From Proteinivorax hydrogeniformans (GTDB lineage Bacteria; Bacillota; Proteinivoracia; Proteinivoracales; Proteinivoracaceae): a stretch of 64,000 bases of DNA. Shown piece after piece: positions 1 through 64,000 of the stretch (position 1 is its first letter; the number at the start of each line of letters is the position of its first letter). The stretch is taken from assembly GCF_040515995.1 (NCBI RefSeq), contig NZ_CP159485.1, forward strand, positions 2,232,001 through 2,296,000. The letters run 5' to 3'. A program made the position numbers and the translations under genes. The notes under the pieces were generated by a model. The model made no database searches and was not told where the DNA came from. It saw only the letters and a list, made by a program, of their open reading frames with translations.

Positions 1-617
1 AAGTCTGAGATGGTACATATGCTACTATTAGGCAGGTTTAACACTTTTAACTGTGACAAATGTCTAATCCTATCCATCCCTGCAATTGCCGCATCTTCTC
101 TAAACTCCAAACTAATTTCTTGTAAGTTTGTTGCATACTCTAAGCCGGTCAAATCATTTATTTGACTTGTGGTAGTTAAAGTTTTAACTTTTTTTAAGTC
201 ATCTTTTGTTAAATTTCCCTCTACTTCTAATAAGGCTTTTAACTCCTCTTTTAACTCCCCCTGTACTAACAAGCTAACAAAATGAGCCTCAACTTCACTA
301 TCTTTTTCCACCTCAAATAACAGTTGCTCTTTATCATAAATTTTTTCTCCATCTACAATCCACTTTTCTAAACGATACCCATCTTTAGGCTCTGCAGTTA
401 TCGCTACCTTCTGTCCTATGTTATAGCCTCCTCCCCCCTTTACGACCCCTCCCTCCTTTGGTATCGCAATGGCGTTAATTTCCTTAAGATGAGAACTGCT
501 TGCCACATAGGCAGCGCTAAAAATAATTAACAGCATTAACACCGTCACAATCTTTTTGTTCTTCTTAACCGGGATTACAATTTTGTCTGATATAAGCTTC
601 TTCTTTAAGCTAAACAA
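1..617 (-). CDS. LRR membrane protein, N-terminal part (runs off the window)
   Basis: Open frame on the minus strand that continues past base 1, so only about 205 N-terminal residues are visible. The chosen start is TTG at 617, with AGGGGTGG five bases upstream; an in-frame GTG at 626 is possible but has no ribosome site. After a basic N-terminus comes one membrane helix (about residues 23-40), then an InlB-type bacterial repeat (from about EGGVVKGGGGYNIGQKVA through YRLEKWIVDG), then the start of leucine-rich repeats (LTGLEYATNLQEISL, LSQLKVLNLPNS). The order matches the reconstructed neighbour at 633-4963, whose stop lies 16 bases upstream, so the two are tandem paralogues, probably co-transcribed. 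Probably a membrane-anchored surface protein; the ligand is unknown. Confidence 0.8.
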   Translation of the reverse strand, partial: MFSLKKKLISDKIVIPVKKNKKIVTVLMLLIIFSAAYVASSSHLKEINAIAIPKEGGVVKGGGGYNIGQKVAITAEPKDGYRLEKWIVDGEKIYDKEQLLFEVEKDSEVEAHFVSLLVQGELKEELKALLEVEGNLTKDDLKKVKTLTTTSQINDLTGLEYATNLQEISLEFREDAAIAGMDRIRHLSQLKVLNLPNSSICTISD

Positions 618-2386
618 TAAAACCACCCCTAATTAAAAGATTTCTATAAAGACGTCCACACCTTCCTTTTGCAAATCATTGGCAATTTCCCGCAGCTTAG
701 CTTCTTCCATATTGTTGCTACCTAGCGAAACAAACTTCAAACTTTTAAATTCAAATAATAAGGAAAAATCTTCAATTAAGTTTCCACTTAAATATATGCG
801 TTCAACGTTTTCTAGTGCTGCTAGAGGTGTTATGTCTGCTATGCGGTTTCTAGCTAAAGCAACACCCCTTAATTTCGATAAACTACTTAATGGAGTTAAG
901 TCCTCAACTTTGTTGTTGCTCAATGTCAGTTCTTCCAGCTTATATAAATTTTTAAGGGGAGTTAAGCATTTTATCTCATTATGTCTAAGTAACAGCGTAT
1001 CAAGGTTTGTAAGATTTTCAACTGGGCTAATGTCTGAAAGTTGGTTGTCAGTTAATTGTAGGGTTTTGAGATTGTGCAAGGTTTTAATTGAGGATATATC
1101 ACTTATATTGTTGTAACTTAGATCTAGCTCCTCTAAATTATCTAGATTTTCAAGTGGAGATAAGTCACTTATGTTATTTTCTTTGAGACTTAGTGAGTAT
1201 AGATTATCTTTATCGCTTAAAAAGCTTAAGGACTCTATTTCTTGACGAGCTATGGCAAGTTCACTAAGATTTAAAAGCTCTTTTACAAAACTTAGGTCAC
1301 CATTACTATTCCTTATATATCTAAGAGTTTTCACATTGCTAAGCCCATTAAGAGCTTTGTTATCCTTTATTTCATTTGATGCTAGTTCTAACTTGCCTAA
1401 ACTAGGTAACTTATCTATCCCCTCTAAGCTATCTATCTTAGAGTTACTCAAGTATAGCTCATTTAGCTTTTTCATATCTTTAAAAACGTAAACGTCATCT
1501 ATACCTATGCCAGTTAGGAATAAACTTTCAAGCTTTGTTAAATTACGCAATCCTTCCTCTAAGCCTTTAACATCTTCTATTTTTGTAGTTTCATCAAAGT
1601 CTAGGGTTAGTGATAAGTGCTTTAGGTTTGGTAACTTGTTTAAAAATTTATAATCGTCTATTTCTACACTAACTATTCTAAGCTTTTTTATGGTCTGATT
1701 ATGTTTTATATCGCGCAAGTCATTTATGGTGTTACCATAAAATCCCATTTTTTCTAAACTTGTAAAGTTTTCAAGTCCTGATAAGCTGTTAACTACTGTG
1801 TCATTGTAAAATCTCATTTCTTGGATTTGTTGTAGCTCCTTAAAAGTTTCAAGACTATCTAAGTTTATATCTGAAAAAGATAATGTCTTTAAGTTTTGCA
1901 AATCTTTTAAGGGACTATAGTCAGTTATATTGTCATTTGAAAATGTAATTTCAGCTAAGTTTTCGGCATATTGCAACCCCTCTAAACTAGTAGCACCAAC
2001 AGGAATCTCTATTATTTTTAGCTCCTTTAGTCTTTCCTTACCTATGTATTCATCTTGACTTATACCTAATTTAGATTGAACAAAGGATACTATTTTTTCG
2101 TCTTCAATAAACTGTTTTGTAAAGTGAGCTTTTATCCTCCTATTTCCATCAGCTTTAAAGGTATATTTCAATCTATCTCGAGGAAACCTGGCTTCTACTT
2201 CTATTTCTTCGCCGTTTTCCGTCCACTTTTTAAAAACATACCCCTCTTTGCGAATGTCAATGAATTTCTTTACCACCCGCTATCGAATTTGTTTACCAGC
2301 GGCGCTAACGAAAAAGTTTACCACTACTAGCCTAATTTTAGGAAATACCTTGTGAGCATTTCCTAAAAATTTATTATAATAAAATA

Positions 2387-3136
2387 TTATATTTGCTCAC
2401 CAGAGTACTCATCGCGATATGAGGTTCCGTTCATATTTAGTACGTGAGAGCGAAATGTAAGTCTATCAACAAGCGCAGATACCATTGTTTCATTTTCAAA
2501 TAGCTTCGTCCATTCTGAAAACTTAAAGTTAGTGGATACTATTACACTTCGCTTTTCAGCACGATCTGCTACAACCTTAAATAGCAGTTCAGACTGATGT
2601 CTGTTAAAGGTTAAATAAGACATTTCATCTATGATAAGTAGGTCTGTTTTAGACAGCTGTTTTTCTAGTTTTAACAGGCGCTTATACTCAGTAGCCTCAA
2701 TAAGTTCATTAGAAAGATTGGCTGCAGTATAAAACTTAACATTCATACCTTGCATGCAAGCTTTTATTCCTAATGCTATAGAAAAATGAGTTTTGCCTCG
2801 CCCAGTGTTTCCTATCATAACGATGTTTTGTCTTTTTCTTACAAAGTCACATGTACCAAGTTCATGAAAACAAGCTTCAGACACATGCTCATATCTGCTT
2901 AGGTCTAACTCGTCTAATGTTTTCATGTATGGAAATTTAGCAGCTTTAATCTTGCGTTTTTGGCTACTTTCTCTTCTAGATTCTGCCTCCATTTTCAAAA
3001 GCTCAATGAGAAAAGCGTCATAGGACTTGTTGTTATCAAGCTGACGAATTACGTCTTTATATCTATTGAAGGTAGGAACTCGCAGTTGCTTTGCATATAA
3101 AGCAATTGTCTCTTCATTAATATTTATTTCGCCCAT
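2387..3136 (-). CDS. istB: IstB-like transposition helper ATPase
   Basis: 249-residue AAA+ protein of the IstB/DnaC type, the usual length. Walker A is GNTGRGKTH (about residues 107-115) and Walker B is LLIIDEMSY (about 169-177). In IS21 elements IstB regulates and supports target capture by the IstA transposase. The ATG directly follows the istA stop codon, so the two are translationally coupled, as is usual in this family. No truncation or frameshift is seen. Confidence 0.95.
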   Translation of the reverse strand: MGEININEETIALYAKQLRVPTFNRYKDVIRQLDNNKSYDAFLIELLKMEAESRRESSQKRKIKAAKFPYMKTLDELDLSRYEHVSEACFHELGTCDFVRKRQNIVMIGNTGRGKTHFSIALGIKACMQGMNVKFYTAANLSNELIEATEYKRLLKLEKQLSKTDLLIIDEMSYLTFNRHQSELLFKVVADRAEKRSVIVSTNFKFSEWTKLFENETMVSALVDRLTFRSHVLNMNGTSYRDEYSGEQI

Positions 3137-4624
3137 TTATTGCACCACCATTCCATATTTTTTATCGTATTTATTTAAATCTACCTCCTCGACAGCTATC
3201 TCTTTATTTAGATTCAATACAGGGGTGTCTACAGGTTTGCTTAAATGGGCTCTAATCATATCAACAGTTGGCACAATATGCCCAGGAATCGCCTCTTTAA
3301 TGCTAAGTATATATTCTTCGCCATAGTCTAGACATAGGCGAAGGAGTTTAACCATTTCTCTGTTACCACCGGGGAGTTGTTTGCCCCATATTAAAAGCTC
3401 TTCAGTAACATTTTGCTTAACTGGTTTAGCATTGAAAACAGAGCGTGGTTTTCTTTCAATTAAGTCTATGTAATGTTCTAACTTATACTCTGTTTTTCCT
3501 GAGTAGTAGTTTCTTATATGTGTAGCTATTTCTTCATTCTGATAAAAAATTTGGATGTCATTACCGTAGCCTTTTACAGTTACATCCTTTCTTAAATACT
3601 TGGTAGGGACAGAGTAGTAGTTTCTTTCATAGCAAGCTGTGGAGTAATCATCAACGGAAACAATTTTAGTTTTGCTTGTATCAAACCGGTACGGGGGAAT
3701 CGGATTTAAAAACTGTTTTTCTTCTTGGTACATTACATTTACAGCATTCGAGCGACCTTTGATATGGTGCTTTTCTCTGTACTTTAAGCAATCTTCCAGT
3801 AGCTTTTGATTCAACTCTTCTATACTTGATACCCTAGGTAGAGGGACTAAAAAATTTCTTCTAGAATAGCCAACTAAGTTTTCTACAAGGCCCTTTTCGT
3901 TTCCTTTACCAGGGTTACAAAACTCTAGTTCAAAGGCATAATGGGCACTGAAGGAAAAGTACTTATCTTGTGGTTTTGCATAGGTTCCAAAACCCTCTTT
4001 AACTGCAACTTTAGCATTATCAAAAATTACTCGCCTGGGGACTCCTCCAAAGAAATCAAACATACGTTGTTGCGCTTCTAAAAAAGCCTGTTCATTGGCG
4101 GCTCTAAAGACTTGTACAAAGATATCACAGCTGTAACATAGCCTAGCGCAAAAAGTATACAATTTTCTTTTCTTATCATCGAGGTAGGCTGTGGCTTCGC
4201 CCCAGTCTATCTGAATTGCCTCACCTGGCTCATATGATAGAGGAACATTGCTTTGAGGTGGAACTAACTGTTCTGCACGTAGTTTTTTTACAGCATTTCG
4301 TATAGTTGATTCACCACCTGTAAATTCTTTCTCATCAACAAGTCGTTCATATATGCGTTTAGCAGTATGTTTTTGCTTTTTAATATTATCCTCTTCATCT
4401 GACTTAAGACAACCTATGATAAAGTCTTCTACTTCTTTTGTAACTTTAACTGGGCTTCTGTTATACTCCTTTCTTTTTTCTGGATGCGCTGACCCGTCAC
4501 AATACTTTTTTACCGATTGACGTGAGATGCCTAAACTCTTTGCAATAGATCTTTGAGACTCTCCGTTTAGATATCGCTTGCGAATCTGTTGATACATATC
4601 CATTTCAATTTTCACACCCCTCAA
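3137..4624 (-). CDS. istA: IstA-like DDE transposase
   Basis: About 495 residues. The N-terminus has a helix-turn-helix (QRSIAKSLGISRQSVKKYCDG, about residues 19-39). An integrase-type DDE core follows, with QIDWGEATAYL for the first aspartate, RRVIFDNAKVAV for the second, and GNEKGLVENLVGYSRRN for the glutamate. A Mu-transposase-type C-terminal domain completes it. The TTG at 4624 lies immediately after AGGAGG, so the GTG at 4615, nine bases past AGGAGG, is a slightly better start. All catalytic residues are present, so it should be functional. Confidence 0.95.
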   Translation of the reverse strand: MRGVKIEMDMYQQIRKRYLNGESQRSIAKSLGISRQSVKKYCDGSAHPEKRKEYNRSPVKVTKEVEDFIIGCLKSDEEDNIKKQKHTAKRIYERLVDEKEFTGGESTIRNAVKKLRAEQLVPPQSNVPLSYEPGEAIQIDWGEATAYLDDKKRKLYTFCARLCYSCDIFVQVFRAANEQAFLEAQQRMFDFFGGVPRRVIFDNAKVAVKEGFGTYAKPQDKYFSFSAHYAFELEFCNPGKGNEKGLVENLVGYSRRNFLVPLPRVSSIEELNQKLLEDCLKYREKHHIKGRSNAVNVMYQEEKQFLNPIPPYRFDTSKTKIVSVDDYSTACYERNYYSVPTKYLRKDVTVKGYGNDIQIFYQNEEIATHIRNYYSGKTEYKLEHYIDLIERKPRSVFNAKPVKQNVTEELLIWGKQLPGGNREMVKLLRLCLDYGEEYILSIKEAIPGHIVPTVDMIRAHLSKPVDTPVLNLNKEIAVEEVDLNKYDKKYGMVVQ

Positions 4625-5127
4625 CCTCCTGAAAATATATCTGACTATATTTTACAGGAATTTTATGATAGGTGGTAAACTAATTCGCTAGCGAAATGGC
4701 TCTAACTGGTACACTTTTAGGATAGCATTTACACCCTCTTTTGCTTCTGCTTTCAAAGTAACGTTTTCACCATTTTCATATGTGCCTGCTCCTGTTACAT
4801 ATCCGCCATCGGTGATTTCCACTTCAATTTTATTCAGATAAGTACCACTTACAAGGTAAACACTAATGAATATTATACCTAAACCGATGATTGCAGCTGT
4901 GACTTTGAATACAGAACTGTCTTTATTGTAATTGCCTTTAATATAGTTAAGTATATTTGACAAAATTTTTCATCATCCTTTCTTATTTACTTTTATTATA
5001 TTTAAACTAATAGTATTTCTTTCGATTTAAGAGAATTATTTTCCTCTATTTTTCTGATTTTTTTGTTAACAGTCTTTTTGTGTTTTTTGTCCAAGCGTTG
5101 CCTACAGATAATATTAAACGTTACAAA

Positions 5128-5160
5128 AAATACCTTCAGCCTATACTGAAGGTATTTTTT
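5128..5160. terminator. Bidirectional terminator
   Basis: TACCTTCAG (5131-5139) pairs with CTGAAGGTA (5146-5154) around a six-base loop, extended by AA/TT pairs, with an A-run before and a T-run after. It ends the terpenoid-synthase-like gene (stop at 5211, minus strand) and separates it from the LRR genes. Confidence 0.85.
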
Positions 5161-5210
5161 TATTGAATTATTATTTTATAAGTGCAGTAATCTTTTTAGA
5201 ACAATGTACT

Positions 5211-6446
5211 TTAAGATAAATGTTCCTCAAGTGTTGACCTAAGATTTTTCAAAAAACCTAAGCTCAATGGCATATGCTTCTCAGCTTGCTCTACATACTC
5301 ATCACTATAATATTTGCTATTGATAGCTATAGTTTCAAAAATTAAATATGTACAACTATGAATGACAAAGTCGCGAACCAACTTTTGTTTATGGCTAACA
5401 ATAATTTCTGAGTCTAATGTTTCTTTGATAAACTGAATTGCTTTATTTGTTACGTTGTCTAAAGTGTCACCCTCCACTATTGTTTTAGAAAACACTGTCA
5501 TGTTGCCTGTTTGTAAGTCGCTTTGCACATCCTGCAGGTCGTCTATAAACTGCAAAAATGTCCCTAGACCATAGCAAAACTTCTCTGCTTCATAACTTAT
5601 ATGACCTTTGATTAAATAGCCATCTGCTATTGCAAAAACTCCACCTTTTTCCATGGTTATCTTTAGCATATCATCAACGCTTGATGTGTTTATTTCATGT
5701 TGCTGTTTAACAAAGCTATCCTCTTGAGCTTTATGTAAATAGTATAAACTATTGTATAAATCTTCATATTCTTCTTGCTGGTACTCTAACCGAAATAAAT
5801 CAATTAACTTAAAGATTATTTCCTCTTTTTCATTCTGTGGCAAAACTCTTTCGCCTAAAAGATACTTACTTATTTTTTTGCTAAATTCCATTTTGCTTTT
5901 TTTATCTGTTTTTGGATCATCTATATAATTATCTGTATAAATATATATCATGTTTATCGCGAATAGCGATGGAGTAATTGAAATAGGTTTGTCAAACATC
6001 AGCTGCATCATAGCTGATATCATAACAGTTCTTGTGGCCTGGTAAACATCGCCTCTTAACGCTATCCCTTTAGATGGCTCATTATCTTGAATAAACTTCT
6101 GAGCTTCTTCCTCAAAGTTAATTAGGTTGTTATAAAACCCTTCATTATATATAAGGTCAAGCTGTTCTTTATGAAACCCTATGGCCTCTTCAATAACCTT
6201 TTTAATGATAAAAACTGTTTTTTCATCTTCTTCACTCTCAATTTTTCTCAAATTCTTAAGTTTACTCTTGTGTTGGATCAATGTTTTTTTAATCTTCGCT
6301 TCTCTGAGCATTTTCTCGGCTTTAGAGTACATTTGTAAGCTTGGGAAATCATAAGATATGGTGTTCCACAGCTTAAGGTATTCCTCCTCATAACACTTGA
6401 TTCTTTCATCAAGCTGAAGCTTATAGCTATTTGCTAATGCTTCCAT
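5211..6446 (-). CDS. Class I isoprenoid/terpenoid synthase-fold protein
   Basis: 411 residues, ATG start behind a run of G. Two aspartate-rich segments suggest the all-alpha class I isoprenoid synthase fold: YTDNYIDDP (near residue 170) and FLQFIDDLQDVQSD (near residue 300). The second resembles the DDxxD motif of prenyl-diphosphate synthases. In that fold both segments bind Mg2+-diphosphate. The protein is longer than ordinary prenyltransferases (about 300 residues) and closer to large bacterial terpene synthases. A highly charged N-terminal region precedes the putative domain. It stands alone between terminators with no terpene-pathway neighbour, so substrate and product cannot be assigned. 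It could also be a non-catalytic member of the fold. Confidence 0.6.
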   Translation of the reverse strand: MEALANSYKLQLDERIKCYEEEYLKLWNTISYDFPSLQMYSKAEKMLREAKIKKTLIQHKSKLKNLRKIESEEDEKTVFIIKKVIEEAIGFHKEQLDLIYNEGFYNNLINFEEEAQKFIQDNEPSKGIALRGDVYQATRTVMISAMMQLMFDKPISITPSLFAINMIYIYTDNYIDDPKTDKKSKMEFSKKISKYLLGERVLPQNEKEEIIFKLIDLFRLEYQQEEYEDLYNSLYYLHKAQEDSFVKQQHEINTSSVDDMLKITMEKGGVFAIADGYLIKGHISYEAEKFCYGLGTFLQFIDDLQDVQSDLQTGNMTVFSKTIVEGDTLDNVTNKAIQFIKETLDSEIIVSHKQKLVRDFVIHSCTYLIFETIAINSKYYSDEYVEQAEKHMPLSLGFLKNLRSTLEEHLS

Positions 6447-6715
6447 AAAATCCCCCCCCTTAAGTTTTTAAAACATTTTTCTAGCTAAAGTTAGCCAAAT
6501 TTCATCATTATTTTACATTTTAATAATAATGGTATAGCAGGTAATATGCTTTGTCAATTAGTTTTAGTTTTTAATTCTCCTATAATGATAGTAAAAACTA
6601 ATTGTTAGTGTAAAATTATTGTAGGATTTAAGCAGGAAAAATACTTTTAAAAAAAGAAGAGGAACCTCAAAATTCTCCACACGAGAATAATCCTAACAAA
6701 GGAGTGAGGTTCCTC

Positions 6716-8110
6716 ATGGAAATAATTCGCGTAATAGAAGAAAAAATCCTTCATGTAACTGAAAAAGTTTTAGAAACTCTTGAAGGAGGTATTGACTACA
6801 ATACTTTTACTAAAGAATTAAAAAAGGAACTAGATGGTCTTGGTGTAGGGATAATGCAAGAAGTAATTGAAGCAATGGATCAACAAATAGTTAAAGATAA
6901 AAAAGAACGAAAGGACTGGGTCATAGAAAGAAAAGGCGACTATAAAAGTATACTCACCCCTTTTGGTGAAATGACCTATAAACGAACATACTTTAAAAAC
7001 AAAGAGACTAAGAAATATTCCTATTTAGCAGATGAAAATGCTGGCATAACAGCACATATGAGAATAGAACCTACTTTAAAATCCGAGTTGCTTGAAGCTA
7101 CTACAAAGCTTTCGTACGAAAAAGCAACACAGGAACTAAGCCGATATAACTCAGAGTTAAAGTTAAGCAAACAAACAGCTGCTAATACAGTAAGAGACTT
7201 TAAGGCAAAAGATTATGAGATCCCTTGTGATAAAAAAGAAGTTCCCACACTTTATATAGAAGCCGATGAAGACCATTTATCAGTACGCTCTAAAAGGGGA
7301 GCACAAGCTAGACTAATCTATGTTCATGAAGGCGTAAAAGAAGTTAATGGTAGGCGTATGCTAATAAATCCTAAGTATTTTACCTCTATTGATGAAAAGC
7401 CGGAAGACTTTTGGTTTAGAGTCTGCGATTTCATATATTCCCAATACGATGTTAATTGTATCAATGATATTTATATACTAGGCGATGGAGCAAAATGGAT
7501 ACGCTCAGGGCTGGAATACATTCCTAGCTCCACGTTTATCTTAGATAAGTTTCATTTATCTAAATACATCATAATGGCTACAGCTCATGCTCCAAACTTA
7601 AAGACAAAGATTTATAAAAACATAAAGAAGCTAGATAGAGAGGCTGTCTTAGAAAACTTAAAAGAAGCACTTGCAAAGGCAGATAGCAAACCAAGGAAAA
7701 AGAGAATACAAAAAACTATAACCTATATTAAGAACACTTGGGATGGTATAAAGGCATCAATTGAAAATCCAGAGATAGGGTGCAGTGCCGAAGGGCATGT
7801 GAGCCATGTTTTATCATCCCGTTTGAGCAGTCGCCCTATGGCTTGGAGTCTAAATGGGGCAAAAAAAATGGCATCTATGCGAGCTGTGGAGGCAAACAAA
7901 GAGCAAGTTAAAGACCACTACCTAGAAACTTATAAGCAAAAAGACAATAAAGTAATTGAATTGACAACTGAAGTTAGGAAACAGTTAAAAGATTTAAAAA
8001 CGAGAAAAAAGATTGGCAAAGAAAGTTTTAGTAATGTTCCAGTAATGGAATATGGAGTAAACTTAACAAGAGTAGCGCTAAGAGGCCTTAATAATAAAAT
8101 TAGCATTTAA
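6716..8110 (+). CDS. ISLre2-family transposase (UPF0236)
   Basis: 464 residues from ATG at 6716, which sits 11 bases after AAGGAG; an in-frame GTG at 6704 overlaps that site and is less likely. The protein shows family features: a charged N-terminal region (RKDWVIERKGDYKSILTPFG), the segment YIEADEDHLSVRSKRG (about 180-195) with acidic residues of the likely catalytic centre, ILGDGAKWIRSG (about 262), and FILDKFHLSKYI. It ends at the usual C-terminus with no frameshift. The hairpin at 6659-6715 could hide the start region in read-through transcripts, which is inference. Confidence 0.9.
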   Translation: MEIIRVIEEKILHVTEKVLETLEGGIDYNTFTKELKKELDGLGVGIMQEVIEAMDQQIVKDKKERKDWVIERKGDYKSILTPFGEMTYKRTYFKNKETKKYSYLADENAGITAHMRIEPTLKSELLEATTKLSYEKATQELSRYNSELKLSKQTAANTVRDFKAKDYEIPCDKKEVPTLYIEADEDHLSVRSKRGAQARLIYVHEGVKEVNGRRMLINPKYFTSIDEKPEDFWFRVCDFIYSQYDVNCINDIYILGDGAKWIRSGLEYIPSSTFILDKFHLSKYIIMATAHAPNLKTKIYKNIKKLDREAVLENLKEALAKADSKPRKKRIQKTITYIKNTWDGIKASIENPEIGCSAEGHVSHVLSSRLSSRPMAWSLNGAKKMASMRAVEANKEQVKDHYLETYKQKDNKVIELTTEVRKQLKDLKTRKKIGKESFSNVPVMEYGVNLTRVALRGLNNKISI

Positions 8111-8144
8111 ACTAAAATGTTCTTGGTGAGCCCGGAGGTTACAG

Positions 8145-8300
8145 TAGTGGCGCCGCAGGGAAGCCTTGGCAGACGGGGGCCCGCCTGTGGTATAATGTCC
8201 TATACCGATGGGTTGGAAAAAAATGTAATGTCCTCGGAGCCGCCCATCGGTTTTTAAACAAGAACCACAGGCGGGGTGGATGTCAAGGCCGCCACGGTCT
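8145..8300 (+). ncRNA. Candidate structured RNA in the ISLre2 tail
   Basis: This GC-rich stretch between the transposase stop and the right end contains nested, collinear complementary arms. GTGGCG (8147) pairs with CGCCAC (8290). GCCTTGGCA (8163) pairs with TGTCAAGGC (8281) using one G-U pair. CCCGCCTGTGGT (8180-8191) pairs with ACCACAGGCGGG (8264-8275). CCGATGGG (8206) pairs with CCCATCGG (8243). Together they give a long branched rod of about 150 nt. No open frame explains it. It may be a 3' untranslated RNA, a transposition end structure or a separate RNA; I do not recognise the family. Confidence 0.5.
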
Positions 8301-8509
8301 TGTTAAATGTTATATGTATTGTGGAAGTGAGGTTCCTTTTTTTAACCTACAGTGTCTTGACACTATCAAACTAATTAATTAACTTTTCTTTTTTTTATGT
8401 TATGATACCATAAACAGATAACGATATTTTTTTCTGGTTTCACTACTTTTTATTTTTTGAAAATCATATAACATATATATGGCTACCTTTTATGTGAGGG
8501 GGAATTTAA

Positions 8510-9277
8510 TTGCTAACAGAATCTTTTTTCTACTTTGTCTTTTACTCTTTTGTAGGGTGGAATTTAGAAGTACTGTATCACCTAAAAAAACAGCGCAGAT
8601 TTGTAAACCGTGGATTTCTAAATGGGCCAATATGCCCGATTTATGGAATCTCTGCCACTTTGATAGTTATACTTCTTACTCCTTTTAAAGATAATCTTAT
8701 AGCTTTATTTATAGGAGGTTTTATTATTGCTTCAGTTGTAGAGCTATTTACTGGATATCTGCTGGAGCGTTTTTTCGATACTAGATGGTGGGATTACTCC
8801 GAAGAATCTTTCAATCTATGGGGATATGTGTGCGTAAAGTTTTCAATATATTGGGGAGCTCTAACAGTATTTTTTTTAAATGCAATTCATCCTTTTGTTA
8901 ATATGCTGTGGCTTAACATCCCAAATGTAATAAAAAATTGGATTATACCTATTTTTCTAGTCGGGATAATTATAGACTCTATTTTAACTGTTTCTAGTTT
9001 AGTACAGTTTAAATCAATCCTTGCAGAGTTTGATGATATAACTGAAAGACTTAGGCAAAATGTAACTTTGATGAAGGATAAAAAGCTTAAAAATATTTCC
9101 CTTGAGCGCCTAAAAAGAGAAAACAAAAAGCTACGTTCGCTGCAAAATAGGTTGATCAATAAAATAAATATACAACATAAAGCCTGGCTTAAGCATTACC
9201 CTAACTTAAAATCTAAAAAGTTTAAACACATTATAGGTGAACTTAAAGAAAAAATACAAAATAAAATTACCGACTAA
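8510..9277 (+). CDS. Putative ABC transporter permease, ABC_trans_CmpB (PF06541) family
   Basis: 255 residues with TTG start at 8510, eight bases after GAGGGGG. About five membrane helices lie in the first 165 residues, with the family-like motifs FYSFVGWNLEVLYH, RGFLNGPICPIYG and ERFFDTRWWDYS. A lysine-rich, probably cytoplasmic coiled tail follows (from about residue 180). This matches the widespread Firmicute membrane family annotated as putative ABC transporter permease, although no ATPase partner is adjacent and a transport role is unproven. The stop codon overlaps the end of the convergent deacetylase gene by four bases. Confidence 0.75.
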   Translation: MLTESFFYFVFYSFVGWNLEVLYHLKKQRRFVNRGFLNGPICPIYGISATLIVILLTPFKDNLIALFIGGFIIASVVELFTGYLLERFFDTRWWDYSEESFNLWGYVCVKFSIYWGALTVFFLNAIHPFVNMLWLNIPNVIKNWIIPIFLVGIIIDSILTVSSLVQFKSILAEFDDITERLRQNVTLMKDKKLKNISLERLKRENKKLRSLQNRLINKINIQHKAWLKHYPNLKSKKFKHIIGELKEKIQNKITD

Positions 9278-10155
9278 TTTAGATACTCGTCATAATCAGC
9301 TAGCCTTACAAATTCAAAACTTTTTTGCCTTAATCTTTTAACTCCATCTTTCACACCTTGTGCAATATCAGATTCAGGCTGATTCATGTGCAACAACATT
9401 ATTGACCCTGGATTTGCAGATTCTAAGGCATAAGCGATCTGTTGCTTATCAAAAGTGCCTCCAGCATCGCCTAGAACATTATAATTAACAGGCTTGAGTC
9501 CTAAGTCATAAATAATATCTACAGCGACATCATCATAATGGGCCGTTCCAGATCTAAAGTACTTAGGATATTCCCCAGTTATTTTCTTAATTAACAACTG
9601 GTTTTTGTAAACCTCATTAAATACTTCTTCAACACTTGCAGTTCCTGGTATATTATAAGCTGATTTCCCTGAGACAGATAAGGGTTTATGCTTGTACCCA
9701 TGATTGGCTATTTCAAGCAAAGGATTTTCCGATAACATGATAAAAGTTTCCTTGTTTTGTTTAATCCACTCTCCACTGACAAATAAGGTTGCGGGAATTT
9801 CCTCTTTAATTAAAAAATTTATTAAATCTTCATCATAATAACCTGGCCGTCCATCGCAAGCATCAAAAGTTAAGGCGACAATTTTTTTATCAACATCAAT
9901 TTGCGTTATAACGCCTTCGATGTTTTCGCCCCAATCTTTCGGTTTAACCTGAGAGTATTTATCTATAATGTCTTTCTCTAATACTTCATGGTCATGTTTA
10001 TTATTAGTACTTTCCTCCTCTTTGCTATCATCAATCTTTTCTTCTAATATTTCCGATGTTTCAGTTTCTACGGTTGTATCTTGTACCTCCTCGGAGCAAG
10101 CTGATGATATTAATAGAACCATAACACATACTATAAGAAAACGGAAAAAATTCAT
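9274..10155 (-). CDS. Polysaccharide deacetylase lipoprotein
   Basis: 293 residues with ATG behind AGGAGG. The N-terminus is a lipoprotein signal (VMVLLISSACSEE; lipidated Cys about residue 20) followed by an acidic linker. The NodB homology domain starts near residue 90: ALTFDACDGRPG carries the catalytic and metal-binding Asp of motif 1, NHGYKHKPLS supplies the two metal-binding His of motif 2, and YFRSGTAHYDD corresponds to motif 3. The TFDAC form of motif 1, instead of TFDDG, occurs in a known subgroup. It should act outside the membrane on N-acetylated polymers such as peptidoglycan; the substrate is not defined by the sequence. Confidence 0.85.
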   Translation of the reverse strand: MNFFRFLIVCVMVLLISSACSEEVQDTTVETETSEILEEKIDDSKEEESTNNKHDHEVLEKDIIDKYSQVKPKDWGENIEGVITQIDVDKKIVALTFDACDGRPGYYDEDLINFLIKEEIPATLFVSGEWIKQNKETFIMLSENPLLEIANHGYKHKPLSVSGKSAYNIPGTASVEEVFNEVYKNQLLIKKITGEYPKYFRSGTAHYDDVAVDIIYDLGLKPVNYNVLGDAGGTFDKQQIAYALESANPGSIMLLHMNQPESDIAQGVKDGVKRLRQKSFEFVRLADYDEYLN

Positions 10156-10327
10156 TTATTTATACCTCCTTTATTTTATTATAGCTATTTACACCATAAA
10201 GCGAAACTAGCAATCGGCTTTTACTGGATACCGCACCGCACTTACAGTTCTTGCTCTTTTTCGAAAACTGTTGAAGTGGAGGTCCCAAACCAGTTATCCT
10301 ATTAACTTTTAAAGCCCTTTTTATCAA

Positions 10328-10360
10328 ACAAAAAAGCTTGCAAAATGCAAGTTTTTTTTG
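10328..10360. terminator. Terminator after the ABC permease gene
   Basis: CTTGCA (10337-10342) pairs with TGCAAG (10346-10351) across a three-base loop, extended by flanking A and T runs on both sides. It lies just past the stop codon at 10372 of the minus-strand permease. Confidence 0.75.
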
Positions 10361-10371
10361 TTTTATCCCTT

Positions 10372-11604
10372 TTATTTTCTAGCTAATAATTTAAGCGCAC
10401 GGGTTAGTTTAACAGGGTTCCCATACATAAGAGTCCCCAAGCGATAAATTTTTGAAGCTAAAAGTCCTACAATTACTGTGCTTAATGTTAGTATGAACAA
10501 AGATAATATAACCTCAAAATGCGACACTGTCCCCATAGAAACCCTTACAAACATAGCCATAAACGAGCTAAATGGAATATATGATGCGACCTTTATTAAT
10601 AGCCCTTCTGTATTTTGCATACCGGTTACAGAAACGAAAAAGACAGCTACAAAAATAATTGTTATAGGTGTGGCGCTAGTATTCACATCTTCAGATCTAG
10701 AAACTAAAGCACCTAAAGCCCCAAATATAAACAGATAAAATAGGTATCCTAGTATTCCAAACACCGAAAACAGTAAAAGTACGTCAGTAGGGATATTAAA
10801 CACAAAATCTAAGCCTCCATCCCAAGCGGCAGAGTTTAGTTCATAAGCTAAAAAAGCGGTGCCTATAACTATAGCAAACTGTATCACCCCAGCTAAAGCT
10901 CCTCCTATAACTTTGCCGAAAATCAAGTTTCGACTATCAGTACTAGTAACCAAAACCTCCATAGCTCTATTGCTTTTTTCGCTAGCTATAGATGTAGCTA
11001 CAAGCTGGCCATATATGATGATTACAAAATATAGTAAAAAGGTGAGAATATAGGTGTACATATAATTTCCAGCACTGTCAGTACCTAATATTTTAGTGTC
11101 TGATTGTAATTGAACAGATATTAACTGCTGAACGCTACCATAATCTATCCCTTTTTCAGAAAAACCCTGAATCCTATACGCTTCTGCCAACGCACCTTCA
11201 AAGGCAAAATTATCGTTGCTATGCAGTTCGTTGTTTTTGACAATATGCACATAACTTGTAGGCGAATCTATAACGTATCCCGCATCTATATCTCCAGAGG
11301 TTACATCTTCTTCTAATTCTTTTTGATTTTCATATTCTACCAAGGTTCCAAGATAAAAATTGTTTTTTAGGTCCTCTATATTACTAACCGCTTCATCTTT
11401 GTTTACATAGCCATACTCTCTTTGCGAAACATGAGTTTCTTCACCAGCGGGGTCAGAGTCAGAGCTAAAGAAAGTATCTCGTATAGTTGGTATCGACAGC
11501 CCAATGGCTAGCATCAGGCAAATAATTACGGTAGATGCAATAAAAGGTTTGCTTTTTACAAAGTTTAAAAGCTCAAACTTTACTACAATTAAAAAATTCT
11601 TCAT
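10372..11604 (-). CDS. ABC-2 type permease, NatB/YhaP-like
   Basis: 410 residues. One N-terminal helix (about 20-40) is followed by a large extracytoplasmic domain (about 45-175) and then five or six membrane helices, the layout of ABC-2 permeases such as NatB and YhaP. The motif EKSNRAMEVLVTSTDSRNLIFGKVIGG (about 208-234, quoted here only as a segment) is the conserved coupling region. The ATG follows directly on the stop of the ATPase gene at 11605, so they form an operon. YhaQP/NatAB pairs are linked to Na+ or drug efflux; the substrate here is inference. Confidence 0.85.
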   Translation of the reverse strand: MKNFLIVVKFELLNFVKSKPFIASTVIICLMLAIGLSIPTIRDTFFSSDSDPAGEETHVSQREYGYVNKDEAVSNIEDLKNNFYLGTLVEYENQKELEEDVTSGDIDAGYVIDSPTSYVHIVKNNELHSNDNFAFEGALAEAYRIQGFSEKGIDYGSVQQLISVQLQSDTKILGTDSAGNYMYTYILTFLLYFVIIIYGQLVATSIASEKSNRAMEVLVTSTDSRNLIFGKVIGGALAGVIQFAIVIGTAFLAYELNSAAWDGGLDFVFNIPTDVLLLFSVFGILGYLFYLFIFGALGALVSRSEDVNTSATPITIIFVAVFFVSVTGMQNTEGLLIKVASYIPFSSFMAMFVRVSMGTVSHFEVILSLFILTLSTVIVGLLASKIYRLGTLMYGNPVKLTRALKLLARK

Positions 11605-12519
11605 CTATTTTTCACCCACCTTTTTAACAAAAATATCTTCAAGTGTTGGTTCATAAGTTGAAAATCTTTCAATATCTAAGCCTAGCTGCACCATTTCATT
11701 AAGTAAGTCGTTTTTAGTCTTGTCTTTTTCTAGTTCTATAACTAAATACTTCTCCTTATTATCTACAACCTTAGCTAGCCCACTAAGCTTATGGGCGAAA
11801 AGGTCCTCTAGCTCTAAAGAGGATAAACCTATCAAGCTAATAGTTAGCCTATTATTCCCATACTTTCTCTTTATGTTTTTCAAATTGCCTTTGAGCACTA
11901 GTTCTCCTTCGTTAATTAACGCAATGTTTTCACAAAACTCTTCTATATAATTCATCTGATGGCTAGAGAATATAACTATGTTATCCTCCCTTATTTGCTC
12001 TCTTATTATTTCTTTTAACACCTGTGAATTTACTGGATCTAAGCCACTAAATGGCTCGTCTAAAATGACTATGTCTGGGTTACAGACAAAGGTTTGTGCC
12101 AGCTGCACCTTTTGCTGATTTCCCTTTGAAAGGGTCTCTAGCTTTTTGTTACTGTATTTCTCTACGCCAAGCTTTTTTAGCCAATGTATTGAATTTTCCT
12201 TAGCTTCTTTTTTGGTCAAGCCTCTAAGCTGGCCAAAATAAATTACCTGCTCTAACACTTTCTTTTTAGGATACAACCCTCGCTCCTCCGGCAAATAACC
12301 TATTTGATGTTCACTGGCCACAAACTTTTTCCCATCTAACAGTATTTCACCGGCGTTTGCTTTAAATAAATTCATGAGAATCCGAATGGTAGTGGTCTTT
12401 CCAGCACCATTTCTTCCAAGAAAGCCTAAAGCCTTACCGCTTTCTACTTCAAAAGATATTCCATGAAGCACTTCTGTTTCGCCAAAAGATTTAAATATAT
12501 CTTTTACTTCAAGCTTCAT
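11605..12519 (-). CDS. ABC transporter ATP-binding protein, NatA/YhaQ-like
   Basis: 304 residues, ATG behind AAAGAGGTGATGG. Walker A is GRNGAGKTT (about residues 35-43), the signature is LSKGNQQKVQLA (about 135), and Walker B is PDIVILDEPFSGLDP (about 154). LPEERGLYPKKKV is typical of the YhaQ group of DrrA-like ATPases. A C-terminal domain (about 210-304) resembles that of efflux ATPases. It probably powers the permease encoded directly downstream. Confidence 0.9.
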   Translation of the reverse strand: MKLEVKDIFKSFGETEVLHGISFEVESGKALGFLGRNGAGKTTTIRILMNLFKANAGEILLDGKKFVASEHQIGYLPEERGLYPKKKVLEQVIYFGQLRGLTKKEAKENSIHWLKKLGVEKYSNKKLETLSKGNQQKVQLAQTFVCNPDIVILDEPFSGLDPVNSQVLKEIIREQIREDNIVIFSSHQMNYIEEFCENIALINEGELVLKGNLKNIKRKYGNNRLTISLIGLSSLELEDLFAHKLSGLAKVVDNKEKYLVIELEKDKTKNDLLNEMVQLGLDIERFSTYEPTLEDIFVKKVGEK

Positions 12520-12652
12520 GCCATCACCTCTTTCTTAATAAAAAATTTTAATATAAATTATAAAAGCTAATTTATTATACTATATAAATTGCAATTGTTC
12601 TTTACCTTTTTAAATATTTAATATTCTTTTAAAGAGTAGATATTACTAGTTG

Positions 12653-13498
12653 TTACCCCTTTAAATTCGGTTTTCCGTAATTGTCAGCAAAAGGCATCCT
12701 GTTTTTATACAAATACCAAACTGAAACTGGTAAAACAATGAACAGTCCAATTAACGCCACAGCACTTTGTTCAAAGAAATGACCAAAAGGCATCACACTT
12801 AATCCTATGCTAAAAATATTGTTACCGGCATGGATCAAAATAGGCGCCCATATAGAACCGGTCCAAAGCAGTGAAATGCCTAAAAATACTCCCATGACAA
12901 AAGTGTAAGCTCCTTGAACTAAATTTAGATGATAAAATCCAAATAAAAGTGCTTGTATTAAAATTACAGCAAAAATACTTACTTTTCCTCTTAACTCTTT
13001 AAAAATTAACCCCCTAAAAATAACTTCCTCAATTAACGGAGCCATAATCCCTGCAGCTAGGAAAAACAACAGCACTCCCCCCTCCGTCAATGAACTCATA
13101 TTTTCGACATGGGAATCTATTGCCTCGTCAGGAAAAAATCCTACTATAACAGAGCTTAGGTATAACAAAGACATTCCCGCTATAAAGGATACAACACTCT
13201 TATCTAGCGACAACTTATTAAACCTACATACTTCTAAAAAACTGTCACCTTTTCTGTTTACCATCCATTTATATATAAGTAACGAACCGACCCCCGCAAA
13301 AATTAGAGATATTGGGATATGTGCTGACATTGTAGAAGCAAACTCTGCATCAAAATTATCTAAGTTATCAGCACCACCTTCTAACCCTATCTTAATCCCT
13401 ATCACAAAGGAAATTCCAAAGATATATACAATCTGAAGTCCAAAATGTACCAATAAATATTTTAATACGTTCCACACTGTCTTTAAAAAATTTTTCAT
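12653..13498 (-). CDS. CPBP-family intramembrane metalloprotease
   Basis: 281 residues, ATG behind AGGAGGAG. About seven membrane helices. The three CPBP (Rce1/Abi) motifs are present: EEVIFRG (about 157), FGFYHLN (about 187) and HAGNN (about 222), which supply the glutamates and histidines of the active site. It is the last gene of the GntR-ABC block and starts 33 bases after the previous stop. Bacterial relatives are often linked to bacteriocin self-immunity or membrane-protein processing; the substrate is unknown. A close paralogue domain is fused into the gene at 18952-20481. Confidence 0.85.
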   Translation of the reverse strand: MKNFLKTVWNVLKYLLVHFGLQIVYIFGISFVIGIKIGLEGGADNLDNFDAEFASTMSAHIPISLIFAGVGSLLIYKWMVNRKGDSFLEVCRFNKLSLDKSVVSFIAGMSLLYLSSVIVGFFPDEAIDSHVENMSSLTEGGVLLFFLAAGIMAPLIEEVIFRGLIFKELRGKVSIFAVILIQALLFGFYHLNLVQGAYTFVMGVFLGISLLWTGSIWAPILIHAGNNIFSIGLSVMPFGHFFEQSAVALIGLFIVLPVSVWYLYKNRMPFADNYGKPNLKG

Positions 13499-13531
13499 AA
13501 CTATCTCCTCCTATATATTGTTGTTTTATAC

Positions 13532-14146
13532 CTACTCCTCTGGATATTTAAGTTGTAAGGTTATTGTTTTATAAGCTTTAATCACTGTATAAAAGGCCGC
13601 TAAATAACAAATGGTTGATAAAGGCAGCACAACAACTAGCGGCAAAAACAAATGCATTATAATACCTAAGGTCACTCCTACAAATACCAAGATATAACTT
13701 AATATGTTTTTCCATATAACTCTGATGTTGAATATAGCGTTAGGTAAAACAACAAAAGTTCCGCACATAACAAGTGGTAAAGCTACGCCTAAGAACCACC
13801 AAATTAAAAACGCTTCTTCCACAAAACCGCTATGTAAAGCTATTACATAGTTTAAAACGTTAACCGCTCCACCCAAAAACAATGATATCAAAAATGTTAG
13901 GACGATTGTTAGGGAAACCTGCTTTTTTTCGATAGGCAAAACCCTGATTAAATCTATGTCCATATAAAATACAAGCTCACTTTCTTTTATAGTCATAAGC
14001 GTAATAAGTACTATATACGGTACAAAGAGGATTGGTTCAATAGAACTTATCCCTAAAATCAGCCCTACTGTACCTAAAAGACCGAGCCAAACAGGTATAA
14101 ATATGACCCATAATTCTCTAAAATATAATCTCGATTTAGTAATCAC
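13532..14146 (-). CDS. Membrane protein of a YtrA-type ABC operon
   Basis: 204 residues, GTG start behind GAGGA, with about six hydrophobic helices and almost no soluble part. The segment MDIDLIRVLPIEKKQVSLT (about 62-80) resembles the coupling loop of ABC-2 permeases. It lies 12 bases downstream of a second membrane protein and after the ATPase gene, so it probably forms part of that transporter. No closer family was recognised. Confidence 0.65.
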   Translation of the reverse strand: MITKSRLYFRELWVIFIPVWLGLLGTVGLILGISSIEPILFVPYIVLITLMTIKESELVFYMDIDLIRVLPIEKKQVSLTIVLTFLISLFLGGAVNVLNYVIALHSGFVEEAFLIWWFLGVALPLVMCGTFVVLPNAIFNIRVIWKNILSYILVFVGVTLGIIMHLFLPLVVVLPLSTICYLAAFYTVIKAYKTITLQLKYPEE

Positions 14147-14158
14147 TCACTATCCTCC

Positions 14159-14851
14159 TCACTGACAGATGTCAATTTCATAAATGTTTCTAGCTGTATA
14201 CTTATATAGGATATATGTTACTATTAGCATAAATAAAGGTGCTAATAGCAACATACTACCGTTTAACAAAAGTTCTCCCCTTATCATCAAAAATACGATA
14301 ACACTATAAATCGAGTAGCCTAAGGTTAGCACTCCTCTGCCCTTTTTATAAAGTATAGTTAACATACATAAAATCAATCCACCTATAATTACTAAAACTT
14401 GCATACTAAGTAAAGCTTTTAAAAAATTAATGCCATCACCTATACCTTTTATTTGAAGTAAAATTGCTGCTATCAAAAACGGTAATAATAATAGTAGCCC
14501 CATGATAACAGTGGTGCAAAGAGTTACTAAAACCCTGTTGAGTAAAAAAACTTTACGAGTAACAGGTAGAATGTTTTCTAAAACTCCTGACGCTGCATTT
14601 TTTGTCCAGTTTTGCGCATGGTTATGATCTAAAAGATTAGATGGTGCTATAGATACACAGAACAAATGCAAGGTCAAAAATGAAAAAAATCCCTTAAACC
14701 ACATTTCTGACACAGAGCTGGCAGTATTTAAGTTTATATAAAATAGTACAGCTCCAGCAATGTTAAAAAAGTTTAGCACACCGTAAGCTAAAACCAGATC
14801 TCTGATGTTTTTATAAAAGCTAGCATTATAAAGCTTAAAAAGATTTAGCAT
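14159..14851 (-). CDS. ABC-2 type membrane subunit
   Basis: 230 residues from ATG at 14851, which has AAAGGAG upstream; the longer frame from 14884 overlaps the ATPase gene and lacks a ribosome site. Six hydrophobic helices are visible. LENILPVTRKVFLLNRVLVT (about 89-108) is the usual cytoplasmic coupling segment between helices 2 and 3. The gene sits between the ATPase and another membrane protein in a GntR-led operon similar in order to Bacillus ytrABCD, so it is probably a transporter subunit. The substrate is unknown. Confidence 0.7.
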   Translation of the reverse strand: MLNLFKLYNASFYKNIRDLVLAYGVLNFFNIAGAVLFYINLNTASSVSEMWFKGFFSFLTLHLFCVSIAPSNLLDHNHAQNWTKNAASGVLENILPVTRKVFLLNRVLVTLCTTVIMGLLLLLPFLIAAILLQIKGIGDGINFLKALLSMQVLVIIGGLILCMLTILYKKGRGVLTLGYSIYSVIVFLMIRGELLLNGSMLLLAPLFMLIVTYILYKYTARNIYEIDICQ

Positions 14852-14864
14852 GCTGGTTCTCCTT

Positions 14865-15719
14865 TCAATCTCTTGTTGAAACATAGTACATTATATCCTC
14901 TAAGCTTGGTCTTTCAAGTAGCACACCCTCATTTTCCGTCAAAGTGTGGCAGCTATCGCTTTTTGCAAGCCCCTCTATTCCAAACTTATTTACCTTCATC
15001 CCTATTAAAGTATCTTTGTGATTATTTAAAACTTCTTTTTTGCCTTTTACTAAACGGTAATTTTCCACAAGGTCGCAGTAGGTATCTGTAAAAACCACCT
15101 CACCATCATCTATAAAAGTGATATAATCAGCCACCTTTTCCAAATCAGAGGTGATATGGGTAGAGAAAATCACCGACGCTTTTCGCTTTTCAATAATATC
15201 TTGTAGCAACTCTAAAAATTCTCTGCGAAATACTGGATCTAACCCGGAAGTTGGCTCATCCATTAAAATTAGCTCCGGTTTATGTGAAAGCGCCATCGCT
15301 ATAGAAAACTTTATTTTCATTCCTTTGGATAAGTCCTCTAGCTTTTTACCTAAATTTAACCGAAACTTTTTTATATAACCTTCAAAAATATGTTGATCCC
15401 AACTCTTATAAAAAGGAGCAATTAACTTAGCTATTTTTTCTAATTTCATGCCGGATGGGTAGATATCGCCATCATAGACAAACCCAATCTTTTCTTTAAT
15501 CTTTACTTCATCTGCAATATGGTCTTTGTTAAACATTTTAATCTCGCCGCTATCCTTAGATAATAAATTCATGATCAACTTGATAGTTGTTGTTTTTCCA
15601 GACCCATTTGGACCAATAAGACCCATAATATAACCTTTTTCAAGTGAGAAACTTACATTTTTTAACTTAAAATCCCCATAGTCTTTTGATACATTTTTTA
15701 CTTCCAATACTTTAGACAT
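14865..15719 (-). CDS. ABC transporter ATP-binding protein, YtrB-like
   Basis: 284 residues from ATG at 15719, six bases after GGAGGG; the in-frame ATG at 15740 would put that site inside the gene. Walker A GPNGSGKTT (about 36-44), signature LSKGMKIKFSIA (about 131) and Walker B PELILMDEPTSGLDP (about 149) are intact. It follows the GntR regulator gene by 25 bases, the order seen in ytr-type operons, where the transporters respond to cell-envelope stress. That role is inferred by analogy. Confidence 0.85.
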   Translation of the reverse strand: MSKVLEVKNVSKDYGDFKLKNVSFSLEKGYIMGLIGPNGSGKTTTIKLIMNLLSKDSGEIKMFNKDHIADEVKIKEKIGFVYDGDIYPSGMKLEKIAKLIAPFYKSWDQHIFEGYIKKFRLNLGKKLEDLSKGMKIKFSIAMALSHKPELILMDEPTSGLDPVFRREFLELLQDIIEKRKASVIFSTHITSDLEKVADYITFIDDGEVVFTDTYCDLVENYRLVKGKKEVLNNHKDTLIGMKVNKFGIEGLAKSDSCHTLTENEGVLLERPSLEDIMYYVSTRD

Positions 15720-15744
15720 ATTTTCACCCTCCATATTCAATAAT

Positions 15745-16110
15745 CTAGTAGAGTAGTTTTAGCATTTCTATAACTTTCTCTAACGGAATATTAAGCTCTT
15801 TTGCTTCATCCACCACCTCTTCTAACTTTTGTTCAACAGATTTTATCTTCATATCTTCGAGTAAGTCTTCTTTTTGGGCAGAGACGTAAAATCCCCTACC
15901 TTTTACCGATTTAATCAACCCTTCCTTTTCCAAAACCTGATAGGCGTTCTTAGTGGTAATTACTGAAACTTGTAACTCCTTAGCCAACATTCGTATCGAT
16001 GGCAAATAGTAGCCATTGTCTAACTCACCCCTTAGAACCTGCCTTTTAATCTGATCTGAAATTTGTAGGTATATCGGCTGTGAACTTGTATTGCTAATGA
16101 TTATATCCAA
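15745..16110 (-). CDS. GntR-family regulator, YtrA subfamily
   Basis: 121 residues from TTG at 16110, seven bases after GAGGGG; an upstream TTG at 16149 has no site. A winged helix (about 10-75) contains the GntR signature (YLPSIRMLAKELQVS and TTKNAYQVLEKEGLI). The C-terminus is only about 45 residues, with VDEAKELNIPLEKVIEML, as in the small YtrA subfamily that dimerises through two helices and lacks a large effector domain. It is the first gene of the operon and very likely binds the dyad at 16153-16197 to repress itself and the transporter. Confidence 0.9.
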   Translation of the reverse strand: MDIIISNTSSQPIYLQISDQIKRQVLRGELDNGYYLPSIRMLAKELQVSVITTKNAYQVLEKEGLIKSVKGRGFYVSAQKEDLLEDMKIKSVEQKLEEVVDEAKELNIPLEKVIEMLKLLY

Positions 16111-16152
16111 TACAATCCCCTCTTTTATCTTTTTACAGTTATACAACAACGA

Positions 16153-16197
16153 CTGTATATATACTGTATATATTTTATATACACAGTATATATACAG
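16153..16197. promoter_or_regulatory. Long dyad operator upstream of the GntR operon
   Basis: CTGTATATATACTGT (16153-16167) and ACAGTATATATACAG (16183-16197) are exact 15-base inverted repeats. The space between them contains a second dyad, GTATATA...TATATAC. The site lies 43 bases upstream of the regulator start. The length and symmetry fit YtrA-subfamily operators, and the TA-rich core may also overlap the promoter. Confidence 0.75.
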
Positions 16198-16251
16198 CCG
16201 TTGAATTTGTCAACTTTTTTTAAAAACAGTTCTTTCCCTCCTTGGTAGAAC

Positions 16252-16281
16252 AAAACCCACCCTGAAATTAGGGTGGGTTAG
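16252..16281. terminator. GGGTGGGTT hairpin, terminator-like, RAYT-repeat-like
   Basis: AACCCACCCT (16254) pairs with AGGGTGGGTT (16270) over a six-base loop. The same hairpin, with slightly different loop, recurs at 18190, 21499, 29521 and 32770, where it is part of the RAYT element leader. Here it lacks the terminal repeat beside it, so it is either a RAYT remnant or an independent terminator. Confidence 0.55.
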
Positions 16282-16420
16282 ATTCCGGGCCATTTATGTT
16301 AGTAATATAGTAGGATGGACTATTTTTTCTTTTATCAGCTTACTTTGCCAAACTAACAATAATTCAATATTTAAAAACAGCTCAGACATAATGTTCTCCT
16401 CTAGGTATTAAGCCTTAAGT

Positions 16421-16693
16421 TTACTCAACTACAGCGTTAATAATATCTTTGGCTACCACATATTTTTCTTCTTCTGAACCCCCATTACCACTGTTTATAG
16501 CCACTACTAAATCCATTTCCGGAACTATATAAAGACCTTGCCCCAATGACCCCATTCCAATAGCAATTTTATGCCCCTCATAGTCGTCAATCCAAAACTG
16601 ATAGCCATATTCAAAACCATATTTATCCCCCTTCACCCTATATTGATAATTTTTAAAACCATCCTTATTCCTACTTTCAAAGGTAATACACAC
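16421..16693 (-). pseudogene. C-terminal fragment of a serine beta-lactamase-like hydrolase
   Basis: About 90 residues ending in a normal C-terminus. YGYQFWIDDYEGHKIAIGMGS and GQGLYIVPEMDLVVAINSGN match the last strands and helix of the class C beta-lactamase/esterase family (Pfam Beta-lactamase), including the G(Q)xI-V-P-(E) turn after the third motif. The catalytic SxxK and YxN regions are absent and no matching frame lies upstream, so this is a remnant. Confidence 0.7.
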
Positions 16694-16744
16694 GACAATA
16701 TGTCTTTAAGATCGAACCATATTCACTTAGTACCCTAAATTACT

Positions 16745-17032
16745 CTAATCCCTAATCCTTAACTTTTTATGTATCACAATACTAATAACCACAACACACG
16801 GAATTAAGAACATAACTAAGTATATTGTAATATCTGAAAATCCTTTTAGAAACTCACTTAAATCAGTAAAACCATATACAAGCAAAGGTAAAAGAACTGC
16901 TATATTTATAGCCACTTCTCTTTTAAAAACTTTTAATTTATTGTCCATATTTTTGTACCTAAAAACTCTTACTACTATAAATATAACAAGTACTACGCTT
17001 ATAAGAATATCAAAAACGTTTATTTTACCCAC
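16745..17032 (-). CDS. Small membrane protein, unknown
   Basis: 95 residues, GTG start overlapping the last eight bases of the upstream gene, with AAAGGGGG as the ribosome site, so translation is coupled. Three hydrophobic helices are visible (about 6-22, 40-56, 68-88). I do not recognise a family. Its coupling to the LRR membrane protein at 17025-18107 suggests a shared role or complex. Confidence 0.6.
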   Translation of the reverse strand: MGKINVFDILISVVLVIFIVVRVFRYKNMDNKLKVFKREVAINIAVLLPLLVYGFTDLSEFLKGFSDITIYLVMFLIPCVVVISIVIHKKLRIRD

Positions 17033-18107
17033 CCCCTTTCATGTCTCCCCTTACCTCAATATCAGGCCTTAACTCTTTAATTTCATCAGCATAATCACAA
17101 AAAGGTCTTACATATATTTTTTCTAAATGCTTTGCTTCTTCTAAACCAATAATTTCATTTATATTAACAATTACCCTTAACACCTCAACCTCTGGAATTT
17201 GCCTTATATCTAAAGATGTAGGCTCAACTATATCATGGCTAAATATCTCTAAATTTTCTAAGTTAGGAAGGTCAGGAACTATTATATTCTCATCCGTAGG
17301 CAAATCAAAAGCACCGACACTAAGGTGTTTTAAGTTTTTCATATCAGGAAGGTCATTTATTGAAAAATCAGGGTGTGGGTTAAATATCGTTAAGCTTTCT
17401 AAGTTTTTAAGCTCAGCCAGTTGGCTATAGTCCATCAATCTATCTTCTTGATAGATTGTTAAAAGTTGTAAACTTTGTAATTTTTCTATGCCTTCTAATG
17501 TTTTGATTCTAAACCTATCTCGACCTAAAGAAAGGATAGTAATATCATCTATTTCATGGAAAATGGTCGGATGACTCTCTTTTAAGCTAGCTAATTGGCT
17601 ATTTACGGTCTTTTGTAGCTGAGGGTCGGCAAGCTCCCTATTATTAGTCATATATAAGTTTAATGATAAAAAGATTAACACACCTACTAAAGCTATGGAT
17701 ACATCTCTAGTCCTAGTCTTGGGCGCGCTAACATAGACGTTATAGATAAAAAAGCCCACAAAAAAAGCTAGCATTATATATTCGAAGTAATGAATCACAA
17801 AATAATTATATTCAAACAAAGAGCCAAATAACAATAATGCACCCATAACTCCAGTTTGCAGCTTTCCTTGATATCTTAAATAGACGGCCCTAACAATCAG
17901 TAGAAAAATAATTTGAAATACGCTTAATATAAGCTCCCATCCATTAAATATAGAAACCATGGTTATTACTATGGCTATTAAATTAAATATTTTCTCTCTA
18001 GTATAATATCTTTCCGTTAATTTCCCTTTGTGTAAACCAAAATAGATAGTAGACATTATTGTACACAGCATAGCGATAATGATAATACTATAAATAATAT
18101 TTGCCAT
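17025..18107 (-). CDS. Membrane protein with C-terminal LRR-like domain
   Basis: 360 residues from ATG at 18107, behind TTGGAG. The first 150 residues hold about five membrane helices. The rest is a soluble domain with irregular leucine-rich repeats (EGIEKLQSLQLLTIY, LAELKNLESLTIF, LPDMKNLKHLSVG, LPNLENLEIFS). These are less regular than the repeats in the genes at the left edge of the window. The topology suggests the LRR part is presented on one face of the membrane. The next gene overlaps by eight bases. The function is unknown. Confidence 0.7.
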   Translation of the reverse strand: MANIIYSIIIIAMLCTIMSTIYFGLHKGKLTERYYTREKIFNLIAIVITMVSIFNGWELILSVFQIIFLLIVRAVYLRYQGKLQTGVMGALLLFGSLFEYNYFVIHYFEYIMLAFFVGFFIYNVYVSAPKTRTRDVSIALVGVLIFLSLNLYMTNNRELADPQLQKTVNSQLASLKESHPTIFHEIDDITILSLGRDRFRIKTLEGIEKLQSLQLLTIYQEDRLMDYSQLAELKNLESLTIFNPHPDFSINDLPDMKNLKHLSVGAFDLPTDENIIVPDLPNLENLEIFSHDIVEPTSLDIRQIPEVEVLRVIVNINEIIGLEEAKHLEKIYVRPFCDYADEIKELRPDIEVRGDMKGGG

Positions 18108-18129
18108 AATCTCCAAGGATACACCACCT

Positions 18130-18242
18130 GTTTATTTAGTGTTATATGAACCTTTCGACACTTGCTTAGAAAGTCCTTTTTTACCAAAAAACCCACCCTA
18201 AAATTAAGGTGGGTTAGAAGTATTGAAATATCAAACGCCTGA
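18130..18242. repeat. RAYT-element 5' remnant
   Basis: Contains, in the RAYT order, a degenerate copy of the leader (GTTATATGAACCTTTCGACA), the AACCCACC...GGTGGGTT hairpin (18190-18214) and the terminal repeat TATTGAAATATCAAACGCCTGA, with one mismatch, ending at 18242. The transposase coding part is missing. It matches 29450-29573. Confidence 0.7.
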
Positions 18243-18265
18243 CCTTATGCAATGCTCTAATTAGG

Positions 18266-18730
18266 TCATTTTATTTCATCACCTTTTTCATCCACAACAA
18301 TAACCTCTGCATTAGAGTAGTCATATAATTCAAATGGTGTTTTTAGATTCTCATCGTAATCAACATAATAATAATTGTTGTCATGCCATATAATATTTGT
18401 GTCATTTCCATTGAAGGTAAACCTCTTATATGACCCATCATTAAAATAGAAATAGTATGAGCTTGCAGCAACATCAGAAATATCTGCATCATCAACTTTG
18501 TCCCCAATAATCCCACTGTTAAAAGTATCAACAAATAGCTCTATTTCTTTTGTATCAGTAATATTTTTACTGTCAACACCATACTCAGGATTTCCCATAG
18601 CTGTTATTACTTGAACTTTATCTATATTGTTGCTTTCTAGCTGCTCATCAATAAGTTGTTTTTCGGAACACCCCGTAAACATCAGTAAAATTAGTAAAAG
18701 CATAGAAACATTGGTTGCTATTTTCTTCAT
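18266..18730 (-). CDS. Small lipoprotein, unknown
   Basis: 154 residues from ATG at 18730 behind GGAGGT; the longer frame to 18835 has no site. LLILLMFTGCSEKQ is a lipoprotein signal with Cys near residue 21. The mature part has an alternating pattern with many aromatic residues (YYFYFNDGSYKRFTFNG, WHDNNYYYVDYDENLKTPFELY), typical of small beta-rich exported proteins such as those annotated DUF5301. That resemblance is weak. It stands alone. Confidence 0.65.
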   Translation of the reverse strand: MKKIATNVSMLLLILLMFTGCSEKQLIDEQLESNNIDKVQVITAMGNPEYGVDSKNITDTKEIELFVDTFNSGIIGDKVDDADISDVAASSYYFYFNDGSYKRFTFNGNDTNIIWHDNNYYYVDYDENLKTPFELYDYSNAEVIVVDEKGDEIK

Positions 18731-18939
18731 GTTACATACCTCCATCTTCGTTATTTTAAAATGAAAACACATACAATCAAACGTAACCATTTTTTTATAA
18801 TAAACTAGATTCCTCACTTGGCCATAAAATAACACAACAAATTAACTCTCTTTTTTTACTTTCATCATATTCAATTGTAAAATCCCATCTCATTTTTATC
18901 AAGTTCATAGCCTTTATTATGTAAATTTATTTATCTCTT

Positions 18940-18969
18940 TAGGTGTCTATCTCATATTTCCATGGTAGA
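18940..18969 (-). repeat. Solo IS110 left-end tail
   Basis: On the minus strand, TC-TACCATGGAAATATGAG plus the following ten bases match the left terminus of the three IS110 copies, next to the target-like ACATTGGA. The similarity fades after about 30 bases, and no transposase or right end follows. The tail supplies the last codons and stop of the gene at 18952-20481. Confidence 0.65.
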
Positions 18970-20481
18970 ATCCAATGTTTTACCCTTATCATTGTATTGC
19001 GGCACCTTATTTTTAAATAGATAGCCAAAGGTTAGGGGAAGTACTACTATAATGAAAATTACGTTGAAGTATATGTTAAGTCCCCCAAACACCAATGCAG
19101 ATACTAAACTAAAAATGTTGTTTCCAGCATGGATTAATATAGGAGCCCATATAGATCCTGTCCATATCATTGATAATCCTAAACCTATACCTAGTATCGT
19201 AGAATAAATTCCTTGTGCAACACTCATATGCATTGCTCCAAAAATAACCGCTTGAACTACTACTGCTACTAGCAGAGGTAATTTCTCTTTTAGCTCTCCA
19301 AATAAGAAACCTCTAAAAACTATCTCCTCAAGCAATACAGCTATAACTGTTCCAGAAAATAATATTATTATGTGCTCTAAAGTCCTTATTTCGTTCGAGT
19401 TAAGAGTGGGAGGTGATATTCCCAGCACCCTTAATAACACTAAACTTAAGGATACAAACCCCATACCAGCGGCAAAAGCAGCTATGCTTTTTTGCCAAGT
19501 TATTTTTTTAAAGCGACATATTTGAAAAAGGTTTTTATTTCTTTTTTCAACCATCCAAGTATAAATACAAAAGGCTATAATGGCTCCTAAAATAGAGCCT
19601 ACTTCAAAATCAACCCGAGTGGGTTGCCTATATGTCCAAGATACTACTGATGCAATAAAACTTATAGATAGACTCAGGCTCATATAAAACACTAGCAATA
19701 CCTTTATGATATTCCAGAGCATATCTAAAAACGTTCCTTCTTTTCTCTTTCTAATGGCTACTAAAAATCTATTAGGTTTAGCGCCTTTGCCAGTATAATC
19801 TTTTGCCCACGGGCTTCTATTTTCTTTAAGATCGCGGAACACAAAAATAGTTGTCATTACTCCAAAGGGTAATGCAAAAAATACAAAGATAAAAAAACAC
19901 AAGATTTCTAGCAAAATATAAGAAGTCAAGTTGCCAAGTAAAATAGGAGCTAACATGATTAGGCAAGCCAATATTATAAAGAACAATAATTTAAAGCCCT
20001 TGTCAGTTGTCAACTCCCAACTTTCATTAAATGATGAAAACACTCCCTTATTTTCATCTATAATAAAATGAAGAAAAAACAAAAACCTAGAAATTAGAAA
20101 GATACCTAAAACGAAAGCAAAAATCAAAAGCCCAAAAGAGCTCATTACCCCCATTATTAAAAAGCCAAATAATATTGCCCCTAAAAAAAATGGTATATAT
20201 TTGTAATTATTTACTAAGTCTATCGACTGAACTTTTTTACCATCATAAACATTGAAACAAATTTTAATGATGCTAAAAGTAAGAAGTACCAATAAAAAGT
20301 GTCTCATAATCCTCAAAAAGTATTCAACGCTGTATACACTAGAAGTCTTAACCAGAAACTCCAGAGTTACTACAGCTAATGCTAAGATAAATAAGTATTG
20401 TGCTAGCTGCAAAAAATTATCTTTAACCTTGACAAACCCAACATTTAAAGCCTGTTTTATTGAAAATGTATATGCGTCCAT
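18952..20481 (-). CDS. Fusion: N-terminal multi-helix domain plus CPBP protease
   Basis: 509 residues. The first about 245 residues form six hydrophobic helices resembling the poorly characterised domains found in GPDP- or DUF975-type membrane proteins. Residues 265-490 are a CPBP protease with EEIVFRG (about 387), FGAMHMS (about 415) and HAGNN (about 451), close to the protein at 12653-13498 (both share TGSIWAPILIHAGNNIFS). The final residues DSTMEI and the stop are encoded by an IS110 left-end tail, so the original C-terminus was probably replaced. No ribosome-site problem is seen. The substrate is unknown. Confidence 0.8.
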   Translation of the reverse strand: MDAYTFSIKQALNVGFVKVKDNFLQLAQYLFILALAVVTLEFLVKTSSVYSVEYFLRIMRHFLLVLLTFSIIKICFNVYDGKKVQSIDLVNNYKYIPFFLGAILFGFLIMGVMSSFGLLIFAFVLGIFLISRFLFFLHFIIDENKGVFSSFNESWELTTDKGFKLLFFIILACLIMLAPILLGNLTSYILLEILCFFIFVFFALPFGVMTTIFVFRDLKENRSPWAKDYTGKGAKPNRFLVAIRKRKEGTFLDMLWNIIKVLLVFYMSLSLSISFIASVVSWTYRQPTRVDFEVGSILGAIIAFCIYTWMVEKRNKNLFQICRFKKITWQKSIAAFAAGMGFVSLSLVLLRVLGISPPTLNSNEIRTLEHIIILFSGTVIAVLLEEIVFRGFLFGELKEKLPLLVAVVVQAVIFGAMHMSVAQGIYSTILGIGLGLSMIWTGSIWAPILIHAGNNIFSLVSALVFGGLNIYFNVIFIIVVLPLTFGYLFKNKVPQYNDKGKTLDSTMEI

Positions 20482-20688
20482 AAAACTCCCCCTTTTATGA
20501 ATTTTTCACATACATAAACCGGAAAAAGTAGCAAAATCCCACCTAATAACTACTGATCATCAAAGGAAAATGGGCAAAGATAATTGCCATCAGGTGTTAC
20601 ACGGCAGCCTAATGAAGTAGTCCAACTCCTCTCTCTGGTAAAGAAGATTATCATTTACAGCCCAGATATTAATGCAAATGCTGTATAG

Positions 20689-21349
20689 CTACTTATCCCG
20701 TTCATTGTTTTGTTTTGGTGGCAAGCTATATATAACTTCTCCATTTCCATTCAAAAATTCAAGCTTTGGAATGTCATTTTCATCAATTACCATTCTTATA
20801 CGTTCGTTTCCTTTGCTATCGCTTAGCTTAACCGACACTTCTCCATTTGAGTTTTGCCCATAAACATTCTTCGATGGTTATCTTTGCTTAATTCTTGCAT
20901 TATTTTTTGTTTTTCAGGTCCATCTTCCATTTCTTCTATTTGTTTCATTAATTGAACTGTTTCTTTAATAGTATTTTTAGGTCTATCAAAAACATTTAGT
21001 CCATAGTTTTGACAACCATTATTATCAACTACAGACATTTGAATTACTTGGTCTTGATTGTATTGGTCAAATGACAAAGATAGTCCTGATTCATACTCAC
21101 CATTTTCTTTTACTTTACTTTACTTCCAAAAATTAACCCGCCACATTCCGTACCATTACCGTTATAGAACATGATTCCTGCATTATTATCATCCTGCCTA
21201 TGTCCAGGTAAAATATCCTCCCCTTCAAATATTGCTGATGGCATATTTTTGCTATTAAACAATGACATTTTGACAGTTCCATCTTTTTCAACAATGTTCA
21301 ATCTTTCTAAATCAATATTTGTAAATTTCTTGCTTTCTTTATTACACAT
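20689..21349 (-). pseudogene. Frameshifted gene of unknown function
   Basis: Three collinear segments in different frames: VEKDGTVKMSLFNSKNMPSA...GGLIFGSKVK (to 21110), then SFDQYNQDQVIQMSVVDNNG...RRMFMGKTQ (to about 20860), then NGEVSVKLSDSKGNERIRMVIDEN to a stop at 20689. They join into one protein of about 215 residues with repeated D/E-N-G turns, like a beta-rich protein. The first break lies in a duplicated AAAGT. The family, found in Firmicutes next to phage or cell-surface genes, has no role I can name. Confidence 0.75.
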
Positions 21350-21384
21350 TATAATTCCCTCCTTAATCCCACTCGTCCCATAGC

Positions 21385-21548
21385 ACCAGGATATTCTACT
21401 CTAGGTTTTCTTGCCATAAGATCACCCTTAACTCTTAATATAGTGTTATGTGAATGTTTCGACAGTTATTTGGAAATCCCTTTTTTTATCAACAAAACCC
21501 ACCCTAAAATTAAGGTGGGTTAGAAGTATTGAAATATTAAAAGCCTGA
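21385..21548 (-). repeat. RAYT-element 5' remnant
   Basis: On the minus strand this runs from the RAYT terminal repeat (ending at the GA of 21547-21548), through the AACCCACC hairpin (21499-21524) and leader, into the start of the transposase (ATGGCAAGAAAACCTAG...). Coding similarity stops near 21385, where the sequence meets the pseudogene above. The same leader precedes the intact RAYT at 29442. Confidence 0.75.
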
Positions 21549-21584
21549 CCCGGGAGGTTTGCTTTCTTTGCCCCTACCATGGTT
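21547..21584. repeat. 38-bp insertion at the IS110 target core
   Basis: Between two copies of GA (TC on the other strand) lies CCCGGGAGGTTTGCTTTC and then CCATGGTT. The minus strand starts TC-AACCATGG, close to the IS110 left end, and ends CTCCCGGG next to TC-AGGCTTTT. It therefore occupies exactly the point where IS110 inserts at RAYT ends. Confidence 0.5.
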
Positions 21585-21598
21585 GACCCTTATACTGC

Positions 21599-21952
21599 TT
21601 ATCGTTTTTCCAAATGCACTGGAACCCCAAACCCTTCGCTTTGTTTAAGCAAATCAGCAATGGCGTCACGCTCGGATCTCGAACTATAACTAACCATAAT
21701 CAGCCCTCGGTCCTGATGCTCAGGAAAAGGCTTACCTACTTTTACCCTAATACCATCACCTAATGCTTCTATCTCTTTAGCTAAATCTTGATGTTTGTCA
21801 AGCGCCTCATTGGCCTCAACTACCGTCGGCAGCTGGTCGTACGGCGGGTGAGTGTCCCTTGGTGCTGAAAACAGACCGTTTAGAGCCGCAGCTCCCACTA
21901 TCACCAGTAAGGCAGCAATGACACCGATAATGATTTTATAGGTTATTCTCAT
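21599..21952 (-). CDS. Small membrane-anchored protein of the lactococcin-972-type cassette
   Basis: 117 residues from ATG at 21952, with AGGAGG eight bases upstream; the longer frame to 22030 overlaps the ATPase gene. One N-terminal membrane helix (about 6-26) is followed by a soluble domain (VEANEALDKHQDLAKEIEAL, then RVKVGKPFPEHQDRGLIMVS). I recognise no family. It is the last gene of a GC-richer three-gene operon and shares its codon use, so it probably belongs to the export or immunity function. Confidence 0.6.
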   Translation of the reverse strand: MRITYKIIIGVIAALLVIVGAAALNGLFSAPRDTHPPYDQLPTVVEANEALDKHQDLAKEIEALGDGIRVKVGKPFPEHQDRGLIMVSYSSRSERDAIADLLKQSEGFGVPVHLEKR

Positions 21953-22001
21953 AAAGGTCCTCCTAGTTCTAACGTAATTGTTAGTCGACAGATGAGGTAA
22001 C

Positions 22002-22640
22002 TTAAGAACCGACCTCATGCCGAACTCCACAAGCGTTGATCATTTCAGAGTCATGGGTCGCCACAATAACTGTGCGGCCGCGCATCGCGAAGTCAGAGAA
22101 CAGTTCTATGACTTTTTTCCGGTTAGCTGCATCCAGTGAGGCAGTAGGCTCATCAATAAACAGAATGGACGCATCCTTATAAATGGCACGGGCCAGTGCC
22201 AGTCGCTGTTTTTCTCCCCCACTTAGATGACTGGCCAACTCATTTTCTCGACCCTGAAGACCCGTCTGTTCCAGTACCTCCACCAACCGCGCCTGGTTTC
22301 CAGTGACCCGTTTTCCTAGCAAACTTACTCCCATGGTAATATTGAAAGCAATGGACTCATCATCCATAATACCATAATCCTGAAGTATAAATGCCGCGTG
22401 ATCCCGCCAGAAATGACGTCGTGCCACAGTACTATACTTAGTTACATCGTCTCCGTCGATCAAAATGCGTCCCTGATCCACAGGGAGCAACAGCCCGAGA
22501 CAATGCAATAGTGTAGTCTTTCCGCATCCACTCGGGCCAACAAGAGCTGTCATCATACCAGGTTTACAACTTATTGTCTCACTCTCAAGCACGCGCCGCC
22601 CTCCAATTGATACTGACAAATCCTGGCCTTCAATCAACAT
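22002..22640 (-). CDS. ABC ATPase of the lactococcin-972 export type
   Basis: 212 residues, ATG behind GGAGGTGG. Walker A GPSGCGKTT (about 35-43), signature LSGGEKQRLALARA (about 139) and Walker B ASILFIDEPTASLD (about 158) are intact. The short LolD/MacB-like form matches the ATPases encoded with bacteriocin-associated 7TM proteins (the lactococcin 972 group). It lies 15 bases downstream of such a protein. GC content is clearly higher than in the flanking genes, which points to acquisition from another lineage. Confidence 0.8.
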   Translation of the reverse strand: MLIEGQDLSVSIGGRRVLESETISCKPGMMTALVGPSGCGKTTLLHCLGLLLPVDQGRILIDGDDVTKYSTVARRHFWRDHAAFILQDYGIMDDESIAFNITMGVSLLGKRVTGNQARLVEVLEQTGLQGRENELASHLSGGEKQRLALARAIYKDASILFIDEPTASLDAANRKKVIELFSDFAMRGRTVIVATHDSEMINACGVRHEVGS

Positions 22641-22655
22641 CTATACCACCTCCAA

Positions 22656-24659
22656 TTAAATTCGACGCTTACTGACGCCATTAAAACACCAACGTGTAGC
22701 AATTAGATGACTTAACGGCACAACAGTCAATCCAAACATTGCCGCTACTAGTATGGGGCCTAGTGAATAAGGCCTTTGAAACAAAATAACGACGCTTACC
22801 AGTACTACCCCTACAAGTATTTCCTTGGCTATACGCCTATGTAGAATTCGCAACCATGACTGACCTGCTAATCGCAACGGGAAGTCACGCTTAGCTTGTA
22901 GCAGTGCTGTAATTGATGCACTTATAGCCGCAGAGACAGTAAAGGCAACTCCTAACGCAACCAAAGCAAGGCTTCTCAACCACACAACGTACGCTGCAAA
23001 CTGTGCCTGGAGAAGTCCCTCTTCAGCAATGTAAACAACATTTAGTTTGCCACTGAATCCGCGCTCCCTTAGCGCTTGCTCAGAAAGATCGTGCTGCTCC
23101 AATAACTGCTGCGTAGCGGTCACATCGGTAAACACGATATTGCTAGTTGAGGCCATAGATGTCAAGTTGGAATCGTTATAGGTGTCATAAAGCGAGGGCA
23201 CAACGACAAACAAAACATCGTCGGCAAATAGAAGTCTATTGCCCCATCCTCCTTCTGCTACTGGAAGTCGCAACCCATCGGCTGGTTCCAAGTATTTAAA
23301 CTGTGTAAATAACTCCTCTGAAAGGCTTTCTCTAGACAATATTTCAACCGTTTCTAGAATTTTTTGATGCAGGTCTTCTGGTATGCTATTGGAAGGCACC
23401 GATGTTAAAGCAGGCTGTGGCGCTCCCTTTGTCGCCAGATCGAGCCAACGCTGGTTAACATAGGAGACAACAGAGTACTCTCCAAAATCTACACCCTCTC
23501 CAGTATCCACCCGTGTCCACATGCCTTGGGTGAATGTATAGGAGTGAGCGACCATATCAAGGGATTCAGCGTCCTTTACCATCTCGCCAATCTGTGGCTC
23601 AAGGGCAACCATCCCATCCTTACCATCAAGATCTCCCATTCCAAACTCTATAGCGACTTGGTCTGAAAGTTGTTGCCACTGAGCCATTTCAACAGCAACT
23701 GCTGAAGAAAATTTATACGCTGACCAGGCAGGTCCAGCCGTGGCTACCACCAATAGGAAGGTAACCGCCTTAATCACGATGGCTGCCGAACGAAGGCTTT
23801 TTATTGCCGGTTGTCTAGTGGAAAGCATAGTTACACTAGGCCACGCAGTGGCTGACATCACAAGGGCAGCAAGCAATGCTACAGCAATAATAGCAACTTG
23901 CAAGCTAACCAGGACCTTGAGAAAGGTGCCGACGTACACCCAGCCATGTAGCACCCCCACATAGACCGATGCAATCGAAGCGATAACCCCAGCCGAAATC
24001 AGCAGAGCACCCCCGAACCCAGTTAAATCTTGCATCTGAATCCACACAGTCGGGCAGCCGCCCAAAACCCGAAGGGCACGACCCCGTGCTTTTACAGACA
24101 GCCAAAACAGCGCAAGCGCTACGAGCAGTGCTAACACCGCAATAACGGCGGCAGCAAATCCTCTTTCATACACCACGAATTTAAGGCTGTCAAAAGTTGA
24201 CGCATCCCGGCGGTCAACCTTTACACCTACGCTTTTTAGCTCGTTCAGAGCGTCATCTAGGTGAGCTTTTTGCCTGGTCACTAGATAGGTTCCATCAGGA
24301 TAGGAGTTAGCAAGTCGCTCCTTACCGACGATCTTACTTACATCGTCACCACCGAACCAAGTAAATTGGGAGGGCAAATCTCCACCATCAAACGCTACAA
24401 AAAACTGCCCATCGCCGCCACTGTCAAGCTCTGGCGCGACCTTAACCAGCCCGAGATTCCAGCGGACATCAAGCTCCTCCAACATTGTAAATGCTTCAGT
24501 GATTGAAAAGTTCGACTCGCTAAAGTCGAGCCTAAAACTGCTCTCAACACCAATGGCCTGAGGAAAATCTCGATCGTAAAGGTCCGTAATAACTATCGCT
24601 AACAACGCAAGCAAAATAAACAATACGCCGGCAACAGCCACTATTATCCGTTTATACAA
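22656..24659 (-). CDS. Bacteriocin-associated integral membrane protein
   Basis: 667 residues, TTG start behind GGAGGGGG. One N-terminal helix, an extracytoplasmic domain, a block of about four helices (about 165-310), a second large extracytoplasmic domain (about 325-560) and three C-terminal helices. This layout and length match the bacteriocin-associated putative immunity proteins of the lactococcin 972 group, which work with the adjacent ATPase. The GC-rich codon use contrasts with its surroundings. No lactococcin-972-like precursor is present next to it; a 25-residue hydrophobic peptide gene lies directly upstream instead. Confidence 0.75.
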   Translation of the reverse strand: MYKRIIVAVAGVLFILLALLAIVITDLYDRDFPQAIGVESSFRLDFSESNFSITEAFTMLEELDVRWNLGLVKVAPELDSGGDGQFFVAFDGGDLPSQFTWFGGDDVSKIVGKERLANSYPDGTYLVTRQKAHLDDALNELKSVGVKVDRRDASTFDSLKFVVYERGFAAAVIAVLALLVALALFWLSVKARGRALRVLGGCPTVWIQMQDLTGFGGALLISAGVIASIASVYVGVLHGWVYVGTFLKVLVSLQVAIIAVALLAALVMSATAWPSVTMLSTRQPAIKSLRSAAIVIKAVTFLLVVATAGPAWSAYKFSSAVAVEMAQWQQLSDQVAIEFGMGDLDGKDGMVALEPQIGEMVKDAESLDMVAHSYTFTQGMWTRVDTGEGVDFGEYSVVSYVNQRWLDLATKGAPQPALTSVPSNSIPEDLHQKILETVEILSRESLSEELFTQFKYLEPADGLRLPVAEGGWGNRLLFADDVLFVVVPSLYDTYNDSNLTSMASTSNIVFTDVTATQQLLEQHDLSEQALRERGFSGKLNVVYIAEEGLLQAQFAAYVVWLRSLALVALGVAFTVSAAISASITALLQAKRDFPLRLAGQSWLRILHRRIAKEILVGVVLVSVVILFQRPYSLGPILVAAMFGLTVVPLSHLIATRWCFNGVSKRRI

Positions 24660-24715
24660 TAACGCCCCCTCCTTCCAAAACTATCTATAATTTAGCCGGG
24701 CTCCGGCAACTGCAA

Positions 24716-24793
24716 TCATCCACTCTGTAAAGCAAAAGTTAGAGTAGATAATGTCAAAAGAAGGACACTTGATAATAATAATATTTTCCTCAT
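24716..24793 (-). CDS. Short hydrophobic peptide, candidate signal precursor
   Basis: 25 residues: MRKILLLSSVLLLTLSTL followed by TFALQSG. It has a strong GGGGGGAG site before the ATG, a basic start and a hydrophobic core, like a signal peptide with only a few residues after it. It lies 56 bases upstream of the 7TM/ABC operon and is divergent from the HTH-TPR regulator gene at 24890. Related peptides lie in the same position beside the regulators at 31430 and 38422. The layout resembles rgg-shp pairs. It could instead be a truncated bacteriocin precursor. Confidence 0.5.
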   Translation of the reverse strand: MRKILLLSSVLLLTLSTLTFALQSG

Positions 24794-24889
24794 AAAATCT
24801 CCCCCCTTCATTATCTTCTAATCTTATAATATAATAATATTATGAATAATCAACCCGATTGGAGTCGGGGTTCATAGGGGGGCGACTTT

Positions 24890-25825
24890 TTGACTTATAA
24901 TTTGAAAGGGTTTGGAGAAAAGCTTAGTTCCATTAGAAAAAAATTAAACTATACACAAAACTATATTTCTAGAGAGTTGGGTATTCACCCTGATACATTA
25001 CGAAAAATAGAAGGTGGTAAGGTTATACCTAAAATCGAAACTTTAGATAACCTTTCTTCTGTTTTAAAAGCTGATATAACAGCTTTATTTCTAGAATACA
25101 GAATAGATGATTACTCTTATTTTAATGATGTTAAAGGAAGTCTTGAAGCTAAGTTAGATAGATTTGATTACCAAAGCTTAAGTAGCGAGATTAAGATGCT
25201 AAACAAGCTATCAGCTGTAATAAAAAATCCATACTACAAAAAATTAATTAAACAACTAACTCTCTTTGCTACAGCTATCCCCTTTCTGAAAAGCAAGATT
25301 TAAAAGCAGCACAAGACAAGTTAATTGAAGCTTTAAAGTTAACAACTCCTAAATTTAAATTAAGTAGCCATACTAAATTTGCGTACTCTTTAATGGAAGT
25401 TATGATTTTGATGAACATTGCTTTTGTTAGAAATGATTTGGGTTATAAGGATGAATATTTAAGCTTAATGGAATTTTGCCTAACACAGGTGGAACAAAGA
25501 GATAATCTTCACCCTATAATCTGTCATAATTTAGCCACCTCATATTATAGAAACAAGATGTATAAAGAAGCGCTAAAGTATGGTCAGTTAGGTATAGAAG
25601 CTTATAAAAAAAGCCGCGTATTTAACCAAATGCACAGCCTATACTATATGAGCTGAATACAGATTAGAGAATAACGAGTACATAAGATCTATTAAAATGG
25701 CAATCTATTTGTGCGAGGCTTATGGTTTACATGATGTTAAAAAAATGTTGATTTCCAAGTGTAATAAGTTCTTAGATTCTAAGCATGATTTTGAAAAAGA
25801 TTGTTTGTATCATATTGATGAATAA
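24890..25825 (+). pseudogene. HTH-TPR regulator (RNPP/Rgg-like), frameshifted
   Basis: TTG start at 24890 behind GGGGGG. The first 125 residues contain an XRE-type helix-turn-helix (LNYTQNYISRELGIHPDTLR, then KIEGGKVIPK). The frame breaks near 25285, resumes in another frame (DLKAAQDKLIEALKLTT to HSLYYM) and breaks again near 25654, before ENNEYIRSIKMAIYLCEAYG and the stop at 25825. Joined, it aligns over its whole length with the intact 312-residue paralogue at 38422-39360, including the TPR-like C-terminal domain. It is divergent from the peptide gene at 24716-24793. Confidence 0.85.
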
Positions 25826-25831
25826 GTTAAA

Positions 25832-25876
25832 AAAACTCTCGATAGTTCCCCTTGCTTAGGAACTCGAGAGTTTTTC
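25832..25876. terminator. Terminator after the regulator pseudogene
   Basis: CTCTCGATAGTTCC pairs with GGAACTCGAGAG with one unpaired base, followed by a T-run. A second hairpin, AACACCACT/AGTGGTGTT with a T-run, follows at 25891-25921. Confidence 0.8.
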
Positions 25877-25935
25877 ATCCCTTAACAGTCAAAAACACCA
25901 CTTTGCATAGTGGTGTTTTGGCGTATTGTAGCCCT

Positions 25936-25993
25936 GACCCGGGAGGCTTGCTTTTTGACAAAATATAGGGGTTTATCTCATATTTTCATGGTA
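25936..25993. repeat. 58-bp insertion at the IS110 target core
   Basis: Lies between two GA dinucleotides. Read on the minus strand it starts TC-TACCATGAAAATATGAG, matching the IS110 left end for about 30 bases, and ends GCAAGCCTCCCGGG before TC-AGGG. The inner part shares CCTCCCGGG with the 38-bp copy at 21547. It is far too short to encode a recombinase. Confidence 0.55.
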
Positions 25994-26051
25994 GACCCTC
26001 TATGTTCTTTCAAGAGCCCCTACATCTTATGCGATATGCGATCCTTTTTAT

Positions 26052-26098
26052 TTGCTAAGTAATGGGTTAGAAGTATTGAAATATCAAAAGTCTAACCC
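26052..26098. repeat. RAYT terminal-repeat fragment with target flank
   Basis: GGGTTAGAAGTATTGAAATA and the following TCAAAAGTCTAACCCCAATG resemble the right end of the RAYT element plus its outside flank (CCCCAATGTTTT), as seen at 29573 and 32823. A weak minus-strand frame (26067-26273) with one hydrophobic stretch runs into it; that frame lacks a ribosome site and may be a gene fragment. Confidence 0.5.
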
Positions 26099-26393
26099 CA
26101 ATGTTTTCCCCAAAACCCCAAGCTTCATTTATAGTATGAGCCGTTAAAGAAATTGGAATGACTGCAACCAAACCACCAACAAACGCTGCTCTAAGCCTTT
26201 TTAGCTTAGGAGTTATGTATTTCATATTGAATTTATCATGATGGAGGCGGAGCATATCGGTTCGTATGTACAATGTCTCTTGAGGATTACAGCCATAAGA
26301 GGTAATGTGTGCTACACCCTCGCCCCCTTATCGTAAATCTGAATGTAATTTTTTAATAATTCACCTCATGTTTTCATTGTAGTCCCCTATGCT

Positions 26394-26768
26394 TTATCCT
26401 TCCTTATGCTTTATGCAAAGGTAGTAAAAGTAAGCACAGTATAAGACAACCCCTAAAAAAATTGATACCCACATAGCCAAAGTTGATTTGTGTCCTAATG
26501 CAAGCCTCGGTATAATTTGAGAAGTTACTAATAGTACAATAAAAGCAACTATACTAAGAACTTTTTTATATTTAATGCTAGCTATTAGCATCCATACCCC
26601 AGCAATAACAACAAAAATAGTGTATATTCTCACCTCAAAATCTGCAAAATTTGTAATATGATCTGCTTTGTCGAAATAATGCATAACTGCCCATGAAAAG
26701 ATTATAACAGACAACACTAAGCTTCTTGGAAGTTTGTTGACTTCCCCTAACTCCTTAAGTTGTTTCAA
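26394..26768 (-). CDS. Small four-helix membrane protein, unknown
   Basis: 124 residues, TTG start behind GGAGGAGGGG. Four hydrophobic helices (about 17-31, 48-64, 69-85, 98-117) separated by short polar loops. No motif or family was recognised. It is isolated between repeats and IS110 copy 1. The strong ribosome site and clean frame make it a real gene more likely than not. Confidence 0.6.
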   Translation of the reverse strand: MKQLKELGEVNKLPRSLVLSVIIFSWAVMHYFDKADHITNFADFEVRIYTIFVVIAGVWMLIASIKYKKVLSIVAFIVLLVTSQIIPRLALGHKSTLAMWVSIFLGVVLYCAYFYYLCIKHKEG

Positions 26769-26981
26769 GATATCCCCCCCTCCTCCTTACGCCAAACTAA
26801 AATGAGATTAAAAACACTATTCAGTAAAATAACCTATTTAAGTAATATAGGGGTCTACCATGGAAATATGAGATAGACCCCTAATATATTACGTATAAAT
26901 TTGTGATTAAAGGGGTCTGATTCTTTAAAAAATTGAGTCACACCCCTTTAAATTATAATATAAACTGATATAATGATTAGC

Positions 26982-27135
26982 AAACGAGGGTGTGGCTCGC
27001 GGGGTCAGTTGCTCAGAAATGAGTTAACTCAGTCCTGAAATGCCGCCCTCGTTTTTGTTGTGTCCGTAACGTTGACCGGGATGATGCCGTCCTACGGGAA
27101 GTGGCTCTGCTAGTAGACGTAACGTTGGATTACAA
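26982..27135 (+). ncRNA. Predicted bridge RNA of IS110 copy 1
   Basis: Non-coding DNA between the left end and the recombinase folds into two stem-loops. Loop 1 is closed by ACGAGGG (from 26984) and CCCTCGT (27045); it contains GGGGTCAG (27001-27008) and CCTGA (27034-27038). The first equals the target top strand across the core and the second is complementary to TCAGG. Loop 2 is closed by AACGTT on both sides; it contains GGGATG (27078-27083) and GTAGA (27113-27117), matching the donor junction GGGATGT-TC-TAC. This is the arrangement of target and donor loops in IS621-type bridge RNAs. A possible promoter, TTGAGT...TATAAT, lies just upstream. Confidence 0.8.
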
Positions 27136-27170
27136 CTTTAATTGGGTGCAAATAAAAAATAGGAGGGAGA

Positions 27171-28385
27171 ATGATGCAAGGTCAGCAGATGATAGTTGGT
27201 GTAGACGTAGGTTATTACAATCATCATGTAGCTATAGGCTTAGCAGGAGATATTTTAAAGGATTTTGAGATACCCCATAGCCAGAAAGGGTTTAGGTATT
27301 TCTTTAATCAAATAACATCTTTTGTACAAGCTTATGAAGTATCAGACATAGTTGTTGGTATGGAGGGGACTAATGGCCATGCTCGGCCATTAGATCAAAT
27401 GGTTAAAGATAAAGGGTACATGTTACTAAATGTTAATAACCTAAAGTTTGCCCGTTTTAAAGAAATCTTCGCTACACCAGAGAAAAATGACCGCATGGAT
27501 GCAAGACAAATAGTCACCCTTATGATGATGGCCCCAATGATGGAACAAGGCAAGGAAGTGCTTCAAGAAGTGCATAACACATCTGAGATTGAAACTAAAT
27601 TAAAACGTATTAGTCGCCGTCGCCATCAGATAGTTAAAGAAAAAGTTATAATACAAAATAGAATGCAAGCAGATCTGCAATCTGTATGCCCAGGTTTTTT
27701 GAAAATGTTTGCATCTGTGGATGCCTTTTATGTACTGCGCTTTTTGAGCTGTCGTCCGGACTTGCGTAAGTTAAAAAGACTTAGATTACCGACAATACTC
27801 AAGATTCAAGGTGTTGGTAAAGGACATGCTAAAAAGTTACAAAGGTGGCAAGAGGAAGCTAGCTTTGGCTCAGAAGTAGAGTGGGTAGGCCCTATGATAG
27901 CAGAAGATGCTTCGCGCTTATTAGCCCTTAAAGAAAGGTTAATTGAATTAGAAAAACAAATCAAATCATTAGTTAGGCAGTCAAGATTGGGCTCTCTTAT
28001 TCGAAGCATACCAGGCTTTGGCCCTATTTGTTCTGGAATAATAGCTGCAGAAATAGGTACAATTAGTAGGTTTGACTCTGAGGCTGGGTTAGCAATCTAC
28101 CTAGGTATGGCTCCTCTTGACAATAGTTCTGGCCTATATGAAGGAACAAAATCACCTAAACAAGTTAACAAACATGCGAAAAAAGCTATGATGCAAGCAC
28201 TGCAGCATCATGTGCGAAGGGTTGATGAATCTAAAGTTTACTTCCAAAAAAAATGTGATGAAGGCAAGAAATACAATCAAGCTCTGCGGTCCTTAGGACG
28301 GCATTTAACAAGAGTAATATGGAGTATGATCAAAAACAATAGAAAATATGAACGTCGTGAAAAAGAAACAAGTAAAGCTGCGTAA
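27171..28385 (+). CDS. IS110-family DEDD recombinase, copy 1
   Basis: 404 residues, ATG behind AGGAGGGAG. The N-terminal RuvC-like DEDD domain starts VGVDVGYYNHHVAIGLAGD (first Asp about residue 10), continues with VVGMEGTNGH (Glu about 64) and EKNDRMDARQIV (Asp pair about 103-106). The C-terminal Tnp2 (transposase_20) domain contains IRSIPGFGPICSGIIAAEIG and AIYLGMAPLDNSSGLYEGT, with the catalytic serine expected in the latter segment. It is full length and identical in translation to the other two copies, so it is probably active with its bridge RNA. Confidence 0.95.
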   Translation: MMQGQQMIVGVDVGYYNHHVAIGLAGDILKDFEIPHSQKGFRYFFNQITSFVQAYEVSDIVVGMEGTNGHARPLDQMVKDKGYMLLNVNNLKFARFKEIFATPEKNDRMDARQIVTLMMMAPMMEQGKEVLQEVHNTSEIETKLKRISRRRHQIVKEKVIIQNRMQADLQSVCPGFLKMFASVDAFYVLRFLSCRPDLRKLKRLRLPTILKIQGVGKGHAKKLQRWQEEASFGSEVEWVGPMIAEDASRLLALKERLIELEKQIKSLVRQSRLGSLIRSIPGFGPICSGIIAAEIGTISRFDSEAGLAIYLGMAPLDNSSGLYEGTKSPKQVNKHAKKAMMQALQHHVRRVDESKVYFQKKCDEGKKYNQALRSLGRHLTRVIWSMIKNNRKYERREKETSKAA

Positions 28386-28502
28386 TTTTTAAAAAACACT
28401 TTTTCTAAACTAAGGGAACTTATGTTCAACTATATCCATTTAAAAGAAAAAAAGTTAAAAATAAACATATTATAAAGAAACTTGACAAAACGTACGGGAT
28501 GT

Positions 28503-29573
28503 TCAGGCTTTTGATATTTCAATACTCCTTAGCTATCTGCTGCGACACCTCTCTCATTAACATTTTCACTGAGTCTGATACATCCCCTTTCCCTCTTTTA
28601 ACATTAGATATTACAGGTGAGGAAATCCCTAGCCTATTACTAATTTCAATGTTTGTTACAGTACTATATCTGGTGCTTAATAATATAATTGCTTTTCTAG
28701 CATCTACATAGCTTTGCTGTTTTGTTTTTTGGGCCAGTTCTTTTTTGCTAATGTCAACTTTCTCACAAACCATATCTATAATTCTATCTATATCAACCTC
28801 ATTATCATCTGCGCTAGCAGCTACTTCTTGTTCAAACTCCTGTAGCATTAAATAAATTTCTTTTTCGTCAATTAAATATTCTTCAATCTTTAACGGTCCT
28901 TCATCCAAGTCCATAAACCTTTTATATTCTTTCAATCCTCTATTTATTTTGTTGCCACCTAAAATCTCAAGAATAAAAAGGACATCTACTATGGAAGCTT
29001 TATTTAGTTTCAGATAATCCCTATGGCTGCTCCACTTATAGTTAAAACCTTCCTTAAGGTTAGCCTTAACAGGGTTATAGTGGATATATTTAATTAATTG
29101 TAGAAGATACGAGTCTCTGTCACATAGTAGCGCTTTATAACGCTGCTGAAAAACGTGACCTGTGCGATTATACCTTTTATTAAACCATTGGGTATAGCTT
29201 TGCTGAATACCTTGCATGATTTTTGATAATCGAGTATTGCCTGTTTCGATTAACATATGAGCGTGATTATCCATTATGCAATAAGCATACAGGTTAAAGC
29301 TATATCGCTTTTTATACTTGCTAATCAACGCAATATAATAAGACTTATCTACATCCTTACTAAAGATGGTTTCCCCATTGTTGCCCCTACACATAACATG
29401 GTAGAGTGCACCAGGATATTCTACTCTAGGTTTTCTTGCCATAAGATCACCCTTAACTCTTAATATAGTGTTATGTGAATGTTTCGACAGTTGTTTGGAA
29501 ATTCCTTTTTTTATTAACAAAACCCACCCTAAAATTAAGGTGGGTTAGGAGTATTGAAATATCAAAAGCCTGA
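28503..29573 (-). mobile_element. RAYT element with perfect 27-bp terminal inverted repeats
   Basis: The unit between IS110 copies 1 and 2 starts TCAGGCTTTTGATATTTCAA (28503) and ends with its exact complement at 29573; the match extends over 27 bases. Inside are one RAYT gene and, beyond its start, the AACCCACC...GGTGGGTT hairpin (29521-29546). The stop codon of the gene lies inside the repeat. Perfect terminal repeats are unusual for HUH/Y1 elements, which normally use hairpin ends. Truncated relatives occur at 18130, 21385, 31593, 32567 and 36100. Confidence 0.8.
28519..29442 (-). CDS. REP-associated tyrosine transposase (RAYT, Y1/HUH)
   Basis: 307 residues from ATG at 29442, preceded by AAGGGTGAT; the longer frame to 29520 crosses the leader hairpin. 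The Y1 domain begins RVEYPGALYHVMCRGNNGE, has the HUH motif in YCIMDNHAHMLIET (His-Ala-His) and the catalytic tyrosine region YLLQLIKYIHYNPVKA. The C-terminal part adds a DnaA-domain-IV-like helix-turn-helix (STVTNIEISNRLGISSPVIS). Such proteins cut single-stranded repeat hairpins. All expected catalytic residues are present. Confidence 0.92.
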   Translation of the reverse strand: MARKPRVEYPGALYHVMCRGNNGETIFSKDVDKSYYIALISKYKKRYSFNLYAYCIMDNHAHMLIETGNTRLSKIMQGIQQSYTQWFNKRYNRTGHVFQQRYKALLCDRDSYLLQLIKYIHYNPVKANLKEGFNYKWSSHRDYLKLNKASIVDVLFILEILGGNKINRGLKEYKRFMDLDEGPLKIEEYLIDEKEIYLMLQEFEQEVAASADDNEVDIDRIIDMVCEKVDISKKELAQKTKQQSYVDARKAIILLSTRYSTVTNIEISNRLGISSPVISNVKRGKGDVSDSVKMLMREVSQQIAKEY

Positions 29574-29690
29574 ACATCCCGTACGTTTTGTCAAGTTTCT
29601 TTATAATATGTTTATTTTTAACTTTTTTTCTTTTAAATGGATATAGTTGAACATAAGTTCCCTTAGTTTAGAAAAAGTGCTTTTTAAAAA

Positions 29691-30905
29691 TTACGCAGCT
29701 TTACTTGTTTCTTTTTCACGACGTTCATATTTTCTATTGTTTTTGATCATACTCCATATTACTCTTGTTAAATGCCGTCCTAAGGACCGCAGAGCTTGAT
29801 TGTATTTCTTGCCTTCATCACATTTTTTTTGGAAGTAAACTTTAGATTCATCAACCCTTCGCACATGATGCTGCAGTGCTTGCATCATAGCTTTTTTCGC
29901 ATGTTTGTTAACTTGTTTAGGTGATTTTGTTCCTTCATATAGGCCAGAACTATTGTCAAGAGGAGCCATACCTAGGTAGATTGCTAACCCAGCCTCAGAG
30001 TCAAACCTACTAATTGTACCTATTTCTGCAGCTATTATTCCAGAACAAATAGGGCCAAAGCCTGGTATGCTTCGAATAAGAGAGCCCAATCTTGACTGCC
30101 TAACTAATGATTTGATTTGTTTTTCTAATTCAATTAACCTTTCTTTAAGGGCTAATAAGCGCGAAGCATCTTCTGCTATCATAGGGCCTACCCACTCTAC
30201 TTCTGAGCCAAAGCTAGCTTCCTCTTGCCACCTTTGTAACTTTTTAGCATGTCCTTTACCAACACCTTGAATCTTGAGTATTGTCGGTAATCTAAGTCTT
30301 TTTAACTTACGCAAGTCCGGACGACAGCTCAAAAAGCGCAGTACATAAAAGGCATCCACAGATGCAAACATTTTCAAAAAACCTGGGCATACAGATTGCA
30401 GATCTGCTTGCATTCTATTTTGTATTATAACTTTTTCTTTAACTATCTGATGGCGACGGCGACTAATACGTTTTAATTTAGTTTCAATCTCAGATGTGTT
30501 ATGCACTTCTTGAAGCACTTCCTTGCCTTGTTCCATCATTGGGGCCATCATCATAAGGGTGACTATTTGTCTTGCATCCATGCGGTCATTTTTCTCTGGT
30601 GTAGCGAAGATTTCTTTAAAACGGGCAAACTTTAGGTTATTAACATTTAGTAACATGTACCCTTTATCTTTAACCATTTGATCTAATGGCCGAGCATGGC
30701 CATTAGTCCCCTCCATACCAACAACTATGTCTGATACTTCATAAGCTTGTACAAAAGATGTTATTTGATTAAAGAAATACCTAAACCCTTTCTGGCTATG
30801 GGGTATCTCAAAATCCTTTAAAATATCTCCTGCTAAGCCTATAGCTACATGATGATTGTAATAACCTACGTCTACACCAACTATCATCTGCTGACCTTGC
30901 ATCAT
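29691..30905 (-). CDS. IS110-family DEDD recombinase, copy 2
   Basis: 404 residues, identical in translation to copies 1 and 3, with the same AGGAGGGAG site and the full DEDD and Tnp2 domains. Its orientation is opposite to copy 1. No damage is seen, so it could supply recombinase to all three copies. Confidence 0.95.
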   Translation of the reverse strand: MMQGQQMIVGVDVGYYNHHVAIGLAGDILKDFEIPHSQKGFRYFFNQITSFVQAYEVSDIVVGMEGTNGHARPLDQMVKDKGYMLLNVNNLKFARFKEIFATPEKNDRMDARQIVTLMMMAPMMEQGKEVLQEVHNTSEIETKLKRISRRRHQIVKEKVIIQNRMQADLQSVCPGFLKMFASVDAFYVLRFLSCRPDLRKLKRLRLPTILKIQGVGKGHAKKLQRWQEEASFGSEVEWVGPMIAEDASRLLALKERLIELEKQIKSLVRQSRLGSLIRSIPGFGPICSGIIAAEIGTISRFDSEAGLAIYLGMAPLDNSSGLYEGTKSPKQVNKHAKKAMMQALQHHVRRVDESKVYFQKKCDEGKKYNQALRSLGRHLTRVIWSMIKNNRKYERREKETSKAA

Positions 30906-30940
30906 TCTCCCTCCTATTTTTTATTTGCACCCAATTAAAG

Positions 30941-31094
30941 TTGTAATCCAACGTTACGTCTACTAGCAGAGCCACTTCCCGTAGGACGGCATCATCCCGG
31001 TCAACGTTACGGACACAACAAAAACGAGGGCGGCATTTCAGGACTGAGTTAACTCATTTCTGAGCAACTGACCCCGCGAGCCACACCCTCGTTT
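30941..31094 (-). ncRNA. Predicted bridge RNA of IS110 copy 2
   Basis: Same sequence and folding as in copy 1: ACGAGGG/CCCTCGT target loop with GGGGTCAG and CCTGA guides, and AACGTT/AACGTT donor loop with GGGATG and GTAGA guides. The target next to this copy, TTGGGG-TC-AGG, matches the guides as well as that of copy 1. Confidence 0.8.
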
Positions 31095-31279
31095 GCTAAT
31101 CATTATATCAGTTTATATTATAATTTAAAGGGGTGTGACTCAATTTTTTAAAGAATCAGACCCCTTTAATCACAAATTTATACGTAATATATTAGGGGTC
31201 TATCTCATATTTCCATGGTAGACCCCAATGTTTTCATAATTATACAACTTTAACTTCTTTATTTCCAGGCACTCATCTC

Positions 31280-31570
31280 CTTCAGGCGAAATATGCCTTC
31301 TCACCATGTTGTAAACTAAAAAACAAAGTAGTTAAAACCAAAAGAGATCCACTGACTATACTAGTATCCTCTTCAAAAACTCCCCCTCTTTAACATCTCT
31401 TGATTCTACAATATAATACTATTATGAATAATCAACCCGATTGGAATCGGGGTTGGATAGATGGTGATTTTTTCAGTTATAATTTGAAAGGCTTCGGCGA
31501 AAACTTAAATCCATCAGAAAAGGGCTGGGTTATACACAGGGCTACATTTCCAAAAAGTTAAATATTCACA
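31280..31570. pseudogene. Decayed peptide/HTH-TPR regulator module
   Basis: Two divergent remnants. On the plus strand from about 31470, FSYNLKGFGEN, then in another frame SIRKGLGYTQGYISKKLNIH, match the start of the HTH-TPR regulators; the rest is lost at 31570. On the minus strand, from TTG at 31375 behind AGAGGGGGAG, KRILV, then after a frame change SGSLLVLTTLFFSLQHG, match the 25-residue peptide at 24716. The shared stretch AATCAACCCGATTGGA before both regulators shows they are copies of one module. Confidence 0.65.
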
Positions 31571-31592
31571 CTAGGGGCAAAATGATAGGGGG

Positions 31593-31680
31593 CAGGCTTT
31601 TGATATTTCAATACTCCTTAGCTATTTGCTGCGACACCTCTCTTAACCTTTGCACTGAGTATGATACATCCCCTTAAGAC
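31593..31680 (-). repeat. RAYT-element 3' remnant
   Basis: GCAGGCTTTTGATATTTCAA begins a copy of the RAYT 3' end that codes for degenerate SVQRLREVSQQIAKEY-like residues on the minus strand, then stops near 31680. The outside flank is GATAGGGG, the same target-like sequence. A 20-bp IS110-end-like tail (TATTTCCATGATAGACCC) follows at 31713. Confidence 0.65.
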
Positions 31681-31739
31681 CCCATGTTTCCCATTAGTAA
31701 AAAACACAGGTCCTATCTGATTATTTCCATGATAGACCC

Positions 31740-32339
31740 TTAGCCTTGGTGGGTAATCTTTTCTTTAAATATGTTTCTTTTATTTATCAAAGTCATAAAC
31801 CCAAAGTTATTTAAAACATGAATGATAAATGCAGTCCAAATACTTTGTGTGAAATATACACTTATTGCACATATTACTCCTAATATAAGCGAGCCAATCC
31901 AGACAAACCAGTTACTCCAAGTTTTTATATGGACCACTAAAAATAGTATTGATGTTAATAAGATAGCTATTATAGGATGGACTAAGCTTAAAAGAGAAAC
32001 AAGTAAAATTCCCCGATATAAAAACTCTTCTGCTGGCAGTTCTATAACAAACATTAATAATTGGGTATAAACTAATCCTATACTCACTTGTTCTTTTTTC
32101 AACTTAATTCCTTTGGCTATTAAAATATGAGCAACCATAAAAAACGTTCCTATTATCAAACCATAAATAAGCGATTCTAAGGATATATACAAAAATCTTT
32201 TATCCATCGAATATAACGCTACTATTCCAACTGCGATTAATAATATTCTTTTAAATATATTCTCTTTTAATAGCTTAGTTTCCCAAAATATATCTATTAT
32301 CGTTAACAACAATCCAATACTTAAAAATAAAATAGGCAT
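31740..32339 (-). CDS. CPBP-family intramembrane protease
   Basis: 199 residues from ATG at 32339, which has GGAG seven bases upstream. About six membrane helices, with EEFLYRG (about 104) as the first catalytic motif, VVHIKTW (about 138) as the histidine motif and HVLNN (about 176) as the last. It is more divergent than the two other CPBP proteins here. It abuts an acetyltransferase fragment upstream and an IS110-like tail downstream. The substrate is unknown; roles in peptide or bacteriocin immunity are possible given the neighbours, but that is inference. Confidence 0.8.
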   Translation of the reverse strand: MPILFLSIGLLLTIIDIFWETKLLKENIFKRILLIAVGIVALYSMDKRFLYISLESLIYGLIIGTFFMVAHILIAKGIKLKKEQVSIGLVYTQLLMFVIELPAEEFLYRGILLVSLLSLVHPIIAILLTSILFLVVHIKTWSNWFVWIGSLILGVICAISVYFTQSIWTAFIIHVLNNFGFMTLINKRNIFKEKITHQG

Positions 32340-32497
32340 AATATTCTCCAATTTACTAAACTTTTACTGTCGCTTCTACCCTCATAATATTCATGTACGT
32401 CCAAATCAGATAGCCATTTTGTTAACATTGAATAGTCGTCCGTACAATCTCGAAGTTGACGTACCTTTATTCTTTCATCTTCGAAAAATATTGCCAT
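32321..32497 (-). pseudogene. N-terminal fragment of a GNAT acetyltransferase
   Basis: From ATG at 32497 behind GGAGGGT: MAIFFEDERIKVRQLRDCTD, then DYSMLTKWLSDLDVHEYYEG. This matches the start of GNAT acetyltransferases of the aminoglycoside 6'-acetyltransferase-like group. The acetyl-CoA-binding core is missing because the sequence runs directly into the CPBP gene. It is the remains of a deletion. Confidence 0.75.
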
Positions 32498-32566
32498 TAA
32501 TACCCTCCTCCAATGTTTTAATCTCATTTATTTACAACCTTTAAATTAACTGTAGAATATAGGGGG

Positions 32567-32823
32567 TAAGCTTTTGATATTTCTAAATTCCTTGACTATT
32601 TGCCGCGAACCTTTCTCTTGAACCTTTTCACTGAATCTTATAAATCCTCTTTCCCCCTTTTTAGGATATTCTACTCTAGGTTTTCTTGCCATAAGATCAC
32701 CCTTAACTCTTAATTTGTTGTTATGTGAATGTTTCGACAGTTGTTTGGAAAGTCCTTTTTTAAAACCAAAACCCACCCTAAAAAATAAGGTGGGTTAGAA
32801 GTATTGAAATATCAAAAGCCTGA
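32567..32823 (-). repeat. Internally deleted RAYT element (MITE-like, about 257 bp)
   Basis: Both ends of the RAYT element are kept: the 3' end (AAGCTTTTGATATTTC, with changes) at 32567 and the leader, hairpin (32770-32796) and terminal repeat at 32823. About 800 bases of transposase are missing between CCTCTTTCCCCC and GGATATTCTACTC. A chimeric frame (MARKPRVEYP then KKGERGFIRFSEKVQ) spans the junction. It could be mobilised only by a RAYT protein in trans. IS110 copy 3 is inserted at its right end. Confidence 0.75.
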
Positions 32824-32940
32824 ACATCCCGTACGTTTTGTCAAGTTTCTTTATAATATGTTTATTTTTAACTTTTTTTCTTTTAAATGGATATAGTTGA
32901 ACATAAGTTCCCTTAGTTTAGAAAAAGTGCTTTTTAAAAA

Positions 32941-34155
32941 TTACGCAGCTTTACTTGTTTCTTTTTCACGACGTTCATATTTTCTATTGTTTTTGATCAT
33001 ACTCCATATTACTCTTGTTAAATGCCGTCCTAAGGACCGCAGAGCTTGATTGTATTTCTTGCCTTCATCACATTTTTTTTGGAAGTAAACTTTAGATTCA
33101 TCAACCCTTCGCACATGATGCTGCAGTGCTTGCATCATAGCTTTTTTCGCATGTTTGTTAACTTGTTTAGGTGATTTTGTTCCTTCATATAGGCCAGAAC
33201 TATTGTCAAGAGGAGCCATACCTAGGTAGATTGCTAACCCAGCCTCAGAGTCAAACCTACTAATTGTACCTATTTCTGCAGCTATTATTCCAGAACAAAT
33301 AGGGCCAAAGCCTGGTATGCTTCGAATAAGAGAGCCCAATCTTGACTGCCTAACTAATGATTTGATTTGTTTTTCTAATTCAATTAACCTTTCTTTAAGG
33401 GCTAATAAGCGCGAAGCATCTTCTGCTATCATAGGGCCTACCCACTCTACTTCTGAGCCAAAGCTAGCTTCCTCTTGCCACCTTTGTAACTTTTTAGCAT
33501 GTCCTTTACCAACACCTTGAATCTTGAGTATTGTCGGTAATCTAAGTCTTTTTAACTTACGCAAGTCCGGACGACAGCTCAAAAAGCGCAGTACATAAAA
33601 GGCATCCACAGATGCAAACATTTTCAAAAAACCTGGGCATACAGATTGCAGATCTGCTTGCATTCTATTTTGTATTATAACTTTTTCTTTAACTATCTGA
33701 TGGCGACGGCGACTAATACGTTTTAATTTAGTTTCAATCTCAGATGTGTTATGCACTTCTTGAAGCACTTCCTTGCCTTGTTCCATCATTGGGGCCATCA
33801 TCATAAGGGTGACTATTTGTCTTGCATCCATGCGGTCATTTTTCTCTGGTGTAGCGAAGATTTCTTTAAAACGGGCAAACTTTAGGTTATTAACATTTAG
33901 TAACATGTACCCTTTATCTTTAACCATTTGATCTAATGGCCGAGCATGGCCATTAGTCCCCTCCATACCAACAACTATGTCTGATACTTCATAAGCTTGT
34001 ACAAAAGATGTTATTTGATTAAAGAAATACCTAAACCCTTTCTGGCTATGGGGTATCTCAAAATCCTTTAAAATATCTCCTGCTAAGCCTATAGCTACAT
34101 GATGATTGTAATAACCTACGTCTACACCAACTATCATCTGCTGACCTTGCATCAT
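32941..34155 (-). CDS. IS110-family DEDD recombinase, copy 3
   Basis: 404 residues with translation identical to copies 1 and 2 and intact DEDD and Tnp2 domains. It has the same ribosome site and upstream bridge-RNA region. Three intact, near-identical copies in 8 kb indicate recent transposition or local duplication. Confidence 0.95.
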   Translation of the reverse strand: MMQGQQMIVGVDVGYYNHHVAIGLAGDILKDFEIPHSQKGFRYFFNQITSFVQAYEVSDIVVGMEGTNGHARPLDQMVKDKGYMLLNVNNLKFARFKEIFATPEKNDRMDARQIVTLMMMAPMMEQGKEVLQEVHNTSEIETKLKRISRRRHQIVKEKVIIQNRMQADLQSVCPGFLKMFASVDAFYVLRFLSCRPDLRKLKRLRLPTILKIQGVGKGHAKKLQRWQEEASFGSEVEWVGPMIAEDASRLLALKERLIELEKQIKSLVRQSRLGSLIRSIPGFGPICSGIIAAEIGTISRFDSEAGLAIYLGMAPLDNSSGLYEGTKSPKQVNKHAKKAMMQALQHHVRRVDESKVYFQKKCDEGKKYNQALRSLGRHLTRVIWSMIKNNRKYERREKETSKAA

Positions 34156-34190
34156 TCTCCCTCCTATTTTTTATTTGCACCCAATTAAAG

Positions 34191-34344
34191 TTGTAATCCA
34201 ACGTTACGTCTACTAGCAGAGCCACTTCCCGTAGGACGGCATCATCCCGGTCAACGTTACGGACACAACAAAAACGAGGGCGGCATTTCAGGACTGAGTT
34301 AACTCATTTCTGAGCAACTGACCCCGCGAGCCACACCCTCGTTT
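34191..34344 (-). ncRNA. Predicted bridge RNA of IS110 copy 3
   Basis: Same two-loop structure and guide sequences as copies 1 and 2. Its local target TTGGGG-TC-AGG again fits the guides GGGGTCAG and CCTGA. Confidence 0.8.
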
Positions 34345-34497
34345 GCTAATCATTATATCAGTTTATATTATAATTTAAAGGGGTGTGACTCAATTTTTTA
34401 AAGAATCAGACCCCTTTAATCACAAATTTATACGTAATATATTAGGGGTCTATCTCATATTTCCATGGTAGACCCCAATGTTTTTCATTTACGATCA

Positions 34498-35970
34498 TTA
34501 TAAATAATTATTAATAAACTTACTTATACTTTCTATAGCTTTATCCGGGGCGACCCAAAAATCAGGCTTAAAACCCACCCCTTCTGAATCACTAAGATCA
34601 GGATTTAAAATTAATGTTTGTCCGAATTGCACTCTTGTTAGGGAATTCGGCAATATATAATTATGATTATTTCCAACCAAGCTGACTCCTGCAGTATTTG
34701 TCCCTATAAAAATAACATTGTCTAGTTTTGCCAAATAATCTATAAAACTTTCCCCAGATGAACCCGTATTTTTATCAGTTATAACAAAGATGGGAGTCGA
34801 ATTTTTTCTTAGTTGTGGGTTGCTGTAATATGTTGGTGCCCAACCAGGGTAATAATCTTGTAGACGAATTTCTTCAATATCCCTAACTCCCCCCCTTTTT
34901 ATTGCATCAGTTGTAGTGTTAGTAAATAAAGTACTTGACACAGTACTTCTTTGGACTTTTTCGCCGGTATAGTTTTCTATCCATTCTATTGGATAAATAA
35001 CATATCCCCCTGTGTTCCCTCTTACATCAATTATAAAGTGATCCTCGTTCTTTAGTTTCTTTGCATCTTCGGTAAAGTTTGCTAGAAGTTCTTCTTCCCT
35101 ATTTGTTTGCCAATGCATTGCCCGAATTCCTATTATAGGAATGGAATCCACTTCTCCGTAGGTATATATCTCTTCTCCAACATTTTCTGATGCACTTACT
35201 TTTTGCAAAGACACAGTTTCCGTTGTTTTATCATCCTCTGATTGAAGGGTTATATCAATGTGCTGTTCTAATCTTGTCGAAGGATACAGGCCACCTAGAA
35301 AATACACTAGTTCTCCTTCTTCATTAATTGAGAGTTTTATATAATCTTCTATATCACCATCATCTATATCTGTTAAGTAATACTTATTATTGTCTATTAA
35401 AGTGTAGAATCCGTTATCATCCTTTAAGAAAGAAAATTCATCACTACTATAATAAATATACTCTTGATATAATTGCCTCATCCCAATTCTAAAGTGACCG
35501 TCCTGTATAAAGTCTAAATTTTGTTCTAAGATCATTTCTAATTCCCTGTTGTATAGTTTTTCTTCTTTTTGGTTAATTTCATCAATGATGTTTTCTTTGG
35601 CGTTTAAAAATTTATCATCCCCACCAAAGTATTCATATGCCGCATATCCATATTTAAGGATGCCGAAAAAATACTCCACATCAGCTATAGCTTCCTCAGC
35701 TGTTATAAAGGTTACCCGTTCATCTATTTCAACAAATTTATCATCAGGCTCTTCACCAAAGTCTTCATACTCGTAGAGCAGCTTATTAAACTCATCAATT
35801 AATTCCTTTTCATCATCAACAGGTGCAAAAGATCGGTTTTCAGCAACCAGTTCCTTTATTTCTTCTGGAATTTCTACCTGCTGCTGCACCTCATTACTTT
35901 CACACCCTGTAAAAAGAATTATAGTTATGGTACACAGAAAAAGGATTAAAGAATGATTCAATTTAATCAC
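34498..35970 (-). CDS. S41-family peptidase lipoprotein
   Basis: 490 residues. The N-terminus is a lipoprotein signal (TIILFTGCESNE, Cys about 23). A long acidic region with an N-terminal helical domain precedes the S41 (C-terminal processing/tricorn-like) domain. HFIIDVRGNTGGYVIYPIEW (about 310-330) is the conserved strand, and TDKNTGSSGESFIDYL (about 395) carries the probable nucleophile serine. GTNTAGVS and SDSEGVGFKPD follow at the expected places. No PDZ domain is obvious. It should act outside the membrane on unfolded or damaged peptides; the substrate is unknown. Confidence 0.85.
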   Translation of the reverse strand: MIKLNHSLILFLCTITIILFTGCESNEVQQQVEIPEEIKELVAENRSFAPVDDEKELIDEFNKLLYEYEDFGEEPDDKFVEIDERVTFITAEEAIADVEYFFGILKYGYAAYEYFGGDDKFLNAKENIIDEINQKEEKLYNRELEMILEQNLDFIQDGHFRIGMRQLYQEYIYYSSDEFSFLKDDNGFYTLIDNNKYYLTDIDDGDIEDYIKLSINEEGELVYFLGGLYPSTRLEQHIDITLQSEDDKTTETVSLQKVSASENVGEEIYTYGEVDSIPIIGIRAMHWQTNREEELLANFTEDAKKLKNEDHFIIDVRGNTGGYVIYPIEWIENYTGEKVQRSTVSSTLFTNTTTDAIKRGGVRDIEEIRLQDYYPGWAPTYYSNPQLRKNSTPIFVITDKNTGSSGESFIDYLAKLDNVIFIGTNTAGVSLVGNNHNYILPNSLTRVQFGQTLILNPDLSDSEGVGFKPDFWVAPDKAIESISKFINNYL

Positions 35971-36099
35971 CGACTTTCCTCCCCTTCAAACTTAAATTTT
36001 AAAACAAAGTAATTGAAATAAAGTTTTTTGTTATTGAATTTCTTTTTTCCTGACCTTCCATGGACTGATTATGGGCTTGCAATGAAAATGATAGGGGTC

Positions 36100-36407
36100 A
36101 GATTTTTCATATTTTAATATTCCTTAGCTATCTGCTGCGATACCTCTCTCATTAACTTTTTCACTGAGTCTGATACATCCCCTTTCCCTCTTTTAACATT
36201 AGATATTACAGGTGAGGAAATCCCTAGCCTATTACTAATTTCAATGTTTGTTACAGTACTATATCTGGTGCTTAATAATATAATTGCTTTTCTAGCATCT
36301 ACATAGCTTTGCTGTTTTGTTTTTTGGGCCAGTTCTTTTTTGCTAATGTCAACTTTCTCACAAACCACATCTATAATTCTATCTATATCAACCTCATTAT
36401 CATCTGC
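36100..36407 (-). repeat. RAYT C-terminal remnant
   Basis: Codes for SADDNEVDIDRIIDVVCEKV and onward to SQQIAKEY on the minus strand, almost identical to the last about 100 residues of the RAYT at 28519, ending in the degenerate terminal repeat (TCAGATTTTTCATATTTTAA). The catalytic domain is missing. The joint at 36408 lies a few bases after the stop of the ABC gene. Confidence 0.8.
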
Positions 36408-36413
36408 GCTAAA

Positions 36414-38135
36414 TCAACTAGCTTCGCTACCTTCCTTGTTTTTTTCTTCGTAGCCCATAATATTACACAAGCTGTAAAATAGCTTTTTGTTTTTCATTAA
36501 CTCATAGTAATCTCCCTGTTCTACCAGTTCCCCTTCATCTAATACAAAAATTTCATCATATAACTTCAGTAACTCTTTATTCAGCCGGTGAGTTATTACA
36601 ATAGATGTTATATCATCCATTGCTAGGATCTGCTTTTCTATATTGCTAGCTATTTTATTATCAAGAGCTGAAGTAGCTTCATCTAATATAAGTATGGGCG
36701 TACCCTTAATCAGAGCCCTGGCTATAGATAACCTTTGTTTTTCTCCTCCAGATAGATTCGCACCATTTTCTCCCACTTGATACGACAATCCATTGGGTAG
36801 CTTTTTAACCATTTCATTCAATCCTGATTGAGCTAGGACATTTTTTAGGGAGTTTTCGTCAAAGTCTTTATACAATGTGATATTATTTTTTACAGTGTCA
36901 TCAAACATAAAAACATTTTGCTGAATCACTGACATAAAAGAATACAAATCTTCAGCAGATATTTGTCTAACATCTCGTCCATCAACTTTTATTTCTCCAT
37001 CGTAATCTTCAAAGTAACCTAGCAAAAGCTTTATTAAAGTACTTTTGCCACTTCCACTTCCTCCCACAATAGCATACTTTTTCCCTTTTTCTATGCTGAG
37101 ACTTATGTTATTTACAACTTTTTTTTCCGGTCCATATGAAAATGATACGTCTTTTAATTGAATGCTTTCAGCAAAATCTGATTTAGGTATGAATTCTTTT
37201 GTGTTCCCATTTTGTTCCATAGCTTTTTTAAATTTTTCTTCGATGGATTTAACAGATTGTATTCTATTATATACAGATGGTATTTGACCAACTGGCGTTG
37301 TAATGTTATTCATAAGCTGGACTGCAGCAATCAGTAATCCAAAAGTTAAATCTCCTATTATCACAAAGTATGTTCCCACAGAAAGTGCTGTTAAAAAAAT
37401 AAGGAATCCAAACGCAGCCCCTAGTATGTCAACTAAGTGGCTTAACTTTAGAAAAGAAAACTTACTTTCTTCTACATTTTCGTTACTCTTTTTATATTCG
37501 TCACTTAGTTTGTCCTCTATATGGAAACTTTTAATTACTTCAAAACCAGCAAATAAGTCTTTGACTTTCATCGTAAAATCACTCAAAAATTTTGAATGTG
37601 CCATTCTTCTGTTTTTTACACCTTTAGAAAATAACGTCGGCACAGCCAAGGTAGCTACTCCTAACACATATATACTCAAAGCAATATATGGGTTTATGTA
37701 AAAAATAGCAATGGAGCCTAACACTAAACGTGATACGTGCATAATCATTTCTAAGTTGGCGCTAAAGTAGTCTTTTTCAACTATGTTTATATCGTTAGTT
37801 AAAACTGAAATGTAATTGGCACTGTTCATGGCTTGAAAAGAGCGAATATCCTTTTTTAAAATCCCGGAAAAAATATCTCTTTTTAGATTTAAGACTGATT
37901 TTTTAATTAGACTAGCCTGTAATATTTTAACTATGTAATTAGTGGCAAAAAGAATTACAACAAAAAACAAGCCATATATAACCGCGCCATAAAAATCTTG
38001 CAAGCTCCCTTTATCCCCAGTATCTATTATTTGTTGTATCATAAAGGCAATTCTTATCTCTAAAAAAGCAGCTAAAAATATAAACCCTACAGTAGCTAAA
38101 AATAGCTTCAAGTCTCCTATGATATATTTTTTCAC
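36414..38135 (-). CDS. ABC transporter, fused permease/ATPase (peptide-exporter-like)
   Basis: 573 residues from GTG at 38135, behind GAAGGTG; the longer frame to 38198 has no site. Six membrane helices (about 10-300) are followed by an ATPase domain: Walker A GGSGSGKST (about 361), signature LSGGEKQRLSIARA (about 464) and Walker B TPILILDEATSALD (about 484). This is the half-transporter layout of lipid, drug and peptide exporters. No peptidase C39 domain is present. A 19-residue peptide gene lies 110 bases upstream on the same strand, then a divergent HTH-TPR regulator, suggesting the peptide may be exported. Confidence 0.85.
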   Translation of the reverse strand: MKKYIIGDLKLFLATVGFIFLAAFLEIRIAFMIQQIIDTGDKGSLQDFYGAVIYGLFFVVILFATNYIVKILQASLIKKSVLNLKRDIFSGILKKDIRSFQAMNSANYISVLTNDINIVEKDYFSANLEMIMHVSRLVLGSIAIFYINPYIALSIYVLGVATLAVPTLFSKGVKNRRMAHSKFLSDFTMKVKDLFAGFEVIKSFHIEDKLSDEYKKSNENVEESKFSFLKLSHLVDILGAAFGFLIFLTALSVGTYFVIIGDLTFGLLIAAVQLMNNITTPVGQIPSVYNRIQSVKSIEEKFKKAMEQNGNTKEFIPKSDFAESIQLKDVSFSYGPEKKVVNNISLSIEKGKKYAIVGGSGSGKSTLIKLLLGYFEDYDGEIKVDGRDVRQISAEDLYSFMSVIQQNVFMFDDTVKNNITLYKDFDENSLKNVLAQSGLNEMVKKLPNGLSYQVGENGANLSGGEKQRLSIARALIKGTPILILDEATSALDNKIASNIEKQILAMDDITSIVITHRLNKELLKLYDEIFVLDEGELVEQGDYYELMKNKKLFYSLCNIMGYEEKNKEGSEAS

Positions 38136-38245
38136 ACAAACACCTTCTTTCTTTATTTTAAAGATCGGTAATAAAGTTTTGGAAATTAAATATCGCAATG
38201 CTTGCCTTTTCAGCTATATATAATTCTAATGCGTTGTGGCTGTAA

Positions 38246-38305
38246 CTAAATCGTTGTTGTCAAGAGCTTAAACAATAAGACGACTAAAAGTAAACGCCTT
38301 TTCAC
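38246..38305 (-). CDS. Short hydrophobic peptide, candidate signal precursor
   Basis: 19 residues from GTG: MKRRLLLVVLLFKLLTTTI. The site GAGAGGGG lies six bases upstream. The basic start and leucine-rich core resemble the 25-residue peptide at 24716. It lies between the divergent regulator gene at 38422 and the ABC gene. An alternative frame past the stop (ALDNNDLVTATTH) would be reached only by frameshifting. It is short enough that chance cannot be excluded. Confidence 0.4.
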   Translation of the reverse strand: MKRRLLLVVLLFKLLTTTI

Positions 38306-38421
38306 CTTATTCCCCTCTCATTAGTACTATAATCAAATATTACATTATTTTCTGAATGTTAACAAGGGACATTGAAGTCCCTTGACATTGTGTTATAATT
38401 ATGCTATCGGGAGTGATGAAA

Positions 38422-39360
38422 ATGAAATATAATCTTGATTGCTTTGGTCAATATTTAAGAGAGTTACGGGGTAAGTTAAGGCTTTCTCAAAGTGACGTTT
38501 ATGATTTTTCTGGTGTAAGTGAAAAAACTTTGCGCAGGATTGAGGCCGGTAAGGTAATTCCAAAGTTTGAAACTTTGGAAGCTTTATCTTCTATCTACAA
38601 AGAGGATTTAAACCTTTTATTACTAAAGTATAGAGATGAAGCTTATTCACTTTTTTTAGATGTCCAGGGTAATCTAGAAAGAAAGCTTAATGAAGATGAC
38701 ATCGTTAATTTGAATAAGAATCTAAAAGAATTAAGCTATTTATCAAAAACAATGCAAAATGATTATTATGTTCTCCAAGCTAGACAGTTAATTTTGCTAA
38801 CTGAAGCAGTTATATTTTATAAGCTCGATAAAAAATTCAGTGAAGCATACTATAAACTGTTAGATGCTATAAAACTGACTACCTCAGATTTTAACTTAGA
38901 GAACTATGCAGATTTTCCATACTCGTCTATGGAAGTTAGGATCTTAATGAATATTGCTTTTATTTTAAATAAGCTTGGTGATAAGGAAAAGTATATAGAA
39001 ATTATGGAGTTTATATTTGATTACATAGAAAGTAGCGACAGTATTTACCCAAAGGTATGTCATAATTTAGGAGTAGCTTACAAAAGAGCAAAGAAGTATA
39101 GAAAAGCTATTAAATTTGCTGAGCTAGGAATTCAGCATTGTAAAAGAAACCAGCAATTTAACGGATTACCTATACTTTATTATGGAAAAGGAGTAGCTGA
39201 ATTTGATTTACAGGATAATGAATATATTCGATCTATTAAAAAGGCAATCTATCTATGCGAAGCCTGCGGCAATAAAAAATTAAAAAGCTTTATACTATCC
39301 AAATGTAAAAACTCGTTAAAGACCCCATATGATTTTGAAGCAGTTTGTCTTGATGATTGA
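38422..39360 (+). CDS. HTH-TPR regulator, RNPP/Rgg-like (intact copy)
   Basis: 312 residues from ATG at 38422, eight bases after GGGAG; this start matches the paralogue at 24890. An XRE helix-turn-helix occupies residues 1-65 (LRLSQSDVYDFSGVSEKTLR, then RIEAGKVIPK). The remaining 245 residues are helical repeats (NIAFILNKLGDKEKYIEIME, HNLGVAYKRAKKYRKAIKFA), the TPR-type domain that binds signal peptides in RNPP regulators. It is divergent from the short peptide gene at 38246. A promoter lies in the 116 bases between them (TTGACA...TATAAT around 38385). Its ligand is unknown. Confidence 0.85.
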   Translation: MKYNLDCFGQYLRELRGKLRLSQSDVYDFSGVSEKTLRRIEAGKVIPKFETLEALSSIYKEDLNLLLLKYRDEAYSLFLDVQGNLERKLNEDDIVNLNKNLKELSYLSKTMQNDYYVLQARQLILLTEAVIFYKLDKKFSEAYYKLLDAIKLTTSDFNLENYADFPYSSMEVRILMNIAFILNKLGDKEKYIEIMEFIFDYIESSDSIYPKVCHNLGVAYKRAKKYRKAIKFAELGIQHCKRNQQFNGLPILYYGKGVAEFDLQDNEYIRSIKKAIYLCEACGNKKLKSFILSKCKNSLKTPYDFEAVCLDD

Positions 39361-39380
39361 ATGGGTATAATTAACTGTAA

Positions 39381-39426
39381 AAGCATAAAACATCTTAAGC
39401 TGCTTGCTTAGGATGTTTTATGCTTT
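39381..39426. terminator. Terminator after the regulator gene
   Basis: AGCATAAAACATCTTAAGC (39382) pairs with GCTTAGGATGTTTTATGCT (39406) with a G-U pair around a five-base loop. The stem has A/T runs suitable for termination in either direction. Confidence 0.8.
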
Positions 39427-39499
39427 ATATGGGCGAAGGGCAAATTAGTTTCTTTATTCTCGTTTCTTAGAAATTCTTGAAACTTAGTATCCTAAAGTA

Positions 39500-39985
39500 T
39501 TAATAGAAAAACTTTTTTATTTCTTCCATTAGCAGATTATAGTTTGCCTCATTTGGCTTTTCCAAGAAATTGTTAATAGCTTTTACAGTACTATCATCAA
39601 ATAGTAGTTTTACCTTAAAATTTTCATTTCTTAATAATGACTTAGCCTTTTCAGTATCTTCCTCTCTCACTATAAGGCCTGCAAGGTCAATTATTCTTAA
39701 TGATATTTCTTTTTGGCTCTTAAATTTTTCTAGCTTAATATGCTTTTTATGTTCAATAGATTTAGAAAAATACCCGCCTAGAAAAACCGTTATAACCAAT
39801 GCTACTACAGATTGAATAGCAGTTGCATTTGTGAACTGATCAGTAGAAAGTTTTATCAGCAAATCATGAACTAAGTAAAAAACATACCCTGTTAACAGCA
39901 AAAAACCTAAGACTGCAAAAACTGAATAAATATAATAACCTTTATTGTGTGCATCATTATTTTTCATAATATCCCAACTTTTCAT
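39500..39985 (-). CDS. Membrane protein with cytoplasmic tail, unknown
   Basis: Up to 161 residues; ATG at 39967 (MKNNDAHNKG) is an alternative start and neither has a clear site. Two helices (about 20-44 and 58-76) are followed by a soluble, charged domain (KSIEHKKHIKLEKFKSQKEI to EEIKKFFY). No family was recognised. It lies just downstream of the decayed Abi_C gene and could be its former partner, which is inference only. Confidence 0.55.
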   Translation of the reverse strand: MKSWDIMKNNDAHNKGYYIYSVFAVLGFLLLTGYVFYLVHDLLIKLSTDQFTNATAIQSVVALVITVFLGGYFSKSIEHKKHIKLEKFKSQKEISLRIIDLAGLIVREEDTEKAKSLLRNENFKVKLLFDDSTVKAINNFLEKPNEANYNLLMEEIKKFFY

Positions 39986-40204
39986 CGTTTTTTGATATAA
40001 CTGTTATTCTTTAAGAAATATTTATTTTTCTCTTTAATATACAATATACTTATAAACCCTCGCTGTACTATTTTATAAGTTGCCGACTGCACACCATTAT
40101 TTCTTCTGTGTAATTTAAACATTTCGTCTACTATCAAATCCACTTTCCGTTGAACGACATTTAACCCTGTCAAATTAACAAATATATTTTCATGTTTGTC
40201 GGTA

Positions 40205-41026
40205 TCACTTTATTATTCCCTTACCTTTTTGATATTCATATGTATCTAAAACAAAACTTGCGACTGTCTTTGCTGAATTTACTACCAATAATGCGTGATG
40301 TCTATATGGTTTATATGTTCTAGCATGTGAGTCGCTCATTTTATTTCTAATACCACCTAAGCCGACAACAATACTATTTAATCCACCTAATACTTGTTTC
40401 AAAGAACTATCTATATCTATCCTATTAGGCTCTAAGTTAAGCAATTTCTTTACTCTCTTATATAATTTATTTAGATCCCCATCATACTCTAGTGGATCAC
40501 TTTCTAACTTTTTCTCTAATTCAATAAATACAGCTTCAACTAATGAACGAGAGTTTGTTATAGCTCCGTCAAAATCTTCGCATAATAACTTAGTATCACA
40601 CTTTTTTAATTGCTCATTAATAAACTCATGAGACAGCCTATCAATCTTATTGGACGTTTCAACAGTTCCTAATGTCAGATTTTTAACTTTATTAAAATGG
40701 CCTACTTTAATTATTGCATAACCATCGTATTTTAAATATTTATTTAAAATATTTACAATATCTTCTAACATTTTTTGGTCTTCGGTATAGTTCCTAGGGT
40801 CTAACAATAACTTAACAATTTATATAAGTTTCTAGTGGCATTTAGTTCTCGAATATTTTGTTCAGTATATGACCGCCTAGAAGGAAATCCTTCTTCATAA
40901 ACATCATTAAATCCTAATTGATTAAAAAATTCTACAAGTTCCCCGTCCTGAACGGTAACAGGAGACTTCGTTATCTCCTGTTATAATCTTTACTAAAAAA
41001 GAAATCGTCCTTTCTGAAATTTGCAC
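40205..41026 (-). pseudogene. Abortive infection protein (Abi_C), two frameshifts
   Basis: From GTG at 41026 behind AGGTGAT: ISERTISFLVKIITGDNEVS and YRSG, then one extra base, GELVEFFNQLGFNDVYEEGF to NLYKLLSY, then another shift, and LLDPRNYTEDQKMLEDIVN to the stop at 40205. The final part (NSRSLVEAVFIELEKKLESD, VLGGLNSIVVGLGGIRNKMS) is the Abi_C domain (PF14355) with its conserved RNKxSDxH motif. The first half matches the usual N-terminal region of such proteins. These act in phage defence. Here the single-base shifts inactivate it unless the sequence has errors. Confidence 0.85.
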
Positions 41027-41495
41027 TATATCACCTACTTTAAATTTCTATTACCAAACCTCATTTGTTTTTAGATATTGTTTAAAAATTCTTCTGGTAT
41101 TAAAATCTATCTTGAACTAACATTTTAAGACCAGGATAAGCTTTAATATAATTACTACACTTTGGGCGTACTACTTTACTTTCTATCAAAAGAATGTTAT
41201 ATAACTTCTCTATTCGATAAATAGCATATTTTTCCTGCAAAATCCCTATATTTCACTGTAAATTATAAAAAAGGACGAGTTTGATTAATAATCAATTTTA
41301 GTATTTTTAAAGCTTTATTAATTTAAGATTTACATATCTCTTTTTCACTAGGCAATATTAAAGGTGCATGTTCTTTCTATTTTAGCTTTAATTTTTTTCA
41401 TCTCGGAACAAAAAATAATATAAGGATGGAAATTATTTTTTTCTTCACAAACATTAATATGTAAGGGAAATATATCAGTGGAAGGATTTATTTTG
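41027..41495. other. AT-rich stretch without a recognised gene
   Basis: About 470 very AT-rich bases between the Abi_C pseudogene and a small plus-strand ORF. I see no frame of note, no strong hairpin and no repeat family member. Short palindromes such as TTGATTAATAATCAA near 41283 occur but are not distinctive. Confidence 0.6.
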
Positions 41496-41648
41496 ATGAG
41501 TAGTATGTTTCTTTCGGTTTTTTTTACACTTTTATCAATAAAAGCTATTGAAAAGAGTAAGTATTTTTATTTATATGCAGTTGCTACCAGTGTATCAGTT
41601 GCTACAGCCGGGGAAATGTATTTATTTTTACTTACTTCGAACATTTAG
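41496..41648 (+). CDS. Small hydrophobic protein, 50 residues
   Basis: ATG at 41496 with GGAAGG 14 bases before it (an in-frame TTG at 41493 is closer). MSSMFLSVFFTLLSIKAIEK is followed by a second hydrophobic segment after YLYAVATSVSVATAGEMYL. Two short membrane helices are likely. It stands alone before a terminator. No family was recognised; it could be a spurious frame. Confidence 0.4.
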   Translation: MSSMFLSVFFTLLSIKAIEKSKYFYLYAVATSVSVATAGEMYLFLLTSNI

Positions 41649-41696
41649 ATAGGAGGGAGGAACAGAAGGGGCATGTGCTGTCCCTTGGTCCTAAAC

Positions 41697-41739
41697 ACGG
41701 AAAAAATCCTAAGCTTTTATCGCTTAGGATTTTTTCCGT
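41697..41739. terminator. Strong hairpin terminator
   Basis: GGAAAAAATCCTAAGC (41699) pairs perfectly with GCTTAGGATTTTTTCC (41722) around a seven-base loop. It would terminate transcription in both directions. Confidence 0.8.
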
Positions 41740-41778
41740 ATTTCCTCAACAAAGAAGACAAGTGCTTGACCCAAACTG

Positions 41779-41912
41779 GGCCAGGCTGCTCAAAAGTGCC
41801 CAGATTCTAGGCGCGAAACTGCCCCAACACCGGAGCGTATGAACTAATACGTGAGGATGTTGGGGCAGTTTCAGCAACAACGAAGATGGGTGCTTTTGAG
41901 CTGTCTGGGCTA
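41779..41912. repeat. Long nested palindrome next to queF
   Basis: GAAACTGCCCCAACA (41815-41829) pairs with TGTTGGGGCAGTTTC (41858-41872). Outside it, GCTCAAAAGTGCCCA (41788) pairs with TGGGTGCTTTTGAGC (41887), and CCAGGCTG with the TGTCTGGGC region. The result is a cruciform-like unit of about 130 bases, GC-richer than its surroundings, reaching into the last codons of queF. It looks like an intergenic repeat found in low-GC anaerobes, but no second copy lies in this window. Confidence 0.6.
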
Positions 41913-42416
41913 GCGGTTGTCTATTTTCTCTGGGTAAAGATCATGCTCCATCATTCTCTTTTCTGCCATTTTTTCAAACTTGGTACCTTTTTTGCCATAG
42001 TTGCAGTAGGGGTCTATGCTTATTCCCCCTCTTGGGGTGAATTTGCCCCATACTTCTATGTATTTTGGGTCCATTAGTTTGATTAGGTCTTTCATTATTA
42101 TGTTCATGGAGTCTTCATGGAAGTCGCCGTGGTTTCTGAAGCTAAATAGGTATAGCTTTAGCGACTTGCTTTCCACCATGTGTTTGTCGGGGATGTAGCT
42201 TATATATACTGTACCAAAGTCCGGTTGGTTTGTTTTGGGACATAGGGTGGTAAACTCTGGGCAGTTAAATTTTACGAAATAGTCGTTTTCCATATGTTTG
42301 TTTTCAAAGGTTTCTAGCACCTCTGGGGTGTAGTTAAACTGGTATTTATTGTTTTGGTTTCCTAGTAGAGTTACTCCTTCTAGTTCTTCGTCTTTTCTTC
42401 CTTTTTTAGATTCCAT
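41910..42416 (-). CDS. queF: NADPH-dependent 7-cyano-7-deazaguanine reductase
   Basis: 168 residues of the short, unimodular QueF type. [20 protein letters not shown] contains the nucleophile Cys (in TTLCPKT), followed by [14 protein letters not shown] with the conserved Asp. [16 protein letters not shown] is the substrate-binding segment with conserved Glu/His. It reduces preQ0 to preQ1, the last soluble step before insertion into tRNA. It is the last gene of the operon and its ATG follows the queC stop directly. Confidence 0.95.
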
Positions 42417-43076
42417 TTATTTTGCCTCCTCTTTTTTTTGTAGGTATTTTTCTAGTCCTTGGGCTCTTAGCTCACATGCTGGACATGTTTTACAGCCTGT
42501 GCCTATGATTCCGTTGTAGCAGGTTAGGGTTTTTTCTCTGACGTAGTCTAACTTACCTAGCTTGTCTGCTAGCTGCCAGGCATCTGCTTTGTCCATCCAC
42601 ATAAGGGGCGTGTGAATTACGTATGGGTAGTCCATGGATAGATTTAGAGTTACGCCTAGAGATTTGATAAATACATCTCTACAGTCGGGGTATCCGCTAA
42701 AGTCTGTTTGGCAAACACCGGTTACTATGTGCCGGGCCCCTTTTTGCTTTGCCAGCACCGCTGCAAAGGTTAAAAATAGCATGTTTCTGCCATCTACGGC
42801 GGTGGAAGGCAGATCTCCTTCTTTTTCCTCCACATCTATGTCATCTCTTGTTAGTGCGTTGGGAGCTAGTTGATTTAACAGAGACATATCTAGTATGTGA
42901 TGTTCTATTTTTTGCTCTTTGGCAATTTCTGCGGCACATTCTAGCTCCTTTTTGTGCCGCTGATTGTAGTCAAAGGATACGGCAATTACTTCGTCAAATT
43001 TTTCCATTGCCCAAAAAAGGCAGGTGGTGGAGTCTTGTCCGCCGCTAAATACTACTACGCACTTTTCTTTTTCCAT
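42417..43076 (-). CDS. queC: 7-cyano-7-deazaguanine synthase
   Basis: 219 residues. The PP-loop [17 protein letters not shown] (about 7-23) binds [22 protein letters not shown] (about 186-204) holds the four zinc-binding cysteines. The enzyme converts 7-carboxy-7-deazaguanine to preQ0 using ATP and ammonia. Start at ATG 43076; the gene begins 11 bases after the folE stop at 43088. Confidence 0.95.
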
Positions 43077-43087
43077 TTTTATTCCCC

Positions 43088-43681
43088 CTATTTTACTAGT
43101 AACAAAAATTCGTTTCTTAGCTCGTTATCTTCCTCGAATTTTCCTTTGAAGGTGCTGGTTTTTGTAAGTGCACCGCCTTTTTTGATTCCACGGCTGGTCA
43201 TACAGCTGTGCTCTCCTTCGATCACCACCGCCACATCATCGGTATTTGCCACCATGGCCATAACTTCGGCGATGTCTCTTCCTATCCGTTCTTGCAGCTG
43301 AAGTCTTTTGGCTACCATCTCCGCTATCCGTGCGATTTTGCTAAGCCCGATGATTTTTTTGTTTGGGATATATCCAACTGCCACCTTCATGTTGTACATA
43401 AGCGCCAGGTGATGCTCACAGAAGCTAAAGATTGGGATGTCTTGTACCACCACCATGTTTTTGCTTTTGTTGACGGTATATCCGGTTTCTTCTTCAAAGG
43501 TTTTGTCAAACATCTCCGCAACTTCTTCGTTGGAGTAGCGCATTCCTTCAAAGACTTCCTTATACATGTTAGCCACCCGCTTGGGAGTCTCTGCTAACCC
43601 CTCTCTGTCAGGGTTATCTCCTAGTGCAATTAGGATTTGCCGTATATTTTTTTCTATTTTTTCTGTGTCTATAGACTTCAT
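43088..43681 (-). CDS. folE: GTP cyclohydrolase I
   Basis: 197 residues from ATG at 43681 behind GAGGTG; the longer frame to 43711 overlaps queE and lacks a site. [16 protein letters not shown] (about 99-114) holds the zinc-binding Cys and His, HSCMTSRGI (about 168) the second Cys. [18 protein letters not shown] is the conserved substrate loop. It makes 7,8-dihydroneopterin triphosphate, here probably the first step to queuosine, as its position inside the que operon suggests, and possibly also folate. Confidence 0.95.
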
Positions 43682-43683
43682 TT

Positions 43684-44370
43684 TTATACACCTCTCATGT
43701 CGGGAGACCAAATTATCTTGTGAAGCTGCAGCTGCAGTTTTATCTTATTTAATTTATGCTTTTTCATAAAATCCACTATTTCGGTAGGTTCTATCTTGCC
43801 TATCACTGGGCTGAAATAGACAAGGCATTTTTCTGTAAGGCTATACTCATTTATGATGTTATAGGCAGTTTTTAAGTCTTCATCGCTGCCTATAACAAAC
43901 TTATAAACGTCTTCTTTTCCAACTGCTTTTAGATTGCTTTTGTCCATGTGCTGCTCCATCTTACTTAAAGGAAGTTTGTAGTCTAATATAAATCTTACGT
44001 TTTGCCCACAGTTTTCCCTTATTAGTTTGTCTTTAAACCTGTCAATTGAAACGCTGCCGTTGGTCTCTATTTGAATTTTTAGCTGCTGCTTTTGAGAAAG
44101 GAAAACTAACACCTTGTCTATATCTTTTTGGATTAACGGCTCGCCGCCGGTTATTGTAACGTTTTCGGTACCGTTTTGTGCGATAAAATCATATATTTCT
44201 TCTGCTGTCATTTGCTCTCCATATACATTTTCGCCGGTGGAGTAGTCTGTGTCACACCAAGTGCATTTTAAGTTACAGCGGCCAAATCTAATGAATGTGG
44301 AAATCTCTCCGGCGGTCGGCCCTTCTCCGTCGATGCTGCAAAACTTTTCTATTATATTATATTTAGTCAT
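43684..44370 (-). CDS. queE: 7-carboxy-7-deazaguanine synthase (radical SAM)
   Basis: 228 residues from ATG at 44370, which overlaps the queD stop by eight bases; the longer frame to 44436 lies inside que[21 protein letters not shown] is the typical start, and [14 protein letters not shown] has the CxxxCxxC cluster motif. GGEPL (about 77) is the SAM-binding GGE motif. It converts 6-carboxytetrahydropterin to the 7-deazapurine core. Confidence 0.95.
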
Positions 44371-44800
44371 TGTCGGCCTCTGTATAGATGCAGCTATTGG
44401 TGGGGGTTTCAAAAAGCTCCACCTCGTGGACATCAAAGCCCTTGTCTTTTAGCATGTGGTATATATGCCGAGACATCTCTTCTGCTGTTGGGCGATAGGG
44501 AACTGTTAATATCTCAAATGGTTGCGGGCTGTTTTTCATCCGCTTTATAAAGTCTTGGCCAATCTCATCGTCTTCTATGATTAGCTTGTGGTCAAAGTAA
44601 TCTTCTATTTCTTTGAGGGCTTTTTTTATGGTGCCAAAGTCCTCCACCATACCCCGAAGCTGCCCTTCTTTTTTTACGTCTTCTCCCTTTACCTTAGCGA
44701 TAAGCCTGTATCTATGGCCGTGGATGTTGGAGCATTTGCCTTCATAGTTGCTAAGATAATGGGCTAGGTCAAACTGAACTTCTGCTTTTAATATAAACAT
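44363..44800 (-). CDS. queD: 6-carboxy-5,6,7,8-tetrahydropterin synthase
   Basis: 145 residues. AEVQFDLAHYLSNYEGKCSN and IHGHRYRL give the zinc-binding histidines and the catalytic Cys. EDFGTIKKALKEIEDYFDHK carries the conserved Asp and His, and PTAEEMSRHIYHML with VEVELFETPTNSCIY follows. It turns dihydroneopterin triphosphate into 6-carboxytetrahydropterin. It is the first gene of the operon, with AGGAGGC as ribosome site, downstream of a riboswitch. Confidence 0.95.
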   Translation of the reverse strand: MFILKAEVQFDLAHYLSNYEGKCSNIHGHRYRLIAKVKGEDVKKEGQLRGMVEDFGTIKKALKEIEDYFDHKLIIEDDEIGQDFIKRMKNSPQPFEILTVPYRPTAEEMSRHIYHMLKDKGFDVHEVELFETPTNSCIYTEADND

Positions 44801-44842
44801 TTAATATGCCTCCTAAATTTAAAGATTCATTAAATTTAGACA

Positions 44843-44920
44843 AATAAAAAAGGGACGCAACTGTCCCTTTGGTAGTTGCCTAGTTTTGTTTTAGGACAGG
44901 ATGGTCAATGAACTGTCCTT
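44843..44920 (-). promoter_or_regulatory. preQ1-I riboswitch with terminator and antiterminator
   Basis: Minus strand. The aptamer GGACAG...CTGTCC stem (44918-44894) encloses a pyrimidine-rich loop and is followed by the A-rich tail TAAAACAAAACTAGG (to 44879), the hallmark of class I preQ1 aptamers. Next come AAGGGAC/GTCCCTT and a T-run (44869-44843), an intrinsic terminator. The tail GCAACT can instead pair with AGTTGC inside the terminator, giving an antiterminator. Bound preQ1 should hold CTAGG in the pseudoknot and so switch off queDE-folE-queCF. Confidence 0.88.
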
Positions 44921-45007
44921 ATAGTATTTTAAGTTACTTTTAAAATTATAACATAAAGATGTAAGTATATGAAGGTTATCAATTAAAGGTGGGATAAGAT
45001 GAGCGTT

Positions 45008-45040
45008 AAAAAGGTCTAGCTATACTAACTAGACCTTTTT
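45008..45040. terminator. Bidirectional terminator
   Basis: AAAAAGGTCTAG (45008) and CTAGACCTTTTT (45029) pair around a nine-base loop. It follows the DUF1540 gene (minus strand). Confidence 0.85.
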
Positions 45041-45050
45041 GTGTTTTAAA

Positions 45051-45221
45051 TTATTTTTCAACTTCAAAGCTCCCACAATCAGTTGCTTCTGGGGTTTTTG
45101 CTTTATCCATGTGCTTAACAACGTTGATATGATCTAGGCTACAGAAAGATTCATTTTTTGCATGATATTTACACTCATTTACTGTGCACCCTATATTTTT
45201 ATTTGATTTCAGTTTTAACAC
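45051..45221 (-). CDS. DUF1540 protein, small Cys-rich
   Basis: 56 residues if started at GTG 45221, with GGGGG immediately before; CTG at 45212 is better spaced, so the start is uncertain. IGCTVNECKYHAKNESFCSL and EATDCGSFEVEK give four cysteines in the C-x4-C-x8-C...C-x-SFE pattern of DUF1540, a clostridial family thought to bind metal. The gene is followed by a terminator. No role is known. Confidence 0.75.
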   Translation of the reverse strand: MLKLKSNKNIGCTVNECKYHAKNESFCSLDHINVVKHMDKAKTPEATDCGSFEVEK

Positions 45222-45436
45222 CCCCTAAAATTTAATGTTCATTTTATTTTAGGTAATGTTATCATTTTGTATTCACTAGTCATTCATTTTAAATACCAAG
45301 AAAACTATATAAGTTTCTTTTATATCATAACTATTGCTTTACTAATAAGGCGATGTTATTCTATCTATAAATAATATTTATATTTTTTAACCACTGTTGT
45401 GATTAGTTTCACTAAATTAATTTGGGAGGTTTTAGT

Positions 45437-45913
45437 ATGAATAAAAAGGTTAGTATTAAAAAAATTCGTCAAGAAGCGGAAGACTTATACAGAGAAGGTA
45501 AGTTTTTTTGTTCCGAGGCTATTGTATACTCTATAAAGGAAAATTTTCAGCTAGATATGCCTGATGAGATGGTTGCTATGGCATCAGGGTTCCCCGTTGG
45601 CATCGGAAAGTCTAAGTGTGTTTGTGGTGCTGTATCTGGAGGGGTTATGGCGTTGGGTTATTTCTTGGGTAGAACAGAGCCCGGTGATTCAAAAGTTGTA
45701 AAAACGCTAGAGCTTGCAAATGAATTGCAACAAAGTTTTAAGGATAACCACAAGGTATTATGCTGTAAGGTGCTAACTCATGGCATGGATATGGGTTCTG
45801 GCGAGCATAAGGAGCAGTGTATATCATTTACTGGTGAAATTGCGGAAAAAACTGCTGAGATTATTGTGCGCGAACTAGGGTTAACTAACATTGATCATAG
45901 TATCGGAGCATAG
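45437..45913 (+). CDS. C_GCAxxG_C_C family redox protein
   Basis: 158 residues from ATG at 45437, eight bases after GGGAGG. FCSEAIVYSIKENF starts the domain; GKSKCVCGAVSGGVMALGYF carries the name-giving C-GCAxxG motif, and KVLCCKVLTH with EQCISFTGEIAEKTAEII completes the cysteine set. The family is a small putative redox or metal protein, common in anaerobes, often next to membrane transporters. The next gene starts five bases after the stop, so they form an operon. Confidence 0.85.
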   Translation: MNKKVSIKKIRQEAEDLYREGKFFCSEAIVYSIKENFQLDMPDEMVAMASGFPVGIGKSKCVCGAVSGGVMALGYFLGRTEPGDSKVVKTLELANELQQSFKDNHKVLCCKVLTHGMDMGSGEHKEQCISFTGEIAEKTAEIIVRELGLTNIDHSIGA

Positions 45914-45917
45914 ATAG

Positions 45918-46853
45918 ATGAGTGATATTATTAAAAAGTTACCTTATCCAATTGCTGGCTTAATGCTAGCTTGTGCAACCTTAGGTAATCTTTTAGCCTC
46001 TTATGGGGAAATATATCGATATTTTTTTGGAGCTATTTCCGCTTGCATTTTAGTGCTTATAGTGGCAAAGCTTATCATTATGCCCAAAAGCTTAATGGCA
46101 GCTTTTGAAAACCCTGTATTAGCCAGCGTGCTTCCAACCTTTTCAATGGGGCTTATGGTGCTGTCAACATATATCAGCTCTTTTAACTTTTTAGCATCAA
46201 TGCTTTGGTTTTTTGCTATATTAATTCACCTATTACTTATTTTTGTGTTTACCAAAAAATATATCTTTAACTTTAACATAAAAGCTGTTTTTCCTAGCTA
46301 TTTCGTAGTTTACGTAGTTATAGTTGTTGCCAGCATCTCTGCGCCAGCTTTGGGACATCAAAATATAGGTCAATATTTGTTTTGGTTTGGACTTTTATCT
46401 TATTTAATTTTACTTCCCATTGTGCTTTATAGGGTAGTAAAGATAAAATCAATGCCACCTCCAGCATTACCTACATTTGTTATTTTAACAGCGCCTGCTA
46501 GTCTTTGTCTTGCGGGATATATAAGCTCATTTCCCCATCCTAATAATGTACTTATATCCTTTCTGGCAGGTCTGGCCTTTGTGATGCTTGGGGCAGTAGC
46601 AACTAAAATGCCTCCCCTTTTAAAAAGTGAATTTTATCCAAGTTACTCTGCTTTTACTTTTCCCTTTGTAATAACAGCAGTGGCTTTTAAAGGATTGGCT
46701 GCAATGAGCGGGTTTTATGGTCTTATTATTTTTGCGATGGTTTTGGAAGTCTGGGCAGCTTTAATTGTGATATATGTACTGTGCAGATATATGATGTACC
46801 TTCTGTCTATAGAGTTTCCTATAGTTAAGTCTAAAAAAAATCAAGCCAGCTAA
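45918..46853 (+). CDS. TDT-family transporter (TehA/SLAC1-like)
   Basis: 311 residues with about ten membrane helices. MSDIIKKLPYPIAGLMLACA and GNLLASYGEIYRYFFG begin the TDT fold. The last helices contain SAFTFPFVITAVAFKG. TDT proteins carry dicarboxylates, sulfite or anions; the substrate is not evident. It is co-transcribed with the C_GCAxxG_C_C gene and ends in a terminator. Confidence 0.85.
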   Translation: MSDIIKKLPYPIAGLMLACATLGNLLASYGEIYRYFFGAISACILVLIVAKLIIMPKSLMAAFENPVLASVLPTFSMGLMVLSTYISSFNFLASMLWFFAILIHLLLIFVFTKKYIFNFNIKAVFPSYFVVYVVIVVASISAPALGHQNIGQYLFWFGLLSYLILLPIVLYRVVKIKSMPPPALPTFVILTAPASLCLAGYISSFPHPNNVLISFLAGLAFVMLGAVATKMPPLLKSEFYPSYSAFTFPFVITAVAFKGLAAMSGFYGLIIFAMVLEVWAALIVIYVLCRYMMYLLSIEFPIVKSKKNQAS

Positions 46854-46873
46854 AAAAGCTGGCTTGATTTTTT
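46835..46873. terminator. Terminator after the TDT gene
   Basis: AAAAAATCAAGCCAGC (46835) pairs with GCTGGCTTGATTTTTT (46858) around a seven-base loop; the stop codon of the gene lies in the loop. Confidence 0.88.
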
Positions 46874-47038
46874 CTTAGTCTTTACCTCTCAGATGTTTTT
46901 TGTTTTACTACTTTAGTCTTGTTCAGTAATAAAACCGCTTCTACAACATAGTAATAATGTTTAAGTTAAATTATTTAAGCAAAAATCCCATATAATAAAT
47001 ACAACAGTGTAAAAAAAATAGGGTATAGAAAGGGTAGG

Positions 47039-48292
47039 ATGTTTGTGTCTAATTATAATATTCCGGTTATAGACGTACCTGAGGGATTAAAGGATTTAAT
47101 TACCGATGGTTATAACTTCATCAAAAATAATACAGAGCAGCATCGTTGTGATATCTTAGAGCTTAATTTTATGGGGCAAAAGGTTGTTTGCTTAAGTGGT
47201 GAGGAAGGCGCTAGGCTTTTTTATGATTCCGAAAGATTTCAACGCTACGGGGCCGTCCCCATGCGTGTACAAAAAACCTTATTTGGTGTAAATGCCGTTC
47301 ACACTATGGATGGACAAGGACACATCCATCGTAAACAACTTTTTTTATCATTGATGAGAAAAAAGGAGAAGAAAGTTGCTCAGTTAGTCATGAAAAATTG
47401 GGAATCTCGCATTGATAGGTGGGCAACTTCTAAAAACGTTGTTTTGTTTGATGAAGCAAAAGATGTACTGTGCAGCGCTGCTTGTCAATGGGCTGGCATT
47501 GAGCTCCCTGAAAGTGAAGTAAAAAAAAGGGCTGATGAGCTTATTGCCATGGTAGATGCTTTAGGTGGGTTGGGGCCTAGATATTATGTAGGTAAATTGG
47601 CACGTATTAAGACAGAAAAGTGGTTAGGTGGAATAATTGACGATGTTAGAAATGGACGATTAAAACCCGAAGAGAACACTGCACTTTTTAAGATTGCTTT
47701 TTTTAAAGAGTTAGATGGTAAAGAGCTAAGCAGCCAGATGGCTGCTGTGGAGCTTTTAAATATTATTAGACCGATGGTTGCTATTTCGTTACTGGTTACC
47801 TTTACCGCCTTAGCAATACATAAGCACCCAGAACATAAAGAAAAGCTACTGTTAGACAGCAGCTTTCGCGAAATGTTTGTACAAGAGGTGCGAAGATATT
47901 ATCCCTTTGTCCCAGTGCTCGGTGCTAGGTCCCGTAAGGGATTTACCTGGAAGGGATGTGAGTTTAAGGAAAAAATGTTAGTAATTCTAGATGTTTATGG
48001 GATTAATCACGACCCTAGAATTTGGGATGACCCAGATAAGTTTAACCCTAGACGCTTTGAAGACTTTGATAGCAGCTTATACAATTTTATTCCACAAGGA
48101 GGGGGTGACCCCACCAAAACTCATCGCTGCCCGGCAGAACCGATAACCATAGAAGTACTAAAAAACACGCTTGATTTTCTAGCAAACAAGATAACTTACG
48201 ATGTTCCCGACCAAAATTTGAGCTACAGTTTAAAGAGAGCTCCTTCTTTACCACAAAGTGGATTTATCATAAGCAATGTAAAATGGAGATAG
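47039..48292 (+). CDS. Cytochrome P450, CYP152-like fatty acid peroxygenase
   Basis: 417 residues, the usual length of this family. ATG at 47039 follows AAAGGGTAGG. The heme loop is FIPQGGGDPTKTHRCPAEPI (about 352-371), the GGGD-HRCP-E form that marks CYP152, with the ligand Cys in HRCP. ILNIIRPMVAISLLV (about 240) carries the Arg-Pro pair that in CYP152 enzymes binds the fatty acid carboxylate. These enzymes use H2O2 for fatty acid hydroxylation or decarboxylation and need no reductase. None is encoded nearby. It ends exactly against the stop of rtcB. Confidence 0.88.
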   Translation: MFVSNYNIPVIDVPEGLKDLITDGYNFIKNNTEQHRCDILELNFMGQKVVCLSGEEGARLFYDSERFQRYGAVPMRVQKTLFGVNAVHTMDGQGHIHRKQLFLSLMRKKEKKVAQLVMKNWESRIDRWATSKNVVLFDEAKDVLCSAACQWAGIELPESEVKKRADELIAMVDALGGLGPRYYVGKLARIKTEKWLGGIIDDVRNGRLKPEENTALFKIAFFKELDGKELSSQMAAVELLNIIRPMVAISLLVTFTALAIHKHPEHKEKLLLDSSFREMFVQEVRRYYPFVPVLGARSRKGFTWKGCEFKEKMLVILDVYGINHDPRIWDDPDKFNPRRFEDFDSSLYNFIPQGGGDPTKTHRCPAEPITIEVLKNTLDFLANKITYDVPDQNLSYSLKRAPSLPQSGFIISNVKWR

Positions 48293-49396
48293 TTACTGAG
48301 GGGCTTTAAAGTTATATACTGGTTTTATTCTCTCCACAATTTTAGCTGTGGGTGTTATTGTGCTCGTGATGGCTTCCATAGGCTTGTAGGCTAATGGACA
48401 TTCATCTAGTGTATTTTTGCTCACGGAAGTAGTGTGGATTTTTGACATAAGGTTCTTATATTGCTCCATTTTTAAGGATTTTCTTGCTTTTGTTCGACTC
48501 ATTATTCTGCCAGCACCGTGAGGGGCAGAATAGTTCCAATCAGGGTTTCCTTTGCCCACACATATTAAACTGCCATCCTTCATGTTTAATGGCACAAGAA
48601 TTTTTTCACCTTGTCGAGCAGAAACCGCTCCCTTACGTAAAATCATGCTTTTCATGTCTATATAGTTATGGATAGTAGTAAAATTTTCTACAACTTCTAG
48701 CTCCATACCATTTATTATTTCCTCAATTATAGCTTTACGGTTAATGTCTGCAAATTCTTGTATTATGGACATATCATGAAGATAGTCTTTAGATTGTCTT
48801 TTAGAAAGGTAGGCTAACGTTTTAGGCATATCAGTATTTACACACAGTTTTTCTGTAGCTTTTTTTTGATAAAGCTTTGCAATCTCGTTACCTAGATGTC
48901 TGCTGCCTGAGTGTACAACTAGGTAAAGATTATCTTGACTATCTTTATTGACCTCAATAAAGTGATTGCCCCCACCTAAGGTACCTATGCTCAATCTAGC
49001 TCTTTTTAAGTTGACCTTCTCTGCAGCTTTAAGAGCAGTTAAATCGATCCTACAGTTGAAATCATGCGCTTTTTTTCTAATATTAAAACCTGATGGTATC
49101 TTAGAATAAATAAGCTTATCTAGTTTATTCAAGTCTAATTTACGATTTCTGATTTTAATTATCTCCATACCGCATCCAATATCTACGCCAACTAGGTTGG
49201 GCACCACTTTATCCTCGATAGTCATAGTTGTTCCAATAGTACACCCCGCGCCACAATGGACATCCGGCATTATTCTTATCTTGCTTCTTTTGGTAAATTC
49301 TTGGTCACAAAGTATTTTTATCTGATTTATAGCTGCTTCTTCGATGTATTGTCCATAAGCTATAGCGGTGTTATACTTCCCTTGTATTTGTCGCAT
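48293..49396 (-). CDS. rtcB: RNA-splicing ligase RtcB
   Basis: 367 residues, a short member of the family. DVHCGAGCTIGTTMTI (about 46-61) holds a metal-binding Cys, NLVGVDIGCGMEII follows, GTLGGGNHFIEV (about 139) carries the conserved NHF motif, and VVHSGSRHLGNEIA another His. SAPHGAGRIMSRTKAR (about 302) includes the His that is guanylylated in RtcB. It ligates 2',3'-cyclic phosphate and 5'-OH RNA ends with GTP and Mn2+. It starts 19 bases downstream of the PBP stop, so they may share a transcript. Confidence 0.92.
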   Translation of the reverse strand: MRQIQGKYNTAIAYGQYIEEAAINQIKILCDQEFTKRSKIRIMPDVHCGAGCTIGTTMTIEDKVVPNLVGVDIGCGMEIIKIRNRKLDLNKLDKLIYSKIPSGFNIRKKAHDFNCRIDLTALKAAEKVNLKRARLSIGTLGGGNHFIEVNKDSQDNLYLVVHSGSRHLGNEIAKLYQKKATEKLCVNTDMPKTLAYLSKRQSKDYLHDMSIIQEFADINRKAIIEEIINGMELEVVENFTTIHNYIDMKSMILRKGAVSARQGEKILVPLNMKDGSLICVGKGNPDWNYSAPHGAGRIMSRTKARKSLKMEQYKNLMSKIHTTSVSKNTLDECPLAYKPMEAITSTITPTAKIVERIKPVYNFKAPQ

Positions 49397-49414
49397 TTTT
49401 CCACCTCCACTTAG

Positions 49415-51118
49415 CTAATCTTCGTCATTTTCTTGGTAGCTGTGAGGGACATCCATGTAATGCAAAACATCTTCCATTATATCTCTAAATAAAGGTCCAG
49501 CTACTTGCGATCCCCAACGGCCTGTAGCGGGCTCATCCACCATTACATATAACGCTATTTGGGGGTCTTCTACTGGAGCAAAACCAACATAAGAAGCTAT
49601 GATAGAACCATCAATGTATCCACCCTCTGGTGATATTTTTTGAGCTGTACCAGACTTGCCTGCAACTGAGTAACCATCAATAGTTAGGTTTGCTCCTTTA
49701 ACTACCTCTTGAAGAATTTCTCTTGAAATATCAGAAGTTTCTTGTGAGAAAACAGTTCTTACGGGTGTTGGCTTATTGGCCTTGACTACTTCGCCTTCAG
49801 AGTTTCTAAATTCTTTTGCTAGGTAGGGTTGCATTAGCTGCCCCCCATTAGCAACAGCTGCCACACCCATGATTTGTTGTATTGGCGTTACAGCATTTCC
49901 TTGACCAAAAGATGTTACTGCAAGGTCTAAGTCTGTCATGGTTTGTGTGTTAAATAAAATTCCTGTTGTCTCACCTGGCAGATCTATCCCTGTCCTTTGA
50001 CCAAAGCCTAGACCATGTATGTATTTAAATAACGTATCTTTACCTAAATCAAGCCCGATATCAACAAACGCTGTGTTGCTTGATCTAACCACAGCTTGGG
50101 TATAGGTTTGTTCTCCGTTTGCTCTTCTGTCCCAGTTTCGAATTCTAGTTCCTAAAACTTCTTTATATCCCTTACATATATAAGTGTCTGTAGGCTTAAA
50201 TACATTTTCCTCTAAACCTACTGCCATAGTAGCAATTTTGAAGGTAGAGCCTGGCTCAAAACTATTTGTAATAGCAGCATTTCTCCAAGTGGAGCTGGGG
50301 TAATCGGCAAAGCTTTCCGGCTCAAAATCCGGTTTATTTGCCAGCGCCAGTATCTCACCAGTATTTGGATCTACGGCGATCACAGATATCCCCTCAGGTT
50401 CAAATTCCTCCATAGTTATTTGCATTTTGCTTTCAACAATATGTTGAATATAATGGTCTATTGTTAATGTGAGGTCTAAACCTTCAACTGGGGCTTTATA
50501 GTTAGCCACCCCACCAGGTAGCTCTCTTCCGCTTCCATCAGATGTGTACAAAGAAGTACCCGGCACTCCTGCAAGCTCATCTTGATAGTGTGCCTCTATA
50601 CCTTCTAGCCCTTTGTCAGTACCCATAAAACCTAATACATGGCTAGCAAGCCGTTCATGGGGATAGAATCTTTTACTTTCAGGGATAGTTCTTATACCTT
50701 TAATTTCTAGCTCTTTGACCTTCTGAGCTGTTTTGTCATCTACTCTTCTTTTTAAATAAACTTCTGAAGCGTCACTATTTAGCCTGTTATAAATTGCTTC
50801 ATCTTCTAAGTCTAGCACGTTGCTTAATTTTTCTACAACTTTAGCAGGTTCTTCAATTGCAGATGGGATAACAACGATAGTTTCCGCAGATGCACTTCCA
50901 GCTAATAGGTCTCCATTTCTGTCATAAATTTGTCCCCTTTGAGGCTGTATGGTTACGTGACGAAACCACTGTCTCTCAGCCCTTTCTAGATATTGGGTGC
51001 CTCCAACGAATTGAACCCAAAACAGACGTCCTATTAATAAACTGAACATAAATAAGAAAATCCCAAAGGTCCAAAGTGACCTCTTCCTAAGTAAAGCTTT
51101 TGTTTGTTCATCCACCAT
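49415..51118 (-). CDS. Class B penicillin-binding protein (PBP2/FtsI-like transpeptidase)
   Basis: 567 residues from ATG at 51118, four bases after GTGAGGTG; a GTG at 51130 is less likely. A single N-terminal membrane helix (about 17-36) is followed by a dimerisation domain and the transpeptidase. The three motifs are present: FEPGSTFKIAT (SxxK, about 285), VVRSSNTAF (SxN, about 341) and VAGKSGTAQK (KSGT, about 477). No PASTA domain follows. It cross-links peptidoglycan outside the membrane. It is not in a division-wall cluster, so it may be a specialised paralogue. Confidence 0.9.
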   Translation of the reverse strand: MVDEQTKALLRKRSLWTFGIFLFMFSLLIGRLFWVQFVGGTQYLERAERQWFRHVTIQPQRGQIYDRNGDLLAGSASAETIVVIPSAIEEPAKVVEKLSNVLDLEDEAIYNRLNSDASEVYLKRRVDDKTAQKVKELEIKGIRTIPESKRFYPHERLASHVLGFMGTDKGLEGIEAHYQDELAGVPGTSLYTSDGSGRELPGGVANYKAPVEGLDLTLTIDHYIQHIVESKMQITMEEFEPEGISVIAVDPNTGEILALANKPDFEPESFADYPSSTWRNAAITNSFEPGSTFKIATMAVGLEENVFKPTDTYICKGYKEVLGTRIRNWDRRANGEQTYTQAVVRSSNTAFVDIGLDLGKDTLFKYIHGLGFGQRTGIDLPGETTGILFNTQTMTDLDLAVTSFGQGNAVTPIQQIMGVAAVANGGQLMQPYLAKEFRNSEGEVVKANKPTPVRTVFSQETSDISREILQEVVKGANLTIDGYSVAGKSGTAQKISPEGGYIDGSIIASYVGFAPVEDPQIALYVMVDEPATGRWGSQVAGPLFRDIMEDVLHYMDVPHSYQENDED

Positions 51119-51335
51119 TAAACACCTCACTTTTTTAATTATGTTTTGCTATCAACAGGTGTGTAAGTGAGGTTATAAAACCTCTAAACCATACTTATAT
51201 GATAACATAGACAAAGAAATAAAGGTTTATTTTTTTAAAGTTAAATCAATTAATTTCTATACACTTGACAAACCTAAACATTATTAGTAAGTTAGTTCTA
51301 AATAGATAATAAAATGATTAGGCAATGCTTACCCT

Positions 51336-51372
51336 AAAAAGGTACAACCCTCTCTTGGTTGTACCTTTTTTT
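51336..51372 (+). terminator. Hairpin terminator ahead of the GH13 gene
   Basis: AAAAAGGTACAACC (51336) pairs with GGTTGTACCTTTTT (51357) followed by more T. It lies 28 bases before the GH13 start and after a possible promoter (TTGACA at about 51267), so it could be an attenuator or merely isolate the gene. Confidence 0.7.
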
Positions 51373-51399
51373 AAAACAATAGTTAAAGGAGCGTACGTT

Positions 51400-53154
51400 A
51401 TGCTAAAAGAAGCTATTTATCATCGCCCTAATAATGAGTTTATTTATGCGTTAGATGAAGAAACACTTCAGATTAGACTTAAGACGAAAAAAAATGATGT
51501 AGATAGAGTTGCTCTTATTTTTGGGGACCCGTATGATTTTAACAAAGAAAAAAAGTGTTGGATATCTAAACAAAAAGACATGAGGTTTAATGGCAGCGAC
51601 GGTTTATATGATTATTGGTTGATTGAGGTTAAACCAGAGCATAAACGACTCAGATATGGTTTTTTATTAATAAACAGTGATAAGACACTGGTATATACCG
51701 AAAGAGGTTTTTACGAGCAGCAGCCGAAAGACGCTAGCTTTTATTTTTGCTTTCCCTTTTTAAATAAGGCTGATGTTTTTTCTCCACCGGCTTGGGTTAA
51801 CTCCACCGTATGGTATCAAATTTTTCCGGAACGCTTTGCCAACGGTGATTTTTCAATCAACCCTGAAGGTACTTTGCCTTGGAAGAGCGAAAGACCATCA
51901 CATAAAGGTTTTTACGGTGGTGATTTTCAGGGTATTATCGACCACTTAGACTATTTGGTGGATTTAGGAATTACCGGTATATACTTAACCCCAATTTTTA
52001 AAGCACACTCCAACCATAAGTACGATACAATTGACTATATGGAGATAGACCCTCAATTTGGTGACAAAAAAACCTTTAAACAACTTGTTCAAAACTGCCA
52101 TAAAAAAGGCATCAAGGTAATGTTAGACGCTGTTTTTAATCATAGCGGCAAATACTTTTCTCCTTTTTTAGATGTTATCGAAAAAGGAGAAGATTCCCTA
52201 TATAAAGACTGGTTTCACTTACATGGGTTGCCTGTTAAGACAAGTTACCCTGCTAACTATGATACTTTTGGCTATGTTTCCTCTATGCCAAAATTAAATA
52301 CAGAAAACCCAGAGGTAAAAGGCTATTTGTTAGATGTAGCTAAGTATTGGATTGAAGAGTTTGATATAGACGGATGGCGACTTGACGTGGCTAATGAAGT
52401 TGACCATGCTTTTTGGAGGGAATTTAGGGCCACTGTTAAGAAAGTTAAGCCAGATGCCTACATTTTAGGGGAGATATGGCATGATTCAATGCCTTGGCTG
52501 CAAGGTGATCAGTTTGATGCTGTTATGAATTATCCCCTAACTAATGCAATTACAGATTATTTTGCCACAGGCAGTATTAGCTCAACTGAGTTTGTAAATA
52601 CAGTTACTAAAATCATCAACATGTACCCTGAAACCGTCAACGAAGTGCAGTTTAATTTGCTGGGTAGCCATGATACACCAAGAATTTTGACTTTAAGTGG
52701 CAACAACAAGAAAAAAGTTAAGCTACAATTTTTGGTGCAGTTAACTATGGCAGGAACACCCTGCATTTACTATGGCGATGAAATCTCTATGCCAGGAAAA
52801 GATGACCCTGATTGTAGAAGATGTATGGTATGGGATAAAAAAGAACAAGATACCGATATGTTTTCATTTGTTCAAAAATTAATTACATTGCGCAAAAAAT
52901 TTGATGTTTTTAGAACCAATCAAAACTTTGGCTTTTTAGATACAGCAGAAAGTGATGTAATTTGCTATAACAAACAGGATACTGAAAATGAGTTATTTGT
53001 TGTTATTAACAACAGTGAGGATGTAAAAGAGGTAACATTGCCTATCAGGTATCAGCATAATAATGTTTTGGATCTTTTAAATGATGAAGAAAAACTTTTA
53101 AATACCAAATTACAGCTACAAGGCTATAGCGCCGGGCTGTTTCTAGTGCGGTAA
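51400..53154 (+). CDS. Neopullulanase/cyclomaltodextrinase-type GH13 enzyme
   Basis: 584 residues from ATG at 51400, behind AAAGGAG; the longer frame to 51325 runs through a terminator. An N-terminal CBM34-like domain (about 1-125) precedes the barrel. DGWRLDVANEVDH (about 340) carries the nucleophile Asp, YILGEIWHDS (about 372) the acid/base Glu, and LLGSHDTPRI (about 440) the transition-state Asp. WYQIFPERFANGD is typical of GH13_20. There is no signal peptide, so it probably degrades imported maltodextrins in the cytoplasm. It is monocistronic. Confidence 0.92.
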   Translation: MLKEAIYHRPNNEFIYALDEETLQIRLKTKKNDVDRVALIFGDPYDFNKEKKCWISKQKDMRFNGSDGLYDYWLIEVKPEHKRLRYGFLLINSDKTLVYTERGFYEQQPKDASFYFCFPFLNKADVFSPPAWVNSTVWYQIFPERFANGDFSINPEGTLPWKSERPSHKGFYGGDFQGIIDHLDYLVDLGITGIYLTPIFKAHSNHKYDTIDYMEIDPQFGDKKTFKQLVQNCHKKGIKVMLDAVFNHSGKYFSPFLDVIEKGEDSLYKDWFHLHGLPVKTSYPANYDTFGYVSSMPKLNTENPEVKGYLLDVAKYWIEEFDIDGWRLDVANEVDHAFWREFRATVKKVKPDAYILGEIWHDSMPWLQGDQFDAVMNYPLTNAITDYFATGSISSTEFVNTVTKIINMYPETVNEVQFNLLGSHDTPRILTLSGNNKKKVKLQFLVQLTMAGTPCIYYGDEISMPGKDDPDCRRCMVWDKKEQDTDMFSFVQKLITLRKKFDVFRTNQNFGFLDTAESDVICYNKQDTENELFVVINNSEDVKEVTLPIRYQHNNVLDLLNDEEKLLNTKLQLQGYSAGLFLVR

Positions 53155-53156
53155 AT

Positions 53157-53203
53157 AGACATAAAAAGGTGCAGGCTTATGGCCTGCACCTTTTTTATGT
53201 CTA
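53157..53203. terminator. Bidirectional terminator
   Basis: AAAAAGGTGCAGGC (53163) pairs with GCCTGCACCTTTTT (53182), extended by AGACAT/ATGTCT. It separates the GH13 gene from the convergent YjiH-like gene. Confidence 0.88.
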
Positions 53204-53270
53204 TTTATTCCCATGAAACCCTTTAAGGCAAATAAACCATTATCCTTGCTCCAATAACATCAGCGGCTAT

Positions 53271-54635
53271 CTAAAATATCATATGTGCTACAAATGCTAT
53301 TATGGGAAGTGTTATTAGTGTTCTTAGTATAAAGATTATAAACAGTTCCCATAAACTAATTGGCACCTTCGAACCTAGAATTACTCCCCCCACTTCTGAA
53401 AGATAAATTAGCTGACTTACAGAAACACAAGCTATTACAAATCTAGTAAGTTCAGATTCTATGCTGCTTGCTAAAATAGCAGGTAGGAACATATCTGCAA
53501 ACCCAACAATTATAGTTTGCGAAGCTTCAGCAGCTTCAGGTATATTTAAAATGTTAAGAAGGGGAATAAAAGGAGTTCCTAAAATACTAAATATCGGTGT
53601 AAATTCCGCTAAAATTAAAGCTATTGTACCGAAAGCCATTACCACAGGTAAAACTCCTAGCCACATATCTAAAATATTATTAATTCCTTTTCTAATATAG
53701 TGACTAAACTCCTTGCTTTGAGCTGCTTTATTGGTCGCCTGTACTAATCCCCACGTTAGGCGGTTATGGTTTTGTGGAATTGGCTTTTCCTCTACTTTAT
53801 TGTCATTGTTATAGCTATCCTGTTTTTTAGATAAAGGTGGAATTCGAGGAAGTATTAGTGCTGCTACAAATCCTGCAAGGGCTACTGTTAGATAGAAAGG
53901 TAGAAACATATGTGGTAATCCTACCTGAGCAATTACAACCCAACAAAAGGTGATTGAAACAACAGAAAACGTTGCACCTATAACTGCAGCTTCCCTTTTA
54001 GTATAATACCCCTCTTCATATTGCTTTGAAGTGAGCACAACCCCTATAGTCCCATCCCCTAACCAGGAGGCTATACAGTCTATGGAGGATCTCCCAGGTA
54101 AGGTAAATAAAGGCCTCATGATTTTATTTAAAATACTACCTATAAATTCTAAAAGACCAAAATCCATCAGTAAAGGCACAAACATCCCTGCAAATATGAA
54201 CACTGTAAATAAAATAGGCGCTAGTTCATATAACAAAAGGCCACCTGTATCATCTGACCATATAAACTCAGGGCCTTTGTTAAATAATACTAACAAAGAA
54301 GCTATACCACCTATAACTCTGATAAGTAGCCAGGGTGTTGAAACATTAAAAAGTTTAGATATATTTTTTGAACTTAAAGTAAGGTTAGTAAATTTACAAA
54401 TTAAACTCATTACTGCGGAAAACGCCACCATAAGGGTGACCCCCTGCGGCAGAGCTTGTGCAAATAAATTCATAAATACATCAGTTAATAATGCTATTGG
54501 TATAGTTAGAGTTCCGTCTTTAGGGATAGGAGTTATAAATAGTAAAACTCCTATCCCTGAAGGTATTAGAAATTTTAGTAAATTAACTATCTCTATGCCA
54601 TTGTTTAATTGTTTTTTATTTTTAAGACCAATCAC
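53271..54635 (-). CDS. YjiH-family membrane protein with nucleoside-recognition (Gate) domains
   Basis: 454 residues with about ten to eleven membrane helices. IASWLGDGTIGVVLTSKQYE and GYYTKREAAVIGATFSVVSI are Gate-domain segments; a second Gate-like half starts near residue 310 (RKGINNILDMWLGVLPVVMA). The family is thought to transport a small solute. A T-box leader precedes it, so expression should rise when a particular tRNA is uncharged. This points to an amino acid or peptide substrate and not a nucleoside, but that is inference. Confidence 0.8.
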   Translation of the reverse strand: MIGLKNKKQLNNGIEIVNLLKFLIPSGIGVLLFITPIPKDGTLTIPIALLTDVFMNLFAQALPQGVTLMVAFSAVMSLICKFTNLTLSSKNISKLFNVSTPWLLIRVIGGIASLLVLFNKGPEFIWSDDTGGLLLYELAPILFTVFIFAGMFVPLLMDFGLLEFIGSILNKIMRPLFTLPGRSSIDCIASWLGDGTIGVVLTSKQYEEGYYTKREAAVIGATFSVVSITFCWVVIAQVGLPHMFLPFYLTVALAGFVAALILPRIPPLSKKQDSYNNDNKVEEKPIPQNHNRLTWGLVQATNKAAQSKEFSHYIRKGINNILDMWLGVLPVVMAFGTIALILAEFTPIFSILGTPFIPLLNILNIPEAAEASQTIIVGFADMFLPAILASSIESELTRFVIACVSVSQLIYLSEVGGVILGSKVPISLWELFIIFILRTLITLPIIAFVAHMIF

Positions 54636-54801
54636 TGTTATCTTCTCCTTTGCAAAAATAAATAACTTATTTAATGACCCTTTATCCTTTATAAAGTGAA
54701 ATTTAATCAGTGGGGGTCTTAAGCCAGTTAAGCTGTGATAAATATGAACTTATATTTTAAAAGTATTTTAGGCCTAAAAATACTTAGGATTTAAATTAAT
54801 C

Positions 54802-55050
54802 AAAAAAAACCGACCCCTTGTATAAAACAAAGAGACGGTTGAATATCCGTGGTACCACTCTAATTATTAACTCGTTAGTTAATCACTCTAATCCTTGTAA
54901 CGGTGGAAAGCCGTGCCTTAATACTAAATTTCTTCTTAAAGACAACCTCAGAGACTCTCTTCGGTAAAGTTAGGCTACGGACCTCCCACTCTATATCCGC
55001 TCGCTTAAGCCGTTACTAAACTTACTCTTCCCTTCACTGGTTTTTATTTC
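54802..55050 (-). promoter_or_regulatory. T-box leader
   Basis: Minus strand. Stem I elements are visible (GAAGAGTAAG, then AGCGAGCGGA and the GGAGGTCCG region). The T-box core AGAGTGGTACCACGGA lies at 54861-54846; its TGG bulge pairs with the tRNA acceptor end. A terminator follows: AACCG...CGGTT with TCTC/GGGG and TTTGT/ACAA pairs and a T-run, 54840-54802. The specifier codon lies in CCTAACTTTAC; AAC, ACT or CTA all seem possible by eye. It controls the YjiH-like gene. Confidence 0.88.
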
Positions 55051-55213
55051 AGCTAAAAATATATTGTTTATGATTATATACACTTGGGTTGATGCTGTCA
55101 ATAGAAAAACACTTTTTTTATTAAATTTTTCATGTTGACTTTAAAAACAGCCTTTCCTTCTACCCATTAAATGGGATATAATGAACTAATATTACTTTTA
55201 AGGAGGGATCGTT

Positions 55214-55951
55214 TTGAAATTTAAAGATAGCGGCCAGGGGTGTACAGTCCAATATTTGTTCAATAGTGGCTTTGCAGTGGAAACCCAGAGTAATATTCTA
55301 ATCTTTGACTATTGTAAAAGAAGTGAGTATATCACAGATAAGCTTCTTTCGGGTAAAAAAGTCACTGTTTTTGTAACTCACGATCATAGCGACCACTTCA
55401 ACTCAATAATCTATGAATGGTCAAAAAAGCATGATGTTTGTTATGTCATTGATGAAAATGTAGATAAATCCCCTAATGCCAATATATATACTGTCAAACC
55501 GGACGAGCACTTGTTTGTAAATGACATTTCAATAAAGACCCTAGGCTCTACCGACCGAGGTGTCTCTTTTCTAGTTAAAGTTGATGATGTCACTATCTTT
55601 CATAGCGGAGACCTCAACTGGTGGAAATGGAAAAACGACTCAATACAAACCCAGCGACAAGAAGAACTAGATTACAAAAATGAAATACACAAACTACTTA
55701 ATCAGCATATTGATATTGCCTTTATACCTGTTGACCCAAGACTTGGTGAGTTTTACGACCTGGCGGCCAAATATTTTGCCGAAGTTATTTCTGTTAGTAA
55801 TATAATCCCAATGCATTTTACCACTTCGCCGAAATCAGTGGAAATCATCGCAGAAAAATGGCAACTTAGGCCTAAGTTTGTCCCGTTACTTCTAGAAGGT
55901 CAAACTGCAACATTCAAACTACAAGGAAGGAGTCACCCTCCGTGTTCTTAA
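55214..55951 (+). CDS. Metallo-beta-lactamase-fold hydrolase
   Basis: 245 residues, TTG start behind AAGGAGGGA. VTHDHSDHFNSIIYE (about 56-70) has the HxHxDH zinc site, VTIFHSGDLNWWKWKND (about 129) the metal-bridging Asp, and IIPMHFTTSP (about 200) the last histidine. A UlaG/YqjP-like subgroup is likely. The substrate is unknown. The end overlaps the next gene by ten bases, so they are coupled. Confidence 0.85.
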   Translation: MKFKDSGQGCTVQYLFNSGFAVETQSNILIFDYCKRSEYITDKLLSGKKVTVFVTHDHSDHFNSIIYEWSKKHDVCYVIDENVDKSPNANIYTVKPDEHLFVNDISIKTLGSTDRGVSFLVKVDDVTIFHSGDLNWWKWKNDSIQTQRQEELDYKNEIHKLLNQHIDIAFIPVDPRLGEFYDLAAKYFAEVISVSNIIPMHFTTSPKSVEIIAEKWQLRPKFVPLLLEGQTATFKLQGRSHPPCS

Positions 55952-56502
55952 ACCTACTAACTGGTATCGGCTTAAGCACAGCCGCCGGATTTCGTGTGTT
56001 TATTCCTCTTTTAACTATGAGCGTAGCAAGCTACTATGGCATTATAAGTCCACCTGATAACTTTGAATGGATAGCTTCATCACAGGCAATTACTATACTC
56101 TCGATAGCGACTATATCGGAACTTATCGCTTATGAAATTCCTTGGTTTAACAATATAGTTAATATGATAAGCATTCCTTTTGCTACAGTAGCAGGCATTC
56201 TTTTAACCGCATCATTTCTGACGGAGGTAAGCCCATTACATCAGTGGTCTCTGGCTATAATAGCTGGTGGAGGAACAGCTCTGGCCACAGACGTATTTAG
56301 TAACACTGCTCAGGTAGCTGTAACAACAGCAACTGGAGGAACGGCCAACCCTATTCTCTCGCTATTTGAATCGGCGATTACAATAATAATTTCAATGATA
56401 GTCATACTGGCAATTACTCTTCCGATTGCTTTAATAATAATACCTTTTATACTCATGCTATTTAGATCAACAGTTAAATCTAAACGTTTAAAACAAGGAT
56501 AG
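55942..56502 (+). CDS. DUF4126 membrane protein
   Basis: 186 residues, GTG start at 55942 with AAGGAAGGAG upstream. LLTGIGLSTAAGFRVFIPLL is the conserved DUF4126 opening, GGGTALATDVFSNTAQVAVT a central loop. Four to five membrane helices. The family has no known role. It overlaps the MBL-fold gene, so the two are probably expressed together. Confidence 0.85.
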   Translation: MFLNLLTGIGLSTAAGFRVFIPLLTMSVASYYGIISPPDNFEWIASSQAITILSIATISELIAYEIPWFNNIVNMISIPFATVAGILLTASFLTEVSPLHQWSLAIIAGGGTALATDVFSNTAQVAVTTATGGTANPILSLFESAITIIISMIVILAITLPIALIIIPFILMLFRSTVKSKRLKQG

Positions 56503-56550
56503 ATAAAAAAAGGTAGTGGTTTAAAAACCACTACCTTTTTTTTTATCTAT
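56500..56550. terminator. Terminator after the DUF4126 gene
   Basis: ATAGATAAAAAAAGGTAGTGG pairs through its complement CCACTACC followed by a long T-run; the total stem exceeds 18 pairs around AAA. Confidence 0.85.
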
Positions 56551-56616
56551 TAAACCATAATTCCTGTTACTTTCTAAATTACTTCCAACACTCCGGCACA
56601 TAAAGAAATTTCCTCG

Positions 56617-56742
56617 CTAAGCTAAACATTTAGGTAGGTTTCCTTGCTTTCTATGATGCTCTACACACTCACAACACTTCCCATGTCTAGGGCATGATTT
56701 ACTGTTACATACACATTCCTTTATACAACTAATCCCTCTCAC
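56617..56742 (-). CDS. Small Cys-rich clostridial protein
   Basis: About 41 residues ending CLA. The pattern CIKECVCNSKSCPRHGKCCE then CVEHHRKQGNLPKCLA matches a small conserved protein family of clostridia with C-x-C, CPRHGxC, CxxHH and LPxC, probably metal-binding. AAGGAGG abuts the GTG at 56742; the in-frame ATT at 56733 lies eight bases further and could be a rare start. It lies alone on the minus strand. Confidence 0.6.
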   Translation of the reverse strand: MRGISCIKECVCNSKSCPRHGKCCECVEHHRKQGNLPKCLA

Positions 56743-56990
56743 CTCCTTGAATTGGGATTTCTAAGATCTGTGTGTTCTTTTCTTATAGAAAAAGTTTATT
56801 ATCATTACATTAAACATAGTAGCTAAAATTCCTGCTTACGAAAAAAATTAACTTCCCAGCCTATCTAAATATCGAAAATAGTAATTATAAATCTATACTT
56901 TCTTCATATCCCTATGTGTTAGGATAGTTGTCGTATAAGAAAATTAATGCAATAATGAAGTTACGACACTAAACCTAAGGAGATAAAATT

Positions 56991-57491
56991 ATGTCAAAAT
57001 CTAAAAGTAAGCACTACTCTAAAGAGTTTATTGAGTCCGTATTAAAAAGACTTGAGCCCCCTTCAAATGACACCGTTACTGCTATTGCAGCAGAGCTGGG
57101 CATTCCCAAAACAACCATTTATACATGGGTGAAAAGAAACAATAAAACTCTATCATCTCGCAAACCTCAAAATAGGTGGAACTCAGAAGATAAATTCCAA
57201 ATAGTATTAGAAACAGCAGCTTTAAGTGAAGCTGAGCTAGCCGATTACTGCCGACGTAAAGGTATATACCTTGAAGATATAAAGCGTTGGAAAGAGCAAT
57301 GTTTAAAGGCAAACCAAGGTGAAACACAGGACTACCAAAAGACTAAAAGTGAGTTAAAGGAAGAAAAGGAAAAAGCAAAAGAATTAAAAAAGCAGCTTAG
57401 ACAAAAAGAGAAGGCACTGGCAGAAACGGCTGCATTACTAGTATTAAGAAAAAAAGCAGACGCGATTTGGGGGGACCCCGAGGAAGACTGA
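56991..57491 (+). CDS. IS3-like transposase OrfA
   Basis: 166 residues behind AAGGAG. Two helix-turn-helix segments (VTAIAAELGIPKTTIYTWVK and LSEAELADYCRRKGIYLEDI) are followed by a charged leucine-zipper-like coil (KELKKQLRQKEKALAETAAL). It is typical of OrfA proteins that bind the ends. The run AGAAAAAAAGC near 57452 and the GGGGGG at 57470 are possible -1 slippage sites. Confidence 0.88.
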   Translation: MSKSKSKHYSKEFIESVLKRLEPPSNDTVTAIAAELGIPKTTIYTWVKRNNKTLSSRKPQNRWNSEDKFQIVLETAALSEAELADYCRRKGIYLEDIKRWKEQCLKANQGETQDYQKTKSELKEEKEKAKELKKQLRQKEKALAETAALLVLRKKADAIWGDPEED

Positions 57492-58552
57492 TCAGTAGCT
57501 CAGATCGCGTAAAAGCAGTAGAACTGATCGATGAAGCAAGAATAAATGGTGCAAGGTTAGCCCCTGCATGTGAAGTATTAAGTATCAGCGTGCGTACCTA
57601 TCAAAGATGGACTAAGGAAAAAGGGAAGATCAAAGAAGATAAAAGACCTTCAGCTAAACGCCCCACTCCTAAAAACAAGCTAACAGATGAAGAACGCCAA
57701 GAAATAATAAAAACAGCAAATAATCCTAAGTATGTCGACTTACCTCCATCACAAATAGTTCCTAAGCTGGCAGACGAAGGCAAATATTTGGCATCTGAAT
57801 CAACAATTTACAGGGTTTTAAAAGAAGAAAAAATGGATGCTCACCGAGGAAGGGCCAAAAAACCCACAAAAAGGGAGCCTCCTACTCATGTAGCTACTTC
57901 CCCTAATAAAATATGGACTTGGGATATAACATGGCTAAACTCTGCTGTTAAAGGTAGTTTCTATAAGTTATACCTTATAATAGATATGTTTAGCAGATTA
58001 ATTGTAGCCTATGAAGTATGGGAGTCAGAGAAAGCAGAATATGCTGAAAGACTTATTAAAAAAGCAACATTGTCTCAAAAGATTTCAGGTCGACCTTTAG
58101 TACTACACTCCGATAATGGCAGCCCAATGAAAGCAGCAACATTTCAGGCCACACTTGAAAAACTAGGTATTCAAAGCTCTTTTTCCCGTCCAAGAGTTAG
58201 TAATGACAACCCTTACTCCGAATCGCTCTTTAAGACCATGAAGTATCGCCCAGCATACCCTTATAAAGGTTTTAAAAGCATAGAGGAAGCAAGAAATTGG
58301 GTTAAAGAATTTGTTAGATGGTATAACTATGAACACTTACATAGTGGCTTAAAATTTGTTACACCTTACCAAAGACACTATGGAATTGATGTTAATATAG
58401 TAGAAAAAAGAATCAGGATCTATGAGCATGCAAGGAAAAAGCACCCAGAGAGGTGGTCTAAAAATATCAGAGATTGGTCATTACCCGAATATGTTTCTCT
58501 AAACCCTATAAAAGACATACAGTTTAAAAATACTATAGATCATGTAGATTAG
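57467..58552 (+). CDS. IS3-like transposase OrfB (DDE integrase core)
   Basis: About 361 residues from TTG at 57467, though synthesis is more likely as an OrfAB fusion by -1 frameshift. An HTH_21-like region precedes the rve domain: IWTWDITWLNS (first Asp), VLHSDNGSPMKA (second Asp) and NPYSESLFKTMKYRP (Glu). RWYNYEHLHSGLKFVTPYQR is the usual C-terminal signature. It cuts and joins the element ends. The frame is complete. Confidence 0.9.
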   Translation: MGGPRGRLISSSDRVKAVELIDEARINGARLAPACEVLSISVRTYQRWTKEKGKIKEDKRPSAKRPTPKNKLTDEERQEIIKTANNPKYVDLPPSQIVPKLADEGKYLASESTIYRVLKEEKMDAHRGRAKKPTKREPPTHVATSPNKIWTWDITWLNSAVKGSFYKLYLIIDMFSRLIVAYEVWESEKAEYAERLIKKATLSQKISGRPLVLHSDNGSPMKAATFQATLEKLGIQSSFSRPRVSNDNPYSESLFKTMKYRPAYPYKGFKSIEEARNWVKEFVRWYNYEHLHSGLKFVTPYQRHYGIDVNIVEKRIRIYEHARKKHPERWSKNIRDWSLPEYVSLNPIKDIQFKNTIDHVD

Positions 58553-58814
58553 CTTTACAATCTAACAAGGTAATTCGTAAAACTTTTTAATTTTAATGCG
58601 ACAACTTTCTTGACAAACACCGATATTAAATATATGGGTTTCCCCCCTGATTTTAAACTTTTGTGCATATTTTAATTTTTTTCTATCATTTTTCGTAATA
58701 TTTGAGTAATACTCCATTGGTACAGTTTTTGGCAAAATAGATTTTTTTAGACTTTTTTTACACCCTCTACCCCTGATTTAATTAAGTTCTTGGGATATTT
58801 TTCACATACACAAC

Positions 58815-58922
58815 CTGTTATAACAGTTTTCATTTTGTAACAAAACAGATTAGTACACCCCTGTTAACTCGGGAATTTTAACAAAAACAGGTGTTGCAAT
58901 TAGTCAAAACACAGTTTATAAT
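58815..58922 (+). promoter_or_regulatory. pfl promoter region
   Basis: TTGCAA (58894-58899), 17 bases and TATAAT (58917-58922) form a good sigma-A promoter, 92 bases before pflB. Upstream are a perfect palindrome CTGTTATAACAG (58815-58826) and TTTTGTAACAAAA (from about 58833), possible binding sites for a redox or global regulator. No certain Rex site was seen. The rest of 58607-58814 is AT-rich without recognised features. Confidence 0.7.
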
Positions 58923-59014
58923 GTAAGCGTAAAATAAAATATTAATTTTAGAATTAATCTTTCTATTTAATAAATCTCATATTAAACTAACAAATTTTTT
59001 AAGGGGGTTTTTTT

Positions 59015-61237
59015 ATGAACACAGAGTGGAGAGAATTTAAGCATGGTGTTTGGAATGATGAGGTTAACGTAAGGGATTTTATTCAAAAAAATTATACTCC
59101 TTACGAAGGAGACGATAGGTTTCTAAATGAGCCTACGGAAAAAACAAAAAATTTATGGGAAAAAGCAGTACAACTTTTAAATAAAGAAAATCAAAAGGGC
59201 ATCTTAGATCTAGACACTAATACAGTCTCAGGAATAAACGCATTTAAACCAGGTTACTTAGATAAGGAAAACGAACTAATAGTAGGTTTTCAAACCGATG
59301 AGCCTTTAAAACGAATCGTAAACCCTTTCGGTGGTATTCGCATGGCTATTTCTGCTGCAGAAAGTTATGGTTATGAGGTTGATGAAAGTATTAAGGATAC
59401 TTTTACTAACTATCGCAAAACACATAACCAAGGTGTTTTTGATGTTTATACTCCTGAAATGAAGCTTGCTAGAAAGGCTGGCGTTGTTACAGGATTGCCT
59501 GATGCTTATGGAAGAGGAAGAATCATTGGTGATTATCGTAGATTGCCACTTTACGGTTCAGACTTTTTGATAGAGCAAAAGAAAAAAGAAATGGCAGATC
59601 TTAACGGACCAATGACTGAAAATGTTATTAGGTTAAGAGAAGAGTTAATGGAACAACTACGTGCTTTAAATGAACTTACTGAAATGGCCGCTAGCTATGG
59701 GTTTGATGTAACTAAACCAGCTAAAAATTCTAAGGAAGCAATTCAGTGGTTATACTTCGCTTACCTTGCTGCTATAAAACAGCAAAATGGTGCTGCTATG
59801 TCTCTAGGTAGAGTTAGTACGTTCTTAGACATTTATATAGAAAGAGATCTTAAGGAAAACACTATCTCTGAAGAACAAGCCCAGGAGCTAATTGATCAGT
59901 TTGTTATGAAACTGCGTCTAGCTAGACACCTAAGAACACCTGACTATAACGAGTTGTTCGCCGGAGACCCTACCTGGATAACAGAAGCTATCGGTGGTAT
60001 GGGGGTTGATGGTCGAACATTAGTTACCAAAAACAGTTATAGATTCTTGCACACTTTGGTAAATCTAGGTCCAGCCCCAGAGCCAAACATGACCGTTCTT
60101 TGGTCACAAAAATTACCAGAGAAATTTAAAGAGTTTTGCGCTAAGTTGTCTATAGAGACTGACTCTATCCAGTACGAAAATGACGACCTTATGCGTACAG
60201 ATTTTGATGACGATTATGGAATTGCCTGCTGCGTTTCCGCTATGAAAATAGGAAAACAGATGCAATATTTCGGAGCTAGAGTAAACCTAGCTAAAGCACT
60301 GCTTTATGCTTTAAATGGTGGAGTTGATGAGCAACTTAAACAGCAAGTCTCTCCAAAGCAAGAATTGCCTAAGGGTGAGTATCTCAATTATGAAGATGTT
60401 ATGGATAAATTCGATAACGTTATGGAATGGCTGGCAGAAACTTATGTAAATACCATGAATGTTATTCACTACATGCATGATAAATACGCATATGAATCAT
60501 CTATGTTAGCGCTTCATGATAGAGATATAGACAGGCTAATGGCTTTCGGTATAGCAGGGCTATCAGTTGTTAGCGACTCCTTAAGTGCCATAAAATACGC
60601 TAAAGTTAAACCTGTCAGAAAAGATAACATTACAGTTGACTTCCATACCGAAGGTGAATTCCCGAAATATGGTAATGATGATGAAAAAGTTGATGAAATA
60701 ACAGTCGATGTAGTTAACAGGTTTATGGAAAAACTGCGCAAACATCAAGCTTATCGCGATTCTATACACACTCTTTCTATCCTTACGATAACTTCAAACG
60801 TTGTCTATGGTAAAAAGACTGGCTCAACCCCAGACGGACGAAAAGAAGGAGAACCTTTTGCTCCAGGTGCTAACCCAATGCACGGAAGAGATATAACCGG
60901 AGCTTTAGCTTCGTTGAACTCAGTAGCAAAAATACCTTATGCTCAGTGTAAAGATGGTGTATCAAACACCTTTACCGTAGTGCCTGACAGCTTAGGTAAG
61001 GATAAGCAGCAACGAGTTGCAAATCTTGTATCTGTTTTAGATGGATACTTTGTTCAAGGTGCTCATCATTTAAATGTAAATGTTCTAAATAAAGAAACCT
61101 TAAAGGATGCTATGGATCACCCTGAAAAATACCCTTCTTTAACTGTTAGAGTTTCTGGATATGCAGTAAACTTTAATCGCTTGACTAAGTCCCAGCAGCA
61201 AGAAGTAATTTCTAGGACATTCCACCAGAGAATATAG
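59015..61237 (+). CDS. pflB: Formate C-acetyltransferase (pyruvate formate-lyase)
   Basis: 740 residues, ATG behind [27 protein letters not shown] (about 405) has the adjacent active-site cysteines. [20 protein letters not shown] (about 712) has the glycine that becomes the radical, with the usual ending SRTFHQRI. It converts pyruvate and CoA to acetyl-CoA and formate without oxygen. The next gene encodes its activase. Confidence 0.97.
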
Positions 61238-61241
61238 CATA

Positions 61242-61985
61242 ATGACCACAGCAAATGTTCATTCTATAGAAACTATGGGACTGGTTGACGGCCCTGGCGT
61301 AAGAACAGTAATCTTTTTACAGGGCTGTCAGTTAAGATGTATCTACTGTCATAATCCAGACACATGGAAAGCAGGGTATGGAAAAGAAATGTCCGTGGAT
61401 GAGCTGATCAAAATGGTAAAAAGGTACAAGTTTTATTATAAAGATAATGGCGGAATCACTGTTTCTGGCGGTGACCCGCTACTACAGCCACAGTTTTTAA
61501 AAGAGTTTCTTAAAGCTTGTAAAGAGGAAGGAATTAACACCGCTATAGATACCTCTGGACATGGTTTAGGAGACTATGATGACATTCTAAAATACACCGA
61601 TTTAGTTCTTTTAGATATCAAGGCAGCAAACGAAGATAAATACAGAGAAATAACTAAACGTAAAAGTGATAAGTTCTTTGAATTTTTAGAGGCTGTCAAA
61701 AGGAACAATGTTGATATTTGGACTCGCCATGTTGTAGTGCCGACTATCAATGCAGAAGAAAAGCAGATAGTGGAAGTCGCTAAGTTTATTAACACGATTC
61801 CAAATGTTAAAAAGGTAGAACTTCTTCCATATCACAACCAAGGCGCTCAGAAATATAAATCTTTAGACATGAAGTATCCATTAGAAGGTGTTCAGCCTTT
61901 AGATAATGATAGTCTTGACTACTTTAACAAAGTTTTGCATAAACACTTAGATATCATAGAAGAAGAGTATAGTAAGACAGGTTAA
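61242..61985 (+). CDS. pflA: Pyruvate formate-lyase activating enzyme
   Basis: 247 residues. Begins four bases after the pflB stop. SIETMGLVDGPGVRTVIFLQ precedes GCQLRCIYCHNPDTW, the CxxxCxxC cluster that binds [4Fe-4S]. VSGGDPLLQP holds the SAM-binding GG(D/E)P motif. It generates the glycyl radical on PflB. No CCxxxC ferredoxin insert is present, as normal for this class. Confidence 0.96.
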   Translation: MTTANVHSIETMGLVDGPGVRTVIFLQGCQLRCIYCHNPDTWKAGYGKEMSVDELIKMVKRYKFYYKDNGGITVSGGDPLLQPQFLKEFLKACKEEGINTAIDTSGHGLGDYDDILKYTDLVLLDIKAANEDKYREITKRKSDKFFEFLEAVKRNNVDIWTRHVVVPTINAEEKQIVEVAKFINTIPNVKKVELLPYHNQGAQKYKSLDMKYPLEGVQPLDNDSLDYFNKVLHKHLDIIEEEYSKTG

Positions 61986-62027
61986 CACAAAGAAAACCTC
62001 CCTAAAAAGGGAGGTTTTCTTTGTGTT
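61984..62027. terminator. Terminator after pflBA
   Basis: AACACAAAGAAAACCTCCCT pairs with its exact complement ending at 62027 around AAAA. It separates pflBA from the convergent gene. Confidence 0.85.
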
Positions 62028-62044
62028 AATAAGTGTTTTAGTTA

Positions 62045-63244
62045 TTACTTATCTTCTTTAGTTTTATCTTCTAACCTTTTTAACATATTAGCAGCAAACT
62101 CTCTTCCGCCAATACCAAAAGATATAGCAAAAGCAATAGCTAATGCACCTAAAGTTATGATAAAGGCAGCATTTACAATAGACGAAGCTACGCCAAGTTG
62201 GCTTAACGCCATAAACACTGCAATTACAATAATGGTAGTTTTAGCTATTAAAGCTGTCACTTTAGCATTTGGGGCTTTTTTGCCAATTAGTGCTTCCACC
62301 CATGTAGCAATAAATAGTGCTGTCCCCATTATTATTATTGCACTTATTGCAAATGGTAGATACGCTATAATACCTTGACCTACTGTTTGTAGCACTTCCA
62401 GTCTTAGAACATTTATAGCTTCCACAAAGAATAAAAGTCCTACAATATACTTTACTAGTTCACCAATAGCTGTTGATAATGAAAATTTGCTTATTTTTTC
62501 GTCATCTGAAGGAATGATTTTTCCAATAAGCTTATCAGTACCAACACTTGAAAGAACTTGGGTAAGTAACTTGCCAGATATCTTAGCAATATAAACACCT
62601 ATAACAACTATCGCTATAGCAACGAAAATATTAGGTAAAAATACTACAATTCTATTTAACATAGCAATCGCAGGATCTGATATGGCAGCGATATTTAAAA
62701 CCTGAAGTGCAGAAATTACCACCGGAATTAAAATCAGAACGTACACAATATAAGAAATTACTGAAGATATTTGCGCCTCTTCAGAAGTTTCAACACCAGC
62801 TTTTTCCTGAAGCTTATCTACGTTTAACTTCTTTAAAACCGGAACAAGAAGCTGTCTAATAATTTTTGCTATAAATATACCCACTACTAAAATAATGCTA
62901 GCGGCAATTATATTAGGTATAAAATTTAAAAACCTAGAAACTACCATAGTAATTGGTTGAGCAGCATCATGCAATCCTAACTGGTTTAGGACCTCTGGCA
63001 AAAACAGTAAAAAAACTATGATATAAACTAATTTACCGATAAATTCTACGGAGCTACCGGTATCCTCATCCACAACACCTAATTTGTCAGTGTGTTTCTC
63101 TAGCTGTAATTTGTTTAATAGCTTCACCACAATACTCTTAACTACTGCTGATACAACTAAAGCTAAAACTAACAGTAGTGCCGCATGAATTACAGAAGGC
63201 ACTGCTGATATAAAAGATTCAAATAATCTCTCTAGATATTCCAT
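62045..63244 (-). CDS. Mechanosensitive-channel-related TM-helix protein
   Basis: 399 residues with about ten hydrophobic helices arranged as repeats of FLNFIPNIIAASIILVVGIF / FLPNIFVAIAIVVIGVYIAK, each followed by an amphipathic helix. This is the conserved TM-helix repeat (PF05552) found in CmpX-like, MscS-related proteins. A last hydrophobic segment ends in a basic tail (GGREFAANMLKRLEDK), similar to the pore-following region of MscS. It probably takes part in osmotic or envelope homeostasis. ATG behind AGGAGGAG. Confidence 0.8.
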   Translation of the reverse strand: MEYLERLFESFISAVPSVIHAALLLVLALVVSAVVKSIVVKLLNKLQLEKHTDKLGVVDEDTGSSVEFIGKLVYIIVFLLFLPEVLNQLGLHDAAQPITMVVSRFLNFIPNIIAASIILVVGIFIAKIIRQLLVPVLKKLNVDKLQEKAGVETSEEAQISSVISYIVYVLILIPVVISALQVLNIAAISDPAIAMLNRIVVFLPNIFVAIAIVVIGVYIAKISGKLLTQVLSSVGTDKLIGKIIPSDDEKISKFSLSTAIGELVKYIVGLLFFVEAINVLRLEVLQTVGQGIIAYLPFAISAIIIMGTALFIATWVEALIGKKAPNAKVTALIAKTTIIVIAVFMALSQLGVASSIVNAAFIITLGALAIAFAISFGIGGREFAANMLKRLEDKTKEDK

Positions 63245-63593
63245 CTTTTTTCTCCTCCTTATTATTAATGGTAACTATTATTATAAAGGAAAATGGTAAT
63301 GATTACAAGGTTTCTTTGTGCAATGTTTTAAACTGTCAGTTTTTTCAGTTTAATAATGTTCGGTATTAAATTCGCTTTGGGTACAAAGAAGAATATCTAA
63401 ACTTTTCAAAACACCTTTATTTCTGAAAGAAACAGGTTGCAGAGAGCCTTAAACAAAGCTTTAAAAAGTTAAAACAGGGTATTGCCAAAACACAAAACAG
63501 GGATTATAATTAATAGTGTAGATATTAACTACTTTCTAATTTTCCCTCTAATCTTTTTAAATATACAAACTTAATTTCTCCGAAAAAAGATCA
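63245..63593. other. Intergenic region without a recognised gene
   Basis: About 350 AT-rich bases holding the promoter region of the channel gene at its left side. AAACAGGG-containing repeats (AAAACAGGGTATTG and AAAACAGGGATTATAAT near 63475-63510) are visible, similar to the ACAGGTGTTGCAATT upstream of pflB. No frame or hairpin of note. Confidence 0.5.
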
Positions 63594-63631
63594 AAACTAC
63601 CGCTAAGCCAAGTCTTAGCGGTAGTTTTTTT
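63594..63631. terminator. Terminator downstream of lrgB
   Basis: AAAACTACCGCTAAG pairs with CTTAGCGGTAGTTTT around a six-base loop with flanking A and T runs. Confidence 0.85.
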
Positions 63632-63632
63632 A

Positions 63633-64000
63633 TTATATTATTGGAAAGGATGCAAAAAGCGGGGCTAATAATACTGTCACAAGCCCAGCCACAACTATAG
63701 CGAGGCTGCTCATGGCGCCTTCAACCTCTCCTATTTCTAAAGCTTTTGTGGTGCCCATAACGTGCGAAGATGTTCCTATTGCCAGTCCTATAGCAATAGG
63801 TTCTGTAATTTTAAATAATTTACATACACTAACTGCTATAATATTTCCAAATATGCCGGTTAATATTATAGTCGCTACGGTCAAAGTAATTATTCCTCCA
63901 AGTTCCTCTGAAACTCCTATTCCGATAGCTGTTGTTATAGACTTAGGAAGTAAAGTTACAAATTGTTGGTCGGTTAGCTGAAAAAATTTAGACAAAATAG
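63633..64000 (-). CDS. lrgB: LrgB-family membrane protein, C-terminal half
   Basis: The frame is open to the window edge, so only about 122 C-terminal residues are visible of a usual 230. LLPKSITTAIGIGVSEELGG, ATIILTGIFGNIIA, GLAIGTSSHVMGTTKALEIG and EVEGAMSSLAIVVAGLVTVL are the signature segments of LrgB/CidB/YohK. These membrane proteins work with LrgA in control of autolysis or export of small metabolites. Its lrgA partner, if any, lies beyond the window. Confidence 0.92.
   Translation of the reverse strand, partial: ILSKFFQLTDQQFVTLLPKSITTAIGIGVSEELGGIITLTVATIILTGIFGNIIAVSVCKLFKITEPIAIGLAIGTSSHVMGTTKALEIGEVEGAMSSLAIVVAGLVTVLLAPLFASFPII

What the first reader, a model, noticed from the sequence alone, without database searches (positions are those of the whole stretch)
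21599..24793. GC-richer lactococcin-972-type cassette without a bacteriocin gene
Seen: the 7TM protein, ABC ATPase and small membrane protein have much higher GC and different codon use from their neighbours. The position where a precursor is expected holds only a low-GC 25-codon peptide. Known: such cassettes normally carry a secreted precursor of about 100 residues. Inference: horizontally acquired immunity or export module, kept without its toxin or reused for the peptide.
Basis: partly seen in the sequence, partly recalled or inferred. Interest (0 to 1): 0.55.

Follow-up and report, generated by a model that had tools for sequence, protein, structure and literature searches.

The report
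Bacteriocin immunity cassette without its toxin
A foreign-looking set of three genes that probably protects the cell against a family of antibacterial proteins has been kept without the matching toxin gene, and in this genome it has been joined to the damaged start of an unrelated peptide-signalling operon.

Summary
Three genes (window 21599-24659, minus strand) have 47-49% GC against a mean of 35.6%, and codon use outside all 44 other large ORFs. Relatives are patchy in Bacillota (14 of 397 and 5 of 398 genomes); some sit beside true lactococcin-972 precursors. No PF09683 precursor was found in this genome or its sister species (the same search found 6 of 20). So the cassette is horizontally acquired and toxin-less, and dN/dS of 0.09-0.19 between the two species shows it is maintained. 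The "7TM" protein models as a BceB/YbbP-like type VII ABC permease, which favours immunity by target protection over export. In 11 of 13 genomes of the close subfamily no precursor was found; 7 of the 13 cassettes follow a two-component system. The 25-codon peptide is not cargo. It is the truncated leader of a ~43-residue secreted peptide, intact in the sister beside a ComR-like regulator and a thiazole/oxazole-peptide operon. Cassette and leader meet within 24717-24725; the window's regulator is a pseudogene. Verdict: new variant of a known kind, with a captured promoter.

The parts
22656..24659 (-). '7TM' permease, 667 aa (TTG start): TM1, outer domain, TM2-4, TM5, large outer domain, TM6-8 in the model; BceB/YbbP-like type VII ABC permease
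   Evidence: orthologs at 82% (sister), 72% (L056), 59-69% (other close relatives)
22002..22640 (-). ABC ATPase, 212 aa, best NCBIfam model TIGR03608 (lactococcin 972 group), below cut-off
   Evidence: dN/dS 0.09 against sister
21599..21952 (-). small protein, 117 aa: N-terminal hydrophobic anchor plus a confidently folded outer domain; third gene of this subfamily
   Evidence: no PDB match with E <= 0.001
24716..24793 (-). 25-codon ORF: truncated leader of a ~43-residue secreted peptide; its stop codon lies at the junction
24717..24725 (.). junction: homology to the sister's cassette ends at 24716, homology to the sister's regulator/peptide locus ends at 24726
24826..24872 (-). captured promoter: imperfect palindrome 24852-24872, 20 nt spacer, TATTAT at 24826-24831
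   Evidence: sequence read (placed by eye; the script picked an AT-rich repeat instead)
24890..25825 (+). XRE-TPR regulator pseudogene (two frame lesions, near 25.27-25.29 kb and 25.65 kb); intact ortholog in L078
21407..21595 (.). dispersed repeat (IS200-like family) directly downstream of the cassette
   Evidence: transposase Y1_Tnp at 28519-29520

Best explanation
The cassette is a lactococcin-972-type immunity module: a type VII ABC permease, its ATPase and a small anchored outer-face protein. It entered the ancestor of this genus from another Bacillota lineage and has been kept by selection without any toxin. Most likely it protects the cell against lactococcin-972-like proteins made by others (or a similar lipid II-cycle antimicrobial): ATP-driven movement of the permease pulls the toxin off its membrane target, as proposed for BceAB. 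In the window genome a rearrangement joined it to the promoter and first codons of an unrelated peptide-signalling operon; of that operon's enzymes the one tested is not found, the peptide is cut after its leader and the divergent ComR-like regulator is a pseudogene. Shown: foreign composition, no precursor found, purifying selection, exact junction, truncation, pseudogene. Inferred: immunity function, target-protection mechanism, and that the captured promoter drives the cassette.
For: Composition and codon use. Patchy relatives: 2 of 13 genomes of the class, 14 of 397, 5 of 398 (two of them window and sister). Precursors passing PF09683 beside relatives L046, L050, L015, and over the cut-off in 6 of 20 genomes, none in window or sister. 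dN/dS 0.19, 0.09, 0.185. Fold: BceB Z 12.9 over 309 residues, YbbP Z 12.3 over 449. Junction and ortholog alignment. SagC/ThiF-like protein of the sister operon not found in the window genome. Literature: Lcn972 binds lipid II (PMC4055356, passages); a Bce-like transporter raises the Lcn972 concentration for 50% inhibition 5-fold (PMC7438565, passages); BceAB by target protection (PMC7038271, title, start of abstract, outline).
Against: No function was tested; PMC11796350 (passages) says that the B and C proteins had not been verified in any lactococcin 972 locus. The permease matches TIGR01654 far below cut-off and has no PDB match by sequence with E < 0.1. The model is of medium confidence (pLDDT 76, pTM 0.62), and Z about 12-13 lies near what the tool warns can be a common helical arrangement. 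Only 4 of 16 inner branches of the tree are well supported. The small gene has a lower dS (0.27) than the others. In PMC7438565 the Lcn972 effect of the Bce-like transporter may be indirect, and Lcn972 did not induce it (passages).
Confidence: 0.66

Rival explanations
1. The cassette is a stand-alone antimicrobial-peptide resistance or sensing module (Bce-like), no longer tied to lactococcin-972 proteins, whose sensor input has been exchanged several times.
For: In the close subfamily (13 genomes, 7TM at least 59% identical) 11 of 13 lack any PF09683 match at E <= 0.01 and 7 of 13 cassettes follow a response regulator and histidine kinase; L048 follows another response-regulator gene.
Against: L046, of the same subfamily, carries a precursor 0.85 kb upstream of the ABC gene. 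The window cassette has no two-component system next to it. The kinase was not shown to be BceS-like (best model PnpS, far below cut-off).
Confidence: 0.2
2. The ABC genes export the 25-residue peptide or another small peptide.
For: TIGR03608 is named 'putative bacteriocin export ABC transporter'; the peptide lies next to the permease gene.
Against: The peptide is a truncated leader and is absent beside the sister's cassette. The fold resembles type VII systems.
Confidence: 0.04
3. The cassette is a decaying relic.
For: Toxin absent, neighbouring regulator a pseudogene, peptide truncated.
Against: All three cassette reading frames are open in both species and dN/dS is 0.09-0.19.
Confidence: 0.07

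Closest known systems
Lactococcin 972 / streptococcin B loci (scbABC of pneumococcus, PMC11796350; lcn972 of pBL1, PMC4055356; mediterrocin, PMC12345188)
   Same: Permease plus ABC ATPase; in the scb locus also a ComR-type regulator and, in S. pseudopneumoniae, a 19-residue peptide. 157 of 571 pneumococcal genomes keep only scbBC without the toxin (passages).
   Different: Third gene for a small anchored protein; sequence far from TIGR01654; no toxin found in window or sister; the regulator/peptide part is a damaged piece of a different operon, joined secondarily.
BceAB and other type VII ABC systems (YsaDCB/TCS-G, YbbAP, MacB)
   Same: Predicted permease fold; seven relatives next to a two-component system; YsaDCB protects against Lcn972 and its operon also encodes a small secreted peptide (PMC7438565, passages).
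   Different: Two outer domains in an 8-helix arrangement in the model; no detectable sequence similarity to solved members; linked to lactococcin-972 precursors in some relatives.
ComR/Rgg (RRNPP) peptide-signalling systems
   Same: HTH plus TPR regulator of about 310 residues, divergent short secreted peptide, palindrome about 20 nt before a TATAAT-like box; the HTH part matches ComR structures.
   Different: No Rgg, PlcR or ComR family model appeared in the scans of the regulators run here; peptides carry a (Y/I)EW(N/H/F) tail that I found described nowhere in what I read; the window copy is broken.

Membership tests
Lactococcin 972-type bacteriocin locus | Secreted precursor of the PF09683/TIGR01653 family next to the cassette | tested here: not met
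   none in the window genome or the sister; 6 of 20 genomes positive in the same search
Lactococcin 972-type bacteriocin locus | Permease over the TIGR01654 cut-off | tested here: not met
   18.1 bits against 189; two relatives beside true precursors (L015, L050) show no match at all at E <= 0.01
Lactococcin 972-type bacteriocin locus | ATPase over the TIGR03608 cut-off | tested here: not met
   best of all NCBIfam models, but 188 bits against 255
Lactococcin 972-type immunity cassette (as homology group) | Homology of permease and ATPase to cassettes that carry precursors | tested here: met
   69% to L046, 35-36% to L050-L053, 24% to L015 with E 1e-20
Type VII ABC systems (BceAB, YbbAP, MacB, FtsEX) | Permease fold with an outer domain between TM1 and TM2 | tested here: met
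   model of medium confidence; top hits BceB, YbbP, HrtB, FtsX, LolC/E, MacB
BceAB-TCS detoxification modules | Adjacent two-component system | tested here: not met
   no two-component genes matched beside the window cassette; 7 of 13 close-subfamily cassettes have one
BceAB-TCS detoxification modules | Raises resistance to lipid II-cycle antibiotics | not testable with these tools
   needs an assay
RRNPP quorum sensing | Receptor with TPR (and HTH), 250-500 aa, directly adjacent secreted propeptide (criteria read in PMC10075063, passages) | tested here: met
   for the regulator family; the window copy itself is a pseudogene with a truncated peptide
RRNPP quorum sensing | The peptide binds the receptor after re-import | not testable with these tools
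   needs an assay

The most novel reading that the evidence does not exclude
The close subfamily is an unrecognised travelling resistance module: a toxin-less type VII ABC cassette of lactococcin-972 ancestry that repeatedly takes on new sensors (a two-component system in seven genomes, another response regulator in one, a ComR-like peptide promoter in the window genome). In the window genome it is part of a wider switch from signaller and producer to silent receiver: all four examined peptide genes of the ComR-like network are damaged where the sister's are intact, while three of the four receptors stay intact.
Probability: 0.3. Interest if true: 0.65.

Novelty: new variant of a known kind. 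Interest (0 to 1): 0.5.

Why it matters
The role of the permease/ATPase pair of lactococcin-972 loci is still called unverified in the literature read here. A subfamily kept under selection without a toxin, often beside a two-component system, and with a BceB-like fold, points to protection rather than export and offers natural toxin-free test cases. The window adds a base-pair-resolved case in which such a cassette took over the promoter of a peptide-signalling operon, parallel to the toxin-less scbBC strains of pneumococcus.

Tried and rejected
Peptide as cargo or bacteriocin: rejected (truncated leader). Precursor elsewhere in the genome: searched with PF09683, not found; a precursor too divergent for that model cannot be excluded. 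A simple 12-kb deletion between the sister's peptide gene and cassette as the origin of the junction: the orientation fits, but the lipoprotein gene lies on the other side of the cassette in the window, so at least one further rearrangement is needed; the order of events is open. Plasmid and viral carriers: no 7TM match in 72,556 plasmid records at 1e-5; 64 pattern matches in viral contigs, none a relative. I first took the 63-aa ORF in L011 as a degraded precursor; Pfam gave nothing and it does not align with the secreted 135-aa protein of the sister locus, so this is dropped. The ~40-codon ORFs before the ABC gene in Bacillaceae looked like leader remnants; some lack a hydrophobic stretch (by eye), so they are left unexplained. 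An automatic palindrome search was dominated by AT-rich repeats: a GC-containing palindrome or its ortholog with a TATAAT-like box was picked in 5 of 14 regions, and in window and L078 I placed it by eye. Foldseek of the small protein gave nothing with E <= 0.001. Novelty: searches (listings, with passages or outline of six papers) showed no description of a toxin-less, two-component-linked lactococcin-972 cassette; most subscription papers are not held.

Full report
What is there. On the minus strand of the window, 24659 to 21599, lie a 667-aa permease gene, a 212-aa ABC ATPase gene and a gene for a 117-aa anchored protein. Their GC (47-49%), GC3 (41-45%) and codon use differ from 44 other large ORFs of the window; each has a worse codon score than any of the 44. 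Upstream of the permease gene is a 25-codon ORF, and divergent from it an XRE-TPR regulator gene that the tools read in three pieces with two frame lesions.

Where the cassette comes from. In the family of the window genome, 2 of 5 held genomes have the permease, both of one genus; in the class 2 of 13; in an even draw of the phylum 5 of 398 including those two; in the order of the Lederbergia relative 14 of 397. A scan of genome contigs gave five Bacillaceae orthologs at 58-64%. In the tree, window, sister and L056 (another family, cassette GC 58-63%) form a supported group (95/99); most deeper forks are open, 4 of 16 inner branches being starred. Cassette GC is 45-52% in several hosts whose loci have 36-44%, but 34-38% in L020. 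Taken together this is horizontal spread. The transfer predates the window/sister split: 85.3% DNA identity for the cassette against 85.8% for a linked lipoprotein gene, dS 0.52, 0.60 and 0.27 for the three genes against 0.50 (a CPBP gene of the region has dS 0.09, so rates vary).

Is there a toxin? PF09683 rings over its cut-off in 6 of 20 cassette-bearing genomes and in neither the window genome nor the sister. Five of the six hits lie beside the cassette (G283, G262, G366, G405, G307), one on another contig (G154). In the close subfamily of 13 genomes (window, sister, L056, L046, L048, L016-L020, L045, L047, L055) 11 have none; in two of these 11 (G716 of L056, G017 of L020) the DNA upstream of the cassette has an assembly gap or is missing, so absence is weaker there. 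The gene order permease-ATPase-small of window, sister and L056 equals that of L050-L053 minus their precursor; the other close relatives have ATPase-small-permease. Seven of the 13 have a response regulator and histidine kinase upstream, with a short ORF reaching into the ATPase start.

What it does. dN/dS of 0.19, 0.09 and 0.185 shows that the proteins are maintained in the absence of a toxin. The permease model (18 sequences, pLDDT 76, pTM 0.62) has eight long helices and two outer domains; its best structural matches are BceB (Z 12.9, rmsd 4.9, 309 residues) and YbbP (Z 12.3, rmsd 5.9, 449 residues), with HrtB, FtsX, LolC/E and MacB following. Such systems work on the outer face of the membrane (recalled, and the abstract listing). 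Lcn972 binds lipid II and its orf2-orf3 are called immunity genes (PMC4055356, passages); a Bce-like transporter raises Lcn972 resistance, though its authors suspect an indirect route for Lcn972 (PMC7438565, passages); BceAB is proposed to act by target protection (PMC7038271, title, start of abstract, outline). PMC12345188 (passages) says that the DUF1430 protein likely gives immunity and that mediterrocin has a Sec-dependent leader. I therefore favour immunity by target protection; this step is inference.

What the peptide is. The window genome and its sister hold a family of XRE-TPR regulators; the query matched in 8 of 13 genomes of the class (24 matches). I examined the divergent side of 14 loci; L006 was only read as sequence, and the remaining distant matches were not examined. 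Seven of the 14 encode a secreted peptide of 45-61 residues with a (Y/I)EW tail motif after acidic residues (L080, L081, L082, L084, L086, L087, and L012, which lacks its ATG), one (L086) with the motif twice; L078 has a related peptide without W, L079 another peptide, L083 and L085 none that I recognised, and win24, win38 and L011 are damaged. The window regulator aligns at 83% over 1147 columns with the intact regulator of L078, through the promoter and the peptide leader, and stops at window 24726; homology to the sister's cassette stops at 24716. So the 25-codon ORF is a truncated leader, and the promoter of a foreign operon lies in front of the cassette. In the sister the regulator faces an operon with SagC/ThiF-like, YcaO-like, SagB-like and ABC proteins (the YcaO and SagB names are my reading). 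The SagC/ThiF-like protein has no match in the window genome (which has no control of its own). Regulators of this family match TPR and XRE structures, among them ComR by the HTH part, and the palindrome-n18-20-TATAAT layout recalls the ComR box quoted in PMC11796350.

Pattern across the genome. For four ortholog pairs of peptide genes, the sister's are intact and the window genome's are damaged: tail lost at the cassette junction, a 2-nt deletion behind the leader, homology ending behind the leader, and a lost ATG (a non-standard start is possible). Three of the four regulators are intact, 84.5-92.1% identical to the sister's. This resembles receivers that no longer signal; four loci in one strain are few, and relaxed selection is an equal explanation.

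Comparison. The nearest known case is the pneumococcal scb locus: ComR-type regulator, short peptide in S. pseudopneumoniae, and toxin-less scbBC in 157 of 571 genomes (PMC11796350, passages). The window case shares the outcome but reached it by joining a cassette to another operon's promoter, has a third gene, and belongs to a subfamily in which the toxin-less state is the rule. By strict membership it is not a lactococcin 972 locus (no precursor; models below cut-off) but it belongs to the same homology group as cassettes that are.

Noticed in passing
window 36414-39360; G004 locus L087: A second regulator/peptide locus: intact regulator, peptide gene shortened by a 2-nt deletion relative to the sister, and an MsbA-like ABC gene where the sister has a different operon.
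   Followed up: partly
L080, L081, L082, L084, L086, L087, L012 (variant in L078): A family of secreted peptides of 45-61 residues with a C-terminal (Y/I)EW(N/H/F) motif, divergent from XRE-TPR regulators and next to radical SAM, ABC or other operons (the L078 variant, without W, faces a thiazole/oxazole operon); candidate undescribed RRNPP signals.
   Followed up: partly
window genome: L012, L011 and the two window loci: All four examined peptide genes of the network are damaged where the sister's orthologs are intact, while three of four regulators are intact.
   Followed up: partly
L016, L017, L018, L019, L045, L047, L055, directly upstream of the ABC gene: A roughly 30-40-codon low-GC ORF with a basic start reaches the ABC start codon; the frame of its tail varies between species.
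   Followed up: partly
window 27171-28385, 29691-30905, 32941-34155: Three copies of a 404-aa transposase with identical translations (IS110-like by my reading) within 7 kb.
   Followed up: no
window 28519-29520; repeats at 21407, 29432, 32682, 18128: IS200-like (Y1_Tnp) transposase with several copies of its flanking repeat; one copy adjoins the cassette's downstream end.
   Followed up: partly
window 47039-48292: A cytochrome P450 gene (PF00067).
   Followed up: no
window 41910-44800: preQ0/queuosine-type genes with GC3 of 42-50% but codon scores within the background range (the gene naming is my reading of the sequences).
   Followed up: no
L056 4216-4464 and 6233-9284: Second, partial copy of the small gene upstream of a complete cassette with GC 58-63%, across an assembly gap.
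   Followed up: no
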